Source: Pseudoflavonifractor sp. An44 (GTDB taxonomy: Bacteria; Bacillota; Clostridia; Oscillospirales; Oscillospiraceae). From it: a DNA stretch of 64,000 bases. The stretch spans positions 124,001-188,000 of the forward strand of contig NZ_NFIH01000002.1 in NCBI RefSeq assembly GCF_002161675.1, read 5' to 3'. The notes beneath the pieces were generated by a model, which ran no database searches, had not been told where the DNA came from, and was given only the letters and a program-made list of their open reading frames with translations. Both the position numbers and the translations under genes were made by a program. This document shows, piece by piece, positions 1 through 64,000 of this stretch; within the stretch, counting starts at the first letter, position 1, and the number at the start of each line of letters is the position of its first letter.

Positions 1-727
1 TTCCAGCGTCGATTTTTGAAAGCATGAGCAAAGATTCTTCCAGACGATTTAATCGCTTCAACTGCCATTTGACTTGTTCTGTGTAAGCCACCGGAATCTC
101 TTTTTCCATAAGCTGCAACGATAAAAAGGCTGCTGTGATCGGTGTTTTCAGTTGGTGCGCTATATTAGCAAGGTTCTCTGCAAAATTGTTCTTTGCAGCA
201 ACTGCTGTTTCCCTTGTTTGATAAAGCGTTGTGACAGTTTTGTATATTTCGTCCTGCAAATGAGAATATTCATCTTCCTGTGTTTGTACCAATGTCCCGT
301 GTGAACCGATATTGACTTGCTCCAAATACGCAGTCAAATCAGCAATTCTCTTGTGAATTTTTATGCGGGAGAGTAAGATTTCGGCTGCAAAGGCACAGGC
401 GGTCGCAAGGAAAAATAGAATAGGAAAAAACACTGTATCCGGCGGAAAACCATTGCAAAAATCATCGGCCCGGTATCCGTACTTTTCCAGATAATCGTTC
501 CCTCTGAGCTCTTGTTCGGTCAAGGAATGATAATCTTTCAGGGCCTCTAATAACTGCGGTTCGGCTTCAGGAGAGCTTTTTAATATAATTTCACATAGCG
601 CCGAGGTGTGTTCAAACGCTATCTGCCGATAGGTGTACAAGAAAAAAGTCGAGATAAGTATCATGCCCGCCGCAAGAATAGCAAACGGAAAAAACAAAAG
701 TATTCTTTGCTTCCATTTTTCGCTCAT
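1..727 (-). CDS. Sensor histidine kinase, C-terminus cut by window edge
   Basis: Reading leftwards from an ATG at 725-727, the frame stays open to base 1, so only the N-terminal ~242 residues are present and the ATPase domain lies outside the window. A membrane segment follows the first few residues (about 9-29). A short extracytoplasmic stretch of ~85 residues comes next, then a second membrane segment, a linker, and an H-box reading NIAHQLKTPITAA, the autophosphorylated histidine region of HisKA kinases. The start overlaps the stop of the response regulator gene by 4 bp (ATGA), so the two are translationally coupled. Small-loop kinases of this type often sense envelope stress or antimicrobial peptides in Firmicutes; the actual signal cannot be read from sequence. 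Confidence 0.9.
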   Translation of the reverse strand, partial: MSEKWKQRILLFFPFAILAAGMILISTFFLYTYRQIAFEHTSALCEIILKSSPEAEPQLLEALKDYHSLTEQELRGNDYLEKYGYRADDFCNGFPPDTVFFPILFFLATACAFAAEILLSRIKIHKRIADLTAYLEQVNIGSHGTLVQTQEDEYSHLQDEIYKTVTTLYQTRETAVAAKNNFAENLANIAHQLKTPITAAFLSLQLMEKEIPVAYTEQVKWQLKRLNRLEESLLMLSKIDAG

Positions 728-1395
728 TTTGTGTCCTCCATACGGTAACCAAAACTTCGGATCGTTTTCAGACAGGATGGGTTATTTAGCTTTTCCCGCA
801 GTCTTTTCATTGTGACCGTTAGCGTATTGTCGTTTACATAGTTCCCGCTGCAATCCCAGACTTGCTCTAACAGCTGGTTTCTGGTAATTGTTTTCCCCTT
901 GTTTTCCATCAGAATCAGGAGAATGCGATACTCCGGCTGGCTTACGAAGATTTCTTCCTGCCCATCATAGACAGCCGTTCTTTCTTTATCCAACATCAAG
1001 TCATCGCAGGACAGCTTTGTATTGTCTATGCCTTCGATTCTTCGTAACAGAGCTAAAATGCGGGAATACAAAACAGCAAGATCAAAGGGCTTCACCACAT
1101 AATCATCTGCCCCATTTTGGAATCCGGTAACAATGTCGTGGGAATCGCCACGAACCGTCAAATATATAATAGGGATATATTTCCATCTCTCCCGAATCCA
1201 AAGACACAATTCATTTCCTTGTCCGTCCGGCATATTCCAATCCAGCAAAACGACAGTAGGCAGGTGACCAATTAATGCTTTCCTGACATCGGAAATTCTA
1301 TCAAAAACAGTCACTTTGCAATTCTGCTGTTCCAGATATTCTTTTACAGATTTTCCAATTGTTTCATCATCTTCCGCATAATAAACTTCAATCAT
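724..1395 (-). CDS. OmpR-family response regulator
   Basis: A protein of 223 residues. The receiver domain at 1-120 has the acidic pair E8-D9-D10, phospho-acceptor D52 (VVLLDWNMPDG), the conserved T in YLTVRGD and K in VVKPFD. A winged-helix DNA-binding domain follows from about 130 to 220, with the typical QPEYRIL and RGFGYRME-like ending (RSFGYRME). The ATG at 1395 is chosen because GGGAGGAG sits eight bases upstream; an earlier in-frame ATG at 1443 lacks a site. The gene is paired with the overlapping kinase. Targets are unknown; no transporter gene adjoins it on the visible side. Confidence 0.93.
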   Translation of the reverse strand: MIEVYYAEDDETIGKSVKEYLEQQNCKVTVFDRISDVRKALIGHLPTVVLLDWNMPDGQGNELCLWIRERWKYIPIIYLTVRGDSHDIVTGFQNGADDYVVKPFDLAVLYSRILALLRRIEGIDNTKLSCDDLMLDKERTAVYDGQEEIFVSQPEYRILLILMENKGKTITRNQLLEQVWDCSGNYVNDNTLTVTMKRLREKLNNPSCLKTIRSFGYRMEDTK

Positions 1396-1423
1396 ATTGT
1401 TCTCCTCCCAGTTGCTTCGCACT

Positions 1424-1536
1424 CTTGTAAATAAGCAGAACACTAGCTGTTTTCACGGCTCTGAATATGCGCCCATCGGTGCAGAAATAATTTACCTACA
1501 AAGTTTCTTGTCGTCTATAATCAAAACACTATTCAT
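1424..1536 (-). pseudogene. Decayed remnants: HTH gene copy and a receiver-like N-terminus
   Basis: Translating the minus strand from 1495 to 1424 gives VNYFCTDGRIFRAVKTAS..., a clear degenerate copy of the neighbouring HTH protein segment VNYYCADGRIPGAIKMAT. It has no start of its own. Just upstream, at 1536-1492, a 14-codon frame with an AAGGAAGG site reads MNSVLIIDDKKLCR and stops; this looks like the first strand and acidic pair of a response regulator. The stretch therefore seems to be scar tissue from duplication and deletion next to the two-component genes. The HTH match is solid; the receiver match is short and less certain. Confidence 0.6.
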
Positions 1537-1714
1537 GCTTTAACCTTCCTTGTTTGGTTCTACCGTCTATCGGCTTTTCCGCGTCTTTCGGAATCAGCCA
1601 GATTGTAGCCATCTTGATAGCGCCGGGAATACGGCCATCGGCGCAGTAGTAGTTTACCCTGCGAGGGGTCACGCCCCATTTTTTACTCGCTTCTTTCAAG
1701 GTCATATAGTCCAT
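1529..1714 (-). CDS. Small helix-turn-helix (excisionase/MerR-like) protein
   Basis: A protein of 61 residues. The segment MTLKEASKKWGVTPRRVNYY matches the N-terminal winged-HTH of excisionase and MerR-like proteins, followed by the DGRIPGA turn and the WLIPKDAEKP motif common to this small family. The start at 1714 has GGAGGT five bases upstream. Such proteins are usually DNA-binding accessory factors found with mobile elements or two-component systems in gut Clostridia. It lies just upstream of the response regulator, with a decayed second copy in between. Confidence 0.7.
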   Translation of the reverse strand: MDYMTLKEASKKWGVTPRRVNYYCADGRIPGAIKMATIWLIPKDAEKPIDGRTKQGRLKHE

Positions 1715-1783
1715 AGCGCACCTCCACAAAGTGCATTATAGTTCTGCTGCTCGAATAAAGCAAGGAACAGAAAATATACAAAG

Positions 1784-1987
1784 ATGTATATCGAATTGAA
1801 AATGAAGGGGAAAAGCCCAGTTAATAAACTAATCTGTGAATTAACGATTGTCCCACATCAGATTTTCTTCCTTGAAAAACAGGTTGAGGATTCTGAAGTG
1901 GAAACGATTGTTCGTATGCTACATAACTGTGATGAGCGGTCTATGCAAATCATCAAAGTCACAATAAGAGCCGCAATGGAAAGCTAG
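1784..1987 (+). CDS. Hypothetical protein, 67 aa
   Basis: I do not recognise this family with confidence. The C-terminal half has the pattern of a helical tail seen at the end of short XRE-type regulators: an acidic helix, then CDERSMQIIKVTIRAAM. The N-terminal half shows no HTH, so it could be a truncated regulator. The ATG at 1784 has only a weak upstream GGAAC. The gene is divergent from the HTH gene and separated from the next operon by 144 bases. Base composition is more AT-rich than the operon that follows, in keeping with the mobile-like scraps to its left. Confidence 0.4.
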   Translation: MYIELKMKGKSPVNKLICELTIVPHQIFFLEKQVEDSEVETIVRMLHNCDERSMQIIKVTIRAAMES

Positions 1988-2131
1988 CCGAAAGAATAGT
2001 ATGTACCCAGCCGATTGGCACGGGGTGTGCTTTTTGTCGCTTTACATCCTCATGAAAGTACGGTACAATATATTGTGTATCGTTGTGCATTGGCCATATG
2101 ATTTGAAAATACAAGGTTTGGAGGAAGTGTC

Positions 2132-2923
2132 TTGTTGACCATCAGACAATATGTCCGGGCGGAGAGCCTGGAACAGGCCTACGAATTGAACCAAAAGAAA
2201 GCCAATCTCATCCTGGGCGGTATGCACTGGATGAAAATGACCACCCGCAGTGTGGGCACTGCCATTGACCTGTCCGGCCTGGGGCTGGACACCATTGTGG
2301 AGACAGACCATACGTTTGAGATCGGCTGTATGGTCACCCTGCGCCAACTGGAGCAGCACCCTGCCCTCAATGCCTGGACGAACCATGCTGTGGCCGATGC
2401 CGTCAAGGACATTGTGGGCGTGCAGTTCCGCAACACCGCCACGGTGGGCGGCTCCATCTTTGGCCGCTACGGCTTCTCCGACGTGCTCACCGTGTTCCTG
2501 GCCCTGAACGCCAAGGTGGTGTGCCACCACGCCGGAGAGATTCCCCTGGAGCAGTATGCCCAGATGCCCGCGGACCGGGACATCCTGGTGAAGCTGGTGG
2601 TGGACAAGCAGCCCATGCGGGTGTCCTACCAGGCTATGCGCCATGCCCGCACCGACTTCCCCATCCTCACCTGTGCGGTCTCCTGCGTGGATGGGGTGTG
2701 GCAGGCATCCGTGGGTGCCCGTCCCCACAAGGCGGCTCTGGTGCGAGATCAGGAGGGGCTGCTCTGTGGCGGTGTGGATGAGACCAGCGCCGCCCGATTT
2801 GGAGACTATGTGGCCGGACAACTGAATTTTGGGTCCAACATGCGGGGCAGCGCTGCCTACCGCCGTCAAATCTGCGGCGTGCTGGTGCAGCGGGCCGTGC
2901 TGGCAGCCTGTGAGGTGAAGTGA
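2132..2923 (+). CDS. Molybdenum hydroxylase, FAD-binding subunit (CoxM/XdhB type)
   Basis: A protein of 263 residues that would carry FAD and pass electrons from the iron-sulfur subunit to an acceptor. The family signature RNTATVGGSIFGRYGFSD is at about 107-124, followed by the LALNAKV strand. The N-terminal FAD loop is unusual: LILGGMHWMKM instead of the usual AGGTDL-type motif. A TTG start is used, placed by GGAGGAAG at 2120-2127. It is the first gene of a tightly spaced operon (1-base gap to the next). Related three-subunit enzymes oxidise purines, nicotinate or aldehydes, and the substrate cannot be fixed here. Purine oxidation is a reasonable guess for a gut anaerobe. Confidence 0.88.
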   Translation: MLTIRQYVRAESLEQAYELNQKKANLILGGMHWMKMTTRSVGTAIDLSGLGLDTIVETDHTFEIGCMVTLRQLEQHPALNAWTNHAVADAVKDIVGVQFRNTATVGGSIFGRYGFSDVLTVFLALNAKVVCHHAGEIPLEQYAQMPADRDILVKLVVDKQPMRVSYQAMRHARTDFPILTCAVSCVDGVWQASVGARPHKAALVRDQEGLLCGGVDETSAARFGDYVAGQLNFGSNMRGSAAYRRQICGVLVQRAVLAACEVK

Positions 2924-2924
2924 C

Positions 2925-3398
2925 ATGGAATTGAAATTTGAACTCAACGGCAAGAACATTGCCACTGTGGTGGAGGCGGACAGCCTGCTGCTGGATGTGC
3001 TGCGCTCCCTGGGCTGCGCCAGCGTCAAGCGGGGCTGTGAGAGCTCCAACTGTGGTCTGTGCACCGTCTTTGTAGACGACAAGCCGGTGCTGTCCTGCTC
3101 GGTGCTGGCTGCCCGGGTGTCGGGTCGCAAAGTCACCACTCTGGAGGGACTTCAGGAGGAGGCCGCTGACTTCGGGGCCTTCATCGCCGACCAGGGCGCG
3201 GAGCAGTGCGGATTCTGCAACCCCGGCCTGATGATGAATGCCATTGCCATGTTCCGGGAGAACCCCCACCCCACCGAGGAGGAGATTCTCTCCTACCTCA
3301 GCGGCAACTTGTGCCGCTGCTCCGGCTATGAGGGACAGCTGCGGGGCATTCAGTCCTATCTGGCCTTCAAGGATGCCCAGAAGAAAGGAGGGGTGTGA
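2925..3398 (+). CDS. Molybdenum hydroxylase, [2Fe-2S] subunit (CoxS/XdhC type)
   Basis: A protein of 157 residues with both clusters of the family. The plant-ferredoxin-like cluster is CESSNCGLC (C38, C43, C46) with a fourth cysteine in LSCSV. The C-terminal helical cluster is made by QCGFCNPG and LCRCSGYE. It moves electrons from the molybdenum site to FAD. The length is normal for the family. The gene lies one base after the FAD subunit and three bases before the catalytic subunit; the AAAGGAGG site for the next gene lies inside its 3' end. Confidence 0.95.
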   Translation: MELKFELNGKNIATVVEADSLLLDVLRSLGCASVKRGCESSNCGLCTVFVDDKPVLSCSVLAARVSGRKVTTLEGLQEEAADFGAFIADQGAEQCGFCNPGLMMNAIAMFRENPHPTEEEILSYLSGNLCRCSGYEGQLRGIQSYLAFKDAQKKGGV

Positions 3399-3401
3399 GG
3401 A

Positions 3402-5699
3402 ATGCGCCATGTGAATCAACCCGTTCGTAAAAAGGACGCCATGGCCCTGGTTACCGGCAAACCGGTGTACACCGGGGACCTGCGGGACCCCAACGCCCTG
3501 GTGGTGAAGGTGCTTCACAGCCCCCATGCCAATGCCATGATCGAGAATATCGACACCTCCATCGCCATGAAGGTGCCCGGTATTGAGGCCATTTTCACCT
3601 ATAAAGATGTGCCTCAGAAGCGGTTTACCATGGCTGGACAGACCTATCCTGAGCCCAGCCCCTATGATCGCCTGCTGCTGGACCGCCATGTGCGATTCCA
3701 CGGGGACGCCGTGGCCGTGGTGGCCGGTGAGAATGAAAAGGCTGTGGACAAGGCCTTGAAGCTCATCAAGGTCACCTATCAGGTGCTCCCTGCGGTGCTG
3801 GATTTCCGCACTGCCAAGGATAACCCGGTTCTGGTGCACCCGGAGGACAACTGGGTGGCCCACTGCCCTGTGGGGGCGGACAACCACCGAAACCTGTGTG
3901 CCCACGATGAGATGGGGCACGGGGACATCGAGGCGGTGCTGGCCGACTGTGATGTGGTGCTGGAGCGCACCTACCACACCAAGGCCAACAGCCAGGCCAT
4001 GATGGAGACCTTCCGCACCTACACCTATATGGACACCTATGGGCGGCTGAATGTGCTCAGCTCCACCCAGATCGTCTTCCACGCCCGGCGCATCATCGCT
4101 CACGCCCTGGACATTCCCAAGTCCAAGGTTCGGGTGACCAAGCCCCGCATCGGCGGCGGCTTTGGTGCCAAGCAGAGCTGTGTCACCGAGGTGTTCCCTG
4201 CTCTGGTTACCTGGAAGACCGGAAAGCCCGCCTACCTGGTGTATAGCCGCCAGGAGAGCCAGACTTCCGGAAGCCCCCGCCACGAGATGGAGATTACAGT
4301 GCGCATCGGAGCCATGAAGGATGGTCGCATCCGTGGGTTTGACATGTATACCCTGTCCAACACCGGCGCCTATGGCGAGCACGGCCCCACCACCGTGGGC
4401 CTGTCCGGCCACAAGTCCATCCCGCTTTATAACCGCAACCAGGAGGCCTACCACTTCACCTATGACGTGGTGTACACCAACGTGCAGGCCGCCGGAGCCT
4501 ACCGTGGCTACGGCGCCACCCAGGGCCTGTTTGCCGTGGAGTCCATTGTCAATGAGTTGGCCGCTGAGTTGAAGATGGACCCGGTACAGCTGCGGCTGAT
4601 GAACCTCATTGCAGAGGGACAGGTGCCCCCTGCCTACTACTATGAGCCCTGTAACGCCTGTGCCCTGGACCGCTGCCTGAAGGAAACTGCCCAGCGCATG
4701 GGTTGGGACGAGAAATATCCCTGCCGGGATATGGGCAACGGCAAGGTGCGCAGCGTGGGCGTGGCTCTGGCCATGCAGGGGTCCAGCATTTCCAATGTGG
4801 ACATTGGCGGCGCTACCATCAAGCTCAACGACGACGGCTTCTATGCCCTGACCATTGGTGCCGCTGACATGGGCACCGGATGTGACACCATTCTGGCTCA
4901 GATGGCCGCTGAGGTCATGGAGTGTGACGTGGACAACGTGGTGGTCTACGGTGCCGACACCGATGCCTCCCCCTATGACTCCGGCTCCTATGCCTCCTCC
5001 ACCACCTACCTCACCGGGCGCGCTGTGGAAGAAGCTTGTGAGAAGCTGCGGGAGAGCATCCAGAAGATCGGTGCTGCTCTGATGAAGTGTGACGTGGAGG
5101 ACACGGAGTTTGACGGCAAGACGGTCCGCTGTGTCAGCGACCCGCAGCGCAGTGTCTCCCTGGTGGATGTGGCCACCGCTTCCATGGTCAACAATCAGTT
5201 TGAGACCCAGTTCACTGCCACCACCTCCTCCCCGGTCTCCCCGCCCCCCTATATGGCTGGCATGGTGGAGGTGGAGATCGACAAGGCCACCGGAGCCATT
5301 CAGGTGCTCAACTATGAGGCCACCGTGGACTGCGGCACGGTCATCAACCCCAATCTGGCCCGGGTTCAGACTGAGGGCGGCATCGCCCAGGGCATTGGCA
5401 TGGCCCTGTATGAGGACATCACCTACACCGATAAGGGCGCCATCCGGGAGGACTCCTTCATGCAGTACAAGATTCCCACCCGCCAGGATGTAGGACGCAT
5501 CCATGTGGAGTTTGAGTCCAGCTATGAGCCCACTGGCCCCTTCGGTGCCAAGTCCATCGGCGAGATCGTCATCAATACCCCCTCCCCTGCCATCGCCCAC
5601 GCTGTTTATAATGCCACTGGTGTGTGGCACCGGGAGTTGCCCATCACCCCGGAGAAGATTCTGCTGGGTGAGAAGTACTACGAAACATCTTCTGTGTGA
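3402..5699 (+). CDS. Molybdenum hydroxylase, molybdopterin-binding catalytic subunit
   Basis: A protein of 765 residues of the xanthine dehydrogenase/CoxL superfamily. It has the N-terminal ald_Xan_dh_C-like domain (about 15-130), the molybdopterin loop IGGGFGAKQ (~249-257), the AYRGYGATQG segment, and the C-terminal GPFGAKSIGE motif, whose glutamate is the general base of the family. The active-site loop is of neither the classic CO-dehydrogenase nor the standard xanthine dehydrogenase form. It completes a three-subunit cytoplasmic hydroxylase with the two genes upstream. Substrate is unassigned. A thioredoxin gene follows 75 bases later. Confidence 0.92.
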   Translation: MRHVNQPVRKKDAMALVTGKPVYTGDLRDPNALVVKVLHSPHANAMIENIDTSIAMKVPGIEAIFTYKDVPQKRFTMAGQTYPEPSPYDRLLLDRHVRFHGDAVAVVAGENEKAVDKALKLIKVTYQVLPAVLDFRTAKDNPVLVHPEDNWVAHCPVGADNHRNLCAHDEMGHGDIEAVLADCDVVLERTYHTKANSQAMMETFRTYTYMDTYGRLNVLSSTQIVFHARRIIAHALDIPKSKVRVTKPRIGGGFGAKQSCVTEVFPALVTWKTGKPAYLVYSRQESQTSGSPRHEMEITVRIGAMKDGRIRGFDMYTLSNTGAYGEHGPTTVGLSGHKSIPLYNRNQEAYHFTYDVVYTNVQAAGAYRGYGATQGLFAVESIVNELAAELKMDPVQLRLMNLIAEGQVPPAYYYEPCNACALDRCLKETAQRMGWDEKYPCRDMGNGKVRSVGVALAMQGSSISNVDIGGATIKLNDDGFYALTIGAADMGTGCDTILAQMAAEVMECDVDNVVVYGADTDASPYDSGSYASSTTYLTGRAVEEACEKLRESIQKIGAALMKCDVEDTEFDGKTVRCVSDPQRSVSLVDVATASMVNNQFETQFTATTSSPVSPPPYMAGMVEVEIDKATGAIQVLNYEATVDCGTVINPNLARVQTEGGIAQGIGMALYEDITYTDKGAIREDSFMQYKIPTRQDVGRIHVEFESSYEPTGPFGAKSIGEIVINTPSPAIAHAVYNATGVWHRELPITPEKILLGEKYYETSSV

Positions 5700-5774
5700 G
5701 TTTGTCACAGAAGGGAATCATAAAAGGGTGTATGCTCAGAGTACAAAATTCAACAAGAAAAGGAGACGTTCCTC

Positions 5775-6080
5775 ATGAATACCATTACCATCACCAAGGA
5801 CAATTTTGACGCGGAGGTTCTCCAGGCCTCCCAGCCTGTGCTGCTGGACTTCTGGGCTGAGTGGTGCGGCCCCTGCCGCATGCTGGCCCCTGTGCTGGAC
5901 CAGATCGCCGCTGAGCGCACTGACATCAAGGTGGGCAAGGTCAACGTGGACAACGAGCCTGAGCTGGCCCGTCAGTTCGGCGTGATGAGCATCCCTACCC
6001 TGGTGGTGATGAAGAACGGCGAGGCTGTGGCCCAGTCCGTGGGTGTGCAGCCCAAGGAAGCCATTCTCCGCATGATCTAA
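5775..6080 (+). CDS. trxA: Thioredoxin
   Basis: A protein of 101 residues with the canonical WAEWCGPC active site (C31, C34), the buried acidic residue D25 and the cis-proline motif SIPTL. It is a cytoplasmic dithiol reductant. RBS AAAAGGAG lies ten or so bases upstream of the ATG. It follows the molybdenum hydroxylase operon with a 75-base gap and ends in a strong hairpin terminator, so it may be co-transcribed or have its own promoter; I see no convincing promoter in the gap. Confidence 0.96.
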   Translation: MNTITITKDNFDAEVLQASQPVLLDFWAEWCGPCRMLAPVLDQIAAERTDIKVGKVNVDNEPELARQFGVMSIPTLVVMKNGEAVAQSVGVQPKEAILRMI

Positions 6081-6089
6081 GACCATTTA

Positions 6090-6131
6090 GAAACCCGTAG
6101 CTGTGTTTGTCCAGCTGCGGGTTTCTCTTTT
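6090..6131 (+). terminator. Rho-independent terminator after trxA
   Basis: A 14-base stem (6090-6103 with 6112-6125, one mismatch) with an 8-base loop, followed by TCTTTT. It closes the hydroxylase-thioredoxin unit. Confidence 0.9.
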
Positions 6132-6202
6132 GATTGCTTTTTCTGAGAAAAGCAGGTATACTTTACATCAACTCTCTATGGATTCGAAAGGAGTTCCATG
6201 TT

Positions 6203-7909
6203 ATGAAAGAGCGACGAAAAAAGGGCTTTCCCTGGCCCAAAGGCAAACTGGGAAAAATCCTTCTGAACCTCCTGGTTACAGCGGTGGTGGGTTTCCTCTA
6301 CTTCTATATCACCCTTCCTGCCCTCAATCTACAGGCCACGGAGTTTTACGGATTCCTCTTCCTGCTGTGCCTGGTCTATATGGTCTGCGCCTTGATTACC
6401 TCAGGGTTTCAGGACACCACGGTGGTGACCACCGGGAAAGATAAGGTGCGCCATTATCTTAGCTTCATCAAACAACAGTGTCTGCCCATCGGGATTTTCA
6501 TGCTCTTGCTGGTGGTAGTGGGTGTGGTGGGACAGTTGGTCTCCCTCCCCATTTTCCGGGCCCAGGCTTACCGGGAGCTACTGACGGTCAACAGCGGTGA
6601 ATTTTCCCAGGATATCAGCCAGATTTCCTTTGATGAGATTCCCACCCTGGACCGCACCTCTGCCGAGTACCTGGGGGACCGCCAGATGGGTACCCTCAGC
6701 GACATGGTCAGCCAGTTTGAGTACGGCGGAGATTCCACCCAGATCAACTACCAGGGCCGCCCCGTCCGCGTGGCCCCTGTGGCCTATGCCGATCTGTTCA
6801 AGTGGCTGACCAACCGGGGCGAAGGTCTGCCCGCCTATGTGCTGGTGGACATGGTCACCCAGGAGGCTCAGGTGGTGCGGCTGGAGGAGGGAATGAAATA
6901 CTCCTTCTCCGAGCCTCTAAACCGGAACATCATGCGTCACCTCCGATTCCAGTACCCCACCTTCATGTTCTCCACTCCCCGCTTTGAAATCGATGAGGAC
7001 GGACAGCCCTGGTGGATTGCCCCCCGAGTGGTAAAGACCATCGGCCTGTTTGGCGGCACTGACATTCAGGGTGCTGTCCTCTGTAACGCCATCACCGGAG
7101 AAAGCCAGTATTATGATGAGGTGCCCTCTTGGGTGGATAACCTGTATACCCCTGCCCTCATCATGCAGCAATATGACTACTATGGCACCCTGGTCAACGG
7201 ATTTATCAACTCCATCTTTGGCCAGAAGGATGTGACCGTGACCACAGAGGGGTATAATTATATCGCCATCAACGATGACGTGTATGTGTACACCGGTGTC
7301 ACCTCCGCCAACTCCGACCAGTCCAATCTGGGCTTCCTCCTCTCCAACCAGCGCACCAAGGAGACCATTTTCTACGATGCTCCCGGTGCCACAGAGGCGG
7401 CAGCTCAGGCATCTGCCGAGGGTGTGGTGCAGGACCTGGGCTACACCGCCACCTTCCCCCTGCTGATCAATGTGGCAGGACAACCCACCTACTTCATTCC
7501 CCTCCAGGATAACACCCTGCTGGTGAAGAGCTATGCCATGGTCAACGTGGCCCAGTATCAGCTGGTGGCCACGGGAAGCACAGTAGCCCAGTGTGAACAG
7601 CAGTATATCCGCATGCTCACAGACAAGGGCCTGACGGAGGAGGAGGAAGTGCCTCAGACCACGGCCCAGGGTGTCGTGGCGGAGATTCGCAGCGCTGTAC
7701 TAAACGGCAACACCTACTATTATGTGCGTCTGGAGGAAGAGAACGTGTTCTACTCCCTCTCCGCCGTAGAGAATCCCACTGCCGTCATCCTCAATGTGGG
7801 CGATCAAGTGACCATCGAGCACGAAATGGCGGAGGATACCACTGCCATTCTCCAGGGATATTCCCTGAGCATTGACGCAGCTGCGCCGGCATCAAACCCA
7901 GAATCTTAA
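6203..7909 (+). CDS. Conserved membrane protein with large C-terminal domain, function unknown
   Basis: A protein of 568 residues. After a basic cytoplasmic tail (KERRKKGFPW), three hydrophobic segments lie at about 17-36, 45-65 and 93-115. The remaining ~450 residues form one soluble, mostly beta-rich region with no motif I can name. That region holds many aromatic and acidic residues and ends in an OB-like segment of about 60 residues (GDQVTIEHEM). The soluble part is presumably extracytoplasmic. The ATG at 6203 is preferred over an upstream ATG at 6134 because AAAGGAG lies at 6187-6193. It is monocistronic, between two terminators. Confidence 0.75.
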   Translation: MKERRKKGFPWPKGKLGKILLNLLVTAVVGFLYFYITLPALNLQATEFYGFLFLLCLVYMVCALITSGFQDTTVVTTGKDKVRHYLSFIKQQCLPIGIFMLLLVVVGVVGQLVSLPIFRAQAYRELLTVNSGEFSQDISQISFDEIPTLDRTSAEYLGDRQMGTLSDMVSQFEYGGDSTQINYQGRPVRVAPVAYADLFKWLTNRGEGLPAYVLVDMVTQEAQVVRLEEGMKYSFSEPLNRNIMRHLRFQYPTFMFSTPRFEIDEDGQPWWIAPRVVKTIGLFGGTDIQGAVLCNAITGESQYYDEVPSWVDNLYTPALIMQQYDYYGTLVNGFINSIFGQKDVTVTTEGYNYIAINDDVYVYTGVTSANSDQSNLGFLLSNQRTKETIFYDAPGATEAAAQASAEGVVQDLGYTATFPLLINVAGQPTYFIPLQDNTLLVKSYAMVNVAQYQLVATGSTVAQCEQQYIRMLTDKGLTEEEEVPQTTAQGVVAEIRSAVLNGNTYYYVRLEEENVFYSLSAVENPTAVILNVGDQVTIEHEMAEDTTAILQGYSLSIDAAAPASNPES

Positions 7910-7910
7910 T

Positions 7911-7948
7911 AAAAAGCGCCACCGACGAAATCGTCGGTGGTGCTTTTT
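7911..7948. terminator. Bidirectional terminator
   Basis: A near-perfect stem, 7911-7928 with 7931-7948, flanked by A5 and T5. It serves the membrane protein on the plus strand and the yolD-like gene arriving from the minus strand, whose stop codon overlaps it. Confidence 0.9.
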
Positions 7949-8381
7949 ACAGTTTCAATTGAGAAAACAGGGGGCTTTCCAGATCCACGATGTCGTCCAC
8001 AGGAATGTCTCTGCCCTCCATGGTGCGGAACAGCCGTCGGAAAGTGTCCAGGGCCCGCACATGTCCGGTAAACACTTGGTACGCTCCCCCGGCTTTGCGG
8101 GTGTCCGGCTGAAAATAGGTGACTGTGACCTGTGGGTGTCGGTGCACCTGTTCCAGCAGGAACTGCTGCTTTCGGTCCAATATGAGTTTTTCGTCCTCAC
8201 TGAGCTGGCGTCTGGCCTGGGTAGTACGGGCCGTCTCTCGAATGGCGGCATCGTGGCCGGTGAGCGCAGCAAAGGGGGCAAATTGTGCCGCCCGGTCCTG
8301 CCGGGACATGGGTGGACGCACATGAGTGGTGGGCCGAGGCACAGAAAGGATGTCCTCGTAGGGGTGTCGCTTCTCCCTCAT
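7947..8381 (-). CDS. YolD-like protein
   Basis: A protein of 144 residues with the YolD-like signature MSRQDRAAQFAPFAAL near residues 25-40, then a helical region and a C-terminal strand-rich part containing DTFRRLF and the ending VDLESP. YolD-like proteins are regularly encoded with Y-family polymerases in Firmicutes and are thought to act with them in lesion bypass. The start overlaps the polymerase stop by 4 bp. The pairing and the motif together make the call firm; the biochemical role of the family is still not settled. Confidence 0.85.
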   Translation of the reverse strand: MREKRHPYEDILSVPRPTTHVRPPMSRQDRAAQFAPFAALTGHDAAIRETARTTQARRQLSEDEKLILDRKQQFLLEQVHRHPQVTVTYFQPDTRKAGGAYQVFTGHVRALDTFRRLFRTMEGRDIPVDDIVDLESPLFSQLKL

Positions 8382-9880
8382 GCCTTGTGACCCCCAATCT
8401 GTCCATTGCGCTCCCGGGTGGTGGCTCCGTCCCGGAAATTCATCCCTTTGAGAAGGGCGTTTTTTCCGTACTTCTTTTTGATGCTGAGAATGGCCTGCTG
8501 CTTCTGGCGCTCTCGCTTTCGCTGGGCTTGCCGCTGTTGGCTGTCGTCAGAGAATAGACTCATCTGTTGGAACCCTTGCGTAGGCAGGCAGTCTTCCCGC
8601 AGCACCCGGTTGGCAGTGACGTTGAGCCGCCGAATGAGCAACTGGGGATTGACAATTCGGTCAAATAATCTGGTTATTGCCTCCACAATCTCTGTGGTGG
8701 AGGAGGTGTATTCCGGCAAATGAGTGGTGCCGTGGGCGTGCTTGGGGATGGCTCGTCCATAGGCATCGGTGGAGACAGCACCCCGGTAGGCCAGCCTCCG
8801 CTGGGGATCGGTGAGATTCTCCCGGTCGTAGCCCACCGTCAAAGTGAGCTGATCGGTCATCAGTCGATGGTCCACCAAATCCAGCACCAGGAGATCTGCC
8901 ATCTCCTGCACCACCAGCCGTGCCTTTTCTGCCGGGTATGGAGTTTTCAGCACCTGGCCCGACCCCACACTGTTGGTGGTTGGGCGATAGGATTTGATAT
9001 CAGCGATGGTGCACGGCTCCCACCCCCAGGCGTGATCAATGAGCAGCTCCGCATTCACCCCAAACAGTTTGTAGAGCAGTTCCTCGTTGTAGTAGTCCTC
9101 TCGCCTGCCCAGAGAACACCGGGCAATGTCGCCCATGGTGTACAGCCCCTGCTGTTCCAGCTTTTTGGCGTACCCCCGGCCAACCCGCCAGAAATCGGTG
9201 AGAGGACGATGGGCCCAGAGGTTGCGGCGGTAGCTCATCTCGTCCAGACGGGCAATGCGAACCCCATTTTCGTCCGGTGGGATGTGCTTGGCCTCAATAT
9301 CCATGGCCACCTTGGCCAGATATAGGTTGCTGCCAATGCCTGCCGTGGCGGTGATTCCGGTGGTGTGGAGCACATCCAGAAGAATGGTACGGGCCAACTC
9401 CTCCGCCGTCATGCCATAGGTGTCCAGATAGGGGGTCACATCCAGAAACACCTCGTCAATGGAGTAGACATGCATGTCCTCCGGCGCGATATACTTCAGG
9501 TACACGTTATAGATGCGGGTGCTGAACGAAATATAGTGGGCCATCTGTGGCGGGGCCACCAAGTAGTCCAGAGCCAGGTCCGGCCGGGCCAGCAGCTGGG
9601 GTGCCTGGTGGGAGGTTCCCGTGAAGACTCCGCCTGGGGCCTTGCGCCGCCGCTGGGCGTTGACCTCCTTCACCTTCTGCACCACTTCAAAGAGCCGGGC
9701 CCGCCCGGAGATGCCGTAGGCTTTCAGGGCAGGAGACACCGCCAGACAGATGGTCTTCTCGGTACGGCTCTGGTCGGCCACCACCAGATGGGTGGTCATG
9801 GGGTCCAGTCCCCGCTCCATGCACTCCACGGAGGCATAAAAGGATTTCAAATCAATGGATAGATAGGTCTTCTCCTGCAT
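8378..9880 (-). CDS. Y-family (DinB/UmuC/UvrX-like) DNA polymerase
   Basis: A protein of 500 residues. The catalytic core shows the first metal ligand in YLSIDLKSFYASVE (D10) and the SIDEVFLDVT motif (~135-144) with the catalytic Asp-Glu pair. These are followed by the thumb (ATAGIGSNLYLAKVAMD), an HhH-type segment and a little-finger domain. It would copy past damaged bases. An extension rich in Lys/Arg/Gln follows the little finger. It heads a two-gene operon with the YolD-like gene. The promoter region is bracketed by an 11-bp inverted repeat (9897-9942), which suggests a repressor-controlled, probably damage-responsive operon. Confidence 0.92.
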   Translation of the reverse strand: MQEKTYLSIDLKSFYASVECMERGLDPMTTHLVVADQSRTEKTICLAVSPALKAYGISGRARLFEVVQKVKEVNAQRRRKAPGGVFTGTSHQAPQLLARPDLALDYLVAPPQMAHYISFSTRIYNVYLKYIAPEDMHVYSIDEVFLDVTPYLDTYGMTAEELARTILLDVLHTTGITATAGIGSNLYLAKVAMDIEAKHIPPDENGVRIARLDEMSYRRNLWAHRPLTDFWRVGRGYAKKLEQQGLYTMGDIARCSLGRREDYYNEELLYKLFGVNAELLIDHAWGWEPCTIADIKSYRPTTNSVGSGQVLKTPYPAEKARLVVQEMADLLVLDLVDHRLMTDQLTLTVGYDRENLTDPQRRLAYRGAVSTDAYGRAIPKHAHGTTHLPEYTSSTTEIVEAITRLFDRIVNPQLLIRRLNVTANRVLREDCLPTQGFQQMSLFSDDSQQRQAQRKRERQKQQAILSIKKKYGKNALLKGMNFRDGATTRERNGQIGGHKA

Positions 9881-9896
9881 GCCCCTGCGCTCCTCT

Positions 9897-9942
9897 CCTG
9901 GTTATGGAACCATTCTACCACAGAGGATGTCCCATAACCAGG
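9897..9942 (-). promoter_or_regulatory. Perfect 11-bp inverted repeat around the polymerase promoter
   Basis: CCTGGTTATGG (9897-9907) and CCATAACCAGG (9932-9942) are exact reverse complements 24 bases apart. Between them, on the minus strand, lies a TAGAAT that could be the -10 box for the polymerase operon. The repeat could be an operator. It has no U-tract, so it is a poor terminator for the permease gene ending at 9955. Confidence 0.5.
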
Positions 9943-9954
9943 ACTTTCATCCTC

Positions 9955-12900
9955 TCAGTCGGCGTGGGTGAGCAAGGCGAAAATTTTAGTTTTCCCAACT
10001 GTGCGCACCGCTAGAGCACATCCCGCCAAATAAAAGAGAGCAAAGCCAATGGAAGCCAGCCAGACCAGGGGCTGTCCGCTCCAAAGGGTCAGGACCACTC
10101 CGCTGAGAATACAACCCATCAGGCACAGCCCCATCTGTTCCAGGAAGAAGGAGCCGAACACCCGCGTTTGGGAGGCACCCAGCCCTCGCATAATGGCAAA
10201 CTCCATGCGCCGACCATTGACCATCAGCCAGGACACCACAAAGCCCATGACTCCCATGAGGAGGAAGAGCACGGGGAAGAGAATTTGACTCAGGGTGATG
10301 TAGCGCCCCAGAGCCTCCACGGTCTGGGTGAAGGCATAGTCATTGAGCACCACCACAATGCGGCTGCCATTCAAATCACCCGGAACCGAGTACCCCTCCT
10401 GGGCCAGGTACTCTCGGAAATCCTCCAGATTATAGGAGGACTGGAGGGTAAATCGACAGCCGGGGAAATAGTCCCATGGCGCTGCACTTTGCTGTGGGCT
10501 CTCCGCCTGCCAAGGGGGCAGGCAGAGACGGCTGAGCGGCACATAGATGGTCTTGTCCGTGCCCTCCGAGGCACAGGAACCTACAGGGAACACCGTAATG
10601 GTGCCGCCCTTTTGGGAATTGATTTTAATGTCATCCCCTAAGCTGATTCCCTGCTCCTCCATCCAAGTTTGGCTGGCAATACAGGGCAGCGGGGTGCTCT
10701 GGGGGGTGTTGTAGTAGCTGGGGGCTTCCAAGAAGCTCTCGTCCCAGCCCTCCAGCCAGGTGATGGTGGGTACTTGACGATAGATGAATCTGGGAGATAC
10801 CTCCAAACCGTTGAGAAAGACCAGCTCCGGCTGCTTGGAAACCCACTCGCCCCGGAGCTTATTGCCGAATGCGGTGTTTGGAAAGTCTGGCATCTCATCC
10901 GGCATCCAGTAGTGGGTGGAGTCATAGACCAGCATGGACGAGAGCAGACCCGAGTCCCAGAGTTGCCAAGGGTCTTCCAGCATGAGTCCGGTATACTGCC
11001 TGCCATTGACCGAGGTAAACTGTCCTGTAATGGTGGTGTTCTCGTACAGAGTAGCCCGCTGCTGATCCCAGCCCTGTGCCGTTGCCATGAGAAACCCTAA
11101 GAAAGCAGATAGGACCAGGGCCACGCCAGGTACTGCCATGGAGCGCCAACCGCCCCGACGGGCGGAGAGCCAGGCAAAGCGCACGGCACCCTTCCCCGTG
11201 ATACTGGTTCCGCTGCGGGGAACGCGCACTTGACTCTTGCCTCGGCGGAGGGTATTTTTCCTCTGGGCCAGCTGTGTAAACAGGGCACACAGCACCAGAG
11301 CGAGTAGAAATACGATAACAGCGGACACCCACGCAGGCCACAGCGGCACCTGTTGAGGCAGCTCTGCCTCTTTGGTGGTACCCAGAGCTCCGTTGCTGTA
11401 CCGCTGATCGGCAGCATACAGAGCCCGGGCCCCTTGCAGGGCCAGCCCAATGAGCAACTGCATAGACACGGCAGACACTACCATGCCCGCAAGCACAGCC
11501 ACACCAGCCACCACTGTGACCCCGGAGAGGAGCCACAGCCAGATTTTCCTCTTGGGGGTACCCAGGGACACCATCACATCCACGGCCTGCTGCTGTCGTC
11601 CCACGAAGAGGAAGGCGAACAGGCACAGTACCGCCAGTGCCCCTACCAGGGCGGCAAAGGTGACTCCTTGGGCAGTGGCCTCCATGGCCTGTAGAGGCTG
11701 GGCTGCGGTGGCGTAGCCCTGATCGTACAGGGTGATCTCCACCCCGTCAGGGGCCATGGCCGTCATCTGCTCCACGGCCTCCACAGCTCCAGCGTTGTCC
11801 AAAACAGCACGGCCAAACAGATATCCAAACAGCGGGGCTTCCGGCAGGGCGTCTTGCCGAGATACCCAGAGGTGCCCTTCGTAGCCCTTGCCCTGATTGA
11901 CAATCCCCACCACGGTCCAGGTGCGGCTGTCCCCTGTCTCCTCCAGAGCGAAGGGGTCTGTCTGGGTGGACTGCATCACCGACACAGAAAGCTCATCCCC
12001 CAGGTTTAACTCCAGCTGCTGGGCGATGTCCTGGGTGACAGCGCATACCCCCTTCTCCCCTTCCTGGGGGTATCGTCCCTCTTTGAGGTAGAGCGTTCCC
12101 TGTTGGAAAGGCTCCAAGGCGGGGATGTTGTCGCTGGCCTCCACTTGGATATAGTTGTTGCCCCGCTCATACTGTTTGGCGTACGTTGAAAAAAGGCTGT
12201 CGGTGAATATGGGGTCGTCATAGCTGTCAAAGGAAACCCATGGGGATTGATCACAGCCCTCATAGAACGCTCTCACAACAATGCCTTGATTGGATGCGCC
12301 GCTGTCCATCCGCTCTCCATGGATAAGATACCGCTTTCCCGGCTCTGCCATAAAGCCGCTGTCTCCAGGATAGACCTCTACGAGCACGCCGCTTTTTCCG
12401 TCATAGGAATACAGGTTTTCCCCAATGATTCCGCTGTAGTGATCCAGAGCCAAGCGGAAGTTTACCAGTGTGTCGATGGAGGTCAACTTTCCGGTCTGTG
12501 GGTCGGTTTCAATATAACTGTCCCGGCGAAAGAAGCCACCCTGATTTTTTAGCCAGTTCAGCTCCATGGAGAGACCCCGGTCTTTGTCTATCAGGGTAAC
12601 GGTTCCGTTCATCTGTTCGGTAACATATGCCGCTGACGTCTCCAATGGCGCACTGGAGTAATATGGAACATCCTCCCACACCCCCTCCCGGATGTGGACG
12701 GTGCACCGGTCGTCGGAATAGATCAGGTATTCCTCGGGAAGATCCTCTAACTGTGCGGGACACTCCTGAAAAGCGAATACCTCACTGAGTTGAAAAACCG
12801 ACACCACCATTTTATCCTCATAGGGAATGGTGCCATCCGGGCGCTGATAGCCGTCTGTCAGAACCATTCCCCGTTGTGTGGACTCCCACAGCTCCACGCC

Positions 12901-13173
12901 CTGCACTTGGCTGTAGTCTCCCAGCTGGAAAAACGCCACCCGGGCCGATTCATCGGCGGCATATTGGTCGGGGTAATTCTCTCCCTTGTACTCCACCAAG
13001 GCGATGGAGGTGTAGGTAGCGTCCATGGCTGCCAGCGTCTGAGTGCAATAGCTCCATAGCCCCAGTCCCAGGGACAGGGAGAGGGTGAGAAGGAAAATCA
13101 AAAGGGTGAAGAGAACGGTGCGACCACGAGAGCGCACAGTGCTGAGAATTCCATTGCGAAGAATCATAAACAC
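9955..13173 (-). CDS. FtsX-type ABC transporter permease, paralog B
   Basis: A protein of 1,072 residues. There is an N-terminal membrane segment (about 18-40), a very long extracytoplasmic region of ~460 residues, three membrane segments around 505-600, and a fourth near 660. A second extracytoplasmic region (~690-960) and a C-terminal FtsX bundle complete it. It is the duplicated-fold layout of macrolide/peptide exporter or lipoprotein-related permeases of the MacB class in Firmicutes. It lies 38 bases after its paralog and uses the same ATPase. The last ~130 residues are almost identical to paralog A, whereas the extracytoplasmic parts have drifted. Substrate unknown. Confidence 0.85.
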   Translation of the reverse strand: MFMILRNGILSTVRSRGRTVLFTLLIFLLTLSLSLGLGLWSYCTQTLAAMDATYTSIALVEYKGENYPDQYAADESARVAFFQLGDYSQVQGVELWESTQRGMVLTDGYQRPDGTIPYEDKMVVSVFQLSEVFAFQECPAQLEDLPEEYLIYSDDRCTVHIREGVWEDVPYYSSAPLETSAAYVTEQMNGTVTLIDKDRGLSMELNWLKNQGGFFRRDSYIETDPQTGKLTSIDTLVNFRLALDHYSGIIGENLYSYDGKSGVLVEVYPGDSGFMAEPGKRYLIHGERMDSGASNQGIVVRAFYEGCDQSPWVSFDSYDDPIFTDSLFSTYAKQYERGNNYIQVEASDNIPALEPFQQGTLYLKEGRYPQEGEKGVCAVTQDIAQQLELNLGDELSVSVMQSTQTDPFALEETGDSRTWTVVGIVNQGKGYEGHLWVSRQDALPEAPLFGYLFGRAVLDNAGAVEAVEQMTAMAPDGVEITLYDQGYATAAQPLQAMEATAQGVTFAALVGALAVLCLFAFLFVGRQQQAVDVMVSLGTPKRKIWLWLLSGVTVVAGVAVLAGMVVSAVSMQLLIGLALQGARALYAADQRYSNGALGTTKEAELPQQVPLWPAWVSAVIVFLLALVLCALFTQLAQRKNTLRRGKSQVRVPRSGTSITGKGAVRFAWLSARRGGWRSMAVPGVALVLSAFLGFLMATAQGWDQQRATLYENTTITGQFTSVNGRQYTGLMLEDPWQLWDSGLLSSMLVYDSTHYWMPDEMPDFPNTAFGNKLRGEWVSKQPELVFLNGLEVSPRFIYRQVPTITWLEGWDESFLEAPSYYNTPQSTPLPCIASQTWMEEQGISLGDDIKINSQKGGTITVFPVGSCASEGTDKTIYVPLSRLCLPPWQAESPQQSAAPWDYFPGCRFTLQSSYNLEDFREYLAQEGYSVPGDLNGSRIVVVLNDYAFTQTVEALGRYITLSQILFPVLFLLMGVMGFVVSWLMVNGRRMEFAIMRGLGASQTRVFGSFFLEQMGLCLMGCILSGVVLTLWSGQPLVWLASIGFALFYLAGCALAVRTVGKTKIFALLTHAD

Positions 13174-13211
13174 ACACCCTTTCCCTCAAGTGTGGGGGGA
13201 ATTCGATTCCA

Positions 13212-16200
13212 TCAATCTGCATGGGTAAGGAGGGTAAAGATTTTGGTCCGTCCCACGGTACGTACGGCCAGAGCACATCCCGCCAAATAAAAGAGAGCAA
13301 AGCCAGCGGAAGCCAGCCAGACCAGGGGCTGCCCGCTCCAAAGGGTCAGGACCACTCCGCTGAGGATGCATCCCATCAGGCACAGTCCCATCTGTTCCAG
13401 GAAGAAGGAGCCAAACACCCGCTTTTTGGAGGCACCCAGCCCTCGCATGATGGCAAACTCCATGCGCCGACCATTGACCATGAGCCAGGACACCACAAAG
13501 CCCATAACTCCCATGAGGAGGAAGAGCACAGGGAAGAGAATTTGACTCAGGGTGATGTAGCGTCCCAGAGCCTCCACGGTCTGGGTAAAGGTGGAGTCGT
13601 TGAGCATGACTACGATGCGATTGCCGTTTAAATCCCCTGGGACAGAATATTCTTCCTGGGCCAGATACTCCCGGAAATCATCCAAATCATAGGCGGATTT
13701 CAGGGTGAAACGGCAACCCAGATAATCGGCGATGTCAGTTTGCAAGCAACTCAGTGGCGCGTAGAGGTTGTCAGCAGCTCCCCACGGAGTAAAAGAACCC
13801 ACGATGCACACGGGAATATCGCCTGCCAGTTCCGTATAGACGGAAATTTGGTCGCCCAACTCCACCCCCTTCTCTTTCATCCAGCGTGTGCTGGAAACAC
13901 AGGGGGTGATGCCCTCCATGCCACTGGTGTAGTTGTTGGGCTCTGTCAGGAATCCCTCGTCCCAGCCCTCTAGCCATGTGATTTCCGGGCTTTTCTCGCT
14001 GTAAATAAAGTCTGGCGCAACTGCGAAGCCGTTGAGGAATACCATGTCTTCCTGCTTTTCAATCCACCCGGCCCTGCGGTCCTGGCCATGTACATTGTCT
14101 GCGAATTGTGGCATGTCCTTGCTCAGCCAGTAGTGGTAGCTGCGATAGACCTGAATGTCAGACACCATACCGGATTCGCTGATCTGGAACGGATCGGATA
14201 GATGCAAATCTGTATACTGCCTTCCATTGGCAGAGGTAAATTGACCTGTGATGGTGGTGTTATCATAGAGACTCCGGCGCTGGCTCTCCCAGCCCTGAGC
14301 AGTCACCATCAAAAATCCCAAAAATCCAGACAAGACCAGCGCCACCACGGGAACGACCACAGAGCGCCAACCGCCTCGGCGGGCAGAGAGCCAGGCAAAG
14401 CGCACAGCACCCTTCCCTGCGACACTGGTGCCGCTGCGGGGAACACGTACCCGGGTTTTACCCTGGCGAAGTGTGTTTTTCCGCTGCGCCTGGCCCACAA
14501 AGGCCACGCACAGGATCAGAGCGGCCACAAACACCACCACGCCTGCCACCAAGGCAGGCCAAAGAGGCACTTGTTGGGGCAGCTCTACCTCTTTCGTGGC
14601 GCCCAGAGCCCCGTTGCTATACCGCCGATCGGCGGCATACAGGGCACGAGCCCCTTGCAAGGCCAGAGCAATGAGCAGCTGCATGGAGGCGGCGGATACC
14701 GCCATCCCTACCAGTACAGCTACCCCTGCCACCAGGGTCACGCCGGAGAGGAGCCACAGCCGAATCTTACCCCTGGGCGTGCCCAGGGAGACCATCACGT
14801 CCACCGCCTGCTGCTGTCGCCCCACAAAGAGGAATGCAAACAGGCACAAGACAGCCAACACACCCACCAGGGAGGCAAACGTGACGCCCTGAGCCGTGGA
14901 CTCCATGGCCTGTAGGGGCTGGGCAGCGGCTGCATAGCCCTGGTCATACAGGGTAATGCGCACCCCATCCGGAGCCATGGCTTCCATCTGGTCCACCGCC
15001 TCAACCGCACGGTTGTTGTCTAAAACGGCCCGGCCCAACAGATAGCCAAACAGGGGTGCTTGAGGTAGATCCTCTCCCCTGGAAACCCAGATGCGCCCCT
15101 CGTAGCCGCTGGCCTGGTTCACAATCCCAACCACGGTCCAGCTTCGAGTGTCGTCCGTTTCTCCCAAGGCAAAGGGGTCGTATTCGGTAGACTGCATCAT
15201 GGACAGAGAGATGGTGTCCCCCACCTTCAAATTCAGCTGTTTGGCAATGTCCTGGGTTATGGCGCATACGCCGCTCTCCCCCGCTTTGGGATATCGCCCA
15301 TCGGTGAGATACAAGGTTCCTTGTTGGAAGGGCTCCAGAGCGGCGATGTAATCGCTGGATTCCACTTGCATGTAGTTGTTGCCCAACTCATATTTTTGGG
15401 CGTACTCTGTAAAGATGCTGTCAGTGAATACTGGGTCATCATAGTTGTCAAAGGCCACCCAGGGAGACTGGTCACAGCCCTCGTAGAACTCCGTCACCCG
15501 AATGGCACGGCTGGAACTGCCGCTGTCGTACAGTTCTCCGTGGAGGAGGTAACGCTTTCCGGGCTCGGGTACAAAGCCACTGTCCCCGGGGTCAATTTCC
15601 ACCAGAACACCACTCTTCCCCTCATAGGAGTAGAGATTTTTCCCGATGATGCCTGTATACCCTGCCGGAGCCTGTCGATATCCCAAGAAATATTCTTCCC
15701 AATAGCTCTCACCTGTGGCAGGGTCTGTCTCATAGGACTCTCCACGATCGAAGACGTTCCCTGCCTCCTCCATCCAGCTCAAATCCAATGTGATGTCGCG
15801 GGTCTCGTCTATTAGAGTGAGTCTAGGGCTGGCAACCACTCGGACATCCTCTTTTCTGCTGGAGAGCAGGGAATAATACTGAATATCTTCCCACATGCCC
15901 TCCTTGGTTTTTACAGTGCAGGTGGGGCCTTCCCGAATCATATACTCCTCCGGGAGGTCTTCCAGCTCAATGGTGAAGGACTCTTGAACGTACTTCTGGG
16001 TGATCTGGAACACAGCCAAAACCACCTGGTTCTCATAGGGAATGGTGCCGTCCGGACGCTGATATCCCTCGGACAGGGCGACGCCCCAATCGGTGGTCTC
16101 CCACAGCGTTACCCCGGGCACCTGGCTATAGTCCCCCAACTGCGCCAGGGACTGGCGGGCGGTATCGTCCGCTGCATAGGGGTCGGGATAGTTCTCTCCC

Positions 16201-16382
16201 ATGTGTTCCACCAGAGCAATGGAGGTGTAAGCCTGGTCCATGGCCTCCAGCGTCTGGGCGCAGTAGCTCCACAGGGCCATTCCCAGGGACAGGGAGAGGG
16301 TCAAAAGCAGGATGAGCAGGCTGAATAGGACGGTACGCCCTCGGGCCCGAACTGTACTGAGAATACCGTTTCGTATCACCAT
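13212..16382 (-). CDS. FtsX-type ABC transporter permease, paralog A
   Basis: A protein of 1,056 residues with the same architecture as paralog B downstream. It has an N-terminal membrane anchor after ILSTVRARGRTVLF, a large extracytoplasmic domain, a central membrane bundle with VMVSLGTPRGKI (coupling segment) and a C-terminal bundle with MEFAIMRGLGAS, the FtsX cytoplasmic loop that contacts the ATPase. It starts 13 bases after the ATPase gene. Tandem paralogs behind a single ATPase suggest a heterodimeric transporter, with the two extracytoplasmic parts specialised. No accessory lipoprotein is visible. Confidence 0.85.
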   Translation of the reverse strand: MVIRNGILSTVRARGRTVLFSLLILLLTLSLSLGMALWSYCAQTLEAMDQAYTSIALVEHMGENYPDPYAADDTARQSLAQLGDYSQVPGVTLWETTDWGVALSEGYQRPDGTIPYENQVVLAVFQITQKYVQESFTIELEDLPEEYMIREGPTCTVKTKEGMWEDIQYYSLLSSRKEDVRVVASPRLTLIDETRDITLDLSWMEEAGNVFDRGESYETDPATGESYWEEYFLGYRQAPAGYTGIIGKNLYSYEGKSGVLVEIDPGDSGFVPEPGKRYLLHGELYDSGSSSRAIRVTEFYEGCDQSPWVAFDNYDDPVFTDSIFTEYAQKYELGNNYMQVESSDYIAALEPFQQGTLYLTDGRYPKAGESGVCAITQDIAKQLNLKVGDTISLSMMQSTEYDPFALGETDDTRSWTVVGIVNQASGYEGRIWVSRGEDLPQAPLFGYLLGRAVLDNNRAVEAVDQMEAMAPDGVRITLYDQGYAAAAQPLQAMESTAQGVTFASLVGVLAVLCLFAFLFVGRQQQAVDVMVSLGTPRGKIRLWLLSGVTLVAGVAVLVGMAVSAASMQLLIALALQGARALYAADRRYSNGALGATKEVELPQQVPLWPALVAGVVVFVAALILCVAFVGQAQRKNTLRQGKTRVRVPRSGTSVAGKGAVRFAWLSARRGGWRSVVVPVVALVLSGFLGFLMVTAQGWESQRRSLYDNTTITGQFTSANGRQYTDLHLSDPFQISESGMVSDIQVYRSYHYWLSKDMPQFADNVHGQDRRAGWIEKQEDMVFLNGFAVAPDFIYSEKSPEITWLEGWDEGFLTEPNNYTSGMEGITPCVSSTRWMKEKGVELGDQISVYTELAGDIPVCIVGSFTPWGAADNLYAPLSCLQTDIADYLGCRFTLKSAYDLDDFREYLAQEEYSVPGDLNGNRIVVMLNDSTFTQTVEALGRYITLSQILFPVLFLLMGVMGFVVSWLMVNGRRMEFAIMRGLGASKKRVFGSFFLEQMGLCLMGCILSGVVLTLWSGQPLVWLASAGFALFYLAGCALAVRTVGRTKIFTLLTHAD

Positions 16383-16395
16383 GGGATTCGCCTCC

Positions 16396-17061
16396 TCACT
16401 TTACCACCTGACCGTCTTTCAGTTCCAGAATGTCATCTGCTTTCTGGGCCAGGGTGCGGTCGTGGGTGACAATGATGACACAGTACCCGTCGTCATGGGC
16501 CAAACTCTGGAGGATGGAATAGATGTTCTCACTGTTGGCCGTATCCAGGTTTCCGGTGGGTTCGTCCGCCAAGAGAATTTTGGTGTCCATGCCCAGGGCG
16601 CGGGCGATGGCCACCCGCTGCTGCTCACCGCCGGAGAGCATGGTGGGATAACGGCCCAGCACGGTCTCGGGCAGTCCTACTTTTTCTACCAAAATCTTAG
16701 CCTTTTCCCTTGCCTCCTTGGGGCTTGTCCCCCGCAGCTCCATGGGGTACATCACATTTTCCGCCACCGTGAGCAAGGGGAACAGCCGGAAATTTTGATA
16801 AATCACCGCCACCTGCTCCCGACGGTACTGCTCCAACTTCATTTGGCTGGTGGCCACATCGTGGCACAGCACCTCTCCTTCTGTGGGCAGATCCAGCCCC
16901 GCCAACAGGGAGAGCAACGTGGTTTTTCCGCTGCCCGATTTGCCAACCACGGCGTACACCTTTCCACCATCGAAGGATGCGGTGATGTTCCGCAGGGCCT
17001 CTACCTTTTGATACTGCGTCTGATACGTATAGCTGACGTCTCTAAGTTCCAATACTCCCAT
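16396..17061 (-). CDS. ABC transporter ATP-binding protein (MacB/LolD type)
   Basis: A protein of 221 residues with Walker [11 protein letters not shown] (~38-47), Q-loop, signature [15 protein letters not shown] (~141-155), Walker [13 protein letters not shown] and the switch histidine in IVTHDR. The X-loop and length fit the LolD/MacB subfamily that partners FtsX-type permeases. It is the first gene of the three-gene minus-strand operon. An AAGGAG site precedes the ATG, and the promoter is at 17101-17129. Confidence 0.95.
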
Positions 17062-17100
17062 GATTCACCGCTCCTTTTTTTGTATTTTGTGGTTTGTTTA

Positions 17101-17129
17101 AGTATACAACATGCCACAGAATGATGCAA
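17101..17129 (-). promoter_or_regulatory. Sigma-A promoter for the ABC transporter operon
   Basis: On the minus strand TTGCAT (17129-17124), a 17-base spacer and TATACT (17106-17101) lie 40 bases before the ATPase start. It faces away from the arsR promoter. Confidence 0.7.
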
Positions 17130-17169
17130 CGGCTCTATGGTCAAAACAACCATATTGTTGAATGACATA

Positions 17170-17198
17170 TTGACATTTCTCGATGTATTGAATATACT
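17170..17198 (+). promoter_or_regulatory. Sigma-A promoter for the ars operon
   Basis: TTGACA (17170-17175), a 17-base spacer and TATACT (17193-17198). The predicted start of transcription (~17205) rules out use of the TTG at 17208 and supports the GTG start at 17241. An ArsR operator would be expected to overlap this site, but I cannot mark it with confidence. Confidence 0.8.
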
Positions 17199-17240
17199 GC
17201 TGTTAGATTGAAATTCTTCGATGCGATGGGAGGGATTGCT

Positions 17241-17549
17241 GTGCGAGATCACGCCTCAGATATGAGAGTATTTAAGGCCTTTTGCGATGTGAATCGGCTG
17301 CAAATTTTGGAGCTATTGCGCAGCGGCGAGAAGTGTGCCTGTGCGCTGTTGGAGCATTTACACATCAGCCAGTCCACCCTCTCCTATCACATGAAGATTC
17401 TCTGTGACTCCGGTGTGGTCGTGGGACGTACGGAGGGAAAGTGGACCCACTATTCCCTGGGGGAGGAGGGCTGTGCCTATGCCCGGCAGCTGTTGGAGGA
17501 ATTGACGGATACCTCGGCTGCTGGCACCGCAGACAACTGCTGTGGATGA
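17241..17549 (+). CDS. arsR: ArsR/SmtB-family metalloregulator
   Basis: A protein of 102 residues from the GTG at 17241, placed by GGGAGGGA just upstream. The winged-HTH runs through ILELLRSGEKCACALLEHLHI, with recognition helix SQSTLSYHMKIL. The CxC in EKCACALLE matches the arsenite-sensing ELCVC site at the start of helix alpha-3 in classic ArsR. Further cysteines (DNCC) end the protein. It would repress the downstream permease, thioredoxin-like and reductase genes until As(III) binds. A hairpin with U-tract directly follows the gene. Confidence 0.92.
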   Translation: MRDHASDMRVFKAFCDVNRLQILELLRSGEKCACALLEHLHISQSTLSYHMKILCDSGVVVGRTEGKWTHYSLGEEGCAYARQLLEELTDTSAAGTADNCCG

Positions 17550-17550
17550 G

Positions 17551-17580
17551 AAAACCATCTGTTTCTTGAGATGGTTTTTT
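17551..17580 (+). terminator. Terminator or attenuator after arsR
   Basis: AAAACCATCT pairs with AGATGGTTTT across an 8-base loop and is followed by further Ts. Because the next ars gene lacks a clear promoter of its own, the hairpin may act as a partial terminator that lowers expression of the downstream genes. Confidence 0.8.
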
Positions 17581-17633
17581 CTCAACTTGTTCAAATCGAA
17601 ATTTTTAGAACTATGATTGGAGGTATGGATTAG

Positions 17634-18640
17634 ATGGAATGGATCAGATCAGGTTGGCTCTTCTTCCAAGATCAAGTCTTGGGAATGAGATGGCTCAACG
17701 AACTCATTGGAAATGGTCTGGCTGCGGTGGGCCTGGATGGAACCCTGGGCGGGATTGTCCAATTTTTCCTCTATGACACCATTAAAATCTTTGTCTTACT
17801 CTCGGTGCCGATTTTCGGCATCTCGTATTTGCAGAGTTACTTTCCCCCCAGCGTACCAAGAAGATTCTGGGTCGATTCCAGGGCCTGTGGGCCAATGTGG
17901 TTGCGGCTCTACTGGGAACGGTGACGCCCTTCTGTTCCTGTTCGTCTATCCCCATTTTCATGGGCTTTACCAGTGCTGGGCTTCCGGTGGGCGTGACCTT
18001 CTCCTTTCTCATCTCCTCCCCCATGGTGGACTTGGGCTCCCTGGTGCTGCTGATGAGCGTGTTCGGCACCCGTGTGGCGGTGTTGTATGTGCTGCTGGGG
18101 CTGGTCATTGCCGTAATCGGCGGCACGCTTCTGCAAAAGCTGGGGATGGAACGGTATGTGGAGGATTTCATCCGCCATGCGCCCCACATCGAAAGCCAGA
18201 GCGGCACCCTGACCCGACGAGACCGGGTGGACTATGCCAAGGGACAGCTGGTAAACACGGTGAAAAAGGTGGCCCCATATGTTTTCCTGGGCGTGGGTAT
18301 CGGTGCACTGATTCACAACGTAGTGCCCCAGACCTGGGTGGAGATGGTGCTGGGCAGCCAAAATCCCCTGGCGGTAATTCTGGCCACTCTGGTGGGAGTG
18401 CCCATGTACGCCGATATTTTCGGCACCATCCCCGTGGCGGAAAGTTTGCTGTTTAAGGGGGCTGGACTGGGTACCGTACTATCCTTTATGATGGCGGTGA
18501 CGACTTTGAGCCTTCCCTCCCTCATCATGCTGAAACAGTCGGTGAAGCCCCGGCTGCTGGCGGCCTTTATTGGTATCTGTACCCTGGGCATCATCCTGGT
18601 TGGATATTTTTTCAATGCCATTCAAGTTTTGTTAGTGTAA
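17634..18640 (+). pseudogene. Arsenic permease (ArsP/YraQ family), single-base frameshift
   Basis: The first frame (17634 to about 17849) encodes an N-terminal membrane region ending ISYLQSYFPP. The second frame, shifted by -1, resumes as QRTKKILGRFQGLWANVV and continues through VTPFCSCSSIP, the conserved cysteine motif of the DUF318/ArsP permease family, to a stop at 18640. The break falls at a run of six Cs (17844-17849); a seventh C would restore one frame of about 335 residues reading FPPQRTKK. Otherwise the gene is intact, with GGAGG before the ATG. It could be a real loss of function, slippage-based phase variation or a sequencing error. The intact protein would export trivalent (possibly methylated) arsenicals. 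Confidence 0.85.
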
Positions 18641-18660
18641 TCATATAGGAGGAATGTAAC

Positions 18661-19007
18661 ATGGCACTGTTTGGATTTGGTAAGAAGAAAAAAGAGGAGC
18701 AGACGGCCTCCTGTTCCTGTCAATGCGGTTGTTCTGCACCTGGAGTGGCCCCCAAGTCCGGGGCAGCCATTCAGGTGATGGGCACCGGCTGTGCCTCCTG
18801 CCACACCCTGCTGGAGAACACCCAGGAGGCGGTGCGTAGTCTGGGTCTGAATGTAGAGATGTGGAATATGTTCAGGACATGGCCACCATTGCCGGTTACG
18901 GGGTGATGAGCCTCCCTGCTCTGGTGGTGCATGGCAAGGTAGTGTCCACTGGAAAGGTGCTTAAGCCCGCCCAGATCGAAGCGCTGCTGAAGGATGGTAA
19001 GGAATAA
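18661..19007 (+). pseudogene. Thioredoxin-like (MTH895-type) protein, single-base frameshift
   Basis: Starts with AGGAGG before the ATG. The first frame gives a Cys-rich linker (SCSCQCGCS), then VMGTGCASCHTLLENTQEAV with the CxxC active site, and goes out of frame near 18861. In the frame starting at 18864 the family continues as EYVQDMATIAGYGVMSLPAL and ends at 19007. One missing base, probably a G (ATG-GTG-GAA restored), accounts for the break. The whole would be about 115 residues. These small redox proteins accompany ArsP-type permeases and may supply reducing equivalents or bind arsenite. It is the second frameshift in adjacent genes of the same operon. Confidence 0.82.
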
Positions 19008-19021
19008 AGGAGATGAATGAC

Positions 19022-19417
19022 ATGGGAAAACCCAAGGTTGCGTTTGTGTGCGTTCACAACTCCTGCCGCAGTCAGATGGCGGAGGCCCTGGGCAAAAAGT
19101 TGGCGGGAGATGTGTTTGAGAGCTACTCCGGCGGAACCGAGGTAAAAGACCGCATCAATCCCGACGCCGTGCGCATGATGAAACAGCTCCACGGCATCGA
19201 CATGGAGGAGACCCAGTACAGCAAGCTGGTCTCCCAGCTGCCCCAGCCGGATGTGGTAATTTATATGGGGTGTAACGTCAGCTGTCCGGCCTTTACCGCC
19301 CCTTATACGGAGAATTGGGGCCTGGAAGACCCCACTGGGCAGAGTGACGAGGTGTTTGAAGAAACGATTCAAACCATTTATAACAAGATTCTAGCACTCA
19401 AGGAAAAACTCTCTTGA
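19022..19417 (+). CDS. arsC: Arsenate reductase, low-molecular-weight phosphatase fold
   Basis: A protein of 131 residues. The P-loop CVHNSCR (C10-R16) is the CX5R site that binds arsenate. The downstream YMGCNVSCP carries the two further cysteines of the thioredoxin-coupled (pI258-type) relay. It reduces As(V) to As(III) for export. ATG 19022 is chosen over 19013 because AAAGGAG directly abuts the latter. It is the last gene of the ars operon and, unlike its two upstream neighbours, is intact. Confidence 0.92.
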   Translation: MGKPKVAFVCVHNSCRSQMAEALGKKLAGDVFESYSGGTEVKDRINPDAVRMMKQLHGIDMEETQYSKLVSQLPQPDVVIYMGCNVSCPAFTAPYTENWGLEDPTGQSDEVFEETIQTIYNKILALKEKLS

Positions 19418-19427
19418 GAGAAATCAC

Positions 19428-19472
19428 TCCCCCGTACTCGGTGAAACTTGTTCCGAGCACGGGGGATTTTTG
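19428..19472 (+). terminator. Terminator after arsC
   Basis: TCCCCCGTACTCGG pairs with CCGAGCACGGGGGA (one mismatch) and is followed by T5. Confidence 0.9.
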
Positions 19473-19481
19473 TTTCTCTAC

Positions 19482-19510
19482 TTGGCATTTGAGGCGAGAT
19501 GAGATATGAT
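19482..19510 (+). promoter_or_regulatory. Sigma-A promoter for the 19543 gene
   Basis: TTGGCA (19482-19487), a 17-base spacer and TATGAT (19505-19510), 33 bases before the ATG. Confidence 0.65.
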
Positions 19511-19542
19511 GAATCTATCATAATCAGGGAGGAGGCCGACCT

Positions 19543-20967
19543 ATGGAAAACTTCCAAGTTATACCCGATGCCCCCGAGTCCCGTTCTGATCCGACGCCCA
19601 ACTGGCAGACTACGATGACCCAAATCCTCTGGGGATTGGCCCTGAGCACCCTCACCCTGGAGATTCCTCTGCTGCAAGAGTTGCTGTCTTTCCTTGGTTT
19701 ACTCCTGTTATACTTGGGCTTCCGAGCCATACGACGGGAAAACAAATGGCTGTTCCGCTGTTATGTCTTCACCGCAGTGCGCTGTATCGCCCTGGTACCG
19801 ATGTTTGCCCTAAACGCCACCATCTTTCAAAATCAATTCTATACCTCTGCTTTGGGATATCTGACAAACCTGGCGTCGATGTTCCTGGTGCTGGTCACTC
19901 TATTCTCCCTGTGGCGGGGACTGCTTCAGCTGCGAAAGGCCTCCGGAGTGAAGGCATCCACCAGAGCCGCCGGTGGACTGGTGGTGTGGTATGTGGGATT
20001 GACCCTGCTGTCCGTGGTTGGAGTGATTGGACTGTTTGGATTTCTCGTTCTGATCATTCTCTATGTCTTTTGCCTCTACCGTATCTTCCGATTCTCCCAG
20101 GCAGTCACCACCGCCGGATACCCGCTCCCTCGGCTGCGGGCTTGGCTCTCAGAGGGACGGTTTGCGCTGTGTTTCACTGGGTGCATTCTGGTGGGCGTGG
20201 CAGGCGGATTTCTCTTCTTCCACAGTTACTCCATGGATTGGATGCTGCTGTCTGCGCCGCCCTCTTCTCAGGAACAAGAAATCAAAGAAAAGCTTCGAGA
20301 CTTGGGCTTCCCAGACACGGTTTTAAATGACCTCTCTATGGAGGATTTGCAGGATTGTCAGGGTGCCCAGCAGGTGGTGGTAGATGAGTACACCCGCTCC
20401 TTTGAGGAACATACTACGTCAGATGGAAAAGTGCCTCAGCTGCACCTGACGGGCATTGGAGTGCAGTTGTCCGAAGAGCCGGAGCGTTGGAAGCTCATCC
20501 ACCACTTCCAGTGGGAGGATAGCCCTGCCTTTTACGGTACAGAGTCGTTCCAACTCACCCCTGCCTACACCAACACCTCGTATTGGATTCCTGCCGAAGA
20601 TGCGGTGCACGGCCGCCTTCTGTACGACGACAACGGCGCGACCTTCGTCTCTCCCTATGCCCGTCTGGAGAAAGCCTCTTACACCTACGACTCCATCTTT
20701 TGGGGCCAGCAAACGAATTCAGATTGGTTTGCCTCCTTCTCTCTTCCTCGTCAGGGAAGCAATCACCGGGGCTATGTGGCATACTCTGTGTTTCCCACTT
20801 CTCCTGGCGAAACAGTCTGGATCGATTCTTGGGTTCAGTACACCCACCAGACTTCACGATTTCAGTACCCGGTGCTCACGGCCACAGACCACCAGCAAAA
20901 GAGTCCCTCTTTAGGGGCGGGACGCCCCTTTTCCACCGTTCAAACCATGCTGCAATTTGCCCCTTAA
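19543..20967 (+). CDS. Membrane protein of unknown function, 474 aa
   Basis: I do not recognise the family. Six or so hydrophobic segments occupy residues 25-240: LWGLALSTLTLEIPLL, a pair near 45-85, LASMFLVLVTLFSLW, VGLTLLSVVGVIGLFGFLVL and CILVGVAGGFLFF. The remaining ~230 residues form a soluble domain rich in aromatic residues, which begins with a predicted helix (QEIKEKLRDLGFPDTVLNDL) and continues as beta-type sequence. The membrane half has an odd CYVFTAVRCIALVP segment. GGGAGGAGG precedes the ATG, with a good promoter upstream and a shared terminator downstream, so it is monocistronic. Confidence 0.7.
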   Translation: MENFQVIPDAPESRSDPTPNWQTTMTQILWGLALSTLTLEIPLLQELLSFLGLLLLYLGFRAIRRENKWLFRCYVFTAVRCIALVPMFALNATIFQNQFYTSALGYLTNLASMFLVLVTLFSLWRGLLQLRKASGVKASTRAAGGLVVWYVGLTLLSVVGVIGLFGFLVLIILYVFCLYRIFRFSQAVTTAGYPLPRLRAWLSEGRFALCFTGCILVGVAGGFLFFHSYSMDWMLLSAPPSSQEQEIKEKLRDLGFPDTVLNDLSMEDLQDCQGAQQVVVDEYTRSFEEHTTSDGKVPQLHLTGIGVQLSEEPERWKLIHHFQWEDSPAFYGTESFQLTPAYTNTSYWIPAEDAVHGRLLYDDNGATFVSPYARLEKASYTYDSIFWGQQTNSDWFASFSLPRQGSNHRGYVAYSVFPTSPGETVWIDSWVQYTHQTSRFQYPVLTATDHQQKSPSLGAGRPFSTVQTMLQFAP

Positions 20968-20985
20968 CCTCTGAAAGTTCAATGC

Positions 20986-21026
20986 AAAACAGGGATTCCT
21001 CCATTTTGGGGGGGAATCCCTGTTTT
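20986..21026. terminator. Bidirectional terminator between convergent genes
   Basis: AAAACAGGGATTCC (20986-20999) pairs exactly with GGAATCCCTGTTTT (21013-21026). It ends both the 19543 gene and thiC. Confidence 0.9.
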
Positions 21027-21028
21027 CA

Positions 21029-22333
21029 TTACAGAATGTCGATGTACTCTCCGCTGAGGGCCTTGTTCATGCTGCGTACGGCGCAGAACTTGCCGCACAT
21101 GGAACAGCTGTCCTCGTGCTCCGGGGCCCGGTCATCCCGGATGCCCTTGGCGGTCTCCGGGTCAATGGCACATTCCCACTGCTTGTCCCAGTCGAAGGTC
21201 CGCCGGGCATCGGCCATGGCGTCGTCCAGGTCTCTGGCGTGGGGGATTTTCTTGGCGATATCCGCGGCGTGGGCAGCAATGCGGGAGGCGATGATTCCCT
21301 GCTTCACGTCCTCCACATTGGGCAGAGCCAAATGTTCGGCGGGGGTCACATAGCACAGGAAGGCAGCGCCTGCCGAAGCGGCCACTGCCCCGCCGATGGC
21401 GGCAGTGATGTGGTCGTAGCCAGGGGCGATATCCGTGACAAGGGGACCAAGCACATAGAAGGGAGCGCCCATGCAAATGGTCTGCTGGAGCTTCATGTTG
21501 GCCTCAATCTGGTCCAGGGGCATGTGGCCGGGGCCCTCCACCATCACCTGTACGTCTTTGGCCCAGGCTCGGCGGGTCAGCTCGCCCAGGCGTACCAGCT
21601 CTTCAATCTGGCACACGTCGCTGGCATCGGCCAGACAGCCGGGGCGACAGGCATCTCCCAGGGAAATGGTCACGTCATATTCCCGACAGATATCCAGAAT
21701 CTCGTCAAAGTACTCATAGAAGGGATTCTCTTCCCCGGTCATGCTCATCCAGGCAAACACCAGGGAGCCGCCCCGGGAGACGATGTTCATTTTCCGCTTG
21801 TGGTTTTTGATCTGGTCGATGGTTTTGCGGGTAATGCCGCAGTGGAGGGTGACAAAATCCACCCCGTCCTGAGCGTGGAGTCGCACCACGTCGATGAAGT
21901 CCTTGGCGGAGAGAGTGGCCAAATCCCGCTGATAGTGGATGACACTGTCGTATACGGGGACCGTGCCGATCATGGCAGGGCACTCCTGGGTCAGCTTCCG
22001 GCGGAACGGCTGGGTGTTACCGTGGGAGGACAGGTCCATGATGGCCTCTGCCCCCATATTCACTGCTGCCATCACCTTCTGCATCTCCACGTCATAGTCT
22101 TTGCAGTCCCGGGACACCCCCAGATTGACGTTGATTTTGGTGCGCAGCATGGAGCCCACGCCGTTGGGGTCCAGACAGGTGTGGAGTTTATTGGCACAGA
22201 TGGCCACCTGTCCTTTGGCTACCAGCTCCCGAATCTCCTCCTCTGTGCGGTACTCCTTGGCGGCCACCGCCTTCATCTCCGGGGTGATGATGCCCTGACG
22301 GGCTGCGTCCATCTGGGTTGTGTATGTTCTCAT
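21029..22333 (-). CDS. thiC: Phosphomethylpyrimidine synthase
   Basis: A protein of 434 residues. ThiC is the radical-SAM enzyme that turns 5-aminoimidazole ribotide into HMP-phosphate, the pyrimidine half of thiamine. Visible hallmarks are [10 protein letters not shown], the zinc-site [29 protein letters not shown], and the C-terminal cluster motif [11 protein letters not shown] (CX2CX4C). The length matches the short clostridial form without the plant/proteobacterial N-terminal extension. A TPP riboswitch and a clear promoter lie upstream. No other thiamine gene follows. Confidence 0.97.
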
Positions 22334-22383
22334 GTTGATCTCTTCCTTTCTGGATGCGGGTTGGATGAGCGTTGAAACAGAAA

Positions 22384-22511
22384 CAGCGGGGATACCTGAT
22401 TTGGTATCCCCGCTGATGACAGCATATGTCTCCCTACGTTGGCATTATCCAAATCAGGTTCATGGGTCGAAGGGCGCACCTTCCTCTCAGCCTGTCTACA
22501 AGCTCCCCGTT
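22384..22511 (-). promoter_or_regulatory. TPP riboswitch with expression-platform hairpin
   Basis: On the minus strand the leader holds the conserved CTGAGAGG, ACCCATGAACCTGAT and GGATAATGCC-AACGTAGGGA boxes of the THI element (about 22431-22509). It ends in an exact 11-bp stem (22384-22394 with 22405-22415) acting as terminator or sequestor. The 10-base loop of that hairpin (22395-22404) is the exact complement of an aptamer segment (22449-22458), which offers a direct switch between the bound and free folds. It sits upstream of thiC. Confidence 0.93.
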
Positions 22512-22530
22512 TTCAATTGTAAGCAATGGT

Positions 22531-22559
22531 ATTATACAACGATTCAGAAGAGAACTCAA
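22531..22559 (-). promoter_or_regulatory. Sigma-A promoter for the thiC riboswitch transcript
   Basis: On the minus strand TTGAGT (22559-22554), a 17-base spacer and TATAAT (22536-22531). The -35 box overlaps the last codons of the gene upstream. Confidence 0.8.
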
Positions 22560-24268
22560 GAAGTTTTTCCAGCCAGGTTCAGCCCCCGGTACCGGTTGAA
22601 ACAGGCGAAGATCTCCTGTCGTCTGGGCCGTGCCAAAAAGGCTCCCTCACGACCGCACAGCGCTTCCAGGCCCTTGCGGTCCATGATTTGTTCCAGTTTC
22701 TCCACTACTTGTTGTAGGGTGCGTCTGCCGTCCATGAGATACTTCTGGGCATATACCAAGCAGTATCCCAGTGCGGTAAGCTGTTCCGAGTCGGTGAGCT
22801 GCTCCACGTACCGCAGGTCAATGGTCACACGGTTGACGGATACCCCATCCCGCCCCAAGGTTTTCAGTTTTACCCGATCACCTTGGCCAAACTCCTCCGA
22901 TCTACGGGGACAGCGGTGTACATTGGGAGCCGGTGCAGGCTCCAGCTGGGCACAGGTGGAGGGGAATGCCTGTGCCGCCTCTTTGGCCAGTGCGGTAATG
23001 TCCCTGGGGATATATCGGTCCATTTGAATGATGTGGTGGGCGGGGTGAAAATAGGCGCCAGAGCTGCCTGCCACCAAAATGGTGGAGATACCGTGGGTGT
23101 GATACAGCTCTTCCACTCGCTCCAAAAACGGGGTAATGGGCTCCATGTCCCGGTGAATGACCCGCAGCATCAGCTCATCCCGAATCATGAAGTTTGTGGC
23201 GCTGGTATCCTCATCCATGAGCAGCAGAGAGGTTCCTGCCTCTATACTCTCCACCACATTGGCAGCCTGGGAGGTGCTTCCGCTGGCATCTTGGGTGGTG
23301 AAGCAGGTGGTGTCTTTTCCATTGGGCAGATGGTTTATGAACATGGAGATATCCGTCTGGGCAATGCTTCGGCCATCTTCCGCCCGAATTTTGACGGCGG
23401 TATGATCCGTGATGACGTATTCCCGCCCATCCCCGGCGATGTGGTTGTATACCCCTGCCTCCAGCGCCTTGAGCAAGGTGGATTTCCCGTGATATCCACC
23501 GCCCACAATGAGGGTGATGCCTTTAGGGATACCCATGCCGGTGACGGTTCCCCGGTGGGGCAGTTCCAAGGTGACAGACAACTCCTGGGGTGACTGAAAT
23601 GGTACACTGCCCTTCATGGGCTGGGCAGAGATGCCAGTGGCTCGAGGGAGAATGCTGCCGTCTGCCACGAAGGCGCACAGGCCAAGTTTGGGAAGAGTCT
23701 CACGGATATACTGCTGGTCCTCCGCCAGATCTGCTACCCCTTGCAGCCTCTTTCCGTCCAAATTTCGGTACATGAGGGATGCTTCCACGCACTGAGGCAG
23801 GAACTCAAACAGCATCTTTCTCAGTTCTCCGGCGTTTACCGTGCGGCCATTGGCGGGAAATCCTGCCTCAAAGCGCAATACAACGTCTCCGGAGACCGGG
23901 TCCATACTGCATGCCGTGCGCTCCAATACCTCCTGTCCACAGCGGCTGGTGGAAAGAAGCCCGCTGTGCCCGGAGCCTCTGGCCAGTCCGGATACCTGCC
24001 CAGCTTTCCGGGCAAACAGGCGGGTGATGGCATCTTGTAAGGCGATGCGCTGACAGGGCATCTGGTACAGCTCATGAGGAAACCCGGCCTTCTCTCCTTT
24101 GACATGGATGCTCAGTTTGGAGGGAGCGGCAAAAGGGTCTCCCTGGACGTGGTCGATGGACAGTATATAGCCCGGAAACTGATAGGTTCCTCGGGTGTCC
24201 TTATAGGCCGGGTAACTTCTGCGGTCTATGCGGGTAAGCAGCTGTTGAAGTTGTGCAGCGGTCTGCAT
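22556..24268 (-). CDS. ABC-class ATPase (COG3044 type)
   Basis: A protein of 570 residues. The first ~230 residues are a specific N-terminal region (IDRRSYPAYKDTRGTYQF). An ABC-like nucleotide-binding core follows with Walker A GGGYHGKST, a degenerate signature SGSTSQAANV and Walker B LLLMDEDTSATNF. It lacks membrane segments, so it is soluble and not a transporter. This family is widespread but its role is not established. The ATG at 24268 has AGGAGGG upstream; the frame remains open 123 bases further but without a site. It sits between tRNA-Ser and thiC. Confidence 0.85.
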   Translation of the reverse strand: MQTAAQLQQLLTRIDRRSYPAYKDTRGTYQFPGYILSIDHVQGDPFAAPSKLSIHVKGEKAGFPHELYQMPCQRIALQDAITRLFARKAGQVSGLARGSGHSGLLSTSRCGQEVLERTACSMDPVSGDVVLRFEAGFPANGRTVNAGELRKMLFEFLPQCVEASLMYRNLDGKRLQGVADLAEDQQYIRETLPKLGLCAFVADGSILPRATGISAQPMKGSVPFQSPQELSVTLELPHRGTVTGMGIPKGITLIVGGGYHGKSTLLKALEAGVYNHIAGDGREYVITDHTAVKIRAEDGRSIAQTDISMFINHLPNGKDTTCFTTQDASGSTSQAANVVESIEAGTSLLLMDEDTSATNFMIRDELMLRVIHRDMEPITPFLERVEELYHTHGISTILVAGSSGAYFHPAHHIIQMDRYIPRDITALAKEAAQAFPSTCAQLEPAPAPNVHRCPRRSEEFGQGDRVKLKTLGRDGVSVNRVTIDLRYVEQLTDSEQLTALGYCLVYAQKYLMDGRRTLQQVVEKLEQIMDRKGLEALCGREGAFLARPRRQEIFACFNRYRGLNLAGKTS

Positions 24269-24371
24269 GGTCTTGCCCTCCTGATACACATGGTTTCTGT
24301 TCCCCAGTATACCCCACCCCCTGCCCCGGTTCAAGTGGTGTACATGGCCATAAAATTCACTGGATGAAATC

Positions 24372-24408
24372 AAAAAAGTCCAGCAACCCAAAGGCTGCTG
24401 GACTTTTT
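24372..24408 (-). terminator. Terminator of the tRNA-Ser transcript
   Basis: A 13-bp stem (AAAAGTCCAGCA with TGCTGGACTTTT) directly abuts the CCA end of the tRNA and runs into a T tract on the minus strand. Confidence 0.88.
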
Positions 24409-24496
24409 GGCGGAGACGGTGGGATTCGAACCCACGAGCCCTTGCGGGCTACCTGATTTCGAGTCAGGCTCGTTATGACCACTTCGATACGTCTCC
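24408..24496 (-). tRNA. tRNA-Ser, anticodon CGA
   Basis: An 89-base cloverleaf with encoded CCA. The acceptor stem is GGAGACG/CGTCTCC. The anticodon arm is CCTGA-CTCGAAA-TCAGG (anticodon CGA). A long variable arm, GCCCGCAAGGGC, is typical of serine tRNAs, and the T-arm is GTGGG-TTCGAAT-CCCAC. It reads UCG codons. A decayed copy of its own 5' half sits between it and its promoter. Confidence 0.97.
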
Positions 24497-24574
24497 ATAT
24501 GAAATTGTTCGGGTGTTGTTCGAGTGTCACACGATTTCGAGTCGTTCTCGTTATGACCACTTCGATACGTCTCC
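24497..24574 (-). pseudogene. Decayed 5' half of tRNA-Ser
   Basis: On the minus strand, the first 28 bases from 24574 (acceptor 5' strand, D-arm and start of the anticodon arm) are identical to the intact tRNA-Ser that follows 78 bases later. The anticodon loop CTCGAAA is kept, but its stem is changed to AACGA/TCGTG. The variable arm, T-arm and acceptor 3' strand are missing. It cannot form a tRNA. It lies immediately downstream of the promoter at 24593-24621. Confidence 0.75.
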
Positions 24575-24592
24575 ATCAATGATAGCTGATAT

Positions 24593-24621
24593 AGAATACA
24601 TGATTTTCCTCCAAAAGTCAA
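24593..24621 (-). promoter_or_regulatory. Sigma-A promoter for tRNA-Ser
   Basis: On the minus strand TTGACT (24621-24616), a 17-base spacer and TATTCT (24598-24593). It precedes the decayed tRNA half by about 20 bases, so the transcript carries the broken copy first and the intact tRNA second. Confidence 0.7.
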
Positions 24622-24760
24622 CGTTCTTTTTCGCTACTACAGGTTATAGTAAGATATTGACAGCATTTAATGGGAATTTAAGGGCTCGTAATCATTTTTT
24701 ACGAAAACAACACATAGTATACTAAAAGTATATGCGCTTTCATTTGCTTTTTTGTGCATC

Positions 24761-24789
24761 TTGACTTTATTGTTCTATCGCAGTATAAT
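24761..24789 (+). promoter_or_regulatory. Sigma-A promoter for the glycogen operon
   Basis: TTGACT (24761-24766), a 17-base spacer and TATAAT (24784-24789). The gap from 24622 to 24857 is AT-rich and otherwise holds nothing I can name. Confidence 0.8.
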
Positions 24790-24857
24790 GAAAGCCACAA
24801 AATAAACCACAGCATCATTACCTCATGAGTTGTTCGAGGAATTGGGAGGCATATACC

Positions 24858-26840
24858 TTGAATCACACCGAATATCTCAACGATGCCATCGCCCGTTTCA
24901 GCGCCGGAACCAGCCACGACGCCTATCGATTTATGGGCTGTCACAAGGAGGTCCGGGACGGAAAGGAGGGCTATGTGTTCCGTGTCTGGGCCCCTCATGC
25001 CCGCTCTGTCCGGGTTTTGGGCCGATTTAATGACTGGGACACCGATGTGCCGGCCATGGACAAGCTCACCGATGGAATTTGGGAGCAGTTTTTGCCCGAG
25101 GCCAAACACTTTGACGAGTACAAATTCTACATCGAACGCCCGGATGGCTCCTTTGTCTTCAAGAGCGATCCCTACGGCGTACATACCTGCACTCGGCCCG
25201 AAACTGCCAGCAAGATCTATGATCTGGACGGCTTTGAGTGGACCGATCAGGAGTATTGTGCTGCCCGGGCCAAGGAGCAGCCGCTCACCCGTCCTCTGAA
25301 CATCTATGAACTGCACCTGGGGTCCTGGCGTAAGCATGCCGATGGCAACTACATGACCTACGAGGAATACGCCAAGGATTTGGTCAAGTATGTCAAGGAT
25401 ATGGGCTATACCCACATCGAGCTGCTTCCCATCAGCGAGTATCCCTTTGAGCCCTCCTGGGGCTATCAGGTCACTGGGTACTATGCCCCCACCTCCCGGT
25501 ACGGCACACCCAAGGACTTTATGAAGTTTGTGGATATCTGCCACAGTGCAGGTATTGGCGTGATTTTAGACTGGGTGGGCGCACACTTCCCCAAGGATGA
25601 GACGGGCCTGTATGAGTTCGACGGCGGTTGCTGTTACGAGCCCTCCGACCCTCTGCGCAAGGAGCACCCGGACTGGGGCACCCACATTTTCGATTATGGC
25701 CGTTACGAGGTGCGGTCCTTCCTCATCTCCAATGTGGTCTACTGGTTAGACATGTACCATGTGGACGGCATTCGAGTGGACGCCGTGGCTTCCATGCTCT
25801 ATCTGGACTACGGACGCCGGGATGGTCAGTGGCGCCCCAACCAGTACGGCGGCAATACCAATCTGGACGCGGTGAAGTTCTTACAGGACATGAGCGCCGC
25901 TGCCTTCGAATTTAACCCCGGCGCTCTGGTCATCGCCGAGGAGTCCACCGCCTTCCCCATGGTCACCAAGCCTGGGTATGACGGCGGATTGGGCTTTAAC
26001 TTCAAGTGGAATATGGGCTGGATGCATGACATGCTGGATTACATGTCTACCGACCCCCTGTTCCGCAAGGGCCGTCACAACAACATTACCTTCTCTCTGA
26101 CCTATGCGTTCTCGGAAAACTTTATCCTCCCCCTCTCTCATGACGAGGTGGTACACGGTAAGTGCTCCCTGCTCAACAAGATGCCGGGAGACTATGAGGA
26201 GAAGTTCCAGAATCTCCGGGCCTTCTACGGCTATATGATGACCCATCCCGGCAAAAAGCTGGTGTTCATGGGCGGAGAGTTCGGTCAGTTTATTGAATGG
26301 GATTTCACCAAGGAACTGGACTGGTTCCTTTTGGAATATGATAAGCACCGTCAGCTGCAAGACTATGTCCGGGATTTGAATCACTTCTACCTGGCCCATC
26401 CTGCCCTGTGGCAGAATGACAACGATTGGCACGGCTTCCAGTGGATTGCCTGTGACGACAACAGCCAGAGCGTGATCTCCTTCCGGCGCGTGGATGCCAA
26501 GGGGAAAGAGGTTGTGGTTGTGTGCAACTTCTGCCCGGTCACCCGCGAGCACTACTGCATCGGTGCGGCCAAAGCCGGTACTTATATTCCTGTTTTGTCC
26601 AGCGACGACGTGAAATATGGTGGCACTGGTACCCCGCTTAAGCCGGTCAAGGCTAAGGCGAAACCCATGCACGGGCTGAAATACTCCATCGAATTGACTC
26701 TGCCGCCCCTCTCCACCGTATATTACGAACGAGAGGCGCCCCAGAGAACCCGCAAGACGGTGGAAGGCGTGCCCAGCGCAAAGGTGAAAAAAACCAGAGT
26801 TTCCAAAAAGCAATCCGCTGGCAAAAAGGCCAGCAAATAA
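24858..26840 (+). CDS. glgB: 1,4-alpha-glucan branching enzyme
   Basis: A protein of 660 residues. It adds alpha-1,6 branches to the growing glycogen chain. An N-terminal CBM48-type domain (about 20-120, YVFRVWAPHARSVRVLG) is followed by the GH13 barrel. The barrel has GIRVDAVASMLYLDY (nucleophile Asp), LVIAEESTAFP (acid/base Glu) and LSHDEVVHGK (transition-state Asp). A basic KKTRVSKKQSAGKKASK tail ends the protein and is not part of the usual enzyme. I choose TTG 24858 because GGGAGG is eight bases upstream; an ATG at 24825 has no site. It is the first gene of the glg cluster. Confidence 0.95.
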   Translation: MNHTEYLNDAIARFSAGTSHDAYRFMGCHKEVRDGKEGYVFRVWAPHARSVRVLGRFNDWDTDVPAMDKLTDGIWEQFLPEAKHFDEYKFYIERPDGSFVFKSDPYGVHTCTRPETASKIYDLDGFEWTDQEYCAARAKEQPLTRPLNIYELHLGSWRKHADGNYMTYEEYAKDLVKYVKDMGYTHIELLPISEYPFEPSWGYQVTGYYAPTSRYGTPKDFMKFVDICHSAGIGVILDWVGAHFPKDETGLYEFDGGCCYEPSDPLRKEHPDWGTHIFDYGRYEVRSFLISNVVYWLDMYHVDGIRVDAVASMLYLDYGRRDGQWRPNQYGGNTNLDAVKFLQDMSAAAFEFNPGALVIAEESTAFPMVTKPGYDGGLGFNFKWNMGWMHDMLDYMSTDPLFRKGRHNNITFSLTYAFSENFILPLSHDEVVHGKCSLLNKMPGDYEEKFQNLRAFYGYMMTHPGKKLVFMGGEFGQFIEWDFTKELDWFLLEYDKHRQLQDYVRDLNHFYLAHPALWQNDNDWHGFQWIACDDNSQSVISFRRVDAKGKEVVVVCNFCPVTREHYCIGAAKAGTYIPVLSSDDVKYGGTGTPLKPVKAKAKPMHGLKYSIELTLPPLSTVYYEREAPQRTRKTVEGVPSAKVKKTRVSKKQSAGKKASK

Positions 26841-26887
26841 CCATCGCATATAACCAGCGAGGAAAGATGAATTAGGGGGGCTTCACT

Positions 26888-28078
26888 GTGATCGAACGAA
26901 AAAAAGAATGCATCTCCATGCTCTTGGCCGGCGGCCAGGGCAGTAGATTGTATGTACTGACAGAAAACACCGCAAAACCCGCCGTGCCTTTCGGCGGCAA
27001 GTATCGCATCATTGACTTCTCTCTCTCCAACTGCGTGAACTCCGGCATTGATACCGTGGGTATTCTCACCCAGTATCAGCCCCTGGAGCTCAACGACTAC
27101 ATTGGCAACGGCCAGCCTTGGGACCTGAACCGGAATTTCGGCGGCGCCCATGTGCTTCCTCCCTATACTAAGACCACCAGCAACCAGTGGTATAAGGGCA
27201 CGGCCAACGCCATCTATCAGAATATCCCTTTCATCGAGAGATATCAGCCCGAATACGTGCTTATTCTCTCCGGTGACCACATCTATAAGATGGATTACAA
27301 CAAGATGTTGCAGTTCCACAAGGAGAAGGGCTCCGAGTGCACCATTGCAGTCATCAACGTCAGCATGGAAGACGCCACTCGTATGGGCATCATGAGCACC
27401 GACGAGAACCAGGCCATCGTGGACTTCGAGGAGAAGCCCGCCCACCCCAAGAGCACCCAGGCCTCCATGGGTGTGTACATCTTCACTTGGGCCGCTCTGA
27501 AGAAGTACCTGATCGCCGACGAGGCCGACCCCAACTCCGAAAACGACTTCGGCAAGAACGTCATCCCCGCCTTCCTGCGGGACGGCCGTCCCATGTATGC
27601 CTATCCCTTTGAAGGCTACTGGAAGGACGTGGGCACTCTGGGCAGTCTGTGGGATGCCAACATGGACCTGTTGGACCCCAAGGACCCCCTGGATATGCGC
27701 AACCCCCACTCCAAGATCTATGCCCGGAACTATGCCAGCCCCTCTACCATGATCGCCCCCTCCTCCAAGGTGTCCAACTCCTTTATCACCGAGGGCTGCC
27801 GCATCAAGGGTACGGTGGAGAACTCCGTGATCTATACCGGCTGCGAGGTGGAAGAAGGCGCTGTGGTCAGCGGCACCGTCCTGATGCCCAACACCATCGT
27901 CCGTAAGGGCAGCACCGTCAGCTACGCCATCGTGGGTGAGCAGTGTGTCATCGAAGAGAATGTCACCATCGGCGCACGCCCGGAGGACTGCCTGGGCGAG
28001 GATTGGGGTATCAGCGTTGTGGGTCATAAGAAGACCATCCCCTCTGGCACCGTGATCAAACCCAAGGAAATTGTTTAA
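26888..28078 (+). CDS. glgC: Glucose-1-phosphate adenylyltransferase
   Basis: A protein of 396 residues with the GTG start. It makes ADP-glucose from glucose-1-phosphate and ATP. The nucleotide loop is [24 protein letters not shown], seen from about residue 15. The sugar-phosphate-binding lysine region is in DFEEKPAHP, and a left-handed beta-helix forms the C-terminus ([12 protein letters not shown] to the end). The catalytic-site residues appear intact, unlike the GlgD partner. GGGGGG-type Shine-Dalgarno lies upstream. It forms the usual Firmicute GlgC-GlgD heteromer. Confidence 0.96.
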
Positions 28079-28092
28079 GGGGGGCTACAAAG

Positions 28093-29211
28093 ATGAAAAT
28101 GTGTGGAATTATTTTCTCCGAGATGTATTCGGATGAGTTGAACGCTTTTACCCATGACCGTAACATGGCGGCTATCCCCTACGGCGGCCGTTACCGCCTG
28201 GTGGACTTCGCCCTGTCCAACATGGTCAACTCCGGCATCACCAGCGTGGGCGTGCTGGCCAAGCAGCACTACCACTCTCTGATGACCCACCTGGGCAATA
28301 CCCAGGAGTGGGACCTGAACCGCAAGAACGGCGGCCTGCAGATCCTCCCCCCCTACGCCAGCGAGAGCCTGAACCAGGCCAACCGCGGCAAGTTGGACGA
28401 GCTGCGTAACGCTCTGGACTTCCTCCGGGAGGACACCTCTCCCTATGTGGTGATGGCAGATGCCCACGTGATCTGCAACATGGACTTCCGCCCCGTGGTG
28501 GAGTCCCACATCAACAGCGGCTGTGACATCACTGTGGTTGCCACCCAGAGCAAGATGAGCAACAGCAACACCTACAAGTCCGTCATCCAGGTGGATGGGA
28601 ACATGCGGGTCACCAGCTACGCTCTGGACCACGTGCCCCAGCCCGGCGACTACTGTGGCATGAGCATCATGGTCATGGACCGTCAGGTGCTCATTGACAC
28701 CGTGTCTGAGTTCACCGCCCGGGGTGTCTACTTCCTGGAGCGTGACTTCATTCAGTCCCGCTTCAACACCGGGGACCTGTCCATCAACATCTACCCCTTC
28801 ACCGATCCCGTCCTGCGGGTCAACGACATCGAGAGCTATTTCAGCAGCAATATGGCTCTGCTGGACGAGGGCATCAGCAACGCCCTGTTCCGTCCTGACC
28901 GTCCCATCTACACCCGTGTCAACGACGAGGTGCCCTCTCACTACGGCATGGACTGCAACATCTCCGGCTGTATCATCGCCGACGGCTGCATTCTGGATGG
29001 CAATGCGGAGCACTCCGTCATTGGCCGTGGCGTACGCATCGCCAAGGGTGCCACAGTGAAGAACTGCATCATCATGCAGGGCAGTGTCATCGGCGAGGGC
29101 GCCAGCCTGGAGAACGTCATCGTGGACAAGTGGGCCACCATCACCGCCGGTAGCCAGCTCAAAGGCCTGGAGACTGCTCCCGTGATCATCCGCAAAGGAG
29201 TCACTGTATGA
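28093..29211 (+). CDS. glgD: GlgD subunit of ADP-glucose synthesis
   Basis: A protein of 372 residues, homologous to GlgC but beginning MKMCGIIFSEMY without the glycine-rich AGGxGxRL loop, so it is regulatory rather than catalytic. It keeps the YGGRYRLVDFALSNMVNSGI sugar-nucleotide fold and the beta-helix C-terminus. GlgD proteins raise the activity of GlgC in Firmicutes. It lies 14 bases after glgC and its stop overlaps the glgA start by 4 bp. Confidence 0.95.
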   Translation: MKMCGIIFSEMYSDELNAFTHDRNMAAIPYGGRYRLVDFALSNMVNSGITSVGVLAKQHYHSLMTHLGNTQEWDLNRKNGGLQILPPYASESLNQANRGKLDELRNALDFLREDTSPYVVMADAHVICNMDFRPVVESHINSGCDITVVATQSKMSNSNTYKSVIQVDGNMRVTSYALDHVPQPGDYCGMSIMVMDRQVLIDTVSEFTARGVYFLERDFIQSRFNTGDLSINIYPFTDPVLRVNDIESYFSSNMALLDEGISNALFRPDRPIYTRVNDEVPSHYGMDCNISGCIIADGCILDGNAEHSVIGRGVRIAKGATVKNCIIMQGSVIGEGASLENVIVDKWATITAGSQLKGLETAPVIIRKGVTV

Positions 29212-30638
29212 AAATCTTATTTGCCGCCAGTGAAGCTGCTCCCTTTTTAAAAACGGGAGGGCTGGGCGACGTGGCATCTGCGCTGCCCAAAGCGCTCAGT
29301 GCCGACGAAAACGCACAGGTGGCTGTCTTTCTCCCCTACTACAAGGCCATCAAAGACAGTCCCCGGTGGGACATTGAGTTTCTCTGTAACTTCCGGGTGC
29401 CTCTGTCCTGGCGCAGCGTGTACTGCGGTGTGTTCCGTGCCAAGGACACCCAGAGAAACCTGCAGTACTACTTCATCGACAATGAGTACTACTTCTACCG
29501 GGACAACGCCTACGGCTACTACGACGACGGCGAGCGCTTCGCCTTCTTCTCCAAGGCCGTTTTGGAGTCCCTGCAATACCTCAACTGGTATCCCGATGTC
29601 ATCCACGCCAACGACTGGCAAACTGCCATGATTCCCGTCTTCCTCCGGGCTTTCTATATGGGCTTGGATGCCTACCAGCCTATCCGTACCCTGTTTACCA
29701 TCCATAACATGGAGTATCAGGGCAAAGCACCGGAGTCCTTTGTGGACGAAGTGCTGGGTCTGCCGGAGGATTGGCGGGGTACCACCCAGTTTGACGGCTG
29801 CACCAACATGATGAAGGCCGCCATTCTGGTGTCTGACCGGGTGAGCACTGTCTCCCGCACCTACGCCTACGAGATTCAGGACCCCTATTACGCCCACGGG
29901 CTGGATGGGGTACTGCGCCACCACAGCTATAAGCTCAGCGGCGTGGTCAACGGCATCGACACCGATGTCTTTGACCCCTCCACCGATCCCCTGATCCCGG
30001 TGAATTACACCTGTGACCAGTTGGACAAGAAGGCGGAGAACAAGCGGGCGCTCCAGGAAAAGCTGGGATTGGAGTGCCGGGACGACGTGCCCATGGTGAT
30101 TATGATCACCCGCCTGGTCTCCCACAAGGGCCTGGACCTGGTGCAGGCCGTCATGGATGACCTGATGCAGGAGGATATCCAGCTGGTCATCATCGGCACA
30201 GGCGAGCAGAATTATGAGGATATGTTCCGCTCCTATGCCGACCAGTACCCGGAAAAGATGTCTGCTAACATCGTTTTCGACAACAAATTGGCTCACGAGA
30301 CGTACGCCGGCGGCGATCTGGTGCTGATGCCCTCCAAAATGGAGCCCTGTGGCCTGACGCAGCTCATCGCCATGCGCTACGGCACCGTACCCATCATCCG
30401 GGAAACCGGCGGATTGTACGATACCGTACCCGCTTTGAACCCGGAGACCATGGAAGGGCGCGGCTTTACCTTCAAAAGTTACAACGCCCATGACATGCTG
30501 GATGCTGTCCGGCGCGCTGCTGCTTTCTATCAGGACAGCAAGCACTGGAAGCTCCTGCAAAAAAATGACATGAAATTTGATAGTTCTTGGAATCAGTCCG
30601 TCCAGGAGTATTGGCAAATCTATCGTTCCATGTTATAA
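29208..30638 (+). CDS. glgA: Glycogen synthase (GT5)
   Basis: A protein of 476 residues. It transfers glucose from ADP-glucose onto glycogen. The N-terminal KTGGLGDVASALPKAL binds the ADP-glucose; IHNMEYQG and VVNGID are further GT5 hallmarks. The C-terminal Rossmann domain has MITRLVSHKGLDL, the MPSKMEPCGLTQLIAMRYG acid motif and RETGGLYDTV. It is translationally coupled to glgD (ATGA). Its last codons overlap a promoter and are followed by a long hairpin. Confidence 0.97.
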   Translation: MKILFAASEAAPFLKTGGLGDVASALPKALSADENAQVAVFLPYYKAIKDSPRWDIEFLCNFRVPLSWRSVYCGVFRAKDTQRNLQYYFIDNEYYFYRDNAYGYYDDGERFAFFSKAVLESLQYLNWYPDVIHANDWQTAMIPVFLRAFYMGLDAYQPIRTLFTIHNMEYQGKAPESFVDEVLGLPEDWRGTTQFDGCTNMMKAAILVSDRVSTVSRTYAYEIQDPYYAHGLDGVLRHHSYKLSGVVNGIDTDVFDPSTDPLIPVNYTCDQLDKKAENKRALQEKLGLECRDDVPMVIMITRLVSHKGLDLVQAVMDDLMQEDIQLVIIGTGEQNYEDMFRSYADQYPEKMSANIVFDNKLAHETYAGGDLVLMPSKMEPCGLTQLIAMRYGTVPIIRETGGLYDTVPALNPETMEGRGFTFKSYNAHDMLDAVRRAAAFYQDSKHWKLLQKNDMKFDSSWNQSVQEYWQIYRSML

Positions 30639-30639
30639 T
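30611..30639 (+). promoter_or_regulatory. Internal promoter for glgP
   Basis: TTGGCA (30611-30616), a 17-base spacer and TATAAT (30634-30639) sit within the final codons and stop of glgA. The predicted start (~30646) falls at the foot of the hairpin 30643-30708. Confidence 0.65.
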
Positions 30640-30642
30640 TGT

Positions 30643-30708
30643 ACCGTGTTGCCTCCCCCCGATTACAGCCCGCTCATGCGGGCTGTGCTCGGGTACGGGC
30701 AACACGGT
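30643..30708 (+). promoter_or_regulatory. Long nested hairpin between glgA and glgP
   Basis: Outer arms ACCGTGTTGCC (30643-30653) and GGCAACACGGT (30698-30708) are exact complements. Inside them lies ACAGCCCGC/GCGGGCTGT. TTTTC follows. It may end the glgA transcript while the internal promoter restarts at glgP, or it may be a leader structure for glgP. Confidence 0.7.
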
Positions 30709-30758
30709 TTTCAAATTTTTGCGGATGCCTTGTGATCCGCACAGAGGAGTTCAGTTTC

Positions 30759-33164
30759 ATGAATCAGAAACAGATTATTGAAAAACTGGAAGAGACCTTG
30801 TTACGACGCTATGGCTGTCATTCTGACACCGCCTCTCCCCAACAGATCTACCGCTGTCTCTGCTACCTCGTCAATGAGATGCTGGTGGAAAAGAACACAC
30901 AGTTTAACCGCAAGACCAACAAGGACCAGGACAAGCAGGTATACTACATGTCCATGGAGTTCCTGGTTGGTACTTCCCTGCGGAATAATTTGTATAATTT
31001 AGGTCTGGAAGAGCTGTTCACCCAGGCACTGGATAAGTGCGGCATCGACATCCATGACCTGTATGAGATGGAGCCTGATGCCGGTTTGGGCAACGGCGGT
31101 CTGGGACGTCTGGCCTCCTGCTATATGGATTCTGCCACCACTCTGGGCATTCCCTGCACGGGCTATTCCATTCGCTATGAGTTCGGTATCTTCAAGCAGA
31201 AGATCATCGACGGCTGGCAGATGGAGTTCCCCGATGACTGGCTGACCATGGGCGATGTGTGGCTGGTGCCCCGAGAGGACGAGGCCGTGGAGGTCAAGTT
31301 CGGCGGCGAAGCCCACGGCTGGGACGACAACGGCAAGTACCGTGTGGCCCACGTCAACTATCAGTCCGTCATGGCTGTGCCCAACGACATGTATATTTCC
31401 GGCCACGACACCGACGCCGTGAACAAGCTGGTGCTGTGGAGCGCCAAGTCTCCCCGCAGCTTTGATATGACCGCTTTCTCCCGGGGCGACTACGCCAAGG
31501 CTCTGGAGGGCGACACCATGGCCGAGGTCATCTCCAAGGTCCTCTACCCTGCCGATGATCACATCGCTGGCAAGCGGCTGCGCCTGCGCCAGCAGTATCT
31601 GCTGGTATCTGCCTCCCTCCAGACCATTTTGCGCAAGCACCTGAAGACCTATCGCAGTCTGGATAATCTGGCTGACAAGGTGTCCATCCACATCAACGAC
31701 ACCCACCCTGCTCTGTGCGTGCCCGAGCTGATGCGTCTGCTGCTGGACGAGTACGACTACGGCTGGGATGAGGCCTGGGAGATCACCTGCAACACCCTGT
31801 CCTACACCAACCACACCGTTATGAGTGAGGCTCTGGAGCGTTGGAGCGAGAGCCTCTTCTCCGAGCAGATGCCCCGTGTGTATCAAATTGTGTGCGAGAT
31901 CAACCGCCGCCTGGTGGAGGATCTGCGGGCCAAGTATGGCAACGACATGGGTAAGATCAACTACATGGCTGTCATCGCCAACGGCGAGATTCGCATGGCC
32001 AACCTGTGTCTGGCCGCCTGCCACAAGATCAACGGCGTGTCCAAGCTGCACACTGAGATTCTCAAGAACAGCATCTTCCGGGACTATTACCAGATGGAGC
32101 CCAACCGCTTCCTCAACGTCACCAACGGCATCGCCTACCGCCGCTGGCTGTGCCAGTCCAACCCCGACCTCAGCGCTCTGCTCAAAGAGCTCATTGGCGA
32201 CGGGTTTGTCAAGGACTCCAGAGAGTTGGAGAAGCTGCTGAAGTACCAGGACGATGCCAGCGTGCTCAGCCGCCTGCAGGAGATCAAGCTGGCCAATAAG
32301 CAGCGCCTCAGCGATTTGATTCTCCAGCGCAACGGCATCCAGGTGGACCCCAATTCCCTGTTTGACGTCCAGATCAAGCGTCTGCACGAGTACAAGCGCC
32401 AGTTGCTCAACGTCCTCCAGATTCTGCACATGTATCTGGAGATCAAGCACAACCCCAACGCCCCCTTCCAGCCCCGCACCTTCATCTTTGCCGCCAAGGC
32501 CTCCGCTGGATACATCATGGCAAAGCAGATCATTCAGCTCATCTGCGCGGTGTCCCGCCTGGTCAACTCCGACCCCGTGGTGCGCGACAAGCTGAAAGTG
32601 GTGTTTATGGAGGACTACAACGTCTCTCTGGCTGAGAAGATCATCCCTGCCGCCGAAATCTCCGAGCAGATTTCCATTGCCGGCAAGGAGGCCAGCGGCA
32701 CCGGTAACATGAAGCTAATGATTAACGGCGCCGTTACCTTGGGTACACTGGATGGGGCCAATGTGGAGATTCGGGAGCAGGTGGGCGATGAGAATATCGT
32801 GCTCTTCGGTCTGCGTACCCCCGAGGTCAACGACCTGTGGCATCACGGGTACAATCCCCTCGTATATATTCATAACGATCCCCAGCTCCAGGCTGTGATG
32901 GATCTGCTGCGCACCGGTTTCTCCAACATGCGCTTTGACGATATCGTCAATTCCCTGATTACCAACCACCGTGGACCTGCCGACCCCTATATGTGCCTGG
33001 CAGACTTCCACGACTACGTGCGGGCTCAGAATGATGTGTCCGCCCTGTATGCTGACCAGCGCAAGTTTACCAACATGTCCCTGGTCAACATCGCCAAGGC
33101 CGGTCTGTTCTCTGCCGACCGCGCCGTCACCGAATATGCCGAGAACATCTGGCATCTGAAGTGA
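30759..33164 (+). CDS. glgP: Glycogen/maltodextrin phosphorylase
   Basis: A protein of 801 residues. It releases glucose-1-phosphate from chain ends using phosphate and PLP. The PLP-lysine segment is EASGTGNMKLMINGAVTLGT. The GLGNGGLGRLASCY loop and NDTHPALCVPELMRLL are also present. ATG 30759 follows AGAGGAG; the frame is open further upstream through the hairpin but without a start. Its glucose-1-phosphate can re-enter GlgC or, after a mutase not encoded here, glycolysis. Confidence 0.96.
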   Translation: MNQKQIIEKLEETLLRRYGCHSDTASPQQIYRCLCYLVNEMLVEKNTQFNRKTNKDQDKQVYYMSMEFLVGTSLRNNLYNLGLEELFTQALDKCGIDIHDLYEMEPDAGLGNGGLGRLASCYMDSATTLGIPCTGYSIRYEFGIFKQKIIDGWQMEFPDDWLTMGDVWLVPREDEAVEVKFGGEAHGWDDNGKYRVAHVNYQSVMAVPNDMYISGHDTDAVNKLVLWSAKSPRSFDMTAFSRGDYAKALEGDTMAEVISKVLYPADDHIAGKRLRLRQQYLLVSASLQTILRKHLKTYRSLDNLADKVSIHINDTHPALCVPELMRLLLDEYDYGWDEAWEITCNTLSYTNHTVMSEALERWSESLFSEQMPRVYQIVCEINRRLVEDLRAKYGNDMGKINYMAVIANGEIRMANLCLAACHKINGVSKLHTEILKNSIFRDYYQMEPNRFLNVTNGIAYRRWLCQSNPDLSALLKELIGDGFVKDSRELEKLLKYQDDASVLSRLQEIKLANKQRLSDLILQRNGIQVDPNSLFDVQIKRLHEYKRQLLNVLQILHMYLEIKHNPNAPFQPRTFIFAAKASAGYIMAKQIIQLICAVSRLVNSDPVVRDKLKVVFMEDYNVSLAEKIIPAAEISEQISIAGKEASGTGNMKLMINGAVTLGTLDGANVEIREQVGDENIVLFGLRTPEVNDLWHHGYNPLVYIHNDPQLQAVMDLLRTGFSNMRFDDIVNSLITNHRGPADPYMCLADFHDYVRAQNDVSALYADQRKFTNMSLVNIAKAGLFSADRAVTEYAENIWHLK

Positions 33165-33197
33165 CCTATTTTTCCTCATTGTCTGGAGTTTTGATGG

Positions 33198-35033
33198 ATG
33201 AATGTCGCGTTTAATTGTCTGTTAGAAGAATATAAGACTCCTTTTGGCTGTGTGATGGAAAACCAGCCCTGTTCCCTGACGGTGAAGGTACCGGACTACT
33301 ACGCCGTCAGCGGCGTGGATGTGATTCTCACCACCGACACCGCCTACGGGATGCAGGTATCCTTCGAGTTGACCGACACGCAGGACGGATATCAAATTTA
33401 TAAAACGCAGTTTTCCCTCCCCCGGTGCGGACTGTATTTCTATCACTTCCGCTGCCAGGGTGCTCAGGGGCCGTTCCAGGTCTACCGTTGCGGAGAGACG
33501 GATACCAGCATCAACCAGGGAGACCTCTGGCAGTTGACCTGTTACCCGCGGCAGTTTCACACGCCCAAGGCCTATGCCGGAGCCGTGATGTATCAGATCT
33601 TTCCCGATCGCTTTTTTCGCTCGGGCTCCTGTGATTTGACCGAGAAACTGCAGCCCTACTGGGTACACGAAAACTGGAACGACACCCCCCATTATCTCCC
33701 CAACGAGCACGGAGAGGTACTGAACAACGATTTCTTCGGCGGAAATCTGCGGGGAATTCGGGAAAAGCTGCCCTATCTCAAACGGATGCATGTGGACGTC
33801 ATCTATCTCAACCCCATCTCCATGGCGTTTTCCAATCACCGCTATGACACTGCCGACTACATGCGTCCCGACCCCATGTTGGGGACCGAGGAGGACTTTT
33901 CCGCCCTGTGTGCCGACGCCCACAAGCTGGGTATGAAGGTGATTTTGGACGGCGTGTTCTCCCACACCGGCAGCAACAGCGTGTACTTTGACCGCAACCA
34001 TATCTTCGGACACGGTGCAGTCAGTGACCCCAATTCCCCCTACCGCAGTTGGTTTGATTTCCAGGAGTACCCCAACCGCTACACCTCCTGGTGGGGCATC
34101 GACACCCTCCCCTGCGTCAATGAGATGGACCCGGCTTTTCTGGAGCACATCATCACAGGAGAGAATAGCGTCATTGCCCACTGGATGAGCTTGGGCGCCG
34201 ATGGCTTCCGTCTGGACGTGGCCGACGAGCTGCCCGACGACTTCATCGCCCTGTTCCGCCAGCGCCTCAAGGAGCTGAACCCTGAGGCGCTGCTGCTGGG
34301 CGAGGTGTGGGAGGATGCCTCCAACAAGATCAGCTACGGAGCCCGAAGAAAGTATTTCTCCCACGGAGAACTGGACTCGGTGATGAACTATCCCTTCCGC
34401 AGTGCCATTCTCTCCTTCTTGGTCCAGCCGGATGCCAACAGCTTCCGGGCCAACATCATGTCGGTGGTGGAGCACTATCCCCAGGAGGTTCTCCACTGCC
34501 TCATGAACAGCCTGTCTACCCACGACACCCCCCGCATCCTCACCCTGTTGGGCGACAGCTTTGACGGCTCCAAGCAGGAAAAGGCCAACCGATTCCTCAG
34601 CGAGGATGCCAAACTCTGGGCAGTGCGGCGGGAGTGCGCAGCGGCAGCGCTTCAGTTCACGCTGCCCGGCATGCCCTGTATCTACTACGGAGATGAGGCA
34701 GGGTTGGAAGGGTTTGAAGACCCCTTTAACCGCCGGTGCTTCCCCTGGGGGCGTGAGCTAACCTCTCTACAGACGGCCTATGAGTCTCTCAGCCGCATCA
34801 AAGGCAGATATGCCGCCCTCAAACGGGGCCATATCACCTTTGAAAACCCCAACGATCATGTCATTCATTTCATCCGCACCTTGAACGGACAGCGGATTCA
34901 CACCTTTGTCAACGGAGGCTCCGACCCCATGACCCTCCCCATCACGGGACAGCTGCTGTTCCAGTCCTATATCAATATGGAAAAGCGGTTGCTGCATCTG
35001 GAGCCCTGGGGTGTTGCCATTATTTTGGAATAA
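33198..35033 (+). CDS. GH13 alpha-amylase/neopullulanase-type enzyme
   Basis: A protein of 611 residues without a signal peptide, so cytoplasmic. An N-terminal beta-sandwich (about 15-115) precedes the barrel, which starts at AVMYQIFPDRFFRSG. Catalytic residues are seen in GFRLDVADE (nucleophile), LLGEVWEDA (acid/base) and STHDTPR (transition-state Asp). The N-terminal domain and motif set fit neopullulanase or cyclomaltodextrinase types, which cut alpha-1,4 and some alpha-1,6 bonds. Next to glgP and a glucokinase it probably clears the branched limit dextrin left by phosphorolysis. Confidence 0.88.
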   Translation: MNVAFNCLLEEYKTPFGCVMENQPCSLTVKVPDYYAVSGVDVILTTDTAYGMQVSFELTDTQDGYQIYKTQFSLPRCGLYFYHFRCQGAQGPFQVYRCGETDTSINQGDLWQLTCYPRQFHTPKAYAGAVMYQIFPDRFFRSGSCDLTEKLQPYWVHENWNDTPHYLPNEHGEVLNNDFFGGNLRGIREKLPYLKRMHVDVIYLNPISMAFSNHRYDTADYMRPDPMLGTEEDFSALCADAHKLGMKVILDGVFSHTGSNSVYFDRNHIFGHGAVSDPNSPYRSWFDFQEYPNRYTSWWGIDTLPCVNEMDPAFLEHIITGENSVIAHWMSLGADGFRLDVADELPDDFIALFRQRLKELNPEALLLGEVWEDASNKISYGARRKYFSHGELDSVMNYPFRSAILSFLVQPDANSFRANIMSVVEHYPQEVLHCLMNSLSTHDTPRILTLLGDSFDGSKQEKANRFLSEDAKLWAVRRECAAAALQFTLPGMPCIYYGDEAGLEGFEDPFNRRCFPWGRELTSLQTAYESLSRIKGRYAALKRGHITFENPNDHVIHFIRTLNGQRIHTFVNGGSDPMTLPITGQLLFQSYINMEKRLLHLEPWGVAIILE

Positions 35034-35071
35034 GCGTATCTTGACGACAAGAAAAAGAGGAGTTGAGCGCA

Positions 35072-35983
35072 ATGAAGCAAGTGTGTTTTGGCGTGGACAT
35101 CGGCGGAACATCCGTGAAGCTGGGGCTTGTGGACGAAGAAGGCCCTTTGCTGCACAAGAGCGAATTTCCCTCTCCCCGTGACCCTGCCGCCATGTTTGAC
35201 CGGATTGCTCAGGAAATCCAGCAGGTAAAGGCGCAATTTGACGACTGTGCCTTTGTGGGTGCAGGCGTGGGCGTCCCCGGACCTGTGTTCAACCAGGAAC
35301 AGGTCAAGGGCTGTGTCAACCTGGGCTGGGGGGATATCAACGTGGCCACCGAGCTATCCAGCCGCACTGGTCTGGTGGTAAAGGTGGAAAATGACGCTAA
35401 CCTGGCCGCTCTGGGCGAGCTGTGGCACGGCGCCGGCAAAGGCCGCAAGAGCTTGGCCATGCTCACCGTGGGCACTGGCATTGGCTGCGGCATTATTTCC
35501 AATGGCCAAATCATCTCTGGCGCCAACGGCGCAGGCGGTGAAGCTGGCCATATGCCCATGAGCTTCCACCAGGACTGGCAGTGCTCCTGCGGCAAGTACG
35601 GCTGTCTGGAGGTCACTGCCTCTGCCACCGGCATCATCCGTGCCGCTCGGGAGTTCCAGCCTTTCCAAGACATGGAGAAGGTTACCGCTAAGGACGTGTT
35701 TGACGCAGCCAAGGAGGGGAATCAGCAGGCCATGGAGGTCATTCAGACCGCAGCCAAGGCCCTAGGTGTGGCTTCTGCTATGATCGGCTGTATCGTCAAC
35801 CCCGAGATCTTTATCATCGGCGGTGGTGTATCTGCTGCTGGCTCTATCCTCATGGACCCCGTGGTGGATGCCTACCGGGAAAACGTGTTCTCCCCTGCCC
35901 GTCAGGCCACCTTCGCTCTGGCCCAGTTGGGCAACAACGCCGGAATTTATGGCGGCGCTGGTCTGTTCTTCTATCATGCTTAA
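35072..35983 (+). CDS. glcK: ROK-family glucokinase
   Basis: A protein of 303 residues. ATP-binding GVDIGGTSVKLGLV is at 7-20, sugar-binding EVNDA-like ENDANLAALGE in the middle, and the ROK zinc motif CSCGKYGCLEV at ~170-180. It has no N-terminal HTH, so it is an enzyme and not a NagC-type repressor. ATG 35072 is used with GAGGAG about ten bases upstream. It would phosphorylate free glucose from the GH13 enzyme next door and pass it to Pgi, the next gene. Confidence 0.92.
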   Translation: MKQVCFGVDIGGTSVKLGLVDEEGPLLHKSEFPSPRDPAAMFDRIAQEIQQVKAQFDDCAFVGAGVGVPGPVFNQEQVKGCVNLGWGDINVATELSSRTGLVVKVENDANLAALGELWHGAGKGRKSLAMLTVGTGIGCGIISNGQIISGANGAGGEAGHMPMSFHQDWQCSCGKYGCLEVTASATGIIRAAREFQPFQDMEKVTAKDVFDAAKEGNQQAMEVIQTAAKALGVASAMIGCIVNPEIFIIGGGVSAAGSILMDPVVDAYRENVFSPARQATFALAQLGNNAGIYGGAGLFFYHA

Positions 35984-36028
35984 TTCCCTTAACCAAGGGT
36001 AAATTTATTTCACAAGGAGTTGCACACT

Positions 36029-37291
36029 ATGTTAACGTTGGATTTGTCTCATCTGGATGGTTTCGTGTCCAAGGAGCAGCTGACCGCTATGACCGACGAA
36101 GTGGCCGCCGCTCACGCCAAGCTGTATGATAGTTCTGCCCCCGGTTCCGATTTCACCGGCTGGGTGCGCTTGCCCGAGGCCTATGACAAGGAGGAGTTTG
36201 ACCGCATCCTCAAAGCCGCCAAGAAGATTCGCTCCGACTCCGAGGTGCTGGTGGTCATCGGCATCGGTGGCTCCTACCTGGGCGCCCGCACCGCCCTGGA
36301 GATCTTCCCCTCCGACGGTCCCGATATCTGCTTTGTCGGCTGCTCTCTCAGCCCCAATGAGATTCAGAAGGTCATGCGCCGCATCGGCAACCGCAGCTGG
36401 TCCATCAATGTGATTTCCAAGTCCGGCGGCACCATTGAGCCCGCCATTGCCTTCCGTATTTTCCGTGAGCACCTGGAGAAGAAGTACGGCGCTGAGGCCA
36501 ACAGCCGCATCTACGCCACCACTGACAAGGCCCGTGGCGCTCTGAAGTCCGTGGCCGACAAGAACGGCTGGGAAACCTTCGTCATTCCCGATGAAGTGGG
36601 TGGTCGCTTCTCCGTCCTCACCGCTGTGGGTCTGCTGCCCATCGCTGTGTCCGGCACCGACATCAACGAGCTGATGGCCGGCGCTGCCGAGGCTATGGAG
36701 AAGTATGACCTGCGCTCCATGGACAACCCCGTGTGGCAGTATGTCGCCGCTCGTAACCTGCTGTATCGCCAGGGCAAGAAGATCGAGATCTTCTGCAACT
36801 ACGAGCCCTCCTACACCTTCTTCGGCGAGTGGCTCAAGCAGCTGTTCGGTGAGTCCGAGGGCAAGGATGGCAAGGGCATCTTCCCCGCCAGCGTGCAGCT
36901 TACCACCGACCTGCACTCCATGGGTCAGTTCATCCAGGACGGTGAGCGCATCCTCTTCGAGACTGTGATCTATGTGGATGACACTGGTTGTGATGTGGCT
37001 GTGCCCCACTGTGACGACGACGGCGACAACCTGAACTATCTGGCAGGCAAGCCCCTGAGCTTTGTCCGTGAGATGGCCTGCCAGGGCACCCTGGCCGCTC
37101 ACCACGACGGCGGCGCTCCTGCTATGGTCCTGCGCAGCCCCAAGATGAATGCCCGCACTCTGGGCGAGCTCTTCTACTTCTTTGAGCTCTCCTGCGGCAT
37201 CAGCGGCCACGTGCTGAAGGTCAACCCCTTCAACCAGCCCGGCGTGGAGGCCTATAAGAAGAACATGTTTGCTCTCCTGGGCCGTCCCTAA
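36029..37291 (+). CDS. pgi: Glucose-6-phosphate isomerase
   Basis: A protein of 420 residues. Motifs GIGGSYLGARTALE, VISKSGGTIEPAIAF, DEVGGRFSVLTAVGLLP and VNPFNQPGVEAYKKNMF include the substrate phosphate loop, the conserved Glu/His region and the C-terminal Lys. It links glucose-6-phosphate to fructose-6-phosphate and closes the path from glycogen to glycolysis. ATG 36029 is preferred over TTG 36020, which directly abuts the AAGGAG site. It ends in a strong terminator. Confidence 0.97.
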   Translation: MLTLDLSHLDGFVSKEQLTAMTDEVAAAHAKLYDSSAPGSDFTGWVRLPEAYDKEEFDRILKAAKKIRSDSEVLVVIGIGGSYLGARTALEIFPSDGPDICFVGCSLSPNEIQKVMRRIGNRSWSINVISKSGGTIEPAIAFRIFREHLEKKYGAEANSRIYATTDKARGALKSVADKNGWETFVIPDEVGGRFSVLTAVGLLPIAVSGTDINELMAGAAEAMEKYDLRSMDNPVWQYVAARNLLYRQGKKIEIFCNYEPSYTFFGEWLKQLFGESEGKDGKGIFPASVQLTTDLHSMGQFIQDGERILFETVIYVDDTGCDVAVPHCDDDGDNLNYLAGKPLSFVREMACQGTLAAHHDGGAPAMVLRSPKMNARTLGELFYFFELSCGISGHVLKVNPFNQPGVEAYKKNMFALLGRP

Positions 37292-37306
37292 TTTTTCTTT
37301 CGTGCA

Positions 37307-37345
37307 AACTCCTATGGCTGTCTCTGGGCAGCCATAGGAGTTTTT
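37307..37345 (+). terminator. Terminator after pgi
   Basis: A perfect 14-bp stem (37307-37320 with 37329-37342), 8-base loop, T5. It separates the glycogen cluster from ppx-ppk. Confidence 0.92.
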
Positions 37346-37352
37346 ACATACT

Positions 37353-37404
37353 CTTTACAAAATACGACAGGAAATCTTGACACAGGTTTTGTAAAGTATA
37401 GATA
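37353..37404 (+). promoter_or_regulatory. ppx-ppk promoter region with 10-bp inverted repeat
   Basis: TTGACA at 37377-37382 is followed after 16 bases by TAGATA (37399-37404), a plausible promoter. CTTTACAAAA (37353-37362) and TTTTGTAAAG (37387-37396) are exact reverse complements that straddle the -35 box. TTTACA and TTGACA lie 23 bases apart, recalling the repeated hexamers of Gram-positive Pho boxes. A phosphate-responsive operator is a plausible inference. Confidence 0.55.
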
Positions 37405-37467
37405 GTGGTGTATTACGTCCATTCATAGCTAAAACCGCTGTGAAGATCATATAACAGGAGGATAGAC

Positions 37468-38367
37468 ATGAAGCATGCAGTGATTGATATCGGTTCTAAC
37501 TCCATGCGTTTGACGGTGTATTCCGTGGAAAAAGAGAGTTTTACCGTTCTGTTTAAAGAAAAGATTATGGCCGGGCTGGCCAATTATATGGAGCACGGCA
37601 TCCTGACGGAGGAAGGTATCCGCAGAGCTGGAGCTGGACTGCTCTCCTTTGCAAAGACGCTGGACCACCTGGAGATCACCAACATCTCCGCCTTTGCCAC
37701 CGCCTCCCTGCGTAACGTTCATAACTCCCAGCAGGCTGCTGCCGCCATCAGCCAGATGGTGGGGTTCCCCATCGAGGTGCTCTCTGGCGAGGAGGAGGCC
37801 ACGTTCGGTTATGTGGGTGCCATGCAGGACACTGCCATGGACAGTGGACTGTTTGTGGACATTGGCGGCGCCAGTACTGAGTTGGTGGAGTTTGAACATG
37901 GCCAGGTAAACCAGGCCTCCAGCTTCCCCATTGGCTCACTGAAGCTGTACCGGGACTGTGTCAAGCGGATTCTTCCCGGAAACGGCTCCTATGAGCGCAT
38001 GGAGAAAGCTTTGAAGCGGGAGCTTGGAAAACTGCCTGCCCAGGACCTGACTTCCCACCAGATTGCAGCGGTGGGCGGCTCTGCCCGAGCCGCTTTGAAG
38101 CTGTCCCGCACGGTCTTCCAGCTGCCCCAGACCTGCCGGTCTGTCACCGCCGACCAGCTGGATGAGGTATTTGCCCTACTCCGCTCCGACCAGCGCACGG
38201 CCACCGATCTGATTTTGAAGGCAGCACCTGAGCGGCTGCACACACTCATCCCTGGCCTGATGATTCTGCGCCATGTGGTGAAAACTTGTCAAGCAAACGA
38301 GGTCATCGTCAGTCGGTACGGTGTCCGGGAGGGTTATTTATGCCAGAAGATACAGTCAAAACTATGA
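37468..38367 (+). CDS. ppx: Exopolyphosphatase / Ppx-GppA phosphatase
   Basis: A protein of 299 residues with the actin-like ATPase fold. The first phosphate loop is AVIDIGSNSMRLTVY at 3-17, the catalytic Glu region is ASLRNVHNSQ...GEEEATFGY, and the second loop is FVDIGGASTELVEF. It is the short form without the C-terminal HD-like domain of E. coli Ppx. It hydrolyses polyphosphate or (p)ppGpp-type substrates. ACAGGAGG precedes the ATG. Its 3' end overlaps ppk by 28 bases, so the two opposing activities are co-expressed. Confidence 0.92.
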   Translation: MKHAVIDIGSNSMRLTVYSVEKESFTVLFKEKIMAGLANYMEHGILTEEGIRRAGAGLLSFAKTLDHLEITNISAFATASLRNVHNSQQAAAAISQMVGFPIEVLSGEEEATFGYVGAMQDTAMDSGLFVDIGGASTELVEFEHGQVNQASSFPIGSLKLYRDCVKRILPGNGSYERMEKALKRELGKLPAQDLTSHQIAAVGGSARAALKLSRTVFQLPQTCRSVTADQLDEVFALLRSDQRTATDLILKAAPERLHTLIPGLMILRHVVKTCQANEVIVSRYGVREGYLCQKIQSKL

Positions 38368-40508
38368 AAGATTACAGCTACACCCAAAACCGAGAACTGA
38401 GCTGGCTGCGGTTTAATCGCCGCGTGTTGGAAGAGGCAGCGGATCAGACCGTGCCGCTGTTGGAGCGCCTGAAATTCATCTCCATCTTCACCAGCAACCT
38501 GGATGAATTCTTTATGATTCGAGTGGGCAGTCTCTTCGACCTGGCTGCCATTTCCAACAACAAAGAGCGGGATAACAAAAGCGGCATGTCTCCCCGGGAG
38601 CAGCTGCGTTGTGTCTACGAGACCATTCCTCCCCTCATCGACCTAAAAAACCATCTCTACGAGTCCCTCTGCACTCAGCTAGAAGAAGAGGGCATCGTGG
38701 ATGTTTCCATGGACCAGCTGACAGAGGCGGAACAGCAGTACGTCTCCCGGTATTACACCGCCAACGTACTTCCCACCCTCTCTCCCCAGATTGTGGACTC
38801 CCACCACCCCTTCCCCCACCTGGAAACAAAGCGGCTTTACATTTCTCTGCTGTTACGGGAGAAAAAAGATCGACTTTCCCTGGGATTTGTCCCCCTCCCT
38901 GCCTCCCTGCCCGCTTTTCTCATGCTGCCCAATTCCAATGGCCGCTATCTCCGTATGGAGCAGATGCTCCTCCACTGGGCGCCCTCCCTCTTTGAGCGAT
39001 ACAAGGTGGCAGACAGCTGTGTCATCTGTGTCACCCGCAATGCAGATATCAGCTTTGACGTAGATAAGTTTGAGGACACCACCGAAGAGGACTTCCGGAA
39101 CCATGTCAGCAAGCTGCTCCACCTTCGAGGTAAACAGTCTGCGGTGCGCCTAGAGGTCTCTCGGCCCATTTCTCAGGCCTTTCTGGACATTTTACGGGAC
39201 AGATTGGACCTGGAAGCGCACCAGGTGTTTGTGGACCGCTCTCCGTTGAATATGAGCTATGTCTTTGCCCTGATTGGTCAGCTGCCTGCTGATGTCAGTG
39301 AGAAACTCCTCTTTCCTCCCTATCAGCCTCGCCAACCGGAGGATTTGAACCCCAAGCAGAGCATGATTCAACAGATTCAGCAGCGAGACCGACTCCTGTT
39401 CTATCCCTTTGACTCCGTCAACCCCTTCCTGCAATTGCTTCAAGAGGCCGCCGAGCGCAAGGATGTCATCGCCATTAAAATGACTATCTACCGTCTGGCC
39501 TCTTCTTCCAAGATTGCCCGTATTCTCTGTCGAGCGGCGGAAAATGGGAAAGAAGTCACCGTACTCATGGAGCTGCGAGCCCGTTTTGACGAGGCCAACA
39601 ACATCGCCTGGTCCAAAGTGCTGGAAGAAGCCGGATGCCGGGTCATCTACGGTGTCGAAGATTATAAGTGTCACAGCAAGATCTGCCAGATTACCATGCG
39701 CCGGGGCGATACCCTCAACTATATCACTCAGATCGGCACAGGAAACTACAACGAAAAGACCTGTGCTATGTACACGGATCTGTGCTTTATGACTGCTGAT
39801 AAGCAGATTGGCCTGGACGGTGCCGCTTTCTTCCGCAATATGCTGGTGAGCAATCTCAGCGGCAGCTATCAGCGCCTTCTGGTCTCCCCCAACGGTATTC
39901 ACCAGGCTCTCTTAGACCACATGGATGAACAGATTATCTTGGGACATCAGGGATATATCTGCATCAAAGCCAATTCCCTCACAGAACGGGCCATTATCAA
40001 CAAGCTTCAGCAAGCCAGCCAAGCAGGCGTAGAGGTACAGCTGATTCTCCGGGGCATCTGTTGTATTCGGCCCGGAATTCCCGGAAAAACCGAGAGCCTC
40101 CACGTTACTAGCATTGTGGGCCGCTATCTGGAGCACGCCCGCATCTACTGCTTTGGTCGGGGAGAACAGGCCAAGTATTTCATCTCTTCGGCGGACTTGA
40201 TGACCCGAAATCTGTTGCGCCGAGTTGAGATCGCCTGTCCTATCGACGACCCACAGGTAAAATCCCAGCTGGAATGGATTCTCCGCACCCAGTTGCTGGA
40301 CAATGTAAAGGCCAGTTCCATGCTCAGCGACGGAAGCTATCTGAGAAAAACCAGTACCGTCTCTCCTCTCAACAGTCAAGAGGAGTTTATGCGTACCTCT
40401 TCCCACACGGCACAACCTAGCTCCGCACCTGCCAAGTCCAAACCTCAGGGTTCCCTGCTCCAGCGGCTGAAAGATCGCTTCCCCTGGACGATTACAAGAA
40501 AGTATTGA
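38340..40508 (+). CDS. ppk: Polyphosphate kinase 1
   Basis: A protein of 722 residues. It builds polyphosphate from ATP. It starts with the PPK N-domain (NRELSWLRFNRRVLEEA, ~15-31). The phosphorylated His is in DYKCHSKICQI (~443), the second catalytic His in YLEHARIYCFGRG (~599), with ARFDEANNIAWSKVLEEAG and GTGNYNEKTCAMYTD between. ATG 38340 has GGAGGG six bases upstream. A serine-rich tail of about 60 residues follows the core. Its stop codon overlaps the -35 box of the tRNA-Leu promoter. Confidence 0.96.
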   Translation: MPEDTVKTMKDYSYTQNRELSWLRFNRRVLEEAADQTVPLLERLKFISIFTSNLDEFFMIRVGSLFDLAAISNNKERDNKSGMSPREQLRCVYETIPPLIDLKNHLYESLCTQLEEEGIVDVSMDQLTEAEQQYVSRYYTANVLPTLSPQIVDSHHPFPHLETKRLYISLLLREKKDRLSLGFVPLPASLPAFLMLPNSNGRYLRMEQMLLHWAPSLFERYKVADSCVICVTRNADISFDVDKFEDTTEEDFRNHVSKLLHLRGKQSAVRLEVSRPISQAFLDILRDRLDLEAHQVFVDRSPLNMSYVFALIGQLPADVSEKLLFPPYQPRQPEDLNPKQSMIQQIQQRDRLLFYPFDSVNPFLQLLQEAAERKDVIAIKMTIYRLASSSKIARILCRAAENGKEVTVLMELRARFDEANNIAWSKVLEEAGCRVIYGVEDYKCHSKICQITMRRGDTLNYITQIGTGNYNEKTCAMYTDLCFMTADKQIGLDGAAFFRNMLVSNLSGSYQRLLVSPNGIHQALLDHMDEQIILGHQGYICIKANSLTERAIINKLQQASQAGVEVQLILRGICCIRPGIPGKTESLHVTSIVGRYLEHARIYCFGRGEQAKYFISSADLMTRNLLRRVEIACPIDDPQVKSQLEWILRTQLLDNVKASSMLSDGSYLRKTSTVSPLNSQEEFMRTSSHTAQPSSAPAKSKPQGSLLQRLKDRFPWTITRKY

Positions 40509-40533
40509 AATTTTCCCAATTCTGTGGTATACT
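40505..40533 (+). promoter_or_regulatory. Sigma-A promoter upstream of the tRNA-Leu fragments
   Basis: TTGAAA (40505-40510), 17-base spacer, TATACT (40528-40533). It fires about 20 bases before the first decayed tRNA-Leu half, whereas the intact tRNA lies nearly 1 kb further on. Confidence 0.72.
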
Positions 40534-40559
40534 CCATACCCGTAGTCATAATGAGATAT

Positions 40560-40620
40560 GCGGGTATGATGGAATTGGTAGACATGCGAGATTTAGGTGC
40601 TGTCACCTCAGTGAAGAAGT
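40560..40620 (+). pseudogene. Decayed tRNA-Leu 5' half, copy A
   Basis: Bases 40560-40598 match the first 39 bases of the intact tRNA-Leu(TAG) with six differences, all transitions. The match ends at GATTTAGGT in the anticodon loop. It is followed by GCTGTCACCTCAGTGAAGAA, which is also found after copy B. There is no T-arm or acceptor 3' strand. The sequence GGTGCTGTCACC at the junction forms a small hairpin. Confidence 0.78.
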
Positions 40621-40631
40621 TTTTGTAAAAA

Positions 40632-40654
40632 TAGCGGCAGGGAGTTCCTGCTGC
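40632..40654 (+). repeat. Hairpin preceding tRNA-Leu copy B
   Basis: AGCGGCAGG-GAGTT-CCTGCTGCT, followed by CATATATGCGGGTATG. A sister hairpin at 41464-41488 sits in the same position before the intact tRNA. Confidence 0.7.
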
Positions 40655-40662
40655 TCATATAT

Positions 40663-40723
40663 GCGGGTATGACGGAATTGGCAGACGTGCAGGATTTAGG
40701 TGCTGTCACCTCAGTGAAGAAAG
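40663..40723 (+). pseudogene. Decayed tRNA-Leu 5' half, copy B
   Basis: Bases 40663-40701 match the intact tRNA-Leu 5' half with one difference, end at the same anticodon-loop point as copy A, and continue into the same 20-base tail before diverging. It is younger than copy A by sequence. It lies just ahead of the zinc-finger protein gene. Confidence 0.8.
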
Positions 40724-40735
40724 TGCAGGTGTGGT

Positions 40736-41398
40736 ATGGAAAGTCAGATGACAAAAGGGCATTGCTATCTCTGTGGCGCAATCGTTGCAAAATCGGGTTT
40801 TTTGAAGCATTTTTCCTCCAGACATTCTGGCGGGGAGGAAGCGGAGAACCAGAAATGTGTCCTCCTTAAGGTGGAGGACGCCGAGGATAAGGTGTATTGG
40901 CTGTACCTCGATATGCCGCTGACCTCTACGCTTAAAACGCTGGATACTTTTTTGCGGGAGATCTGGCTTGAGTGCTGTGGGCATATGAGCGCATTTTATC
41001 AACGCGGCGGGGTGGAGATAGGGAAGAGCACAAAGCTGGATCGCATTCCGACCGGTTCCGTTCTCTTTTACGAGTATGATTTCGGCAGTACGACAGAGCT
41101 TCGGATTACGTTTCTGCATCCTGTGTCCCGTCCCAAACAGCGCAAGGCTGTCCGTTTGCTGGCTCGGAATCTGCCTTTGCTTTTCGAGTGCGGACAGTGC
41201 GGCGAGGCGGCGGATTACGTCTGCTGTGAATGTGACGCGATGGAGGAGTACCCGTTTTTCTGCGAGAAATGTATGGCGTCCCACGAGCACGAAGGATGCG
41301 CACTGCCCGTGGTCAATTCCCCAAGAATGGGCGTATGCGCGTACTGCGGGGAATACGATGTATACGAGTATTCGGACGGTACCGAAAAAGAAGGGTGA
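40736..41398 (+). CDS. pRiA4b ORF-3-like protein with zinc-binding motifs
   Basis: A protein of 220 residues. An N-terminal C2H2-like motif is CYLCGAIVAKSGFLKHFSSRH (shown in part: CYLCGA...HFSSRH). The middle matches the pRiA4b ORF-3 fold: LDTFLREIWLECCGHMSAF and FYEYDFGSTTELRI. The C-terminus has several CxxC pairs (CGQCGEA, CCECDA, CEKCMASH, CAYCGEY), like a B-box or zinc ribbon. The family is common on plasmids and mobile elements; its function is unknown. Codon use differs from the flanking genes (many GCG, CGG, TTT codons). It sits between tRNA-Leu fragments, so it was probably imported. ATG 40748 is an alternative start. Confidence 0.75.
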   Translation: MESQMTKGHCYLCGAIVAKSGFLKHFSSRHSGGEEAENQKCVLLKVEDAEDKVYWLYLDMPLTSTLKTLDTFLREIWLECCGHMSAFYQRGGVEIGKSTKLDRIPTGSVLFYEYDFGSTTELRITFLHPVSRPKQRKAVRLLARNLPLLFECGQCGEAADYVCCECDAMEEYPFFCEKCMASHEHEGCALPVVNSPRMGVCAYCGEYDVYEYSDGTEKEG

Positions 41399-41463
41399 AA
41401 GAGCAGCGCAAGCAGGATGTGCTGTCTGCATCTATCCTTCTCAAGCAAAAACGAGATATCAAA

Positions 41464-41488
41464 AGCGACAGGAAAAACTCCTGTCGCT
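41464..41488 (+). repeat. Hairpin preceding intact tRNA-Leu
   Basis: AGCGACAGG-AAAAACT-CCTGTCGCT followed by CATATAAGCGGGTATG. Same stem pattern (AGCGRCAGG/CCTGYCGCT) and the same CATATA link as the hairpin at 40632. It may terminate the gene upstream or mark a cassette end. Confidence 0.7.
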
Positions 41489-41495
41489 CATATAA

Positions 41496-41580
41496 GCGGG
41501 TATGGCGGAATTGGCAGACGTGCAGGATTTAGGTTCCTGTGCCGAAAGGCGTGTGGGTTCGACCCCCACTACCCGTACCA
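41496..41580 (+). tRNA. tRNA-Leu, anticodon TAG
   Basis: An 85-base cloverleaf with encoded CCA. The acceptor is GCGGGTA/TACCCGT (one G-U), the anticodon arm CAGGA-TTTAGGT-TCCTG (anticodon TAG), with a variable arm and the T-arm GTGGG-TTCGACC-CCCAC. It borders the conjugative element, and tRNA genes are common ICE attachment sites. Two decayed 5' halves lie upstream. Confidence 0.96.
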
Positions 41581-41925
41581 TGTTATCCCAACACTATAGA
41601 TGCCGTAGGCGCAACGCCTACGGCATCAACCGTTTCCGGGATTTTTCTCCTCAAAATTTCACCGAAAATTCCATAGATGCAAACGCCCTGTTTTCCCCGA
41701 CTGGTGGGACTCGAACCCTCCTCTCCCCCGTCGTTGGCACAGATATAGGCAAACAGCGCCCTTTTTGAACAAAGCAGTTTCAAAAAGGGCGCTACTCTTT
41801 TCCAAATAGAATATACAGCGTTTCTAGGCGTCAATTTGTTGGTCGTGATCGATCATCAGATTGGCGCCTTTTTTCATTTCCAGCAAAATTCAAAAAGGGC
41901 GCCACGCCCCAAGGAGGTAATCATT
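41581..41925 (+). other. Non-coding leader region with overlapping inverted repeats
   Basis: No gene is seen here. Three structures stand out. A 12-bp hairpin lies at 41599-41627. A perfect 15-bp hairpin (41755-41769 with 41779-41793) follows. A third, imperfect hairpin (41863-41903) lies just before the ribosome binding site of the next gene. The sequence TTCAAAAAGGGCGC occurs at 41779-41792 and again at 41889-41902, so the strand at 41755 can pair with either. A T-arm-like GGGTTCGAGTCCCACC is readable on the minus strand near 41703-41718. Confidence 0.65.
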
Positions 41926-42600
41926 ATGAAACGAGACACATTTTTTCAGGAGCTTCGCCGAGTACTCCAACGGGTAGGCTTCACCACCCAAGCAGAACGG
42001 GATAGTCTGTTACCTGTGGAATGGGATGGCCACCCTCTCTGCAGGATCACAGAGGGCGGCGGTGTACGCTACCGACAGGAGGATGTGGCAACTTTGGAAC
42101 GGGAACAGGCCTGTGAGCAGGCAACCCATCTGGCCGGTACAGTGCGGGAATACATGACGTTGCTGGAGCAGGCTCCCCCCTTGAGGGCACAGGGACTGAC
42201 CGGAGACTTTCGAGTTCTGGCCGACTTCAACGGGACTGTGCTGGCTGGACACCAGACCAAATTCGGCATCCACTTTGTCACCTGGGACCGGGACTTCCGC
42301 TGGACAGGTCTCAACTACGGCCACTACTTTCAAGACAATTACCTGGCTGCCAAGCAAGACTTTGCTATCCGTTCCGGCCTTGTCCCCCAGTACCAAGTTT
42401 TCAACCAGGAACAGCTCACAGAAATCTTTCGATGCTGCGCTGATACCCTAAACACCAACCTGAACCTGTCTCCCAAACAGGAGGCATGCATCCGGGGTAT
42501 TCAGGATCAGATTGAAAATGGCATACCCGATGTTGTCGATCGCATCAAAGAGCAGGAACAGCAACTCGCACAACCTTATATCCCCCAGCAGACCATGTGA
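41926..42600 (+). CDS. ICE protein of unknown function, 224 aa
   Basis: ATG 41926 with AAGGAGG upstream. The N-terminal half is helical and charged (FFQELRRVLQRVGF). The C-terminal half has a segment around WTGLNYGHYFQDNYLAAKQDFAIRSGLV. That segment resembles domains repeated in large ICE-borne proteins of Firmicutes, where an acidic surface and a YF..AK.DF.RSGL pattern recur. I cannot assign a function. It is monocistronic, between the structured leader and a terminator. Confidence 0.6.
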   Translation: MKRDTFFQELRRVLQRVGFTTQAERDSLLPVEWDGHPLCRITEGGGVRYRQEDVATLEREQACEQATHLAGTVREYMTLLEQAPPLRAQGLTGDFRVLADFNGTVLAGHQTKFGIHFVTWDRDFRWTGLNYGHYFQDNYLAAKQDFAIRSGLVPQYQVFNQEQLTEIFRCCADTLNTNLNLSPKQEACIRGIQDQIENGIPDVVDRIKEQEQQLAQPYIPQQTM

Positions 42601-42604
42601 AATT

Positions 42605-42639
42605 GCGCCGGAGTTCTAACCAAGATTCCGGCGCTTTTT
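42605..42639 (+). terminator. Terminator before the pilus operon
   Basis: GCGCCGGA (42605-42612) pairs with TCCGGCGC (42627-42634), followed by T5. Confidence 0.85.
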
Positions 42640-42667
42640 CTATTTCGGCGAAAGGAGGACATTGCCC

Positions 42668-42703
42668 ATGCCCCATTACTTCACACGGGATTCCCCTCTA
42701 TGA
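42668..42703 (+). CDS. Possible 11-residue leader peptide of the pilus operon
   Basis: AAAGGAGG at about 42653-42660 precedes an ATG by about eight bases. The frame reads MPHYFTRDSPL and stops inside a small hairpin (CTCTA-TGA-TAGAG). The site is stronger than that of the adhesin gene downstream. It could be a real short peptide that sets up translation of, or attenuates, the pilus operon, or only a remnant start. Confidence 0.35.
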   Translation: MPHYFTRDSPL

Positions 42704-42774
42704 TAGAGAGGAACCCGGAACACTTTTACAAGAGATGAGACAGATCATTTTAACTCAGAAGGGACGTGATACAA

Positions 42775-44394
42775 GTGAAACTCATCCAACGCATCCTTAC
42801 CACAGCTCTGTGCGGTGCCCTGTGTCTCGGGGTACTGCCTGGAGCAGCGGCACCCCCAGAAGTGCAGCCGTTCCAAGAGGTAGTGACAGAGACAGCCGAC
42901 CCCATCGTTGAGACCACCGCAGAGGAAGAAACGCCCCTGCTGGCCACCATGTCGGCCTGGTCTCCCGGCGAGGTGGTCAACACCTGGGAGGGAGAGCCAT
43001 ACACCTCTATTACCGGCCATAAGTACGCTCTGATGAAATTCAGCTTTATGCGCTACTACAGCGACGGTACCAAAAAAATTATCACCAGCACTCAGGCCAG
43101 TGGCTATACCAACAACAAGTACTATGTGGGAAACACCCTGGCCTACTGCATCGAGTCCGGTAAGGCCTTTGACGGAGGAGACTACACCTCTGGAGAAGCT
43201 GGCACATCGGACTATCTCAAACTATTGTCTCCCACGGCCCGTGAAGGCATTATGCTTGCCATGCTCTACGGCTACAACCCGGAAAACCCCAGCTATATTC
43301 CAACAACCAGCCAGGTTGGATGTGCCTTCAACGTGGACGACTTTGCCTTTGCCACCCAGATCATTATCTGGGAGTATCAAAGCGGCATCCGCAACAGCCC
43401 CACCTCCATTTCCGCTCTATCCTATGGGGGCAAGACCATCGAGGCAGACAACTATGTGAAGTGGATCGAGGGACATCCGGCCAAGAACTGCTATGACTGG
43501 ATGCTGGACCAAATGGCTGAACATCGAGTAATCCCCAGCTTTGCCAGCACGGATGTGGGCCTCAATATGGCTCACACCATGCAGTATGATGCCATCAGCG
43601 GTAAATACACCGTAACCCTCACAGATACCAACACCACCGGCTGTGACATCACCTTCCCCTCCACCAGCGGGATTACCGTCTCCCGCCAGGGCAACACCTA
43701 CACCTTCTCCACCACCCAGGAGATTACCGATCCCGTTACTCTGACGATGCGGAAGAACATCCCCCAAAATACAGGAGCCCTGCTCATCTGGTCCAACGGC
43801 GTGGGCCAGACCTTAGCCACCGGAGTGCAAGACCCGGTGGTTTTTTATTTACAGCTGCGTACCCAGCCCTTGGGGATGCTCACCATTCACAAGTCCGGTC
43901 AGGGAGACCAGGACCTGTCTGGGGTGAAGCTGCAACTGCTGGATAACCAGGGAAATGTGGTGACCTGGAGCCAGCAGGCGGATGGACGCTATGCCGCTCT
44001 GGTGGTGCAGAACGGCCAGTTTGTCCCTGGGCAAGGAACGGATACTCTGGTTACCGACGCAAAGGGCCGGGTAGAGCTGGTGAACATCCCCTTTGGCACT
44101 TACACCCTGCGGGAAATCCAGACAGAGGAAGGCTATCAGCTTCTGCCCCAGCCCGTCACCATCACCCTGCCCTATGGGGTAGCCGGAGCCAAGGACACCA
44201 CCAGCGACGAGGTGTACTACAGCAATGGCACCAACTACTATTACCATCTCACCTACGACCTGCGCAATACCCTGGTGTATCGCCTGCCTGCCACAGGAGG
44301 CTATGCCATCTGGCTGATGAGTGCCGGACTGGCCCTGGCCTTCCTGTGCGTCACCGGGCTGGTTGTGTATAAAAAACATCAAATTAAACACTGA
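42775..44394 (+). CDS. Thioester-domain surface adhesin, LPATG-anchored pilus tip
   Basis: A protein of 539 residues. A signal peptide (MKLIQRILTTALCGALCLGV) leads. An N-terminal thioester domain has the reactive Cys in LAYCIESG (~124) and the Gln in TQIIIWEY (~195), the TQxxIW motif. A middle region follows, then a SpaA-like Cna-B domain (MLTIHKSG...YTLREIQTEEGY). The C-terminus has the sorting signal LPATG, membrane segment and basic tail. The thioester can form a covalent bond to host amines, so this is the likely tip adhesin. GTG 42775 gives a cleaner signal peptide and RBS spacing than GTG 42766. Confidence 0.88.
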   Translation: MKLIQRILTTALCGALCLGVLPGAAAPPEVQPFQEVVTETADPIVETTAEEETPLLATMSAWSPGEVVNTWEGEPYTSITGHKYALMKFSFMRYYSDGTKKIITSTQASGYTNNKYYVGNTLAYCIESGKAFDGGDYTSGEAGTSDYLKLLSPTAREGIMLAMLYGYNPENPSYIPTTSQVGCAFNVDDFAFATQIIIWEYQSGIRNSPTSISALSYGGKTIEADNYVKWIEGHPAKNCYDWMLDQMAEHRVIPSFASTDVGLNMAHTMQYDAISGKYTVTLTDTNTTGCDITFPSTSGITVSRQGNTYTFSTTQEITDPVTLTMRKNIPQNTGALLIWSNGVGQTLATGVQDPVVFYLQLRTQPLGMLTIHKSGQGDQDLSGVKLQLLDNQGNVVTWSQQADGRYAALVVQNGQFVPGQGTDTLVTDAKGRVELVNIPFGTYTLREIQTEEGYQLLPQPVTITLPYGVAGAKDTTSDEVYYSNGTNYYYHLTYDLRNTLVYRLPATGGYAIWLMSAGLALAFLCVTGLVVYKKHQIKH

Positions 44395-44409
44395 GGAGGA
44401 CAATGAATC

Positions 44410-46350
44410 ATGAAACAGAAGATGCATCGCTTTACCGCCATGGGTCTGGCCCTGTGTGCCGCCCTTGGCCTGTCTGGAACGGCCCTGGCCTATACCCCCC
44501 AGGATGCCACCATTGACTACGGACACACTGCCAGTCTCACCGTCACCAAGTATGACCTCACCGCCGCCACTCAGGCGGGGGTAAGCACTGGTGGGCTGGT
44601 GTCCACCGGCAAGGAAAACCACGAGGCAGAGACCATGCTCCAGGACTACACCCTGGGCGGTGTGGAGTTTACCTACCTGCGCCTGGGCGGCATTGATATG
44701 TACTCGGATCAGGATGCCGCCAATGCCACCGTCCAGGTCATCTACGGGGTGGACAACGAAGATGTGCGGGACACTCTGGGCCTCACCTCGGAGGACGTGG
44801 TGAAAACCGAGGGTGGAATCCCCTGGTATACCTCGGATACCCTGATCGACGCTTTGGAGGAACAGCTCACCGCCAACCGCCGAGCCACCAAGGATGCTCT
44901 GGAGGCGGAGGCCAACCAGAGCGGCACTGCCATGGCCCTCACCGATGACATCACGGGCACCACTTCTGTGGACGGCCTGGACCTGGGCCTGTACCTGGTA
45001 GTGGAAACCGAGGTACCGGAGAACGTCACCTCCACCGTCAACCCCTTCCTGGTGTCCCTGCCCATGATGGACACCCAGACCGCTGACGGCTGGTTCTACG
45101 ATGTCCATGTCTACCCCAAAAACGAGACCGGGAACCCCACCCTGGAGAAAGAGGTGGCAGACCTGGCCCACGGCATCAGCTTCTCCGGAGACATTGACGG
45201 GCTGGGCTACCGGGATGTGGCCACCGGCAGCACCGGGGACGTGATGGGCTACCGCTACCTGTCCACCCTGCCCACCATCACCTCCAATGCCACCCAGCTC
45301 ACCCAGTACCGCTTCGAGGATATGCTCTCTCCCGGCCTGGAGTACAACCAGAACGACGTGATTGTTTGCTGGTATGAGAGCTACGAGGCGGCCCAGAAGG
45401 ACTACACCGTTGCCACCCCTAACACCCCTGCCACCCAGGGCGCCAATGCCGTGGAGATCTGGGAGTGCAATGAGAAGGGACAGGGCACTTATTTCGATCT
45501 GTCTTACTCCAATGGTAGTGACGGCTCCACCATGATGACCCTTCAGTTCAACGAGGCTGGTCTGGAACGCATCAATACCCCCGTGGACAACAGCCAGCAG
45601 GAAGGGCGGTATTCCGACTGGACCTGCGTGGTGTACTACACTGCCAAGATCAACAGCACCGAGGACATGATTCTGGGTGATGAGGGCAACCCCAATACCG
45701 TCACCCTCACCTGGGAGCGCACCAGCCAGGACTATATCGGCACCCTCACCGACGAAGCCAAGGTGTACAGCTACGGCATCCACCTCACCAAGAAGTTCTC
45801 CGCCGGAGGCACCAACTTTGATGCCGTCCAGTTCATCACCCAGAATGTGACCAACGCCACCGGCAACTACTATGTGGTGGCAGAGGCCAACCCTGCAAAG
45901 GGTGTGTACTACGCCACCGGCACCACCACCAACGTGGACGAGGCCACCCGCATGACCCCTGATGAGACCGGCCACCTGTATCTGTATGGTGTGGAGGAGG
46001 ACACTTACCAGCTTACTGAGACCCAGACCGATGCTGGCTACACCCTGCTGGAGGATGTGATCACCGTGGACATCGACACCAAGTACACACCTGGTGTGCA
46101 GGTGGGCTCCCTCACTGCTACCGCCACCGTGGATGGCTATTCCGCCACCATGGAGGCCATGGGGAACAGCGGCAATGCCCTGGTTCCACTGACTGTCCTC
46201 AACACCCGTGGCTTTGATCTGCCCGAGACTGGCGGCAAAGGCACCATGGTGACCACTGTGGTAGGCATCGTGCTGGCCAGCGGGATGCTCACCGGGTGTA
46301 TCGCCCTTCGCTACTGGAAGCGAAAGGGTGAGCTGGATGAAAAGAAGTAA
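44410..46350 (+). CDS. Major pilin (SpaA/FimA type), LPETG-anchored
   Basis: A protein of 646 residues. A signal peptide (~1-27) precedes the pilin motif region GWFYDVHVYPKN (~227-238), whose lysine is joined to the LPxTG of the next subunit by a class C sortase. Cna-B/isopeptide domains follow, with an E-box-like YQLTETQT near 535. The C-terminus reads LPETGGKG with membrane segment and KRKGELDEKK tail. GAGGAGG precedes the ATG. Its 3' end overlaps the first sortase gene. It forms the shaft of a covalent pilus carried by the ICE. Confidence 0.92.
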   Translation: MKQKMHRFTAMGLALCAALGLSGTALAYTPQDATIDYGHTASLTVTKYDLTAATQAGVSTGGLVSTGKENHEAETMLQDYTLGGVEFTYLRLGGIDMYSDQDAANATVQVIYGVDNEDVRDTLGLTSEDVVKTEGGIPWYTSDTLIDALEEQLTANRRATKDALEAEANQSGTAMALTDDITGTTSVDGLDLGLYLVVETEVPENVTSTVNPFLVSLPMMDTQTADGWFYDVHVYPKNETGNPTLEKEVADLAHGISFSGDIDGLGYRDVATGSTGDVMGYRYLSTLPTITSNATQLTQYRFEDMLSPGLEYNQNDVIVCWYESYEAAQKDYTVATPNTPATQGANAVEIWECNEKGQGTYFDLSYSNGSDGSTMMTLQFNEAGLERINTPVDNSQQEGRYSDWTCVVYYTAKINSTEDMILGDEGNPNTVTLTWERTSQDYIGTLTDEAKVYSYGIHLTKKFSAGGTNFDAVQFITQNVTNATGNYYVVAEANPAKGVYYATGTTTNVDEATRMTPDETGHLYLYGVEEDTYQLTETQTDAGYTLLEDVITVDIDTKYTPGVQVGSLTATATVDGYSATMEAMGNSGNALVPLTVLNTRGFDLPETGGKGTMVTTVVGIVLASGMLTGCIALRYWKRKGELDEKK

Positions 46351-47200
46351 AGCGCCTCTTTTGTTGGGGCTGGGCTGTGTGCTGGCTGTGGGGATGATGC
46401 TCTACCCCATGGCCAGCAACTGGCTTTCGGGCCAAACACGCTCCCAGGTCATTACAGAATATGAGACGGCGGTGGAGGTGCTGGACAACCAGGCCACCCA
46501 ACAAGCCCTGGAGCTGGCCCAGGCCTACAACCGAGATCTGCTGGAGCAGAGCTGTTCCATTGCCGGATTCTCTGTCTCTGGTGCCCCAACCCCAGACGAA
46601 GATATCCTCACCGCCCTGGACCCCACCGGAGGCGGTATGCTGGCCACGTTGGAGATTCCCGCCATCGACGTGATTCTCCCCGTGTACTACGGAACTCAGT
46701 CCACCACCCTCACCGCCGGTGTGGGGGTGGTGGAGGGCAGCTCCCTCCCAGTGGGAGGCACAGGAAGCCATGCAGTTCTGGCTGGCCACAGCGGCCTGGC
46801 CTCATCCCGGCTCCTCTCCGACCTGGATCAGCTCACACAAGGAGATGTGTTCTTTCTGCGGGTGCTGGATGAAACCCTGGCCTATGAGGTGGACCAAATT
46901 TCCGTGGTGCTCCCCGACGATGTGAGCCAGATCGGGATTGATCCGCAGGGCGACTATGTGACCCTGCTCACCTGCACCCCCTACGGCGTGAATTCCCACC
47001 GTCTGCTGGTGCGTGGCACCCGGACGGAGTGGACAGCGGAGGACACCGTGGTTGCAACCGCCCAGAACCAAAACCACGAAAGCAGTTGGTGGAGGGAATA
47101 CCGCACAGCTCTGTGCATTGGGTTTGGTATCTATCTTACCATGCTGGCCGTGGCTGTGCCGGTGGTAATTTGGCGGAGCAACAGGACAAGATGGGGTTGA
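46337..47200 (+). CDS. Class C sortase 1
   Basis: A protein of 287 residues with an N-terminal membrane anchor (~5-25) and a C-terminal one (~255-280), the two-anchor form of pilin polymerases. Lid-type DPTGGG precedes the catalytic domain. His is in LAGHSGL (~150), Cys in LLTCTPYGVNSHRLLVRG (~212) and the Arg in the same motif. It joins pilin subunits. ATG 46337 is inside the end of the major pilin gene, so translation is coupled. Confidence 0.92.
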   Translation: MKRSKAPLLLGLGCVLAVGMMLYPMASNWLSGQTRSQVITEYETAVEVLDNQATQQALELAQAYNRDLLEQSCSIAGFSVSGAPTPDEDILTALDPTGGGMLATLEIPAIDVILPVYYGTQSTTLTAGVGVVEGSSLPVGGTGSHAVLAGHSGLASSRLLSDLDQLTQGDVFFLRVLDETLAYEVDQISVVLPDDVSQIGIDPQGDYVTLLTCTPYGVNSHRLLVRGTRTEWTAEDTVVATAQNQNHESSWWREYRTALCIGFGIYLTMLAVAVPVVIWRSNRTRWG

Positions 47201-47282
47201 CACGGCGACGGAAAAAGATGTTTACAGGAGATGTGGTATATGATATTCTGGTGAAAAATCTTTCAGCAAGGAGATGGATTTT

Positions 47283-47465
47283 ATGAAAAAAGAAGAAAGA
47301 TTCGAAGTGGTCTACTCCCAAGGCATGGCTAAGGGTATGGAAATTTGGGTGGACAAGGAAACCGGTGTCAACTATTTGTTTAGCCATTCCGGGTATGCAG
47401 GAGGATTGACCCCCTTACTAGATCGAGATGGAAAACCTGTTATTTCGCCTATTGTCAAGGAATAA
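47283..47465 (+). CDS. DUF6440-family small protein
   Basis: A protein of 60 residues with the family pattern ERFEVVYSQG...IWVDKETGVNYLF and GGLTPLLDRDGKPV. It is cytoplasmic with a beta-rich core; function unknown. ATG 47283 is nine bases after AAGGAG, while ATG 47274 abuts it. It lies between the two sortase genes and is followed by a terminator. Small proteins of this family are frequent in gut ICEs. Confidence 0.75.
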   Translation: MKKEERFEVVYSQGMAKGMEIWVDKETGVNYLFSHSGYAGGLTPLLDRDGKPVISPIVKE

Positions 47466-47490
47466 CGTAAACTGAACAGACTTGCTTTGA

Positions 47491-47523
47491 GCAGGAAATC
47501 TTCCGAGATTTCCTGCTTTTTTC
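47491..47523 (+). terminator. Terminator after the DUF6440 gene
   Basis: Perfect 11-bp stem (47491-47501 with 47506-47516), TCCG loop, T6. Confidence 0.92.
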
Positions 47524-47589
47524 TTTGCAACAGAAAAGGAGTGGATGAAATGAATTTGAAAGCGAATTGTCCCCAGAAGCAGTTACGGC

Positions 47590-48471
47590 ATGGCTAGATG
47601 GCTGCTGGGACTGGCTCTGGCGGTGGATTTGGTGCTGATGGTAATTCTCTGCCAGCCCATTGCTGCCCCCATTGTGTATGAGCAGACGGCGAAAGAGGAA
47701 GTTGCCGTGGTGGAGCAGGGACAGAAAAAGCCAGGGATTCACCAAGACCTGAGAGAAGCCATGGAGGCGTACAACCTCCAGCTGTCCCAGGATCAGTCCG
47801 GCCTGGACAGTGTGGGCAGCTATGAAGCACCGGGGTTGAACTTAGAAGACTACGGAATGGAAGCCGATGATGCCGTAGGCTATGTAGAAATCCCTTCCAT
47901 GGATGTCATCCTCCCCCTCTACCTGGGAGCCTCCAGAGCGCACATGAACGACGGAGGGGCGGTGCTGGGTCAGACCAGTATGCCCATTGGAGGAAACTCC
48001 ACCAACTGCGTCATTGCCGCCCACCGGGGCTGGAATGGAAAAGCCATGTTCCGGGATGTGGAGCTGCTTCAAGAGGGAGATCTGGTGTACCTCACAAACC
48101 TCTGGGAAACCCTGACCTATCAGGTGACGGGAATCTCCATCATCTGGCCCGACGAGGTGGAGGCTGTGGCCATTCGGCCAAGCCAGGATATGGTGACCTT
48201 GCTCACCTGCCACCCCTATATTGTGGGCACCCATCGGTATCTGGTTTACTGCCAGAGGGTGGAGCAGGATACTTCTGTCCAGGAACCCGCTGTGACCACC
48301 CCCAACATCCAGCAAACACAGGTTGCAGTGAAAGCATCACAATCTGAAATCGAGCTTGAAAACCATTTGCAGTTGGTAGCACTGGGACTGAGTATTTGTA
48401 CCGCTGTGGTGCTAATTTACAGCATAGCAACCATCCAAAATAATCGAAAGACAGGTGATAGAAAGAGATGA
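47590..48471 (+). CDS. Class C sortase 2
   Basis: A protein of 293 residues with an N-terminal anchor and a C-terminal one (LVALGLSICTAVVLIYSIA). Catalytic His is in IAAHRGW (~144), Cys in LLTCHPYIVGTHRYLVYC (~206) and Arg in the same strand. ATG 47590 lacks a good site. A strong AAAGGAG precedes another ATG at 47550 whose frame, MNLKANCPQKQLRHG, stops at 47597 and overlaps this start. Either translation is coupled through that short frame or a one-base change has split the N-terminus. It ends overlapping the ArdA-like gene by 4 bp. Confidence 0.85.
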   Translation: MARWLLGLALAVDLVLMVILCQPIAAPIVYEQTAKEEVAVVEQGQKKPGIHQDLREAMEAYNLQLSQDQSGLDSVGSYEAPGLNLEDYGMEADDAVGYVEIPSMDVILPLYLGASRAHMNDGGAVLGQTSMPIGGNSTNCVIAAHRGWNGKAMFRDVELLQEGDLVYLTNLWETLTYQVTGISIIWPDEVEAVAIRPSQDMVTLLTCHPYIVGTHRYLVYCQRVEQDTSVQEPAVTTPNIQQTQVAVKASQSEIELENHLQLVALGLSICTAVVLIYSIATIQNNRKTGDRKR

Positions 48472-49655
48472 TAGGCGCAGAATTGAGCAATATCAACCAC
48501 CCGGAATTTGGTGTTGTTACCATTCCCCTTCCCATCCCCAAAGAGCAGTATGACAGCTGCACCGAGCTGCTGGAAGCGCTGGAAATGGGAAACGCCACCC
48601 GCCAGGACTGCCGTGTGGAGGAACTCCACACTCCCTGGCCGGTTCTGAATCAGCTGGAGGGAACCCAGGTGAATCTGGACGAGCTGGACTATCTGGCTAA
48701 GCGGCTGGATGGCTTCGGTGATGACGAGGTGGCCCAGTTCCAGGCCATGGCTGAGAAACTGGGCCTCACTAGCCTGAAAGACTTGATCAACCTATCCTTC
48801 TGCTGTCAGCAGGCCACCGTCATCACGGACTTCTCTGATTTGGAATCCGTGGGCCGCAGCCACTATATGAACCTCAACGGCGGCTGTGCCAGCCTGGAAG
48901 AACTGGAGAATGTAGATGGTGAGGAATCTGCCCTTCTTCTGATCGAGGGAAATCAAGGTGTGGTCACCCCCTACGGTGTAGTCTACGACAACGGGATGCA
49001 GCTGGAACAACTCTACGACGGCAAGCACCTTCCCTGTTACATCTACGACGATGCTGTGCTGTCCCTGGGTCTGACCCCCAGGGGGAAGCTGGAGAATCCC
49101 AAGGATACCACCTGGCTTTACCTCCCTGCCACAAGAAAACAGCTAGAACGTGGAATGCTGCGCTCTGGCATCCAAGACCCGGAGGATATGTGCTTTCAAG
49201 TAGGGAGCAACGAATTTCCCGCGGAGGTAAATGCAGTGCTGGATTTCAAGCAGGAAAGCATCTTCGACCTCAACGATCTGGCATGGGCTGTGGCCAGACT
49301 TGACCAGGATGACCTTCAGAAACTGGGGGCTGTGGTAGCCTTGGCTGAGCCGGAGAATGCCAGCCAGATCCGTTGCCTGGCGAAAAATCTAGACTTATTT
49401 GAATTTGCCCCTGGTGCCCACACCCCGTCAGAGTATGGAATTTATATGATCCAGGAGTCCGGCCACTTTGAGTATGACCCCAATCTGGACGAGTTCTATG
49501 ACTACGAGAAGTACGGCCTGCAGCACATGAATCAAGAGACCGGTGCATTTACCGACCGGGGATATGTGGCCTACCACGGCACGGTGAGCCTGGAGGTGCT
49601 GATGATGGAAGAAACACACCAAGAAGAACAAACTTTTCAAATGGGAGGTATGTAA
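48468..49655 (+). CDS. ArdA-like antirestriction protein, copy 1
   Basis: A protein of 395 residues. The central region (LNQLEGTQVNLDELDYLAKRL ... YMNLNGGCASLEELE, in parts) matches the ArdA-type proteins of Firmicute ICEs, with several acidic stretches expected of a DNA mimic. Such proteins block type I restriction of incoming DNA. It appears to hold two related halves: LPIPKEQYDSC near the N-terminus and LPATRKQLERG near 220. It is start-coupled to sortase 2 and followed directly by the DUF4314 gene. Confidence 0.72.
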   Translation: MIGAELSNINHPEFGVVTIPLPIPKEQYDSCTELLEALEMGNATRQDCRVEELHTPWPVLNQLEGTQVNLDELDYLAKRLDGFGDDEVAQFQAMAEKLGLTSLKDLINLSFCCQQATVITDFSDLESVGRSHYMNLNGGCASLEELENVDGEESALLLIEGNQGVVTPYGVVYDNGMQLEQLYDGKHLPCYIYDDAVLSLGLTPRGKLENPKDTTWLYLPATRKQLERGMLRSGIQDPEDMCFQVGSNEFPAEVNAVLDFKQESIFDLNDLAWAVARLDQDDLQKLGAVVALAEPENASQIRCLAKNLDLFEFAPGAHTPSEYGIYMIQESGHFEYDPNLDEFYDYEKYGLQHMNQETGAFTDRGYVAYHGTVSLEVLMMEETHQEEQTFQMGGM

Positions 49656-50522
49656 ATGTCAGTTCCAAAGGAATGGCTGAATTTCCTGCGAGAGCAATTC
49701 CCCGCAGGAACCCGAATCAAACTCAGAGAGATGAAAGACCCGTATGCCCCGCTGCCCCCCGGCAGCACCGGCACCCTGGACTACATCGACGATATCGGCC
49801 AGTTCCACATGAAGTGGGACAACGGCAGTGGCCTTGCCCTGATCATTGGAGAGGACAGCTTCTCCGTGATTCCACCGGAACTCACCACCCTGAAGCTGTA
49901 TATGCCTCTGACAGCGGACCTCTACACCCGCAACGAGTACAGCGACATAGAGGAGGACTGTACCCAGCTGGATGGCAAAATGCTGCGTGGCTACGAAGGT
50001 GACATTCTCAGCGCTCTCACCAAATACCGTATGCCGGAAGAAATGGAGCGTGGGCTGATGCACTGGTACAGCGAAGATGACAGCGTCAACCGGAAAGTCC
50101 AGTCCGCTGTGTTCACGGTCGAGGATCGAAACGGCCAGCTCTGGGGTGTTGCGGAATGCCGTGTTGCAGGGACCCTTACCCCGGTGGAACTGTCCAACCT
50201 GAAGGAGTACATCTCTGGACAGGCATCGGATGGCTGGGGCGAAGGATTTGAGCAGCGGGATATCTGCATTGGTGACGACGAGCTGTATGTCCATCTGTGG
50301 AGCTTCGACGATTGGAGTATCCAGACGGAGGAGGAGCGCTTCTCCCCCAAATTGGCAGAAGGATTGCCGGAGATGTGCTACTCCACCCTGCCCACTACGG
50401 GCCAGCTGATTTGCATCAAACGAGGTGAAACCGGCTACCACCCCTCGGAGTGGGACACCGGCGACAAAGAGCGGAATGTGGAACTGGCCGACCAGCTCAA
50501 CGAGCACCTTGGCGTAGAGTAG
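49656..50522 (+). CDS. DUF4314-domain ICE protein
   Basis: A protein of 288 residues. The N-terminal ~70 residues match DUF4314, a small SH3-like fold ([19 protein letters not shown], then [22 protein letters not shown]). The rest is acidic, with a long helix-rich part and the segment [20 protein letters not shown]. That segment recurs in other ICE proteins that sit beside ArdA genes. GGGAGG lies about nine bases upstream of the ATG. It is probably a cytoplasmic accessory or antirestriction-type factor. Confidence 0.65.
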
Positions 50523-50524
50523 AT

Positions 50525-50680
50525 ATGTGGCAGAGACAGGCCATGGAGGTGGGCAGTATGTGTGGCTGGGATGTCCCCGGCGCAGACCCTGCCAAGTATC
50601 AGGAAGACTACGTGCAAACCGGGCCCCCACCGAAGCCCAGCGCAGCGGGTTTGGTGGGGAGAGGAGTTCCGGCGAAATGA
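50525..50680 (+). CDS. Small ICE protein, 51 aa
   Basis: The frame reads MWQRQAMEVGSMCGWDVPGA and continues to a stop at 50680. The DPAKYQEDYVQTG part looks like authentic coding sequence and lies in the transfer-operon direction between two ICE genes. No strong RBS is seen, but the start follows the previous stop by two bases, so coupling is possible. Function unknown. I would treat it as probable only. Confidence 0.45.
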   Translation: MWQRQAMEVGSMCGWDVPGADPAKYQEDYVQTGPPPKPSAAGLVGRGVPAK

Positions 50681-50746
50681 GTGAGCCTTGTCCCCAGGAC
50701 GAGGCAAAGGATATGGAGCATGGAACGACGATAGGAGGGATGACCC

Positions 50747-51913
50747 TTGGATAATGCGTTCTGCATTGCGCTCTACGGGAAACATAATCAATACAGCTGC
50801 CTGGAGCTTCCGGCTACCTACTACCAGCTCCAGGATGCCATGGATAAGCTCCAAATGGCCCCCCGCGAAAAACCGGACCTGGAACTGCTCCATCCGGGAG
50901 CTTTCCCCTTTCTCCATGACCATCTGAGCTCGGACTGTGACCTCTACCAGCTCAACGCCCTGCTAACCAGGCTGGAGGGGCTGAGTGACATGGAAAAGGC
51001 CGCTTTCGAAGGACTGGTCCAGATGGAAGCCGCCAAGGACTATGGTCCCATCCCCCTCTCCCTCCTGCTGGATCTGGCTTACAGCACGGACTGCTGTCAT
51101 GTGGTCAACGCCACAACAGATGAGCAGCTGGGCAGATTCTATGCCGAGAACGATTTTATCCCTGCACTTGAAAAAGTTCCCGATTCCATCTTTGACTATC
51201 TGGACTTTGCACAGCTGGGCCGAAAAGCCCGATTTGAGGAGGGCGGTGTCTTCGTCAGCCATGGCTATGTGATCCAGCACGAAGACCTCAAGCAGGTACA
51301 TGACAGCCTGGACGTAGTTCCCAAGCCTCCCTCCTACGCTGTTCGCCTGCTGGTGGCCAGAGGTTTCAATCAACAGGAACCCAGGGTTACTCTGGAACTC
51401 CCCGCCACACAGAGCCAGCTGTCCCGTGTGCTGGAAGAGCTGGGCGAATCCGCTTCCTGGGACCAGGTGGTCTTCTGGACCGAGGACAGCGCCATTCCCG
51501 ATCTGCTGGAGAACCTGGAGTGCAATGACATCCAGGATCTGAATCAGCTGGCAGAGGCCATCAAATGCCTGGAGCGGTATGGACAGCTCACCAAACTCAA
51601 AGCAGTCATCCTTGCCACCGACTGCCACGAGGTCGTCGCCGCCGCTCACATTGCGGAAAATCTGGACGACTACCTGCTCCAACCCGACCAGCGCAGTCCC
51701 AAGGAGGTGGCACTCCAGAAGCTGCACACCATCTTGGATGAGCAAACCCTTTCCATGCTGCAAGAGCACGTCAATCTCAATGCCTACGGTAGAGACATCC
51801 TGGCAAATTCCAACGCAGTCCTGACCCCCTATGGGCTGGTGGCGCGAGAAGATGGCGAACCCCTCCTCTGCCCTACTTCTGACCCTAAACTGGGAGGGAT
51901 GCAGATGCAGTAA
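50747..51913 (+). CDS. ArdA-like antirestriction protein, copy 2
   Basis: A protein of 388 residues, TTG start set by AGGAGGG seven bases upstream. It is a diverged paralog of the 48468 product: LELPATYYQLQDAMDKL and LELPATQSQLSRVLEEL mark two related halves, as do the LNQLAEAI and YQLNALLTRL stretches. It is acidic overall. It would protect transferred DNA from host restriction. It ends shortly before a terminator/antiterminator-like leader. Confidence 0.68.
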   Translation: MDNAFCIALYGKHNQYSCLELPATYYQLQDAMDKLQMAPREKPDLELLHPGAFPFLHDHLSSDCDLYQLNALLTRLEGLSDMEKAAFEGLVQMEAAKDYGPIPLSLLLDLAYSTDCCHVVNATTDEQLGRFYAENDFIPALEKVPDSIFDYLDFAQLGRKARFEEGGVFVSHGYVIQHEDLKQVHDSLDVVPKPPSYAVRLLVARGFNQQEPRVTLELPATQSQLSRVLEELGESASWDQVVFWTEDSAIPDLLENLECNDIQDLNQLAEAIKCLERYGQLTKLKAVILATDCHEVVAAAHIAENLDDYLLQPDQRSPKEVALQKLHTILDEQTLSMLQEHVNLNAYGRDILANSNAVLTPYGLVAREDGEPLLCPTSDPKLGGMQMQ

Positions 51914-51947
51914 ACCGTAACCCTCTCATATTCCCAAACAAAACACA

Positions 51948-52013
51948 CAGGGGCCGTACCCGAAAGGGACACGGCTCCTGCTTTTTTGTTGTTCCTTGTT
52001 CGGGTATGGCCCC
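51948..52013 (+). promoter_or_regulatory. Leader with mutually exclusive terminator and long-range stem
   Basis: Terminator fold: CAGGGGCCGT (51948-51957) with ACGGCTCCTG (51971-51980), plus CCC-GAAA-GGG inside, then a run of Ts. Alternative fold: GGGGCCGTACCCGAA (51950-51964) with TTCGGGTATGGCCCC (51999-52013), 15 pairs with one G-U. The two cannot coexist. The long fold ends just before the ribosome binding site of the next gene. Confidence 0.75.
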
Positions 52014-52027
52014 GGAAAGGAACAATG

Positions 52028-52330
52028 ATGCGAGAACAACAGGTATTGGCCTATCTGAAGGCCGTGTGCAAAGGCAGAAAAAACATCCAGAAAAGCCGTC
52101 AGATCGAGACAGCACTCCACATCAGCGGCACTGAACTGCGTAAACAGGTCCACCGTCTGCGCAAAAAGGGGCATCCCATTGCCAGCAGCCAAGACGGTTA
52201 CTTCTATGCCGTAACCGCCGGGGAGGTCTATTCCACCATTGGCCAGTTGAGAGCCATGGAACATGGTCTGAAGTTGGCCAGGGAGGGACTGGAGCGATCT
52301 CTGGACTCCTTTGGCGGTGACGTCGATTGA
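52028..52330 (+). CDS. Helix-turn-helix regulator, 100 aa
   Basis: A winged-HTH-like N-terminal half (VLAYLKAVCKGRKNIQKSRQ, then IETALHISGTELRKQVHRLR) is followed by a helical tail (AMEHGLKLAREGLERSL). The first helix pair and ELRKQVHRLRKKG with a YFYA wing fit a DNA-binding protein. ATG 52028 has AAAGGA at a better distance than ATG 52025. It overlaps the start of the methylase gene by 4 bp and lies behind the switch-like leader, so it probably regulates the ICE. Confidence 0.65.
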   Translation: MREQQVLAYLKAVCKGRKNIQKSRQIETALHISGTELRKQVHRLRKKGHPIASSQDGYFYAVTAGEVYSTIGQLRAMEHGLKLAREGLERSLDSFGGDVD

Positions 52331-53295
52331 AGAGCTTTATCCCATGGGTGGGCGGCAAAGCCAAGCTGCTTTGGCTGATCCACCGTCTGGCTCCCCCACA
52401 TTTTTCCCGGTTTATCGACGTGTTTGGTGGCAGCGGCACCGTAACCCTCAACCGTCCCATTCAACAAGGCTGCATGGAGGTATACAACGACTTCAACAGC
52501 GACCTGACCAACCTCTTCTGCTGCGTCAAGAACCGAACTATGGCCCTGCTTCTGGAGCTGGGCTTTCTGCCCCTGAACACCCGAGATGATTTCAATGTGC
52601 TGTACAAATTCTTCTCCAAGGAAGAATTCACCGACGATTATCTCAGCCAAGAGATGGAGCTGACCCAGCGATATCTGGAGCCGCCTGATGGAGAGGCCAT
52701 CCGCAGAATGATGCTGGAGAGGGCTCCTCGTGGAGACGTCCGCCGGGCCGCAGACTACTTCAAGCTTATCCGATACAGCTTCAGTGGCGGGGCCAAGTCC
52801 TTTGCAGGAAAAACCTGCGACATCCGTCGCTTTTTTCACCTGGTCTGGGAATGCTCCCGCAGGTTGGCGGAGGTCATCATTGAAAACAAGGACTGCGTGG
52901 AAATTGTACGCCAATACGACCGGAAAGGTGCGTTTTTCTATTGCGATCCTCCCTATTACGAGGCAGAGGGCTGCTATGCGGTGGTCTTCCCAAAGGAGGA
53001 TCACCAGCGGCTCCACGATGCCCTCCTGAATTGCGAAGGGTACGTCATGGTGTCCTACAACTACTGTCCCTATATCGTGGAGCTGTATCAGGAGTTTTAT
53101 ATCTTCTACACCACCCGACCCAACAGCATGTCCCAGAAGGCAGGCAGTGAGTACGAAGAAATTGTCATCACCAACTACGACCCCCGCCGCTACAACACGG
53201 CAATGAATTGGCAACTGAGTATGTTTCACCTGTCCCCCACCGACGAGTACGAGGGCCGTTATACCCTGATCCATGAACCAAATCAAAATACTTAA
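52327..53295 (+). CDS. D12-class DNA adenine methyltransferase (Dam type)
   Basis: A protein of 322 residues. N-terminal FIPWVGGKAKLLWLI and FIDVFGGSGTVTLN form the SAM-binding site. The catalytic DPPYY is at ~206 (FFYCDPPYYEAEG). A target-recognition part lies between. It methylates adenine N6; the target sequence cannot be read. No restriction enzyme is next to it, so it is an orphan that may shield the ICE from host restriction together with the ArdA-like proteins. TTG start overlaps the previous stop. Confidence 0.9.
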   Translation: MKSFIPWVGGKAKLLWLIHRLAPPHFSRFIDVFGGSGTVTLNRPIQQGCMEVYNDFNSDLTNLFCCVKNRTMALLLELGFLPLNTRDDFNVLYKFFSKEEFTDDYLSQEMELTQRYLEPPDGEAIRRMMLERAPRGDVRRAADYFKLIRYSFSGGAKSFAGKTCDIRRFFHLVWECSRRLAEVIIENKDCVEIVRQYDRKGAFFYCDPPYYEAEGCYAVVFPKEDHQRLHDALLNCEGYVMVSYNYCPYIVELYQEFYIFYTTRPNSMSQKAGSEYEEIVITNYDPRRYNTAMNWQLSMFHLSPTDEYEGRYTLIHEPNQNT

Positions 53296-53313
53296 CGATA
53301 TGGAGGAATGAAC

Positions 53314-53520
53314 ATGACATTTATCAACTACACCAACGACGGAAAAGCCGTCATCCAGTCTGCCGCCCTGATTCTGAGCGGTCTGGAGCAAGAGGAAACC
53401 TTGGAGTTGCACACCCTGGAAAACGCCATCGTCCTGCTCAAGCCGGAGATGAAGCCTGTGGAGAAAGCCACCGCTATGATGACCCTGATGCGGCTGGTCA
53501 ACAGCCTGGGGCAGATATGA
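53314..53520 (+). CDS. Small ICE protein, 68 aa
   Basis: Reads MTFINYTNDGKAVIQSAALI, then a helical C-terminus (KPVEKATAMMTLMRLVNSLG). Two helices appear to pair around EQEETLELHTLENAI. Nothing identifies a function. ATG 53314 is seven bases after GGAGG; ATG 53308 is too close. Its stop overlaps the next start. Confidence 0.55.
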   Translation: MTFINYTNDGKAVIQSAALILSGLEQEETLELHTLENAIVLLKPEMKPVEKATAMMTLMRLVNSLGQI

Positions 53521-53756
53521 TGACTGGCTGGGAGGGCCAGGAGGGCGATGAGGATATGTGCGGCAGCTGCCACGGGTGTGACGAGGATATGCTTCCCATT
53601 CCGGCAGAGGCCTTTGCGGATGCAGGCATTCTCTTTGACAATCTCCGGGTGCTCAGCGTAGACGGCGCTGTTCTGGTGGTGCCTCAGGATGACGCTGAAA
53701 GTTGGGAAAAAGTACTGAGCCAACTGGAGCGCAACAAGCAGAACCACTCCAAGTAA
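53517..53756 (+). CDS. Small acidic ICE protein with AbrB-like segment, 79 aa
   Basis: After a cysteine-rich stretch (CGSCHGCDED), the part LPIPAEAFADAGILFDNLRV followed by SVDGAVLVVP fits the swapped-hairpin AbrB/MazE fold of small DNA-binding proteins. The tail ESWEKVLSQLERNKQN is helical. It overlaps the previous gene (ATGA). A transition-type regulator of the ICE is plausible, not shown. Confidence 0.5.
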   Translation: MMTGWEGQEGDEDMCGSCHGCDEDMLPIPAEAFADAGILFDNLRVLSVDGAVLVVPQDDAESWEKVLSQLERNKQNHSK

Positions 53757-53867
53757 GCACGACATGGTTCACCTGAGTCCTTTTTTCAGCGGGCCTCCAC
53801 CCCCTGATGTTCCAGCGCATCATCCGGGCCCAAATACACACTATATTTTTGTAACTGGAGGTAATCT

Positions 53868-54215
53868 ATGCGTAAATGGAACTACAAACGCTTTGCTCTC
53901 TTACTGGTGGTGGCGCTGGCCATGACCTCCCTGATGGCAGGCACAGCCCTGGCCGCTGGCAGCGGAGATGTAGCTGGAGCCGTAGAGAGCACCTGGACCA
54001 CCGCATCCACCCAAATCAAGACTGTGGTCAACAACGTGGTCTTCCCTGCCATTGATCTGATCCTCGCCGTGTTTTTCTTTGTCAAAGTGGGTACCGCCTA
54101 CTTTGATTATCGGAAGACCGGGCAGTTCGAGTGGACGCCCCCCGCCATTTTGTTTGCCTGTCTGGTGTTTACCCTCACCGCCCCCCTGTACATCTGGGGT
54201 ATCGTTGGCATCTAA
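53868..54215 (+). CDS. VirB2-like conjugation pilin (DUF3852)
   Basis: A protein of 115 residues. A signal peptide (~1-29, ending AGTALAAG) precedes a short loop. Two membrane segments follow (VVFPAIDLILAVFFFVKVG and ILFACLVFTLTAPLYIWGIV), separated by FDYRKTGQFEWTPP, the DUF3852 hallmark. It is the size and layout of VirB2/TrbC pilins and heads the type IV secretion part of the operon. GGAGG precedes the ATG. A structured leader follows. Confidence 0.82.
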   Translation: MRKWNYKRFALLLVVALAMTSLMAGTALAAGSGDVAGAVESTWTTASTQIKTVVNNVVFPAIDLILAVFFFVKVGTAYFDYRKTGQFEWTPPAILFACLVFTLTAPLYIWGIVGI

Positions 54216-54239
54216 CACCCAGCAAACCATGTCATTGAT

Positions 54240-54296
54240 TGACACAAAAGGCCGTACCAGCTGCGGGGTCTTTGTGTCATGCGGTTGGTACGGCCT
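54240..54296 (+). promoter_or_regulatory. Interleaved inverted repeats before the VirB6-like gene
   Basis: TGACACAAA (54240-54248) pairs with TTTGTGTCA (54271-54279). AGGCCGTACCA (54249-54259) pairs with TGGTACGGCCT (54286-54296). Both are exact and in a-b-a'-b' order, so they form either a pseudoknot or two exclusive hairpins. The element ends 27 bases before the TTG start. Confidence 0.75.
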
Positions 54297-54322
54297 CAAC
54301 CCGAAAAGAGGTGAACCAACCA

Positions 54323-55222
54323 TTGTTTATTTGGGATTTTGTAGCTGATACTGTCCTGAGCCAGATCATTGATTGGATCTACAGTCAGATCATGGGCTTT
54401 CTGGGCAACTTCTTTGCCGAGATGGGCAACATGGGCGTGGAGCTGTTCACCATGAACTGGGTACAGAGTATTGTCCTGTTTTTCTCCTATCTGGCCTGGG
54501 CGCTCTATGGCACAGGCCTTGTGGTGGCCTGTTTTGAATGCGGCATTGAGTATTCCTCCGGCAGAGGAAACCTGAAAGAGACCGCCCTCAATGCCATAAA
54601 GGGCTTTATGGCAGTCGGTCTCTTCACGGTGGTACCCGTGCGGCTCTATGAACTCTCTGTCACGTTGCAGGGCAGTCTCACCGCCGGAATCACTGGATAC
54701 GGAACCTCCATTGGCCAAGTGGCCACGGAGATCATCGACACTCTCGGTGATGTGGAGTCCCTGACCGAAATGACATCCGGCTCCTACTTCGGCTTTGCTT
54801 CCATCACCAGCCCCATCATGCTCCTGTTCTGCATCATTCTTATGGCCTATGCCGTCATTAAGGTGTTTTTTGCAAACCTGAAGCGAGGCGGTATCCTGCT
54901 CATCCAAATCGCCGTGGGCAGCCTGTATATGTTCAGCGTCCCCCGCGGCTATACCGACGGCTTCATCCAATGGTGCAAGCAGATCATTGGACTCTGCCTC
55001 ACCGCCTTCCTGCAAGCTACCATCCTCATTGCAGGATTGATGGTATTCAAAGAAAATGCCCTTCTGGGTCTGGGACTGATGTTGTCCGCAGGGGAAATCC
55101 CACGCATCGCCGGAACCTTCGGCCTGGACACCACAACCAGAGCCAACATCATGTCTGCGGTCTATACAGCCCAGGCTGCGGTCAATACCACCAGGACGGT
55201 GGTCCAGGCGGTGGCCAAATGA
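54323..55222 (+). CDS. VirB6/TrbL-like conjugation membrane protein
   Basis: A protein of 299 residues with about six membrane segments (near 10-30, 45-70, 90-110, 170-190, 205-220, 232-255). The layout is that of the inner-membrane channel component of type IV secretion. TTG 54323 is chosen because AGAGGTG lies nine bases upstream; the open frame extends back to 54239 through the leader repeats, which is not likely to be translated. The C-terminal part (RANIMSAVYTAQAAVNTTRT) is helical. It is followed by a terminator and then the opposing gene cluster. Confidence 0.78.
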   Translation: MFIWDFVADTVLSQIIDWIYSQIMGFLGNFFAEMGNMGVELFTMNWVQSIVLFFSYLAWALYGTGLVVACFECGIEYSSGRGNLKETALNAIKGFMAVGLFTVVPVRLYELSVTLQGSLTAGITGYGTSIGQVATEIIDTLGDVESLTEMTSGSYFGFASITSPIMLLFCIILMAYAVIKVFFANLKRGGILLIQIAVGSLYMFSVPRGYTDGFIQWCKQIIGLCLTAFLQATILIAGLMVFKENALLGLGLMLSAGEIPRIAGTFGLDTTTRANIMSAVYTAQAAVNTTRTVVQAVAK

Positions 55223-55261
55223 CATAGAGCTGTGGCATCCGCTTTACACAAAGCACAAAAC

Positions 55262-55302
55262 AAAAATCGTCCTACACCCTAAAAAAGTGCAGGACGATTT
55301 TT
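55262..55302. terminator. Bidirectional terminator
   Basis: AAAAATCGTCCTACAC (55262-55277) pairs with GTGCAGGACGATTTTT (55287-55302), one mismatch. It separates the plus-strand transfer operon from the minus-strand membrane-protein cluster. Confidence 0.9.
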
Positions 55303-55345
55303 GAAACAATACATTTAGATCTGTCAACTCAGACGTACTGGTGTT

Positions 55346-55615
55346 TCACGATTGTGCCTTTTTCTTTTGGTATCTAATCATTTTGAGACATCCACTACCA
55401 AGCCAAGCGGCAACCCAAACCAGCGTCATCGCCAGAGAGAAACCTCGGACGAAAAAGAGAGATGGAACACAAAGTATTCCTATTGCCAAGCAAAACACAA
55501 TGCCGGACTTCGTTATTCTTTTCTCTTTCCAACCATTCCAGTATAGAATCGCTGCGCTCACTGCGCATGTCACGACTAACCCAAGAATATCCCACCAAAG
55601 TTTTCCGTCCATCAT
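55346..55615 (-). CDS. Small membrane protein, island gene 6
   Basis: A protein of 89 residues with three hydrophobic stretches (LWWDILGLVVTCAVSAAILYW, GIVFCLAIGILCVPSLFF and LAMTLVWVAAWLG, quoted in part) and a basic end (MIRYQKKKAQS). The start overlaps the stop of the upstream island gene by 4 bp (ATGA). No family recognised. It is the last gene of a six-gene run of small membrane proteins on the strand opposite to the conjugation genes. Confidence 0.6.
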   Translation of the reverse strand: MMDGKLWWDILGLVVTCAVSAAILYWNGWKEKRITKSGIVFCLAIGILCVPSLFFVRGFSLAMTLVWVAAWLGSGCLKMIRYQKKKAQS

Positions 55616-56097
55616 CGTTTCCTTCCCCTGACAATCTCCACGAGGTTGAGTACCAGGATAACCAGTACGAGCACCATCGTGCCATTCCAGCGGGACATGT
55701 CTCCTCCTTGCAACACCACGGCCAAATACAGGATACAGGTCAACCCCATAATCAGCACCATTACCCACGAGTAACGGCGCATAGTCCGCTCATAGCGAGA
55801 TATGGATTCTTCATAGGACATGTCCAGAGCATGCTCGTAGTCCTCCTGGGTATTCAGAGATTTTCCGTCCACAAAAAACTCTACCTTTTCGCTGGGCCAA
55901 ACTACAAAGTGACAGGTCTTTCCCCACAGCTCCAGAGTTTCATCCAGCCCTCCCCGAATAGCCTGAAAGCTTTTACGGTAGACAGTTTTTTCAAATTTAT
56001 CGTCTACCCATAAGACATACTTGTTATTCATCACTTGACAGAGGATTACGTGAGACACTCCATCCACAGTGGCGTTCCAGTTATGTTCTTTTGTCAT
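55612..56097 (-). CDS. Membrane protein with FAIM-like soluble domain, island gene 5
   Basis: A protein of 161 residues. The first ~105 residues form a beta-type domain with the repeated pattern W-x-VDG-x-H and FFVDGKSLNTQEDY, which resembles the FAIM1-type beta-sandwich. Two membrane segments follow (VMVLIMGLTCILYLAVVL and MVLVLVILVLNLVEIV). ATG 56097 has GTGAGG upstream. The orientation would place the soluble domain in the cytoplasm. It is the only island protein with a sizeable soluble part. The FAIM resemblance is by eye only. Confidence 0.6.
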   Translation of the reverse strand: MTKEHNWNATVDGVSHVILCQVMNNKYVLWVDDKFEKTVYRKSFQAIRGGLDETLELWGKTCHFVVWPSEKVEFFVDGKSLNTQEDYEHALDMSYEESISRYERTMRRYSWVMVLIMGLTCILYLAVVLQGGDMSRWNGTMVLVLVILVLNLVEIVRGRKR

Positions 56098-56389
56098 TTG
56101 TTTCCTCACTCCCGTTATCCGCCCGCTTTGCAAAGTAGAGCTTTCTCAACTTCAGCACAGTTCCCACCAGGAAAAATAGGCCCAGCAAAGAAAAAATGAC
56201 CGAAGCCACCGGCTCATTAGAACTCAGACCAAGTGCCAAATAAAATATCAAGGCAATCACAGCCCCGAAAAATAGGACCACCAATGCAATGAGCGGATAG
56301 CGAATCCAACGGCTCAGTTTCTTATTCCCGCTGGTCTCTATGACCCCATCCACAATCAACTCCAAGAACAACTCAAAAAGAATATCCAT
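56081..56389 (-). CDS. Small membrane protein, island gene 4
   Basis: A protein of 102 residues: an N-terminal amphipathic segment (MDILFELFLELIVDGVIE), then KKLSRWIRYPLIALVVLFFG and a second membrane helix (IFSLLGLFFLVGTVLKL). The phrase SRWIRYPL is shared with island gene 3, so the two are paralogs. GGGAGTGAGA precedes the ATG. No function known. Its end overlaps the start of gene 5. Confidence 0.65.
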   Translation of the reverse strand: MDILFELFLELIVDGVIETSGNKKLSRWIRYPLIALVVLFFGAVIALIFYLALGLSSNEPVASVIFSLLGLFFLVGTVLKLRKLYFAKRADNGSEETNDKRT

Positions 56390-56473
56390 TCTCTCACTCC
56401 CTCTGTCTACTAAAGCACATCCATGGGTAGACGCATCAGCAATTCTGATTTATATAGGAGCATGTATGCACCC

Positions 56474-56743
56474 TTATTCTTTCATGCGCAGCAGGTTTCG
56501 AATATACGCCACAGCCCCTGCCAGCACGAAAAGAGCAAACAGCCACAGCATCACAGAGGCAAACAATTCCTCAGTGTATAGGGCAACAGCAAAATAAACC
56601 GCCATAGCAATTCCAGACACGAACATCATGCATATCAAGGCGACCAATGGGTAACGAATCCAGCGGCTAACACCCTTGTTCGCACTGAGTTGCACTAAGA
56701 CAGCCCCTACCATCCCCAAAATGAATACTAAAACAATTTCCAT
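56474..56743 (-). CDS. Small membrane protein, island gene 3
   Basis: A protein of 89 residues, paralog of island gene 4 (NKGVSRWIRYPLVALICMMF). Three hydrophobic segments are present, including an N-terminal one (MEIVLVFILGMVGAVLVQL). ATG 56743 has GGAGGG seven bases upstream. No enzyme motif or conserved polar site is visible. It is separated by 84 bases from gene 4. Confidence 0.65.
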   Translation of the reverse strand: MEIVLVFILGMVGAVLVQLSANKGVSRWIRYPLVALICMMFVSGIAMAVYFAVALYTEELFASVMLWLFALFVLAGAVAYIRNLLRMKE

Positions 56744-56766
56744 GTTCGCCCTCCATTTATTCGGGC

Positions 56767-56967
56767 TCAAATGAAATCCAGCAGCGAACGGACATACTTC
56801 CGCAGCTCACGACTGGAAACGGCACAGATAATCACCAGCAAGAGTCCCACAAGAAAAACCCATAAGCCGGTATCTGGGCCAGCACCGGTATATAGCCCGA
56901 CACCCATGAGTAGTACACCCAAAACAGCAATTCCCTTCATCAAATACTTACCTATTGTCTTGGTCAT
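56767..56967 (-). CDS. Small membrane protein, island gene 2
   Basis: A protein of 66 residues with two membrane helices (GIAVLGVLLMGVGLYTG and GLWVFLVGLLLVIICAV) and a basic C-terminal stretch (SRELRKYVRSLL). ATG 56967 follows GGAGAG. Nothing identifies a function. Confidence 0.6.
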   Translation of the reverse strand: MTKTIGKYLMKGIAVLGVLLMGVGLYTGAGPDTGLWVFLVGLLLVIICAVSSRELRKYVRSLLDFI

Positions 56968-56991
56968 GTGCTTCACTCTCCACATTGTGAC

Positions 56992-57150
56992 TTATTCTTT
57001 CTTATCTTTCGATACAAAAGCTACTATCAGGTGTACGATTTCTACACACAGCCAAGCAATACCCGTAAGGACACTCACGCCATAAAAATGAACCAGCGAC
57101 ACCAGCAACCACGTAATGGCTAACACCAAATAACTCTTGTTGGGCTTCAT
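56992..57150 (-). CDS. Small membrane protein, island gene 1
   Basis: A protein of 52 residues (MKPNKSYLVLAITWLLVSLV at the start, ending VAFVSKDKKE) with two hydrophobic stretches and a charged tail. GGGGGAG precedes the ATG by about seven bases. It is the first gene after the island promoter. Its short length makes it easy to miss; the strong site and the in-line arrangement with the other island genes support it. Confidence 0.62.
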   Translation of the reverse strand: MKPNKSYLVLAITWLLVSLVHFYGVSVLTGIAWLCVEIVHLIVAFVSKDKKE

Positions 57151-57179
57151 CTGCTGCTCCCCCCTGTTTCACTCTCATC

Positions 57180-57208
57180 ATTCTACCACAACCATCCGTC
57201 TCTGTCAC
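57180..57208 (-). promoter_or_regulatory. Promoter of the minus-strand island
   Basis: On the minus strand GTGACA (57208-57203), 17-base spacer, TAGAAT (57185-57180), about 30 bases before island gene 1. The rest of 57209-57373 shows no gene. Confidence 0.6.
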
Positions 57209-57373
57209 GAGTAACTGCCAGAGATATGCCTGAACTGCCTCTATACATATGATGTGGGGACAGTCTCGTTGCTTCTGCTTGGTTGATGCCCTGTTTCTTT
57301 GTTGGTATCTATGAATAGCTTTCCCTGCTCAGTTCCAGTATGCTTTGCTTGCAAAATCACAGGAGTACGTCCC

Positions 57374-57709
57374 ATGGGAGATAAGAAAAATCTCTGCGCC
57401 ATGATTCCCATAGAGCTGCACGCCAAGGTCATGGCAGAGAAAGAGCAGCTTGCACTGGGAACCCTGGCCGAATGTGTAGAAATGATCCTCACCCAACACT
57501 TTGAAGGAGGTAACGTCACCATGGCAGCAACCAAAACCCTGGCCTTTCAAATTCCCGAGGAACTGGACCGGCGGCTGAAGAACTTCATCGCCACTGAAAA
57601 GAAACGTGGCAGAAAAATCAGCCAGAAGGAGTTCGTCATCGGGCTCATCGAGCAGGCACTGGCTGAGTACGAGACACAAATCCTGACCCAACCTACAACC
57701 GAAGCATAA
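57374..57709 (+). CDS. Tandem ribbon-helix-helix-like protein, 111 aa
   Basis: Two segments each look like a ribbon-helix-helix unit. The first is KKNLCAMIPIELHAKVMAEK (about 4-23) with a following helix; the second is TKTLAFQIPEELDRRLKNFI (~57-76) with QKEFVIGLIEQALAEYE. Together they form a single-chain pair. AGGAG precedes ATG 57374. It is probably a DNA-binding autoregulator of the second half of the transfer operon, ahead of the terminator at 57722. Confidence 0.7.
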   Translation: MGDKKNLCAMIPIELHAKVMAEKEQLALGTLAECVEMILTQHFEGGNVTMAATKTLAFQIPEELDRRLKNFIATEKKRGRKISQKEFVIGLIEQALAEYETQILTQPTTEA

Positions 57710-57721
57710 TCCACTGAACTG

Positions 57722-57750
57722 GCCGCTGGGGAAACCCGGCGGCTTTTCTC
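57722..57750 (+). terminator. Terminator/attenuator before the PrgI gene
   Basis: GCCGCTGGG-GAAA-CCCGGCGGC, then TTTTCTC. It lies immediately before the GGAGG of the next gene, so it may be an attenuation point and not a full stop. Confidence 0.8.
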
Positions 57751-57766
57751 TTGGAGGTGAATCAAT

Positions 57767-58024
57767 CTGTACATCTATCCCGATAACCTGACCGCCAAAG
57801 CAACCCTGTGGCTCTGGGAACTCCGGGACGTGAGCGTCATCGGTGTGGGCCTTCTGCTCTCTGTCCTGGCGCTCACCCAGACCGGCATCTTCGTCCCACT
57901 GGTGCTGACGGCAGTCTATACCTTCCTCAGCATCCGATTTGATGGCACCAGCATTCTGGACTTCATCCGGTATGCGGTGGCCTTTCTGTTTACCAAACGG
58001 CAATTCTACGAATGGAGACTGTAG
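57767..58024 (+). CDS. PrgI/VirB3-like conjugation protein
   Basis: A protein of 85 residues if a CTG at 57767 is used, nine bases after GGAGG. The frame opens only two codons earlier, and the YIYPDNLTAKATLWLWELRD stretch is the usual N-terminus of PrgI-family proteins. A later GTG at 57830 would drop this conserved part and has no site. Two membrane helices follow (VSVIGVGLLLSVLALTQTG and FVPLVLTAVYTFLSI). It sits directly before the VirB4 genes, as VirB3 does in other systems. Confidence 0.75.
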   Translation: MYIYPDNLTAKATLWLWELRDVSVIGVGLLLSVLALTQTGIFVPLVLTAVYTFLSIRFDGTSILDFIRYAVAFLFTKRQFYEWRL

Positions 58025-58025
58025 T

Positions 58026-58415
58026 ATGAATCATCATAATACCCCCCTCTCCCCTGCCAACCACACTCTGATTCCCTGGACCTATGAAGAAGTCCAGCGA
58101 TCCGCATCCCTGAAACTCTGGTGGAGCCGAAAGCGCAAGCGTTGGGAATGCGACAACGTCTACTTCTGGCAGGACCCCAAGACCAATTGGAGCTGCCGCA
58201 GTAAAAGCGGCAAGCATTACTATGGATTTCGCAGTCTGCGGGCTCTGCTGAAAAGCTATGTGGCTGGCATGCTGGGTGAGAAATACGGCTGTTCCGGCAT
58301 CAAAAATGTCCGGGCAAACTATCACTTTACCCAGAATCCCAAGACATTGGTCTGTCACGTCACCCTGTGCTGCACCTACCTGGTCCCGCCACACGTTACG
58401 GAGGAATTCGAATGA
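58026..58415 (+). CDS. Basic ICE protein, 129 aa, unknown
   Basis: A soluble basic protein with a tryptophan- and lysine-rich core (LKLWWSRKRKRWECDNVYFW) and several cysteines toward the end (LVCHVTLCCTYLV). No known domain. ATG 58026 follows GGAGACTG and overlaps the region just after the PrgI stop. It ends 4 bp into the next gene. Its place between VirB3- and VirB4-like genes suggests a role in transfer. Confidence 0.55.
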   Translation: MNHHNTPLSPANHTLIPWTYEEVQRSASLKLWWSRKRKRWECDNVYFWQDPKTNWSCRSKSGKHYYGFRSLRALLKSYVAGMLGEKYGCSGIKNVRANYHFTQNPKTLVCHVTLCCTYLVPPHVTEEFE

Positions 58416-58993
58416 GCAGAAAGAAAAAAGAAAAGTCAGCCCAGTCCACCCAGCAGCTGATGGGCATTGACAGTCTCAAGGATTACTGTATCTCCACCCA
58501 CATGGGGGATCTGGTGTTCTTCATCATCAAGCCCACCAACATCAGCGTCCTGCCAGACACCAGCATCACCGCAAGGATCTATGCTCTGCTCCATGTGATG
58601 AAAGGGCTGGCCGAGGTGGAAATGCTGGCGCTCAACTCCAAGGAGTCCTTTGAGTACAACAAAAACTTCTACCAGGAGCGCATGGAGCAGGAGGAGCTTC
58701 CCGCCATTGGCAAGCTTCTGGCCCAAGACAGCCAGCACCTAGATCGCATCCAGGTGTTGATGGCCTCCAGCCGGGAGTTTTATATCGTCGTTCGGCTGCG
58801 GGAAGATCAAGGCTCAGATGTCTTCCCATATCTCTCCCGCATCGAGCAGAGCATCAACGACAACGGCTTCACCACCCGCCGGGCCACCCAGCAGGATCTC
58901 AAGCGGATGCTTGGTGTCTACTTCGAGCAAAACGTGACCACAGAAGACTTCGAGGACTTCGACGGGGACCGCTGGGTCACGACCGAAGAATAA
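58412..58993 (+). CDS. VirB4 N-terminal-type subunit (TraC-like), 193 aa
   Basis: After a basic start (SRKKKEKSAQSTQQL), the pattern DSLKDYCISTHMGDLVFFII, then ITARIYALLHVMKGLAEVEM and FYIVVRLREDQGSD looks like the N-terminal domain of VirB4-family ATPases without the motor part. In this ICE type the VirB4 is split: this gene carries the N-domain and the next the ATPase. ATGA overlap with the gene before. Confidence 0.65.
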   Translation: MSRKKKEKSAQSTQQLMGIDSLKDYCISTHMGDLVFFIIKPTNISVLPDTSITARIYALLHVMKGLAEVEMLALNSKESFEYNKNFYQERMEQEELPAIGKLLAQDSQHLDRIQVLMASSREFYIVVRLREDQGSDVFPYLSRIEQSINDNGFTTRRATQQDLKRMLGVYFEQNVTTEDFEDFDGDRWVTTEE

Positions 58994-59006
58994 GGAGGTA
59001 TCTACC

Positions 59007-60839
59007 TTGGCAAGAAAATCGAAAAAGTCCGCTGCCCAGATGGGCGAGGAGTCCAACACCAAATCCTTTCTGAACATGATCGCCCCCTCTTTGGTCAGTT
59101 TCCTGCCTGACCACTTCATCTGTGGCAACACCTACCGTTGTGTCTGGGCACTCCGGGAATATCCCACCAGCACCGATGAGCAGGCCATTCTCCGTCATCT
59201 GGGCAAGAAGGACGGCATCACTCTGCACATCTATACCAGGCAGGTCACTGCCGCCGAAGAAAAACGCATCATCCAGAATGCCACCAATAAGAACCGACTG
59301 AGCAGCTCCAACACCAGCAATCTGCAGGAGACCATCACTGCAGAGAGCAACCTGCAGGATGTGGCCACCCTGGTGGCTTCTATGCACCGCAACCGTGAAC
59401 CTCTCCTCCACTGTGCCGTGTACCTGGAGTTGGTGGCCCCAGATTACAATGCACTCAAACTGCTCCAGACCGATGTACTCACCGAGCTGGTTCGAAGCAA
59501 GCTGAACGTGGACAAGCTCCTGCTCCGTCAGCAGCAGGGCTTCCGCTGTGTGGGTCCCAGTGGGTACAACGTCTTTGGAGTCCAGTTCGAACGGGTGCTG
59601 CCAGCCAGTTCCGTGGCCAACCTGTACCCGTTCAACTACTCCGGCAAGCTGGACCCCAAGGGCTTCTACATCGGCAAAGACAAATACGGCAGCAACATTC
59701 TGGTGGACTTCGATCAGCGAGACGAAGACAAAACCTCCGCCAACATCCTGATCCTGAGCAACTCCGGCCAGGGCAAGTCCTATCTCATGAAGCTGCTCAT
59801 TCTCAATCTGCTGGAGTCTGGCAAATCTGTCATCTCCCTGGATGCCGAACATGAGCAACAGGAGATGTGCGAGGCGGTGGGTGGTTGTTTTGCCGACCTC
59901 ATGGCCGGACACTACCTCATCAATGTCCTGGAACCCAAGTGCTGGGACAACAGCGGAGACCCCAATGCCGACGATGCGCCGGAGCCCTTCCACAAAAACA
60001 CGTTGCTGGCCCAACACATTTCCTTCCTGAAAGACTTCTTCCGAGCCTACAAGGATTTCAGCGATGCCCACATCGACACCATCGAAATCATGCTCTCCAA
60101 GCTGTACCAGAAGTTCGGCATCACCGAGGACACCAACTTTACGCAGATGCACCCGGAAGACTACCCCATCCTCTCCGACCTCTATGACCTGATGGAGGAG
60201 GAGTTTCACAACTATGATACCAGCCGCCATCCTCTCTACACCGAGAATCTTCTGCAGGAGGTGCTGCTGGGGCTGCACTCCATGTGCAAGGGCGCCGATG
60301 CCCAGTTCTTCAACGGACACACGAACATTACCTCCAGCCGCTTCCTGGTCTTCGGTGTGAAGGGGATGCTCAGTGCAGCGAGAAATGTCCGCAATGCCAT
60401 GCTCTTCAATGTGCTGTCCTATATGTCTGACAAGCTCCTCACCGAGGGAAATACCGTGGCCGCCCTGGACGAGCTGTATATCTGGCTGTCCAATCCCACT
60501 GCCATCGAGTACATCCGCAACTGTCTCAAGCGGGTGCGCAAAAAGGAGTCCGCCATGCTACTGGCCAGTCAGAACCTGGAGGACTTCGACCAAGAGGGCA
60601 TCCGGGAGATGACCAAGCCCTTGTTCAGCATCCCGCCCCATCAGTTTCTCTTCAACGCAGGCTCCATCGACAAGCGCTCCTACATGGATATGCTCCAACT
60701 GGAGGAAGCCGAGTACAATCTCATCAAGTTTCCCCAGCGGGGTGTCTGCCTGTACAAGTGCGGCAACGAGCGATACCTGTTGGAAGTCCATGCCCCGGCC
60801 TACAAGGAGAAGCTCTTTGGATCGGCAGGTGGTCGCTGA
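59007..60839 (+). CDS. VirB4-type conjugation ATPase
   Basis: A protein of 610 residues; TTG start with AAGGAGG upstream. Walker A is SNSGQGKSYL (~251-260), Walker B AALDELYIWLSN (~486-497), with the arginine-rich RNCLKRVRKKESAMLLASQN motif and a C-terminal GVCLYKCGNERYLLEVHAP strand set. It powers pilus assembly and DNA transfer at the membrane. Its stop overlaps the start of the NlpC/P60 gene. Confidence 0.93.
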   Translation: MARKSKKSAAQMGEESNTKSFLNMIAPSLVSFLPDHFICGNTYRCVWALREYPTSTDEQAILRHLGKKDGITLHIYTRQVTAAEEKRIIQNATNKNRLSSSNTSNLQETITAESNLQDVATLVASMHRNREPLLHCAVYLELVAPDYNALKLLQTDVLTELVRSKLNVDKLLLRQQQGFRCVGPSGYNVFGVQFERVLPASSVANLYPFNYSGKLDPKGFYIGKDKYGSNILVDFDQRDEDKTSANILILSNSGQGKSYLMKLLILNLLESGKSVISLDAEHEQQEMCEAVGGCFADLMAGHYLINVLEPKCWDNSGDPNADDAPEPFHKNTLLAQHISFLKDFFRAYKDFSDAHIDTIEIMLSKLYQKFGITEDTNFTQMHPEDYPILSDLYDLMEEEFHNYDTSRHPLYTENLLQEVLLGLHSMCKGADAQFFNGHTNITSSRFLVFGVKGMLSAARNVRNAMLFNVLSYMSDKLLTEGNTVAALDELYIWLSNPTAIEYIRNCLKRVRKKESAMLLASQNLEDFDQEGIREMTKPLFSIPPHQFLFNAGSIDKRSYMDMLQLEEAEYNLIKFPQRGVCLYKCGNERYLLEVHAPAYKEKLFGSAGGR

Positions 60840-62032
60840 TGGCAATCCCTGCGGCAATCGCCAAAGCCGCCGCCACGCTGCTCACCAACGAGAAAACTCG
60901 AAAAGGGTTTGGCTGGGTGCTGCTCGCTGTCTTCTCCCCTGTCATTCTTTTGATCGCCCTGCTCTGCTCCATTGGCTCGGGCGGTGCTGAACACAACAAT
61001 GCCTCAGTGGAAGCGTGCTTCTACGGCAGCACACTCTCTGCTGAAGTCCCTGCGGAGTTTCGCCACTCCATTGAGGAGATGCGTTCCGCCTTCTCCCTTC
61101 TGGATTCAGCGGTGGTCTCCGCCAATGAGCAGATGGAGAGCGGCAACGGCCTTGACCCATTGCGAGTCAAGGCCGTTTTTTATGCTCTCTGCTTTGGTGA
61201 GGATGCTCCATCCCAAAGCGAAGCGGACAGCTTTGTGGCCTGCTTCTACACCACAGAAACCCGAACCCGCACCGTGGAGATAGAGCAAGAGGACGGCATC
61301 GTCACCACCGAGGAGGAGACCTACACCGTCAACGTGCCCCTTTCTCTCTACCAGGCATACACCCATCTGGAAGCTCATCTGGGCAGAGACATCACAGAGG
61401 ATGACCAAAGCAACATCAACCACGTCTACACCTCGGTGGCTGGAACTGCTGGTGGTGGCAGCTACAACGGTAAGTATCTCCGTGGGGATGGAACCAGCAT
61501 CGAGCTGGACATCTCCACCTTCACCGATCCCTCCACCAAGAATGCCGCAAACCTGGCTCTCTATGCCATTCACGCCTGGGAGTCCGGCTGGGGCTATGTG
61601 TGGGGAACCTACGGCAATGTCCTCACCGATTCCCTCTTCGCCTACAAGCAGGAACAGTACCCCGACGGTGTTGGTACCTACGCAGACTTCATTCGTTCCA
61701 ACTGGCTGGGTGGACGTACCACCGACTGCGTGGGGCTGATCAAAGGGTATGGCTGGCTCGACCCGGAGACGCTCACCATTGGCTACGCCACCAACGGTAT
61801 GCCCGACCTGGGCGCCAACCAAATGTTCTACTCCGCCTCCGTGTCTGGGCCCATCGATACCATGCCGGACACACCTGGTCTGGCGGTCTGGCAGAACGGA
61901 CACATCGGTGTGTACGTCGGCGACGGTTATGTCATCGAAGCCATGAACACTCAATGCGGTGTGGTGAAGACCCAGCTGGAAGGCAGAGGATGGACACACT
62001 GGCTGGAGATTCCCTATATCAACTATAACTGA
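60839..62032 (+). CDS. NlpC/P60 cell-wall hydrolase of the conjugation machinery
   Basis: A protein of 397 residues. A basic N-terminus and membrane anchor (GWVLLAVFSPVILLIALLCSIG, in part) place it in the envelope. The middle is a linker with a helical pair. The C-terminal peptidase domain has Cys in TTDCVGLIKGYG (~297), His in NGHIGVYVGDG (~357) and the acidic partner after VIEA. It opens peptidoglycan for the secretion channel, like CwlT-type proteins. It ends LEIPYINYN, followed by a truncated DUF6103 start. Confidence 0.88.
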   Translation: MAIPAAIAKAAATLLTNEKTRKGFGWVLLAVFSPVILLIALLCSIGSGGAEHNNASVEACFYGSTLSAEVPAEFRHSIEEMRSAFSLLDSAVVSANEQMESGNGLDPLRVKAVFYALCFGEDAPSQSEADSFVACFYTTETRTRTVEIEQEDGIVTTEEETYTVNVPLSLYQAYTHLEAHLGRDITEDDQSNINHVYTSVAGTAGGGSYNGKYLRGDGTSIELDISTFTDPSTKNAANLALYAIHAWESGWGYVWGTYGNVLTDSLFAYKQEQYPDGVGTYADFIRSNWLGGRTTDCVGLIKGYGWLDPETLTIGYATNGMPDLGANQMFYSASVSGPIDTMPDTPGLAVWQNGHIGVYVGDGYVIEAMNTQCGVVKTQLEGRGWTHWLEIPYINYN

Positions 62033-62046
62033 GAAAGGAAGTGCCC

Positions 62047-62079
62047 ATGAAGCAAGTGAACCTGACCATCACCTTCGAT
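62047..62079 (+). pseudogene. Truncated DUF6103 gene start
   Basis: AAAGGAAG and ATG 62047 begin MKQVNLTITFD, identical in eight of the first residues to the DUF6103-type gene at 63809. The reading then enters foreign sequence (LAMPAPLDCL). It is the left edge of the HipB/HipA island. Confidence 0.8.
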
Positions 62080-62098
62080 TTGGCTATGCCTGCACCCC

Positions 62099-62127
62099 TT
62101 GACTGCTTATCGGGATACCGATATAAT
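62099..62127 (+). promoter_or_regulatory. Antitoxin-toxin promoter with embedded palindrome
   Basis: TTGACT (62099-62104), 17-base spacer, TATAAT (62122-62127). The spacer holds the perfect palindrome TATCGG-GATA-CCGATA (62108-62123), overlapping the -10 box. It is a good operator for the HTH product of the gene downstream. Confidence 0.82.
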
Positions 62128-62145
62128 CGGAGATGGGTGATGCAT

Positions 62146-62568
62146 ATGACGATTCAACAAGTCCTGCGGGAAAAGGGTCTCTCCCGCTACCAGCTCTCCA
62201 AGCGCAGCGGGGTTCCATGGGCCACGCTGGCGGACATCTGCTCGGGCAAAACGTCGCTGACGCGGTGCAATGCCGGGACGTTGAGCAAGCTTGCCGCCAC
62301 GCTGGACATCCCCATGGAGCAGCTTCTGACCATGACCGTAGAGCAAAAGCAGGCCCCGGACGGGAAGCCAAACGACCGCTCCTACCTGGAAAGGGATCTG
62401 CCGGCCAGCCTGCAAAAGGCCCTGGATGAATATATCCAGGGAGAGAAAGACCATGTGTCCTACATGGACTGCCTGTGGGGAGAGCTGTATGGCGCCATCA
62501 ACTCCAACCAGTGGAGCAGCGCCATCACGCGGGAGCAGGCGGACTACCTGAGAGCAAAATACCTGTAA
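62146..62568 (+). CDS. XRE-family HTH protein, HipB-like antitoxin
   Basis: A protein of 140 residues. The HTH is TIQQVLREKGLSRYQLSKRS with recognition helix PWATLADICSGKTSL, then a C-terminal acidic part (ASLQKALDEYIQGEKDHVSY). It comes directly before the HipA-like kinase, so it should bind and silence it and repress its own promoter. The start is taken at ATG 62146; ATG 62140 is equally possible. The predicted mRNA has a very short leader. Confidence 0.82.
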   Translation: MTIQQVLREKGLSRYQLSKRSGVPWATLADICSGKTSLTRCNAGTLSKLAATLDIPMEQLLTMTVEQKQAPDGKPNDRSYLERDLPASLQKALDEYIQGEKDHVSYMDCLWGELYGAINSNQWSSAITREQADYLRAKYL

Positions 62569-62584
62569 TGGGGAGGAACGACTC

Positions 62585-63505
62585 GTGATCGATTTTACCA
62601 ACTGCCCTGTCAACCGTTTCCGTGCCTATGGCGGTGCGAACGGAAATAAGATCAATATCTCCTATGCGGGCTCCAGTTATATGCTGAAGTTTCCTCCACG
62701 CCCCAGCCGGAACAAAGAAATGAGCTACACCAACGGATGCATCAGCGAATATGTGGCCTGTCATATTTTCGAGATGCTGGGCTTCCGGGTACAGGATACC
62801 CTGCTGGGTAATTACACAGATCGTCGGGGCAAAAGCAAGCTGGTGGTTGCCTGCCGTGATTTTACAGAGGGCGGAAAGCGGCTGATTGAGTTCGCCCAAC
62901 TGAAGAACACCTGTATCGACAGTGAGCAGAATGGTTACGGCAAGGAGCTGTCATCGATTCTGCAAGCTATTGATGAGCAAACATTATATCCAGCAGATGA
63001 ACTTCGGAAATTTTTCTGGGATATGTTTATTGCGGATGCGCTCCTCGGAAACTTTGACCGGCATAACGGTAACTGGGGCCTGCTGGTGAGTGAGGAGGAG
63101 CAAAGTGTGGAGATTGCGCCGGTCTATGACTGCGGTTCCTGTCTCTATCCGCAGCTGGATCTGCCCCACATGGCAGAGGTACTGAAGTCGCAGGAAGAGA
63201 TCGACCGGCGAATCTATGTGTTCCCTGCCTCCTCCATTGAAGAAAACGGTGTAAAGATTCCGTACTTCGATTTTATCGCTTCCCTGCGCTATCCGGAGTG
63301 CAATGATGCACTCAGACGGATCGCCGCACGAATCGATCTGGACAGGATACAGAAGTTCCTGGATGAAATTCCGGAGCTCCAGCCGCTCCAGCGGGAGTTC
63401 TACCTCACCATGCTGACAGAGCGCAAGGAAAAGATACTGGACTACAGTATGAACCTCCTGATGCAGCAGGAGCAACAGTCGAGGAACCCCGAGTTAACAA
63501 TGTGA
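62585..63505 (+). CDS. HipA/CtkA-like serine/threonine kinase toxin
   Basis: A protein of 306 residues. It begins with an N-terminal beta-part holding NINISYAGSSYMLKFPP. The kinase core has FIADALLGNFDRHNGNWGLL (catalytic Asp) and IAPVYDCGSCL (metal-binding loop in place of DFG). It is shorter than E. coli HipA and resembles the CtkA/HipA-only class. HipA kinases phosphorylate glutamyl-tRNA synthetase or other targets and slow growth. GGAGG precedes the GTG. Confidence 0.85.
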   Translation: MIDFTNCPVNRFRAYGGANGNKINISYAGSSYMLKFPPRPSRNKEMSYTNGCISEYVACHIFEMLGFRVQDTLLGNYTDRRGKSKLVVACRDFTEGGKRLIEFAQLKNTCIDSEQNGYGKELSSILQAIDEQTLYPADELRKFFWDMFIADALLGNFDRHNGNWGLLVSEEEQSVEIAPVYDCGSCLYPQLDLPHMAEVLKSQEEIDRRIYVFPASSIEENGVKIPYFDFIASLRYPECNDALRRIAARIDLDRIQKFLDEIPELQPLQREFYLTMLTERKEKILDYSMNLLMQQEQQSRNPELTM

Positions 63506-63520
63506 CCAGCTAGAATGCAG

Positions 63521-63554
63521 AGGGATCGCATCTCATAGATGCGGTCCCCTTTTC
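63521..63554 (+). terminator. Terminator after the HipA-like gene
   Basis: AGGGATCGCATC pairs with GATGCGGTCCCCT across TCATA, one mismatch region, followed by TTTT. Confidence 0.82.
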
Positions 63555-63662
63555 CATTCCGCTGATCATCTTGTCGGTAAACTCTGCTGGAGGAAGCGCC
63601 CATCCAGATGGATGAGCTATTCTGCCCAGGATACAAATCCAAACTGATCTTACCCCTGTGTA

Positions 63663-63690
63663 GGCCGGAGCGAACGCTCCGGCCTTTCTC
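63663..63690 (+). terminator. Second hairpin terminator
   Basis: Perfect 10-bp stem GGCCGGAGCG-AA-CGCTCCGGCC followed by TTTCTC, near the right edge of the HipB/HipA island. Confidence 0.75.
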
Positions 63691-63724
63691 ATTTCGGAGA
63701 ACAGACTGTGTTTGTCTCATCCAA

Positions 63725-63794
63725 CTCGACCCGGAACCCTCCACCATCGGCTATGCCCCACTGGCTGGAGATTGAATACATCAATTACGACTGA
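63725..63794 (+). pseudogene. Remnant of an NlpC/P60 gene 3' end
   Basis: CTC-GAC-CCG onward reads LDPEPSTIGYA, matching LDPETLTIGYA in the intact hydrolase. It then jumps, out of frame, to HWLEIEYINYD and a stop at 63794. About 210 bases are missing between the two parts relative to the intact copy at 61757-62032. The remnant marks the right edge of the island. Confidence 0.8.
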
Positions 63795-63808
63795 GAAAGG
63801 AAGTGCCA

Positions 63809-64000
63809 ATGAAACAAGTAAACCTTACCATTTCTTTTGACGAGGAAAAACTCTCCGCCCTGAAACGCTACATGAGCAAGCGAGATCTGGAACTGGAGCG
63901 TGAGATGACGGATGCCCTGGTAAAACTCTACGAAAAGTATGTCCCTGCCCCTGTGCGTGAGTACATCGATGAGACTGACACGTCTGCTCCCACCAGATCT
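63809..64000 (+). CDS. DUF6103-type protein, cut by window end
   Basis: The frame from ATG 63809 (AAAGGAAG upstream) reads MKQVNLTISFDEEKLSALKR and continues with a helical, charged sequence to the window end without a stop. It is the intact counterpart of the truncated start at 62047 and the normal neighbour of NlpC/P60 in this ICE type. Probably a small regulator or accessory protein. Confidence 0.65.
   Translation, partial: MKQVNLTISFDEEKLSALKRYMSKRDLELEREMTDALVKLYEKYVPAPVREYIDETDTSAPTRS

Follow-up and report, generated by a model that had tools for sequence, protein, structure and literature searches.

Among the described mobile elements closest to the locus reported here are the integrative and mobilizable elements (IMEs) of Firmicutes with serine recombinases, whose targets, in the available parts of PMC5704250 and PMC5357655, are dispensable protein genes, ICE genes and intergenic sites (rumA, traG, snf2, maff2). 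Streptococcal ICEs with serine integrase triplets occupy hsdM, mutT and traG, with no tRNA target given in the accessible text of PMC4701971. Islands in the anticodon sublocation of tRNA genes, as outlined in the available portion of the Islander report (PMC4383910), use tyrosine integrases, and a tRNA fragment carried by the island completes the split gene. As far as the accessible pages of a 2014 survey go, serine integrases were not known to target tRNA genes. In the excerpts at hand, PMC12884075 counts attB sites in tRNA genes with integrase families not separated, and PMC3986857 names serine-type mycobacterial prophages. Our literature search yielded no paper that we recognised as describing a tRNA-Leu-swapping element system.

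Here we describe a tRNA-Leu locus in a 64,000-nucleotide stretch of Pseudoflavonifractor sp. An44 (the window). Judging from sequence comparisons, we consider it probable, at roughly 85%, that tRNA-swapping integrative mobilizable elements inserted here twice, one within the other, and that the locus is the resulting scar.

Layout of the tRNA-Leu locus

The features of the locus, with the roles that we propose for them, are as follows.

40505..40533, + strand: sigma70-like promoter of the native tRNA-Leu gene, with TTGAAA at 40505-40510, a 17 bp spacer and TATACT at 40528-40533 (by eye)
40560..40598, + strand: copy A, the putative native tRNA-Leu 5' half, which would form the left side of attL for the first element (39/39 identity with three empty sites)
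40599..40618, + strand: tail 1, the putative left end (attP right arm) of element 1, identical to tail 2
40633..40660, + strand: hairpin and CATAT leader ahead of the element 1 tRNA (sequence)
40663..40701, + strand: copy B, the putative 5' half of the tRNA-Leu that element 1 brought, which would form the left side of attL for element 2
40702..40721, + strand: tail 2, the putative left end of element 2, with the same 20 bases as tail 1
40736..41398, + strand: cargo gene at the left end of element 2, encoding a Cys-rich protein of 220 aa (ORF)
41464..41494, + strand: hairpin and CATATA leader ahead of the element 2 tRNA (sequence)
41496..41580, + strand: intact tRNA-Leu(UAG), apparently brought by element 2 (ARAGORN)
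41565..41580, + strand: 16 bases common to the element tRNA and the native 3' half (comparison with G006, G018 and G001)

The sequence-only reading of the window had reported the promoter, both copies, the intact tRNA, the 20-base tails and the spacings, with copy B lying 103 bases after copy A and the intact tRNA 833 bases after copy B; all of these were confirmed by the sequence and ARAGORN, and the hairpins with CATAT or CATATA before copy B and the intact gene are likewise present. Copy B equals the intact gene at 38 of 39 bases and copy A at 33, with six differing. The cargo protein has no match in Pfam and a single match in NCBIfam far under the cutoff (18.3 of 109 bits), and the stretch from 40628 to 41519 aligns with one from Candidatus Caccousia avicola (L033) over 894 bp at 94% identity.

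Single intact tRNA-Leu genes occupy the corresponding site in G006, G018 and G001, which are other species of the genus rather than sister strains of the window, and a flank related to that of the window lies upstream of each. The sequence-only reading had taken the six differing bases as decay of copy A. The differences stand, but copy A is identical at 39 of 39 positions to the native 5' half at all three sites, so "decayed" is wrong; the same relatives provide the clean empty sites that the insertion idea implied. The intact tRNA-Leu of the window is of another type than the native tRNA of these relatives, and comparison with them shows that the native 3' half (TCTCGTGAAGCG...) is absent from the window and has been replaced. 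Each event would bring a whole tRNA, with both halves, and not just a fresh 5' half as had been proposed. A search of the window's genome for the native 3' half, which would have been displaced, used a query from G006; only weak matches (E 6e-4, in C30 and C23) were returned besides three copies at the locus. The flank common to the window and the three relatives starts at TGTTATCC, and the right junction appears to lie within 41565..41580 or further right.

Recurrence, opposite ends and element bodies

The junction of half and tail recurs widely, as the sequence-only reading had anticipated for the tail. A 27-base pattern of half-end plus tail, allowing up to 3 mismatches, matched 7 of 149 genomes, and a looser half-plus-tail pattern matched 29 of 400 family genomes, the window's own included in both; since the reversed control pattern gave 0 in both scans, this recurrence is not due to chance. 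An exact 23-mer was found in 22 stretches of genome_contigs, and the tail in 17 of the 106 genera sampled. Among the loci taken from other genomes, with one looser-pattern match (G366, two mismatches) left out, a tail-bearing half is present in 29 of 29 and an intact tRNA-Leu(tag) in 27; in the other two the sequence stops 27 and 114 bases past the start of the last half. L019, L026 and L034 were dropped as duplicates of G003, G328 and G030. An array can hold as many as six tail-bearing halves, with or without genes, of varied kind, between them, discounting false halves in the array listing (the L016 pair, one L075 pair and one L085 split). Many of the genomes surveyed are fragmented metagenome-assembled genomes. 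Two scans of viral_contigs for half plus tail gave 0 matches, and on that basis a phage origin was rejected; a known RNA family was also rejected, as Rfam at gathering scores returned only tRNAs in seven array loci.

The opposite end of the insertion, attR, consists of the inverted tail, the core and a displaced tRNA 3' half. The pattern of inverted tail plus core was found in 16 of the 400 family genomes, against 0 for the control, and all 16 matches continue into a tRNA-Leu 3' half, 13 clearly and 3 in a form degenerate by eye. The arm found at attR in other elements matches tail 1 of the window in inverted orientation. Earlier ideas, judged by eye, that the tail is a coding leader or an RNA hairpin were dropped once attR had been discovered. 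In all four elements read, the first 5' half (half1) joined to the 3' half at attR is called by ARAGORN as tRNA-Leu(tag), and neither attL alone nor attR alone yields a tRNA. A tRNA was also called in G328 and G216 when the displaced 3' half was combined with their other 5' halves, so ARAGORN discriminates right from wrong partners only in G401. In base pairing, the displaced 3' half matches half1 at 7/7 acceptor and 5/5 anticodon pairs in all six contigs with both ends, compared with perfect pairing of half1 to the 3' half of the final tRNA in only one of the six. Our first reading, insertion of a 5' half only, was dropped given this imperfect pairing in five of six contigs and the replaced native 3' half of the window. 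The window's genome (G000) has no attR match, and thus the window itself never shows an intact element. Two nested attR sites were seen on no contig; in G216, as in G342, several attL are accompanied by a single attR match.

The four elements read with both ends span 19-32 kb and carry two adjacent large serine recombinases, a complete tRNA-Leu just inside the left end and the displaced tRNA 3' half at the far end. In G328 and G029 the two adjacent proteins have Resolvase, Recombinase and Zn-ribbon domains (Pfam); the pair was recognised by homology in G216 and G401, and in G342 between attL and attR. The G328 element also encodes a relaxase (MobA/VirD2, PF03432), with homologues at E<=1e-10 in L071, L075, L080 and L085. 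The marks of an integrative and mobilizable element observed here are a recombinase, present in the elements and absent from the window scar, a mobilization gene, seen in G328, and attL and attR sites that trace to a single attB. Taken together, the two ends, the pairing halves, the recombinases and the internal tRNA point to a mobilizable element that splits the tRNA gene and supplies a whole substitute. The sequence-only reading had proposed serial insertion of small cassettes; serial insertion at the anticodon loop is upheld, but with elements of 19-32 kb the short "cassettes" are more readily seen as left ends of such elements than as free-standing units.

Element genes are not present at every locus, which counts against our reading. 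Of the distinct loci with 5 kb or more of downstream sequence, 24 in all, recombinases lie on the contig in 10, fragments of element genes remain in 3, and neither is seen within the available stretch in 11, including the window; a whole-genome search with LSR1 for 10 of those 11 gave no match. Within the genus, LSR1 occurs in 4 of 42 genomes, three of which have an array on the same contig. Partly decayed bodies were found in G170 and G348. G029 and G030 share the half-tail-leader-tRNA segment (480 bp, 96%) and a recombinase-bearing segment (5.2 kb, 95%) behind different left flanks.

Alternative readings and a proposed mechanism

The recurrence of short array units raises an alternative, to which we give a small chance, that short tail-cargo-tRNA cassettes are themselves mobile in an integron-like array and depend for insertion on a recombinase supplied in trans. 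The arrays of multiple halves would suit this reading, as would the attL pattern being commoner than attR (29 versus 16 of 400 genomes) and an attL-attR unit of 6.4 kb in G226 with no recombinase seen inside, in a single-contig genome where a cutoff of E<=1e-100 brought up no relative of LSR1. Against it stand the size of the four elements read and their own recombinases, the partly decayed bodies, and the missing native 3' half of the window, a half that should have survived a small, clean insertion. Repeated halves with similar leaders could also arise if the tRNA had simply been duplicated in tandem and had then decayed, but this idea is contradicted by the single-copy empty sites, where copy A is intact, by the attR sites with matching 3' halves and by the same tail across genera; we rejected it as having almost no chance of being right.

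It is also improbable, more so than mobile cassettes, that a tyrosine integrase makes the insertions with the serine recombinases as passengers, even though tyrosine integrases classically use the anticodon loop, according to the available part of PMC4383910. No tyrosine recombinase, the mark of a tyrosine-integrase island, was found by Pfam scans of 16 proteins, 8 each from the G328 and G029 elements (a part of the ORFs of these two bodies, with one G328 protein cut C-terminally). The serine pair recurs across elements, and the attP deduced here is a long inverted repeat, as is the case for large serine recombinases.

In our preferred reading of tRNA-swapping elements, the element circle would carry an attP of two inverted arms, TTCACTRAGGTGACATCACC and GGTGCTGTCACCTCAGTGAA, flanking the core TTT(A). 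The element-encoded pair of large serine recombinases would join this circle to the anticodon loop of tRNA-Leu(UAG), yielding attL (5' half plus tail) and attR (inverted tail plus displaced 3' half). The split tRNA would be replaced by the element's complete tRNA-Leu, about 0.05-1.7 kb inside attL, which sits behind the host tRNA promoter and, we infer, uses it, with a cargo gene in between in some elements; terminator-like hairpins between tail and tRNA in some leaders fit poorly with plain read-through. A later element could split the substitute tRNA in turn, building arrays. The window would keep two left ends with both bodies lost, probably when the newest tRNA recombined, at its 3' end, with the native 3' half that had been displaced.

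More speculatively, and rather doubtful as a whole, the system may be a self-renewing tRNA-swap platform in which serine recombinases target a tRNA gene, each substitute tRNA is the next landing site, units lacking a recombinase but bounded by the same sites (e.g., the G226 unit) are moved in trans, and tRNA-Leu(UAG) loci of gut Oscillospiraceae act as integron-like collectors of cargo expressed from the host tRNA promoter.

Comparison with known systems

If the tRNA-swapping reading is correct, mobile DNA repeatedly swaps a host tRNA for a different version, and serine recombinases target a tRNA gene, a case not known in the available part of the 2014 survey; a recombinase type not known to target tRNA genes is apparently used here. 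The reading explains the odd tRNA-half arrays of gut bacteria, supplies candidate attP/attB pairs in a conserved site and makes mobile elements testable as a driver of host tRNA variation.

As far as the available parts of the cited reports allow, the elements resemble Firmicutes IMEs (PMC5704250, PMC5357655) in their serine recombinase, relaxase, site-specific insertion within a gene and short shared core, and differ in the tRNA target, the whole substitute tRNA and the adjacent recombinase pair. They share several serine integrases with the same Pfam domains with the streptococcal ICEs (PMC4701971), with a pair and a tRNA target here in place of triplets and the sites listed above. The anticodon-loop split and the displaced fragment at the far end recall the islands of PMC4383910; unlike such fragment-restoring islands, these elements carry a complete tRNA inside, and the split halves stay apart. 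Rhizobium vTRX32-1-like phages (PMC8631192, in the portion at hand) similarly carry a tRNA-Leu presumed to replace the interrupted one, but that tRNA is without the integration motif, which its authors suggest prevents super-integration, whereas the substitute tRNA here keeps the site and appears to be split again.

The tRNA-Leu locus and its empty counterparts

The locus in the window consists of the following features:

40505-40533, promoter-like pair
40560-40598, copy A, a tRNA-Leu 5′ half
40663-40701, copy B, a second tRNA-Leu 5′ half
41496-41580, intact tRNA-Leu(UAG)

Both copies break off behind the anticodon loop (GATTTAGGT) and are followed by an identical 20-base tail, and a hairpin followed by CATAT(A) precedes copy B and, likewise, the intact gene. 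The window sequence confirms these features, as well as the distances between the tRNA copies (103 and 833 bases), all of which had been described in a sequence-only reading. That reading also called for a comparison of empty and filled tRNA-Leu(UAG) sites in relatives. A search of the genus for this tRNA gave a match in 37 of 42 genomes. In three of the genomes searched (G006, G018 and G001), the upstream flank is related over about 300 bp (78-90%) and the promoter is present, but there is one single intact tRNA, from which point onward the loci align to the window over 906, 468 and 212 bp at 96, 92 and 88%, respectively. The shared flank and promoter, the single tRNA and the downstream alignment identify these loci, all from other congeneric species, as empty sites. 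Copy A, previously described as decayed, is identical to the 5′ half of the intact tRNA at all three (39/39 bases) and is thus the native half.

The 3′ half of the intact tRNA differs: the relatives have TCTCGTGAAGC.. and GAGTCCC, the window TCCTGTGCCGAA.. and GACCCCC. On the left, the junction of the exchange is placed exactly after GATTTAGGT; on the right, it falls within or beyond 16 shared bases (41565-41580). Instead of each insertion bringing a fresh 5′ half, as had been proposed, the complete tRNA has been swapped, since the 3′ half also differs.

The first ~0.9 kb after the tRNA in the window is also found behind the intact tRNA of G006. By eye, from translations, 41836-64000 holds genes resembling those of conjugative elements, and 24825-35033 a row of glycogen/starch metabolism genes (branching enzyme, glgC/glgD-like, synthase and phosphorylase).

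Tail-bearing halves and displaced 3′ halves

The search for the tail elsewhere, also suggested by the earlier reading, was productive. The half-end plus tail pattern matches 7 of 149 genomes, and a relaxed version of it matches 29 of 400 family genomes from 17 of 106 genera (the window's own genome counted in each), and its reversed control gave 0 matches in both sets. An exact 23-mer is present in 22 MAG contig stretches, of which 13 carry the label Oscillospiraceae. Each of the 29 loci retrieved from other genomes has at least one tail-bearing half, with a maximum of six, and 27 of the 29 carry an intact tRNA-Leu(UAG). With three false halves left out, the units separating the halves are 89 bp to 1.7 kb long and contain varied genes or none. 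One of ten cargo proteins scanned against Pfam has a domain above cutoff (FRG), and scanning placed the window cargo protein in no clear family. In loci L079, L082 and L086, three tail-bearing halves read TTTCGGT at the anticodon loop versus the usual TTTAGGT. Within one unit of L033 (1640-2520), a tRNA half apparently cut off in the D-arm is followed by an extra ORF, which suggests further rearrangement.

A tail-only search of 31 genomes revealed a second class of site, in which the inverted tail abuts a tRNA-Leu 3′ half that stands alone. We term the half with its tail attL and this far end attR. The attR pattern (inverted arm and core) is found in 16 of 400 family genomes, with none for the reversed control in the same set, and a tRNA-Leu 3′ half follows in 16/16 (on visual inspection, clear in 13 and degenerate in 3). 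On single contigs, attR lies 18.8 (G328), 19.5 (G029), 26 (G216) and 31.8 kb (G401) from the array of halves. In all four, ARAGORN reports tRNA-Leu(tag) for the first 5′ half joined to the distant 3′ half, and no tRNA for either attL or attR alone. This joining test does not discriminate in every case: fusing the displaced 3′ half to later 5′ halves likewise yields a tRNA in G328 and G216, and none in G401. With G226 and G342 added, the displaced 3′ halves match the first 5′ half at 7/7 acceptor-stem and 5/5 anticodon-stem pairs in 6/6 cases. Pairing with 3′ halves from other contigs is perfect in 6 of 30 combinations, all within three genomes of one tRNA type; by hand count, 6 of 720 permutations equal the observed pairing. 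Between the first half and the final intact tRNA, pairing is perfect in only 1/6.

Element bodies and recombinases

The bodies in G328 and G029 each encode a pair of neighbouring large serine recombinases, with PF00239, PF07508 and PF13408 in every one of these proteins, and we detect the pair by homology in G216 and G401, as well as between the last attL and attR, 16 kb apart, in G342. The G328 body also encodes a MobA/VirD2 relaxase, and further body genes encode AAA and sigma-like proteins. Defence-like cargo includes type I restriction genes (G029) and a DUF4011/AAA/REase protein (G328). No tyrosine recombinase was found among the proteins scanned, eight each from G328 and G029. In the four elements read (G328, G029, G216 and G401), attL and the recombinases flank a complete tRNA, which is therefore part of the element. 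G029 and G030 share two blocks, one of 480 bp (96%) spanning the half, tail, leader and tRNA, and one of 5.2 kb (95%) that includes the recombinases; their left flanks and most of the 5.7 kb between the shared blocks differ.

For 24 distinct loci, the sequence extends 5 kb or more beyond the last half. The recombinase pair is in the stretch read at 8 of these and elsewhere on the same contig at 2 more. Three loci retain pieces of element genes: in G170 an end of LSR1, one of the two recombinases, directly follows the tRNA, G348 keeps AAA and sigma genes, and L024 has a recombinase piece that, at only 43-47% identity, may be unrelated. The stretch read at 11 loci holds no recombinase or element gene, and for 10 of these a whole-genome search gave no LSR1 match at the thresholds used. 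LSR1 is found at 58-60% identity in 4 of 42 genomes of the genus, sharing a contig with the array in G008, G029 and G030; in the fourth, G023, a fragmented MAG, the search for the tRNA pattern gave no match. A further 37 genomes carrying attL or attR include 7 with LSR1 at E≤1e-100. In the window's genome, neither attR nor LSR1 gave a match.

A 6.4 kb unit in G226 (L082, G226:C1:1046000-1062000, 7040-13456) combines attL, tRNA-Leu and attR with vanR, vanS, vanG, vanXY and vanT-like genes. We saw no recombinase among its listed ORFs, and this single-contig genome has no LSR1 relative at E≤1e-100.

Proposed mechanism and relation to known elements

We consider the window locus best explained as the scar of nested insertions by tRNA-swapping integrative mobilizable elements (IMEs). 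An element would split tRNA-Leu(UAG) and provide a whole substitute tRNA just inside its own left end. A later element would in turn split the substitute, and the array would therefore consist of stacked attL sites. Scars would remain once the bodies were lost, and what is seen in G170 and G348 resembles intermediate stages. In the window, a single recombination between 3′ ends could have deleted both bodies. The serine recombinases are the probable acting enzymes, with an expected attP of TTCACTRAGGTGACATCACC-TTT(A)-GGTGCTGTCACCTCAGTGAA. Across 82 distinct attL sites, deviations number 2, 2 and 0 from TTT at loop positions 32-34 and 4, 4, 2 and 3 from AGGT at positions 35-38, and the first core base of attR is variable. 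Because the search patterns favour the consensus, this is only a hint that exchange occurs near TTT. In L017, L018, L072 and L080, the tail is, by eye, similar to the 3′ half found in one type of tRNA-Leu (TTACCTCAGTGGTG versus TCACCTCAGTGAAG), as if the attP arm mimicked the tRNA variable arm.

The substitute tRNA presumably uses the host promoter. In many units, the tail and the tRNA are separated by a conserved leader, roughly 97-130 bp long, that contains a terminator-like hairpin plus two further stems:

L085 7458-7620, L018, L023, L025, L035, L036 and others, conserved leader units (27 array units, 25 distinct)

One leader family, comprising 18 of the 25 distinct leaders aligned, has the terminator-like hairpin, which argues against plain read-through in these units. 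The alignment supports 22 consensus pairs, 4 with compensatory change, and Rfam at gathering scores gave no match for the leader in seven array loci.

In the portions of the literature available to us, serine IMEs are placed in dispensable genes (PMC5704250), and both streptococcal IMEs (PMC5357655) and ICE triplets (PMC4701971) in protein genes or intergenic sites. A literature search of incomplete coverage found neither serine recombinases at tRNA genes nor a substitute tRNA that stays a target; a 2026 integrase resource (PMC12884075), seen in part, may include such cases without naming them. Whole-tRNA replacement has precedent in a group of Rhizobium phages that bring a tRNA-Leu, a presumed replacement, according to the sections of that report consulted (PMC8631192). 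That tRNA lacks the integration site, and re-integration is thought to be prevented. The elements described here differ from these phages, as far as the phages are described there, in that the substitute tRNA would itself stay a target.
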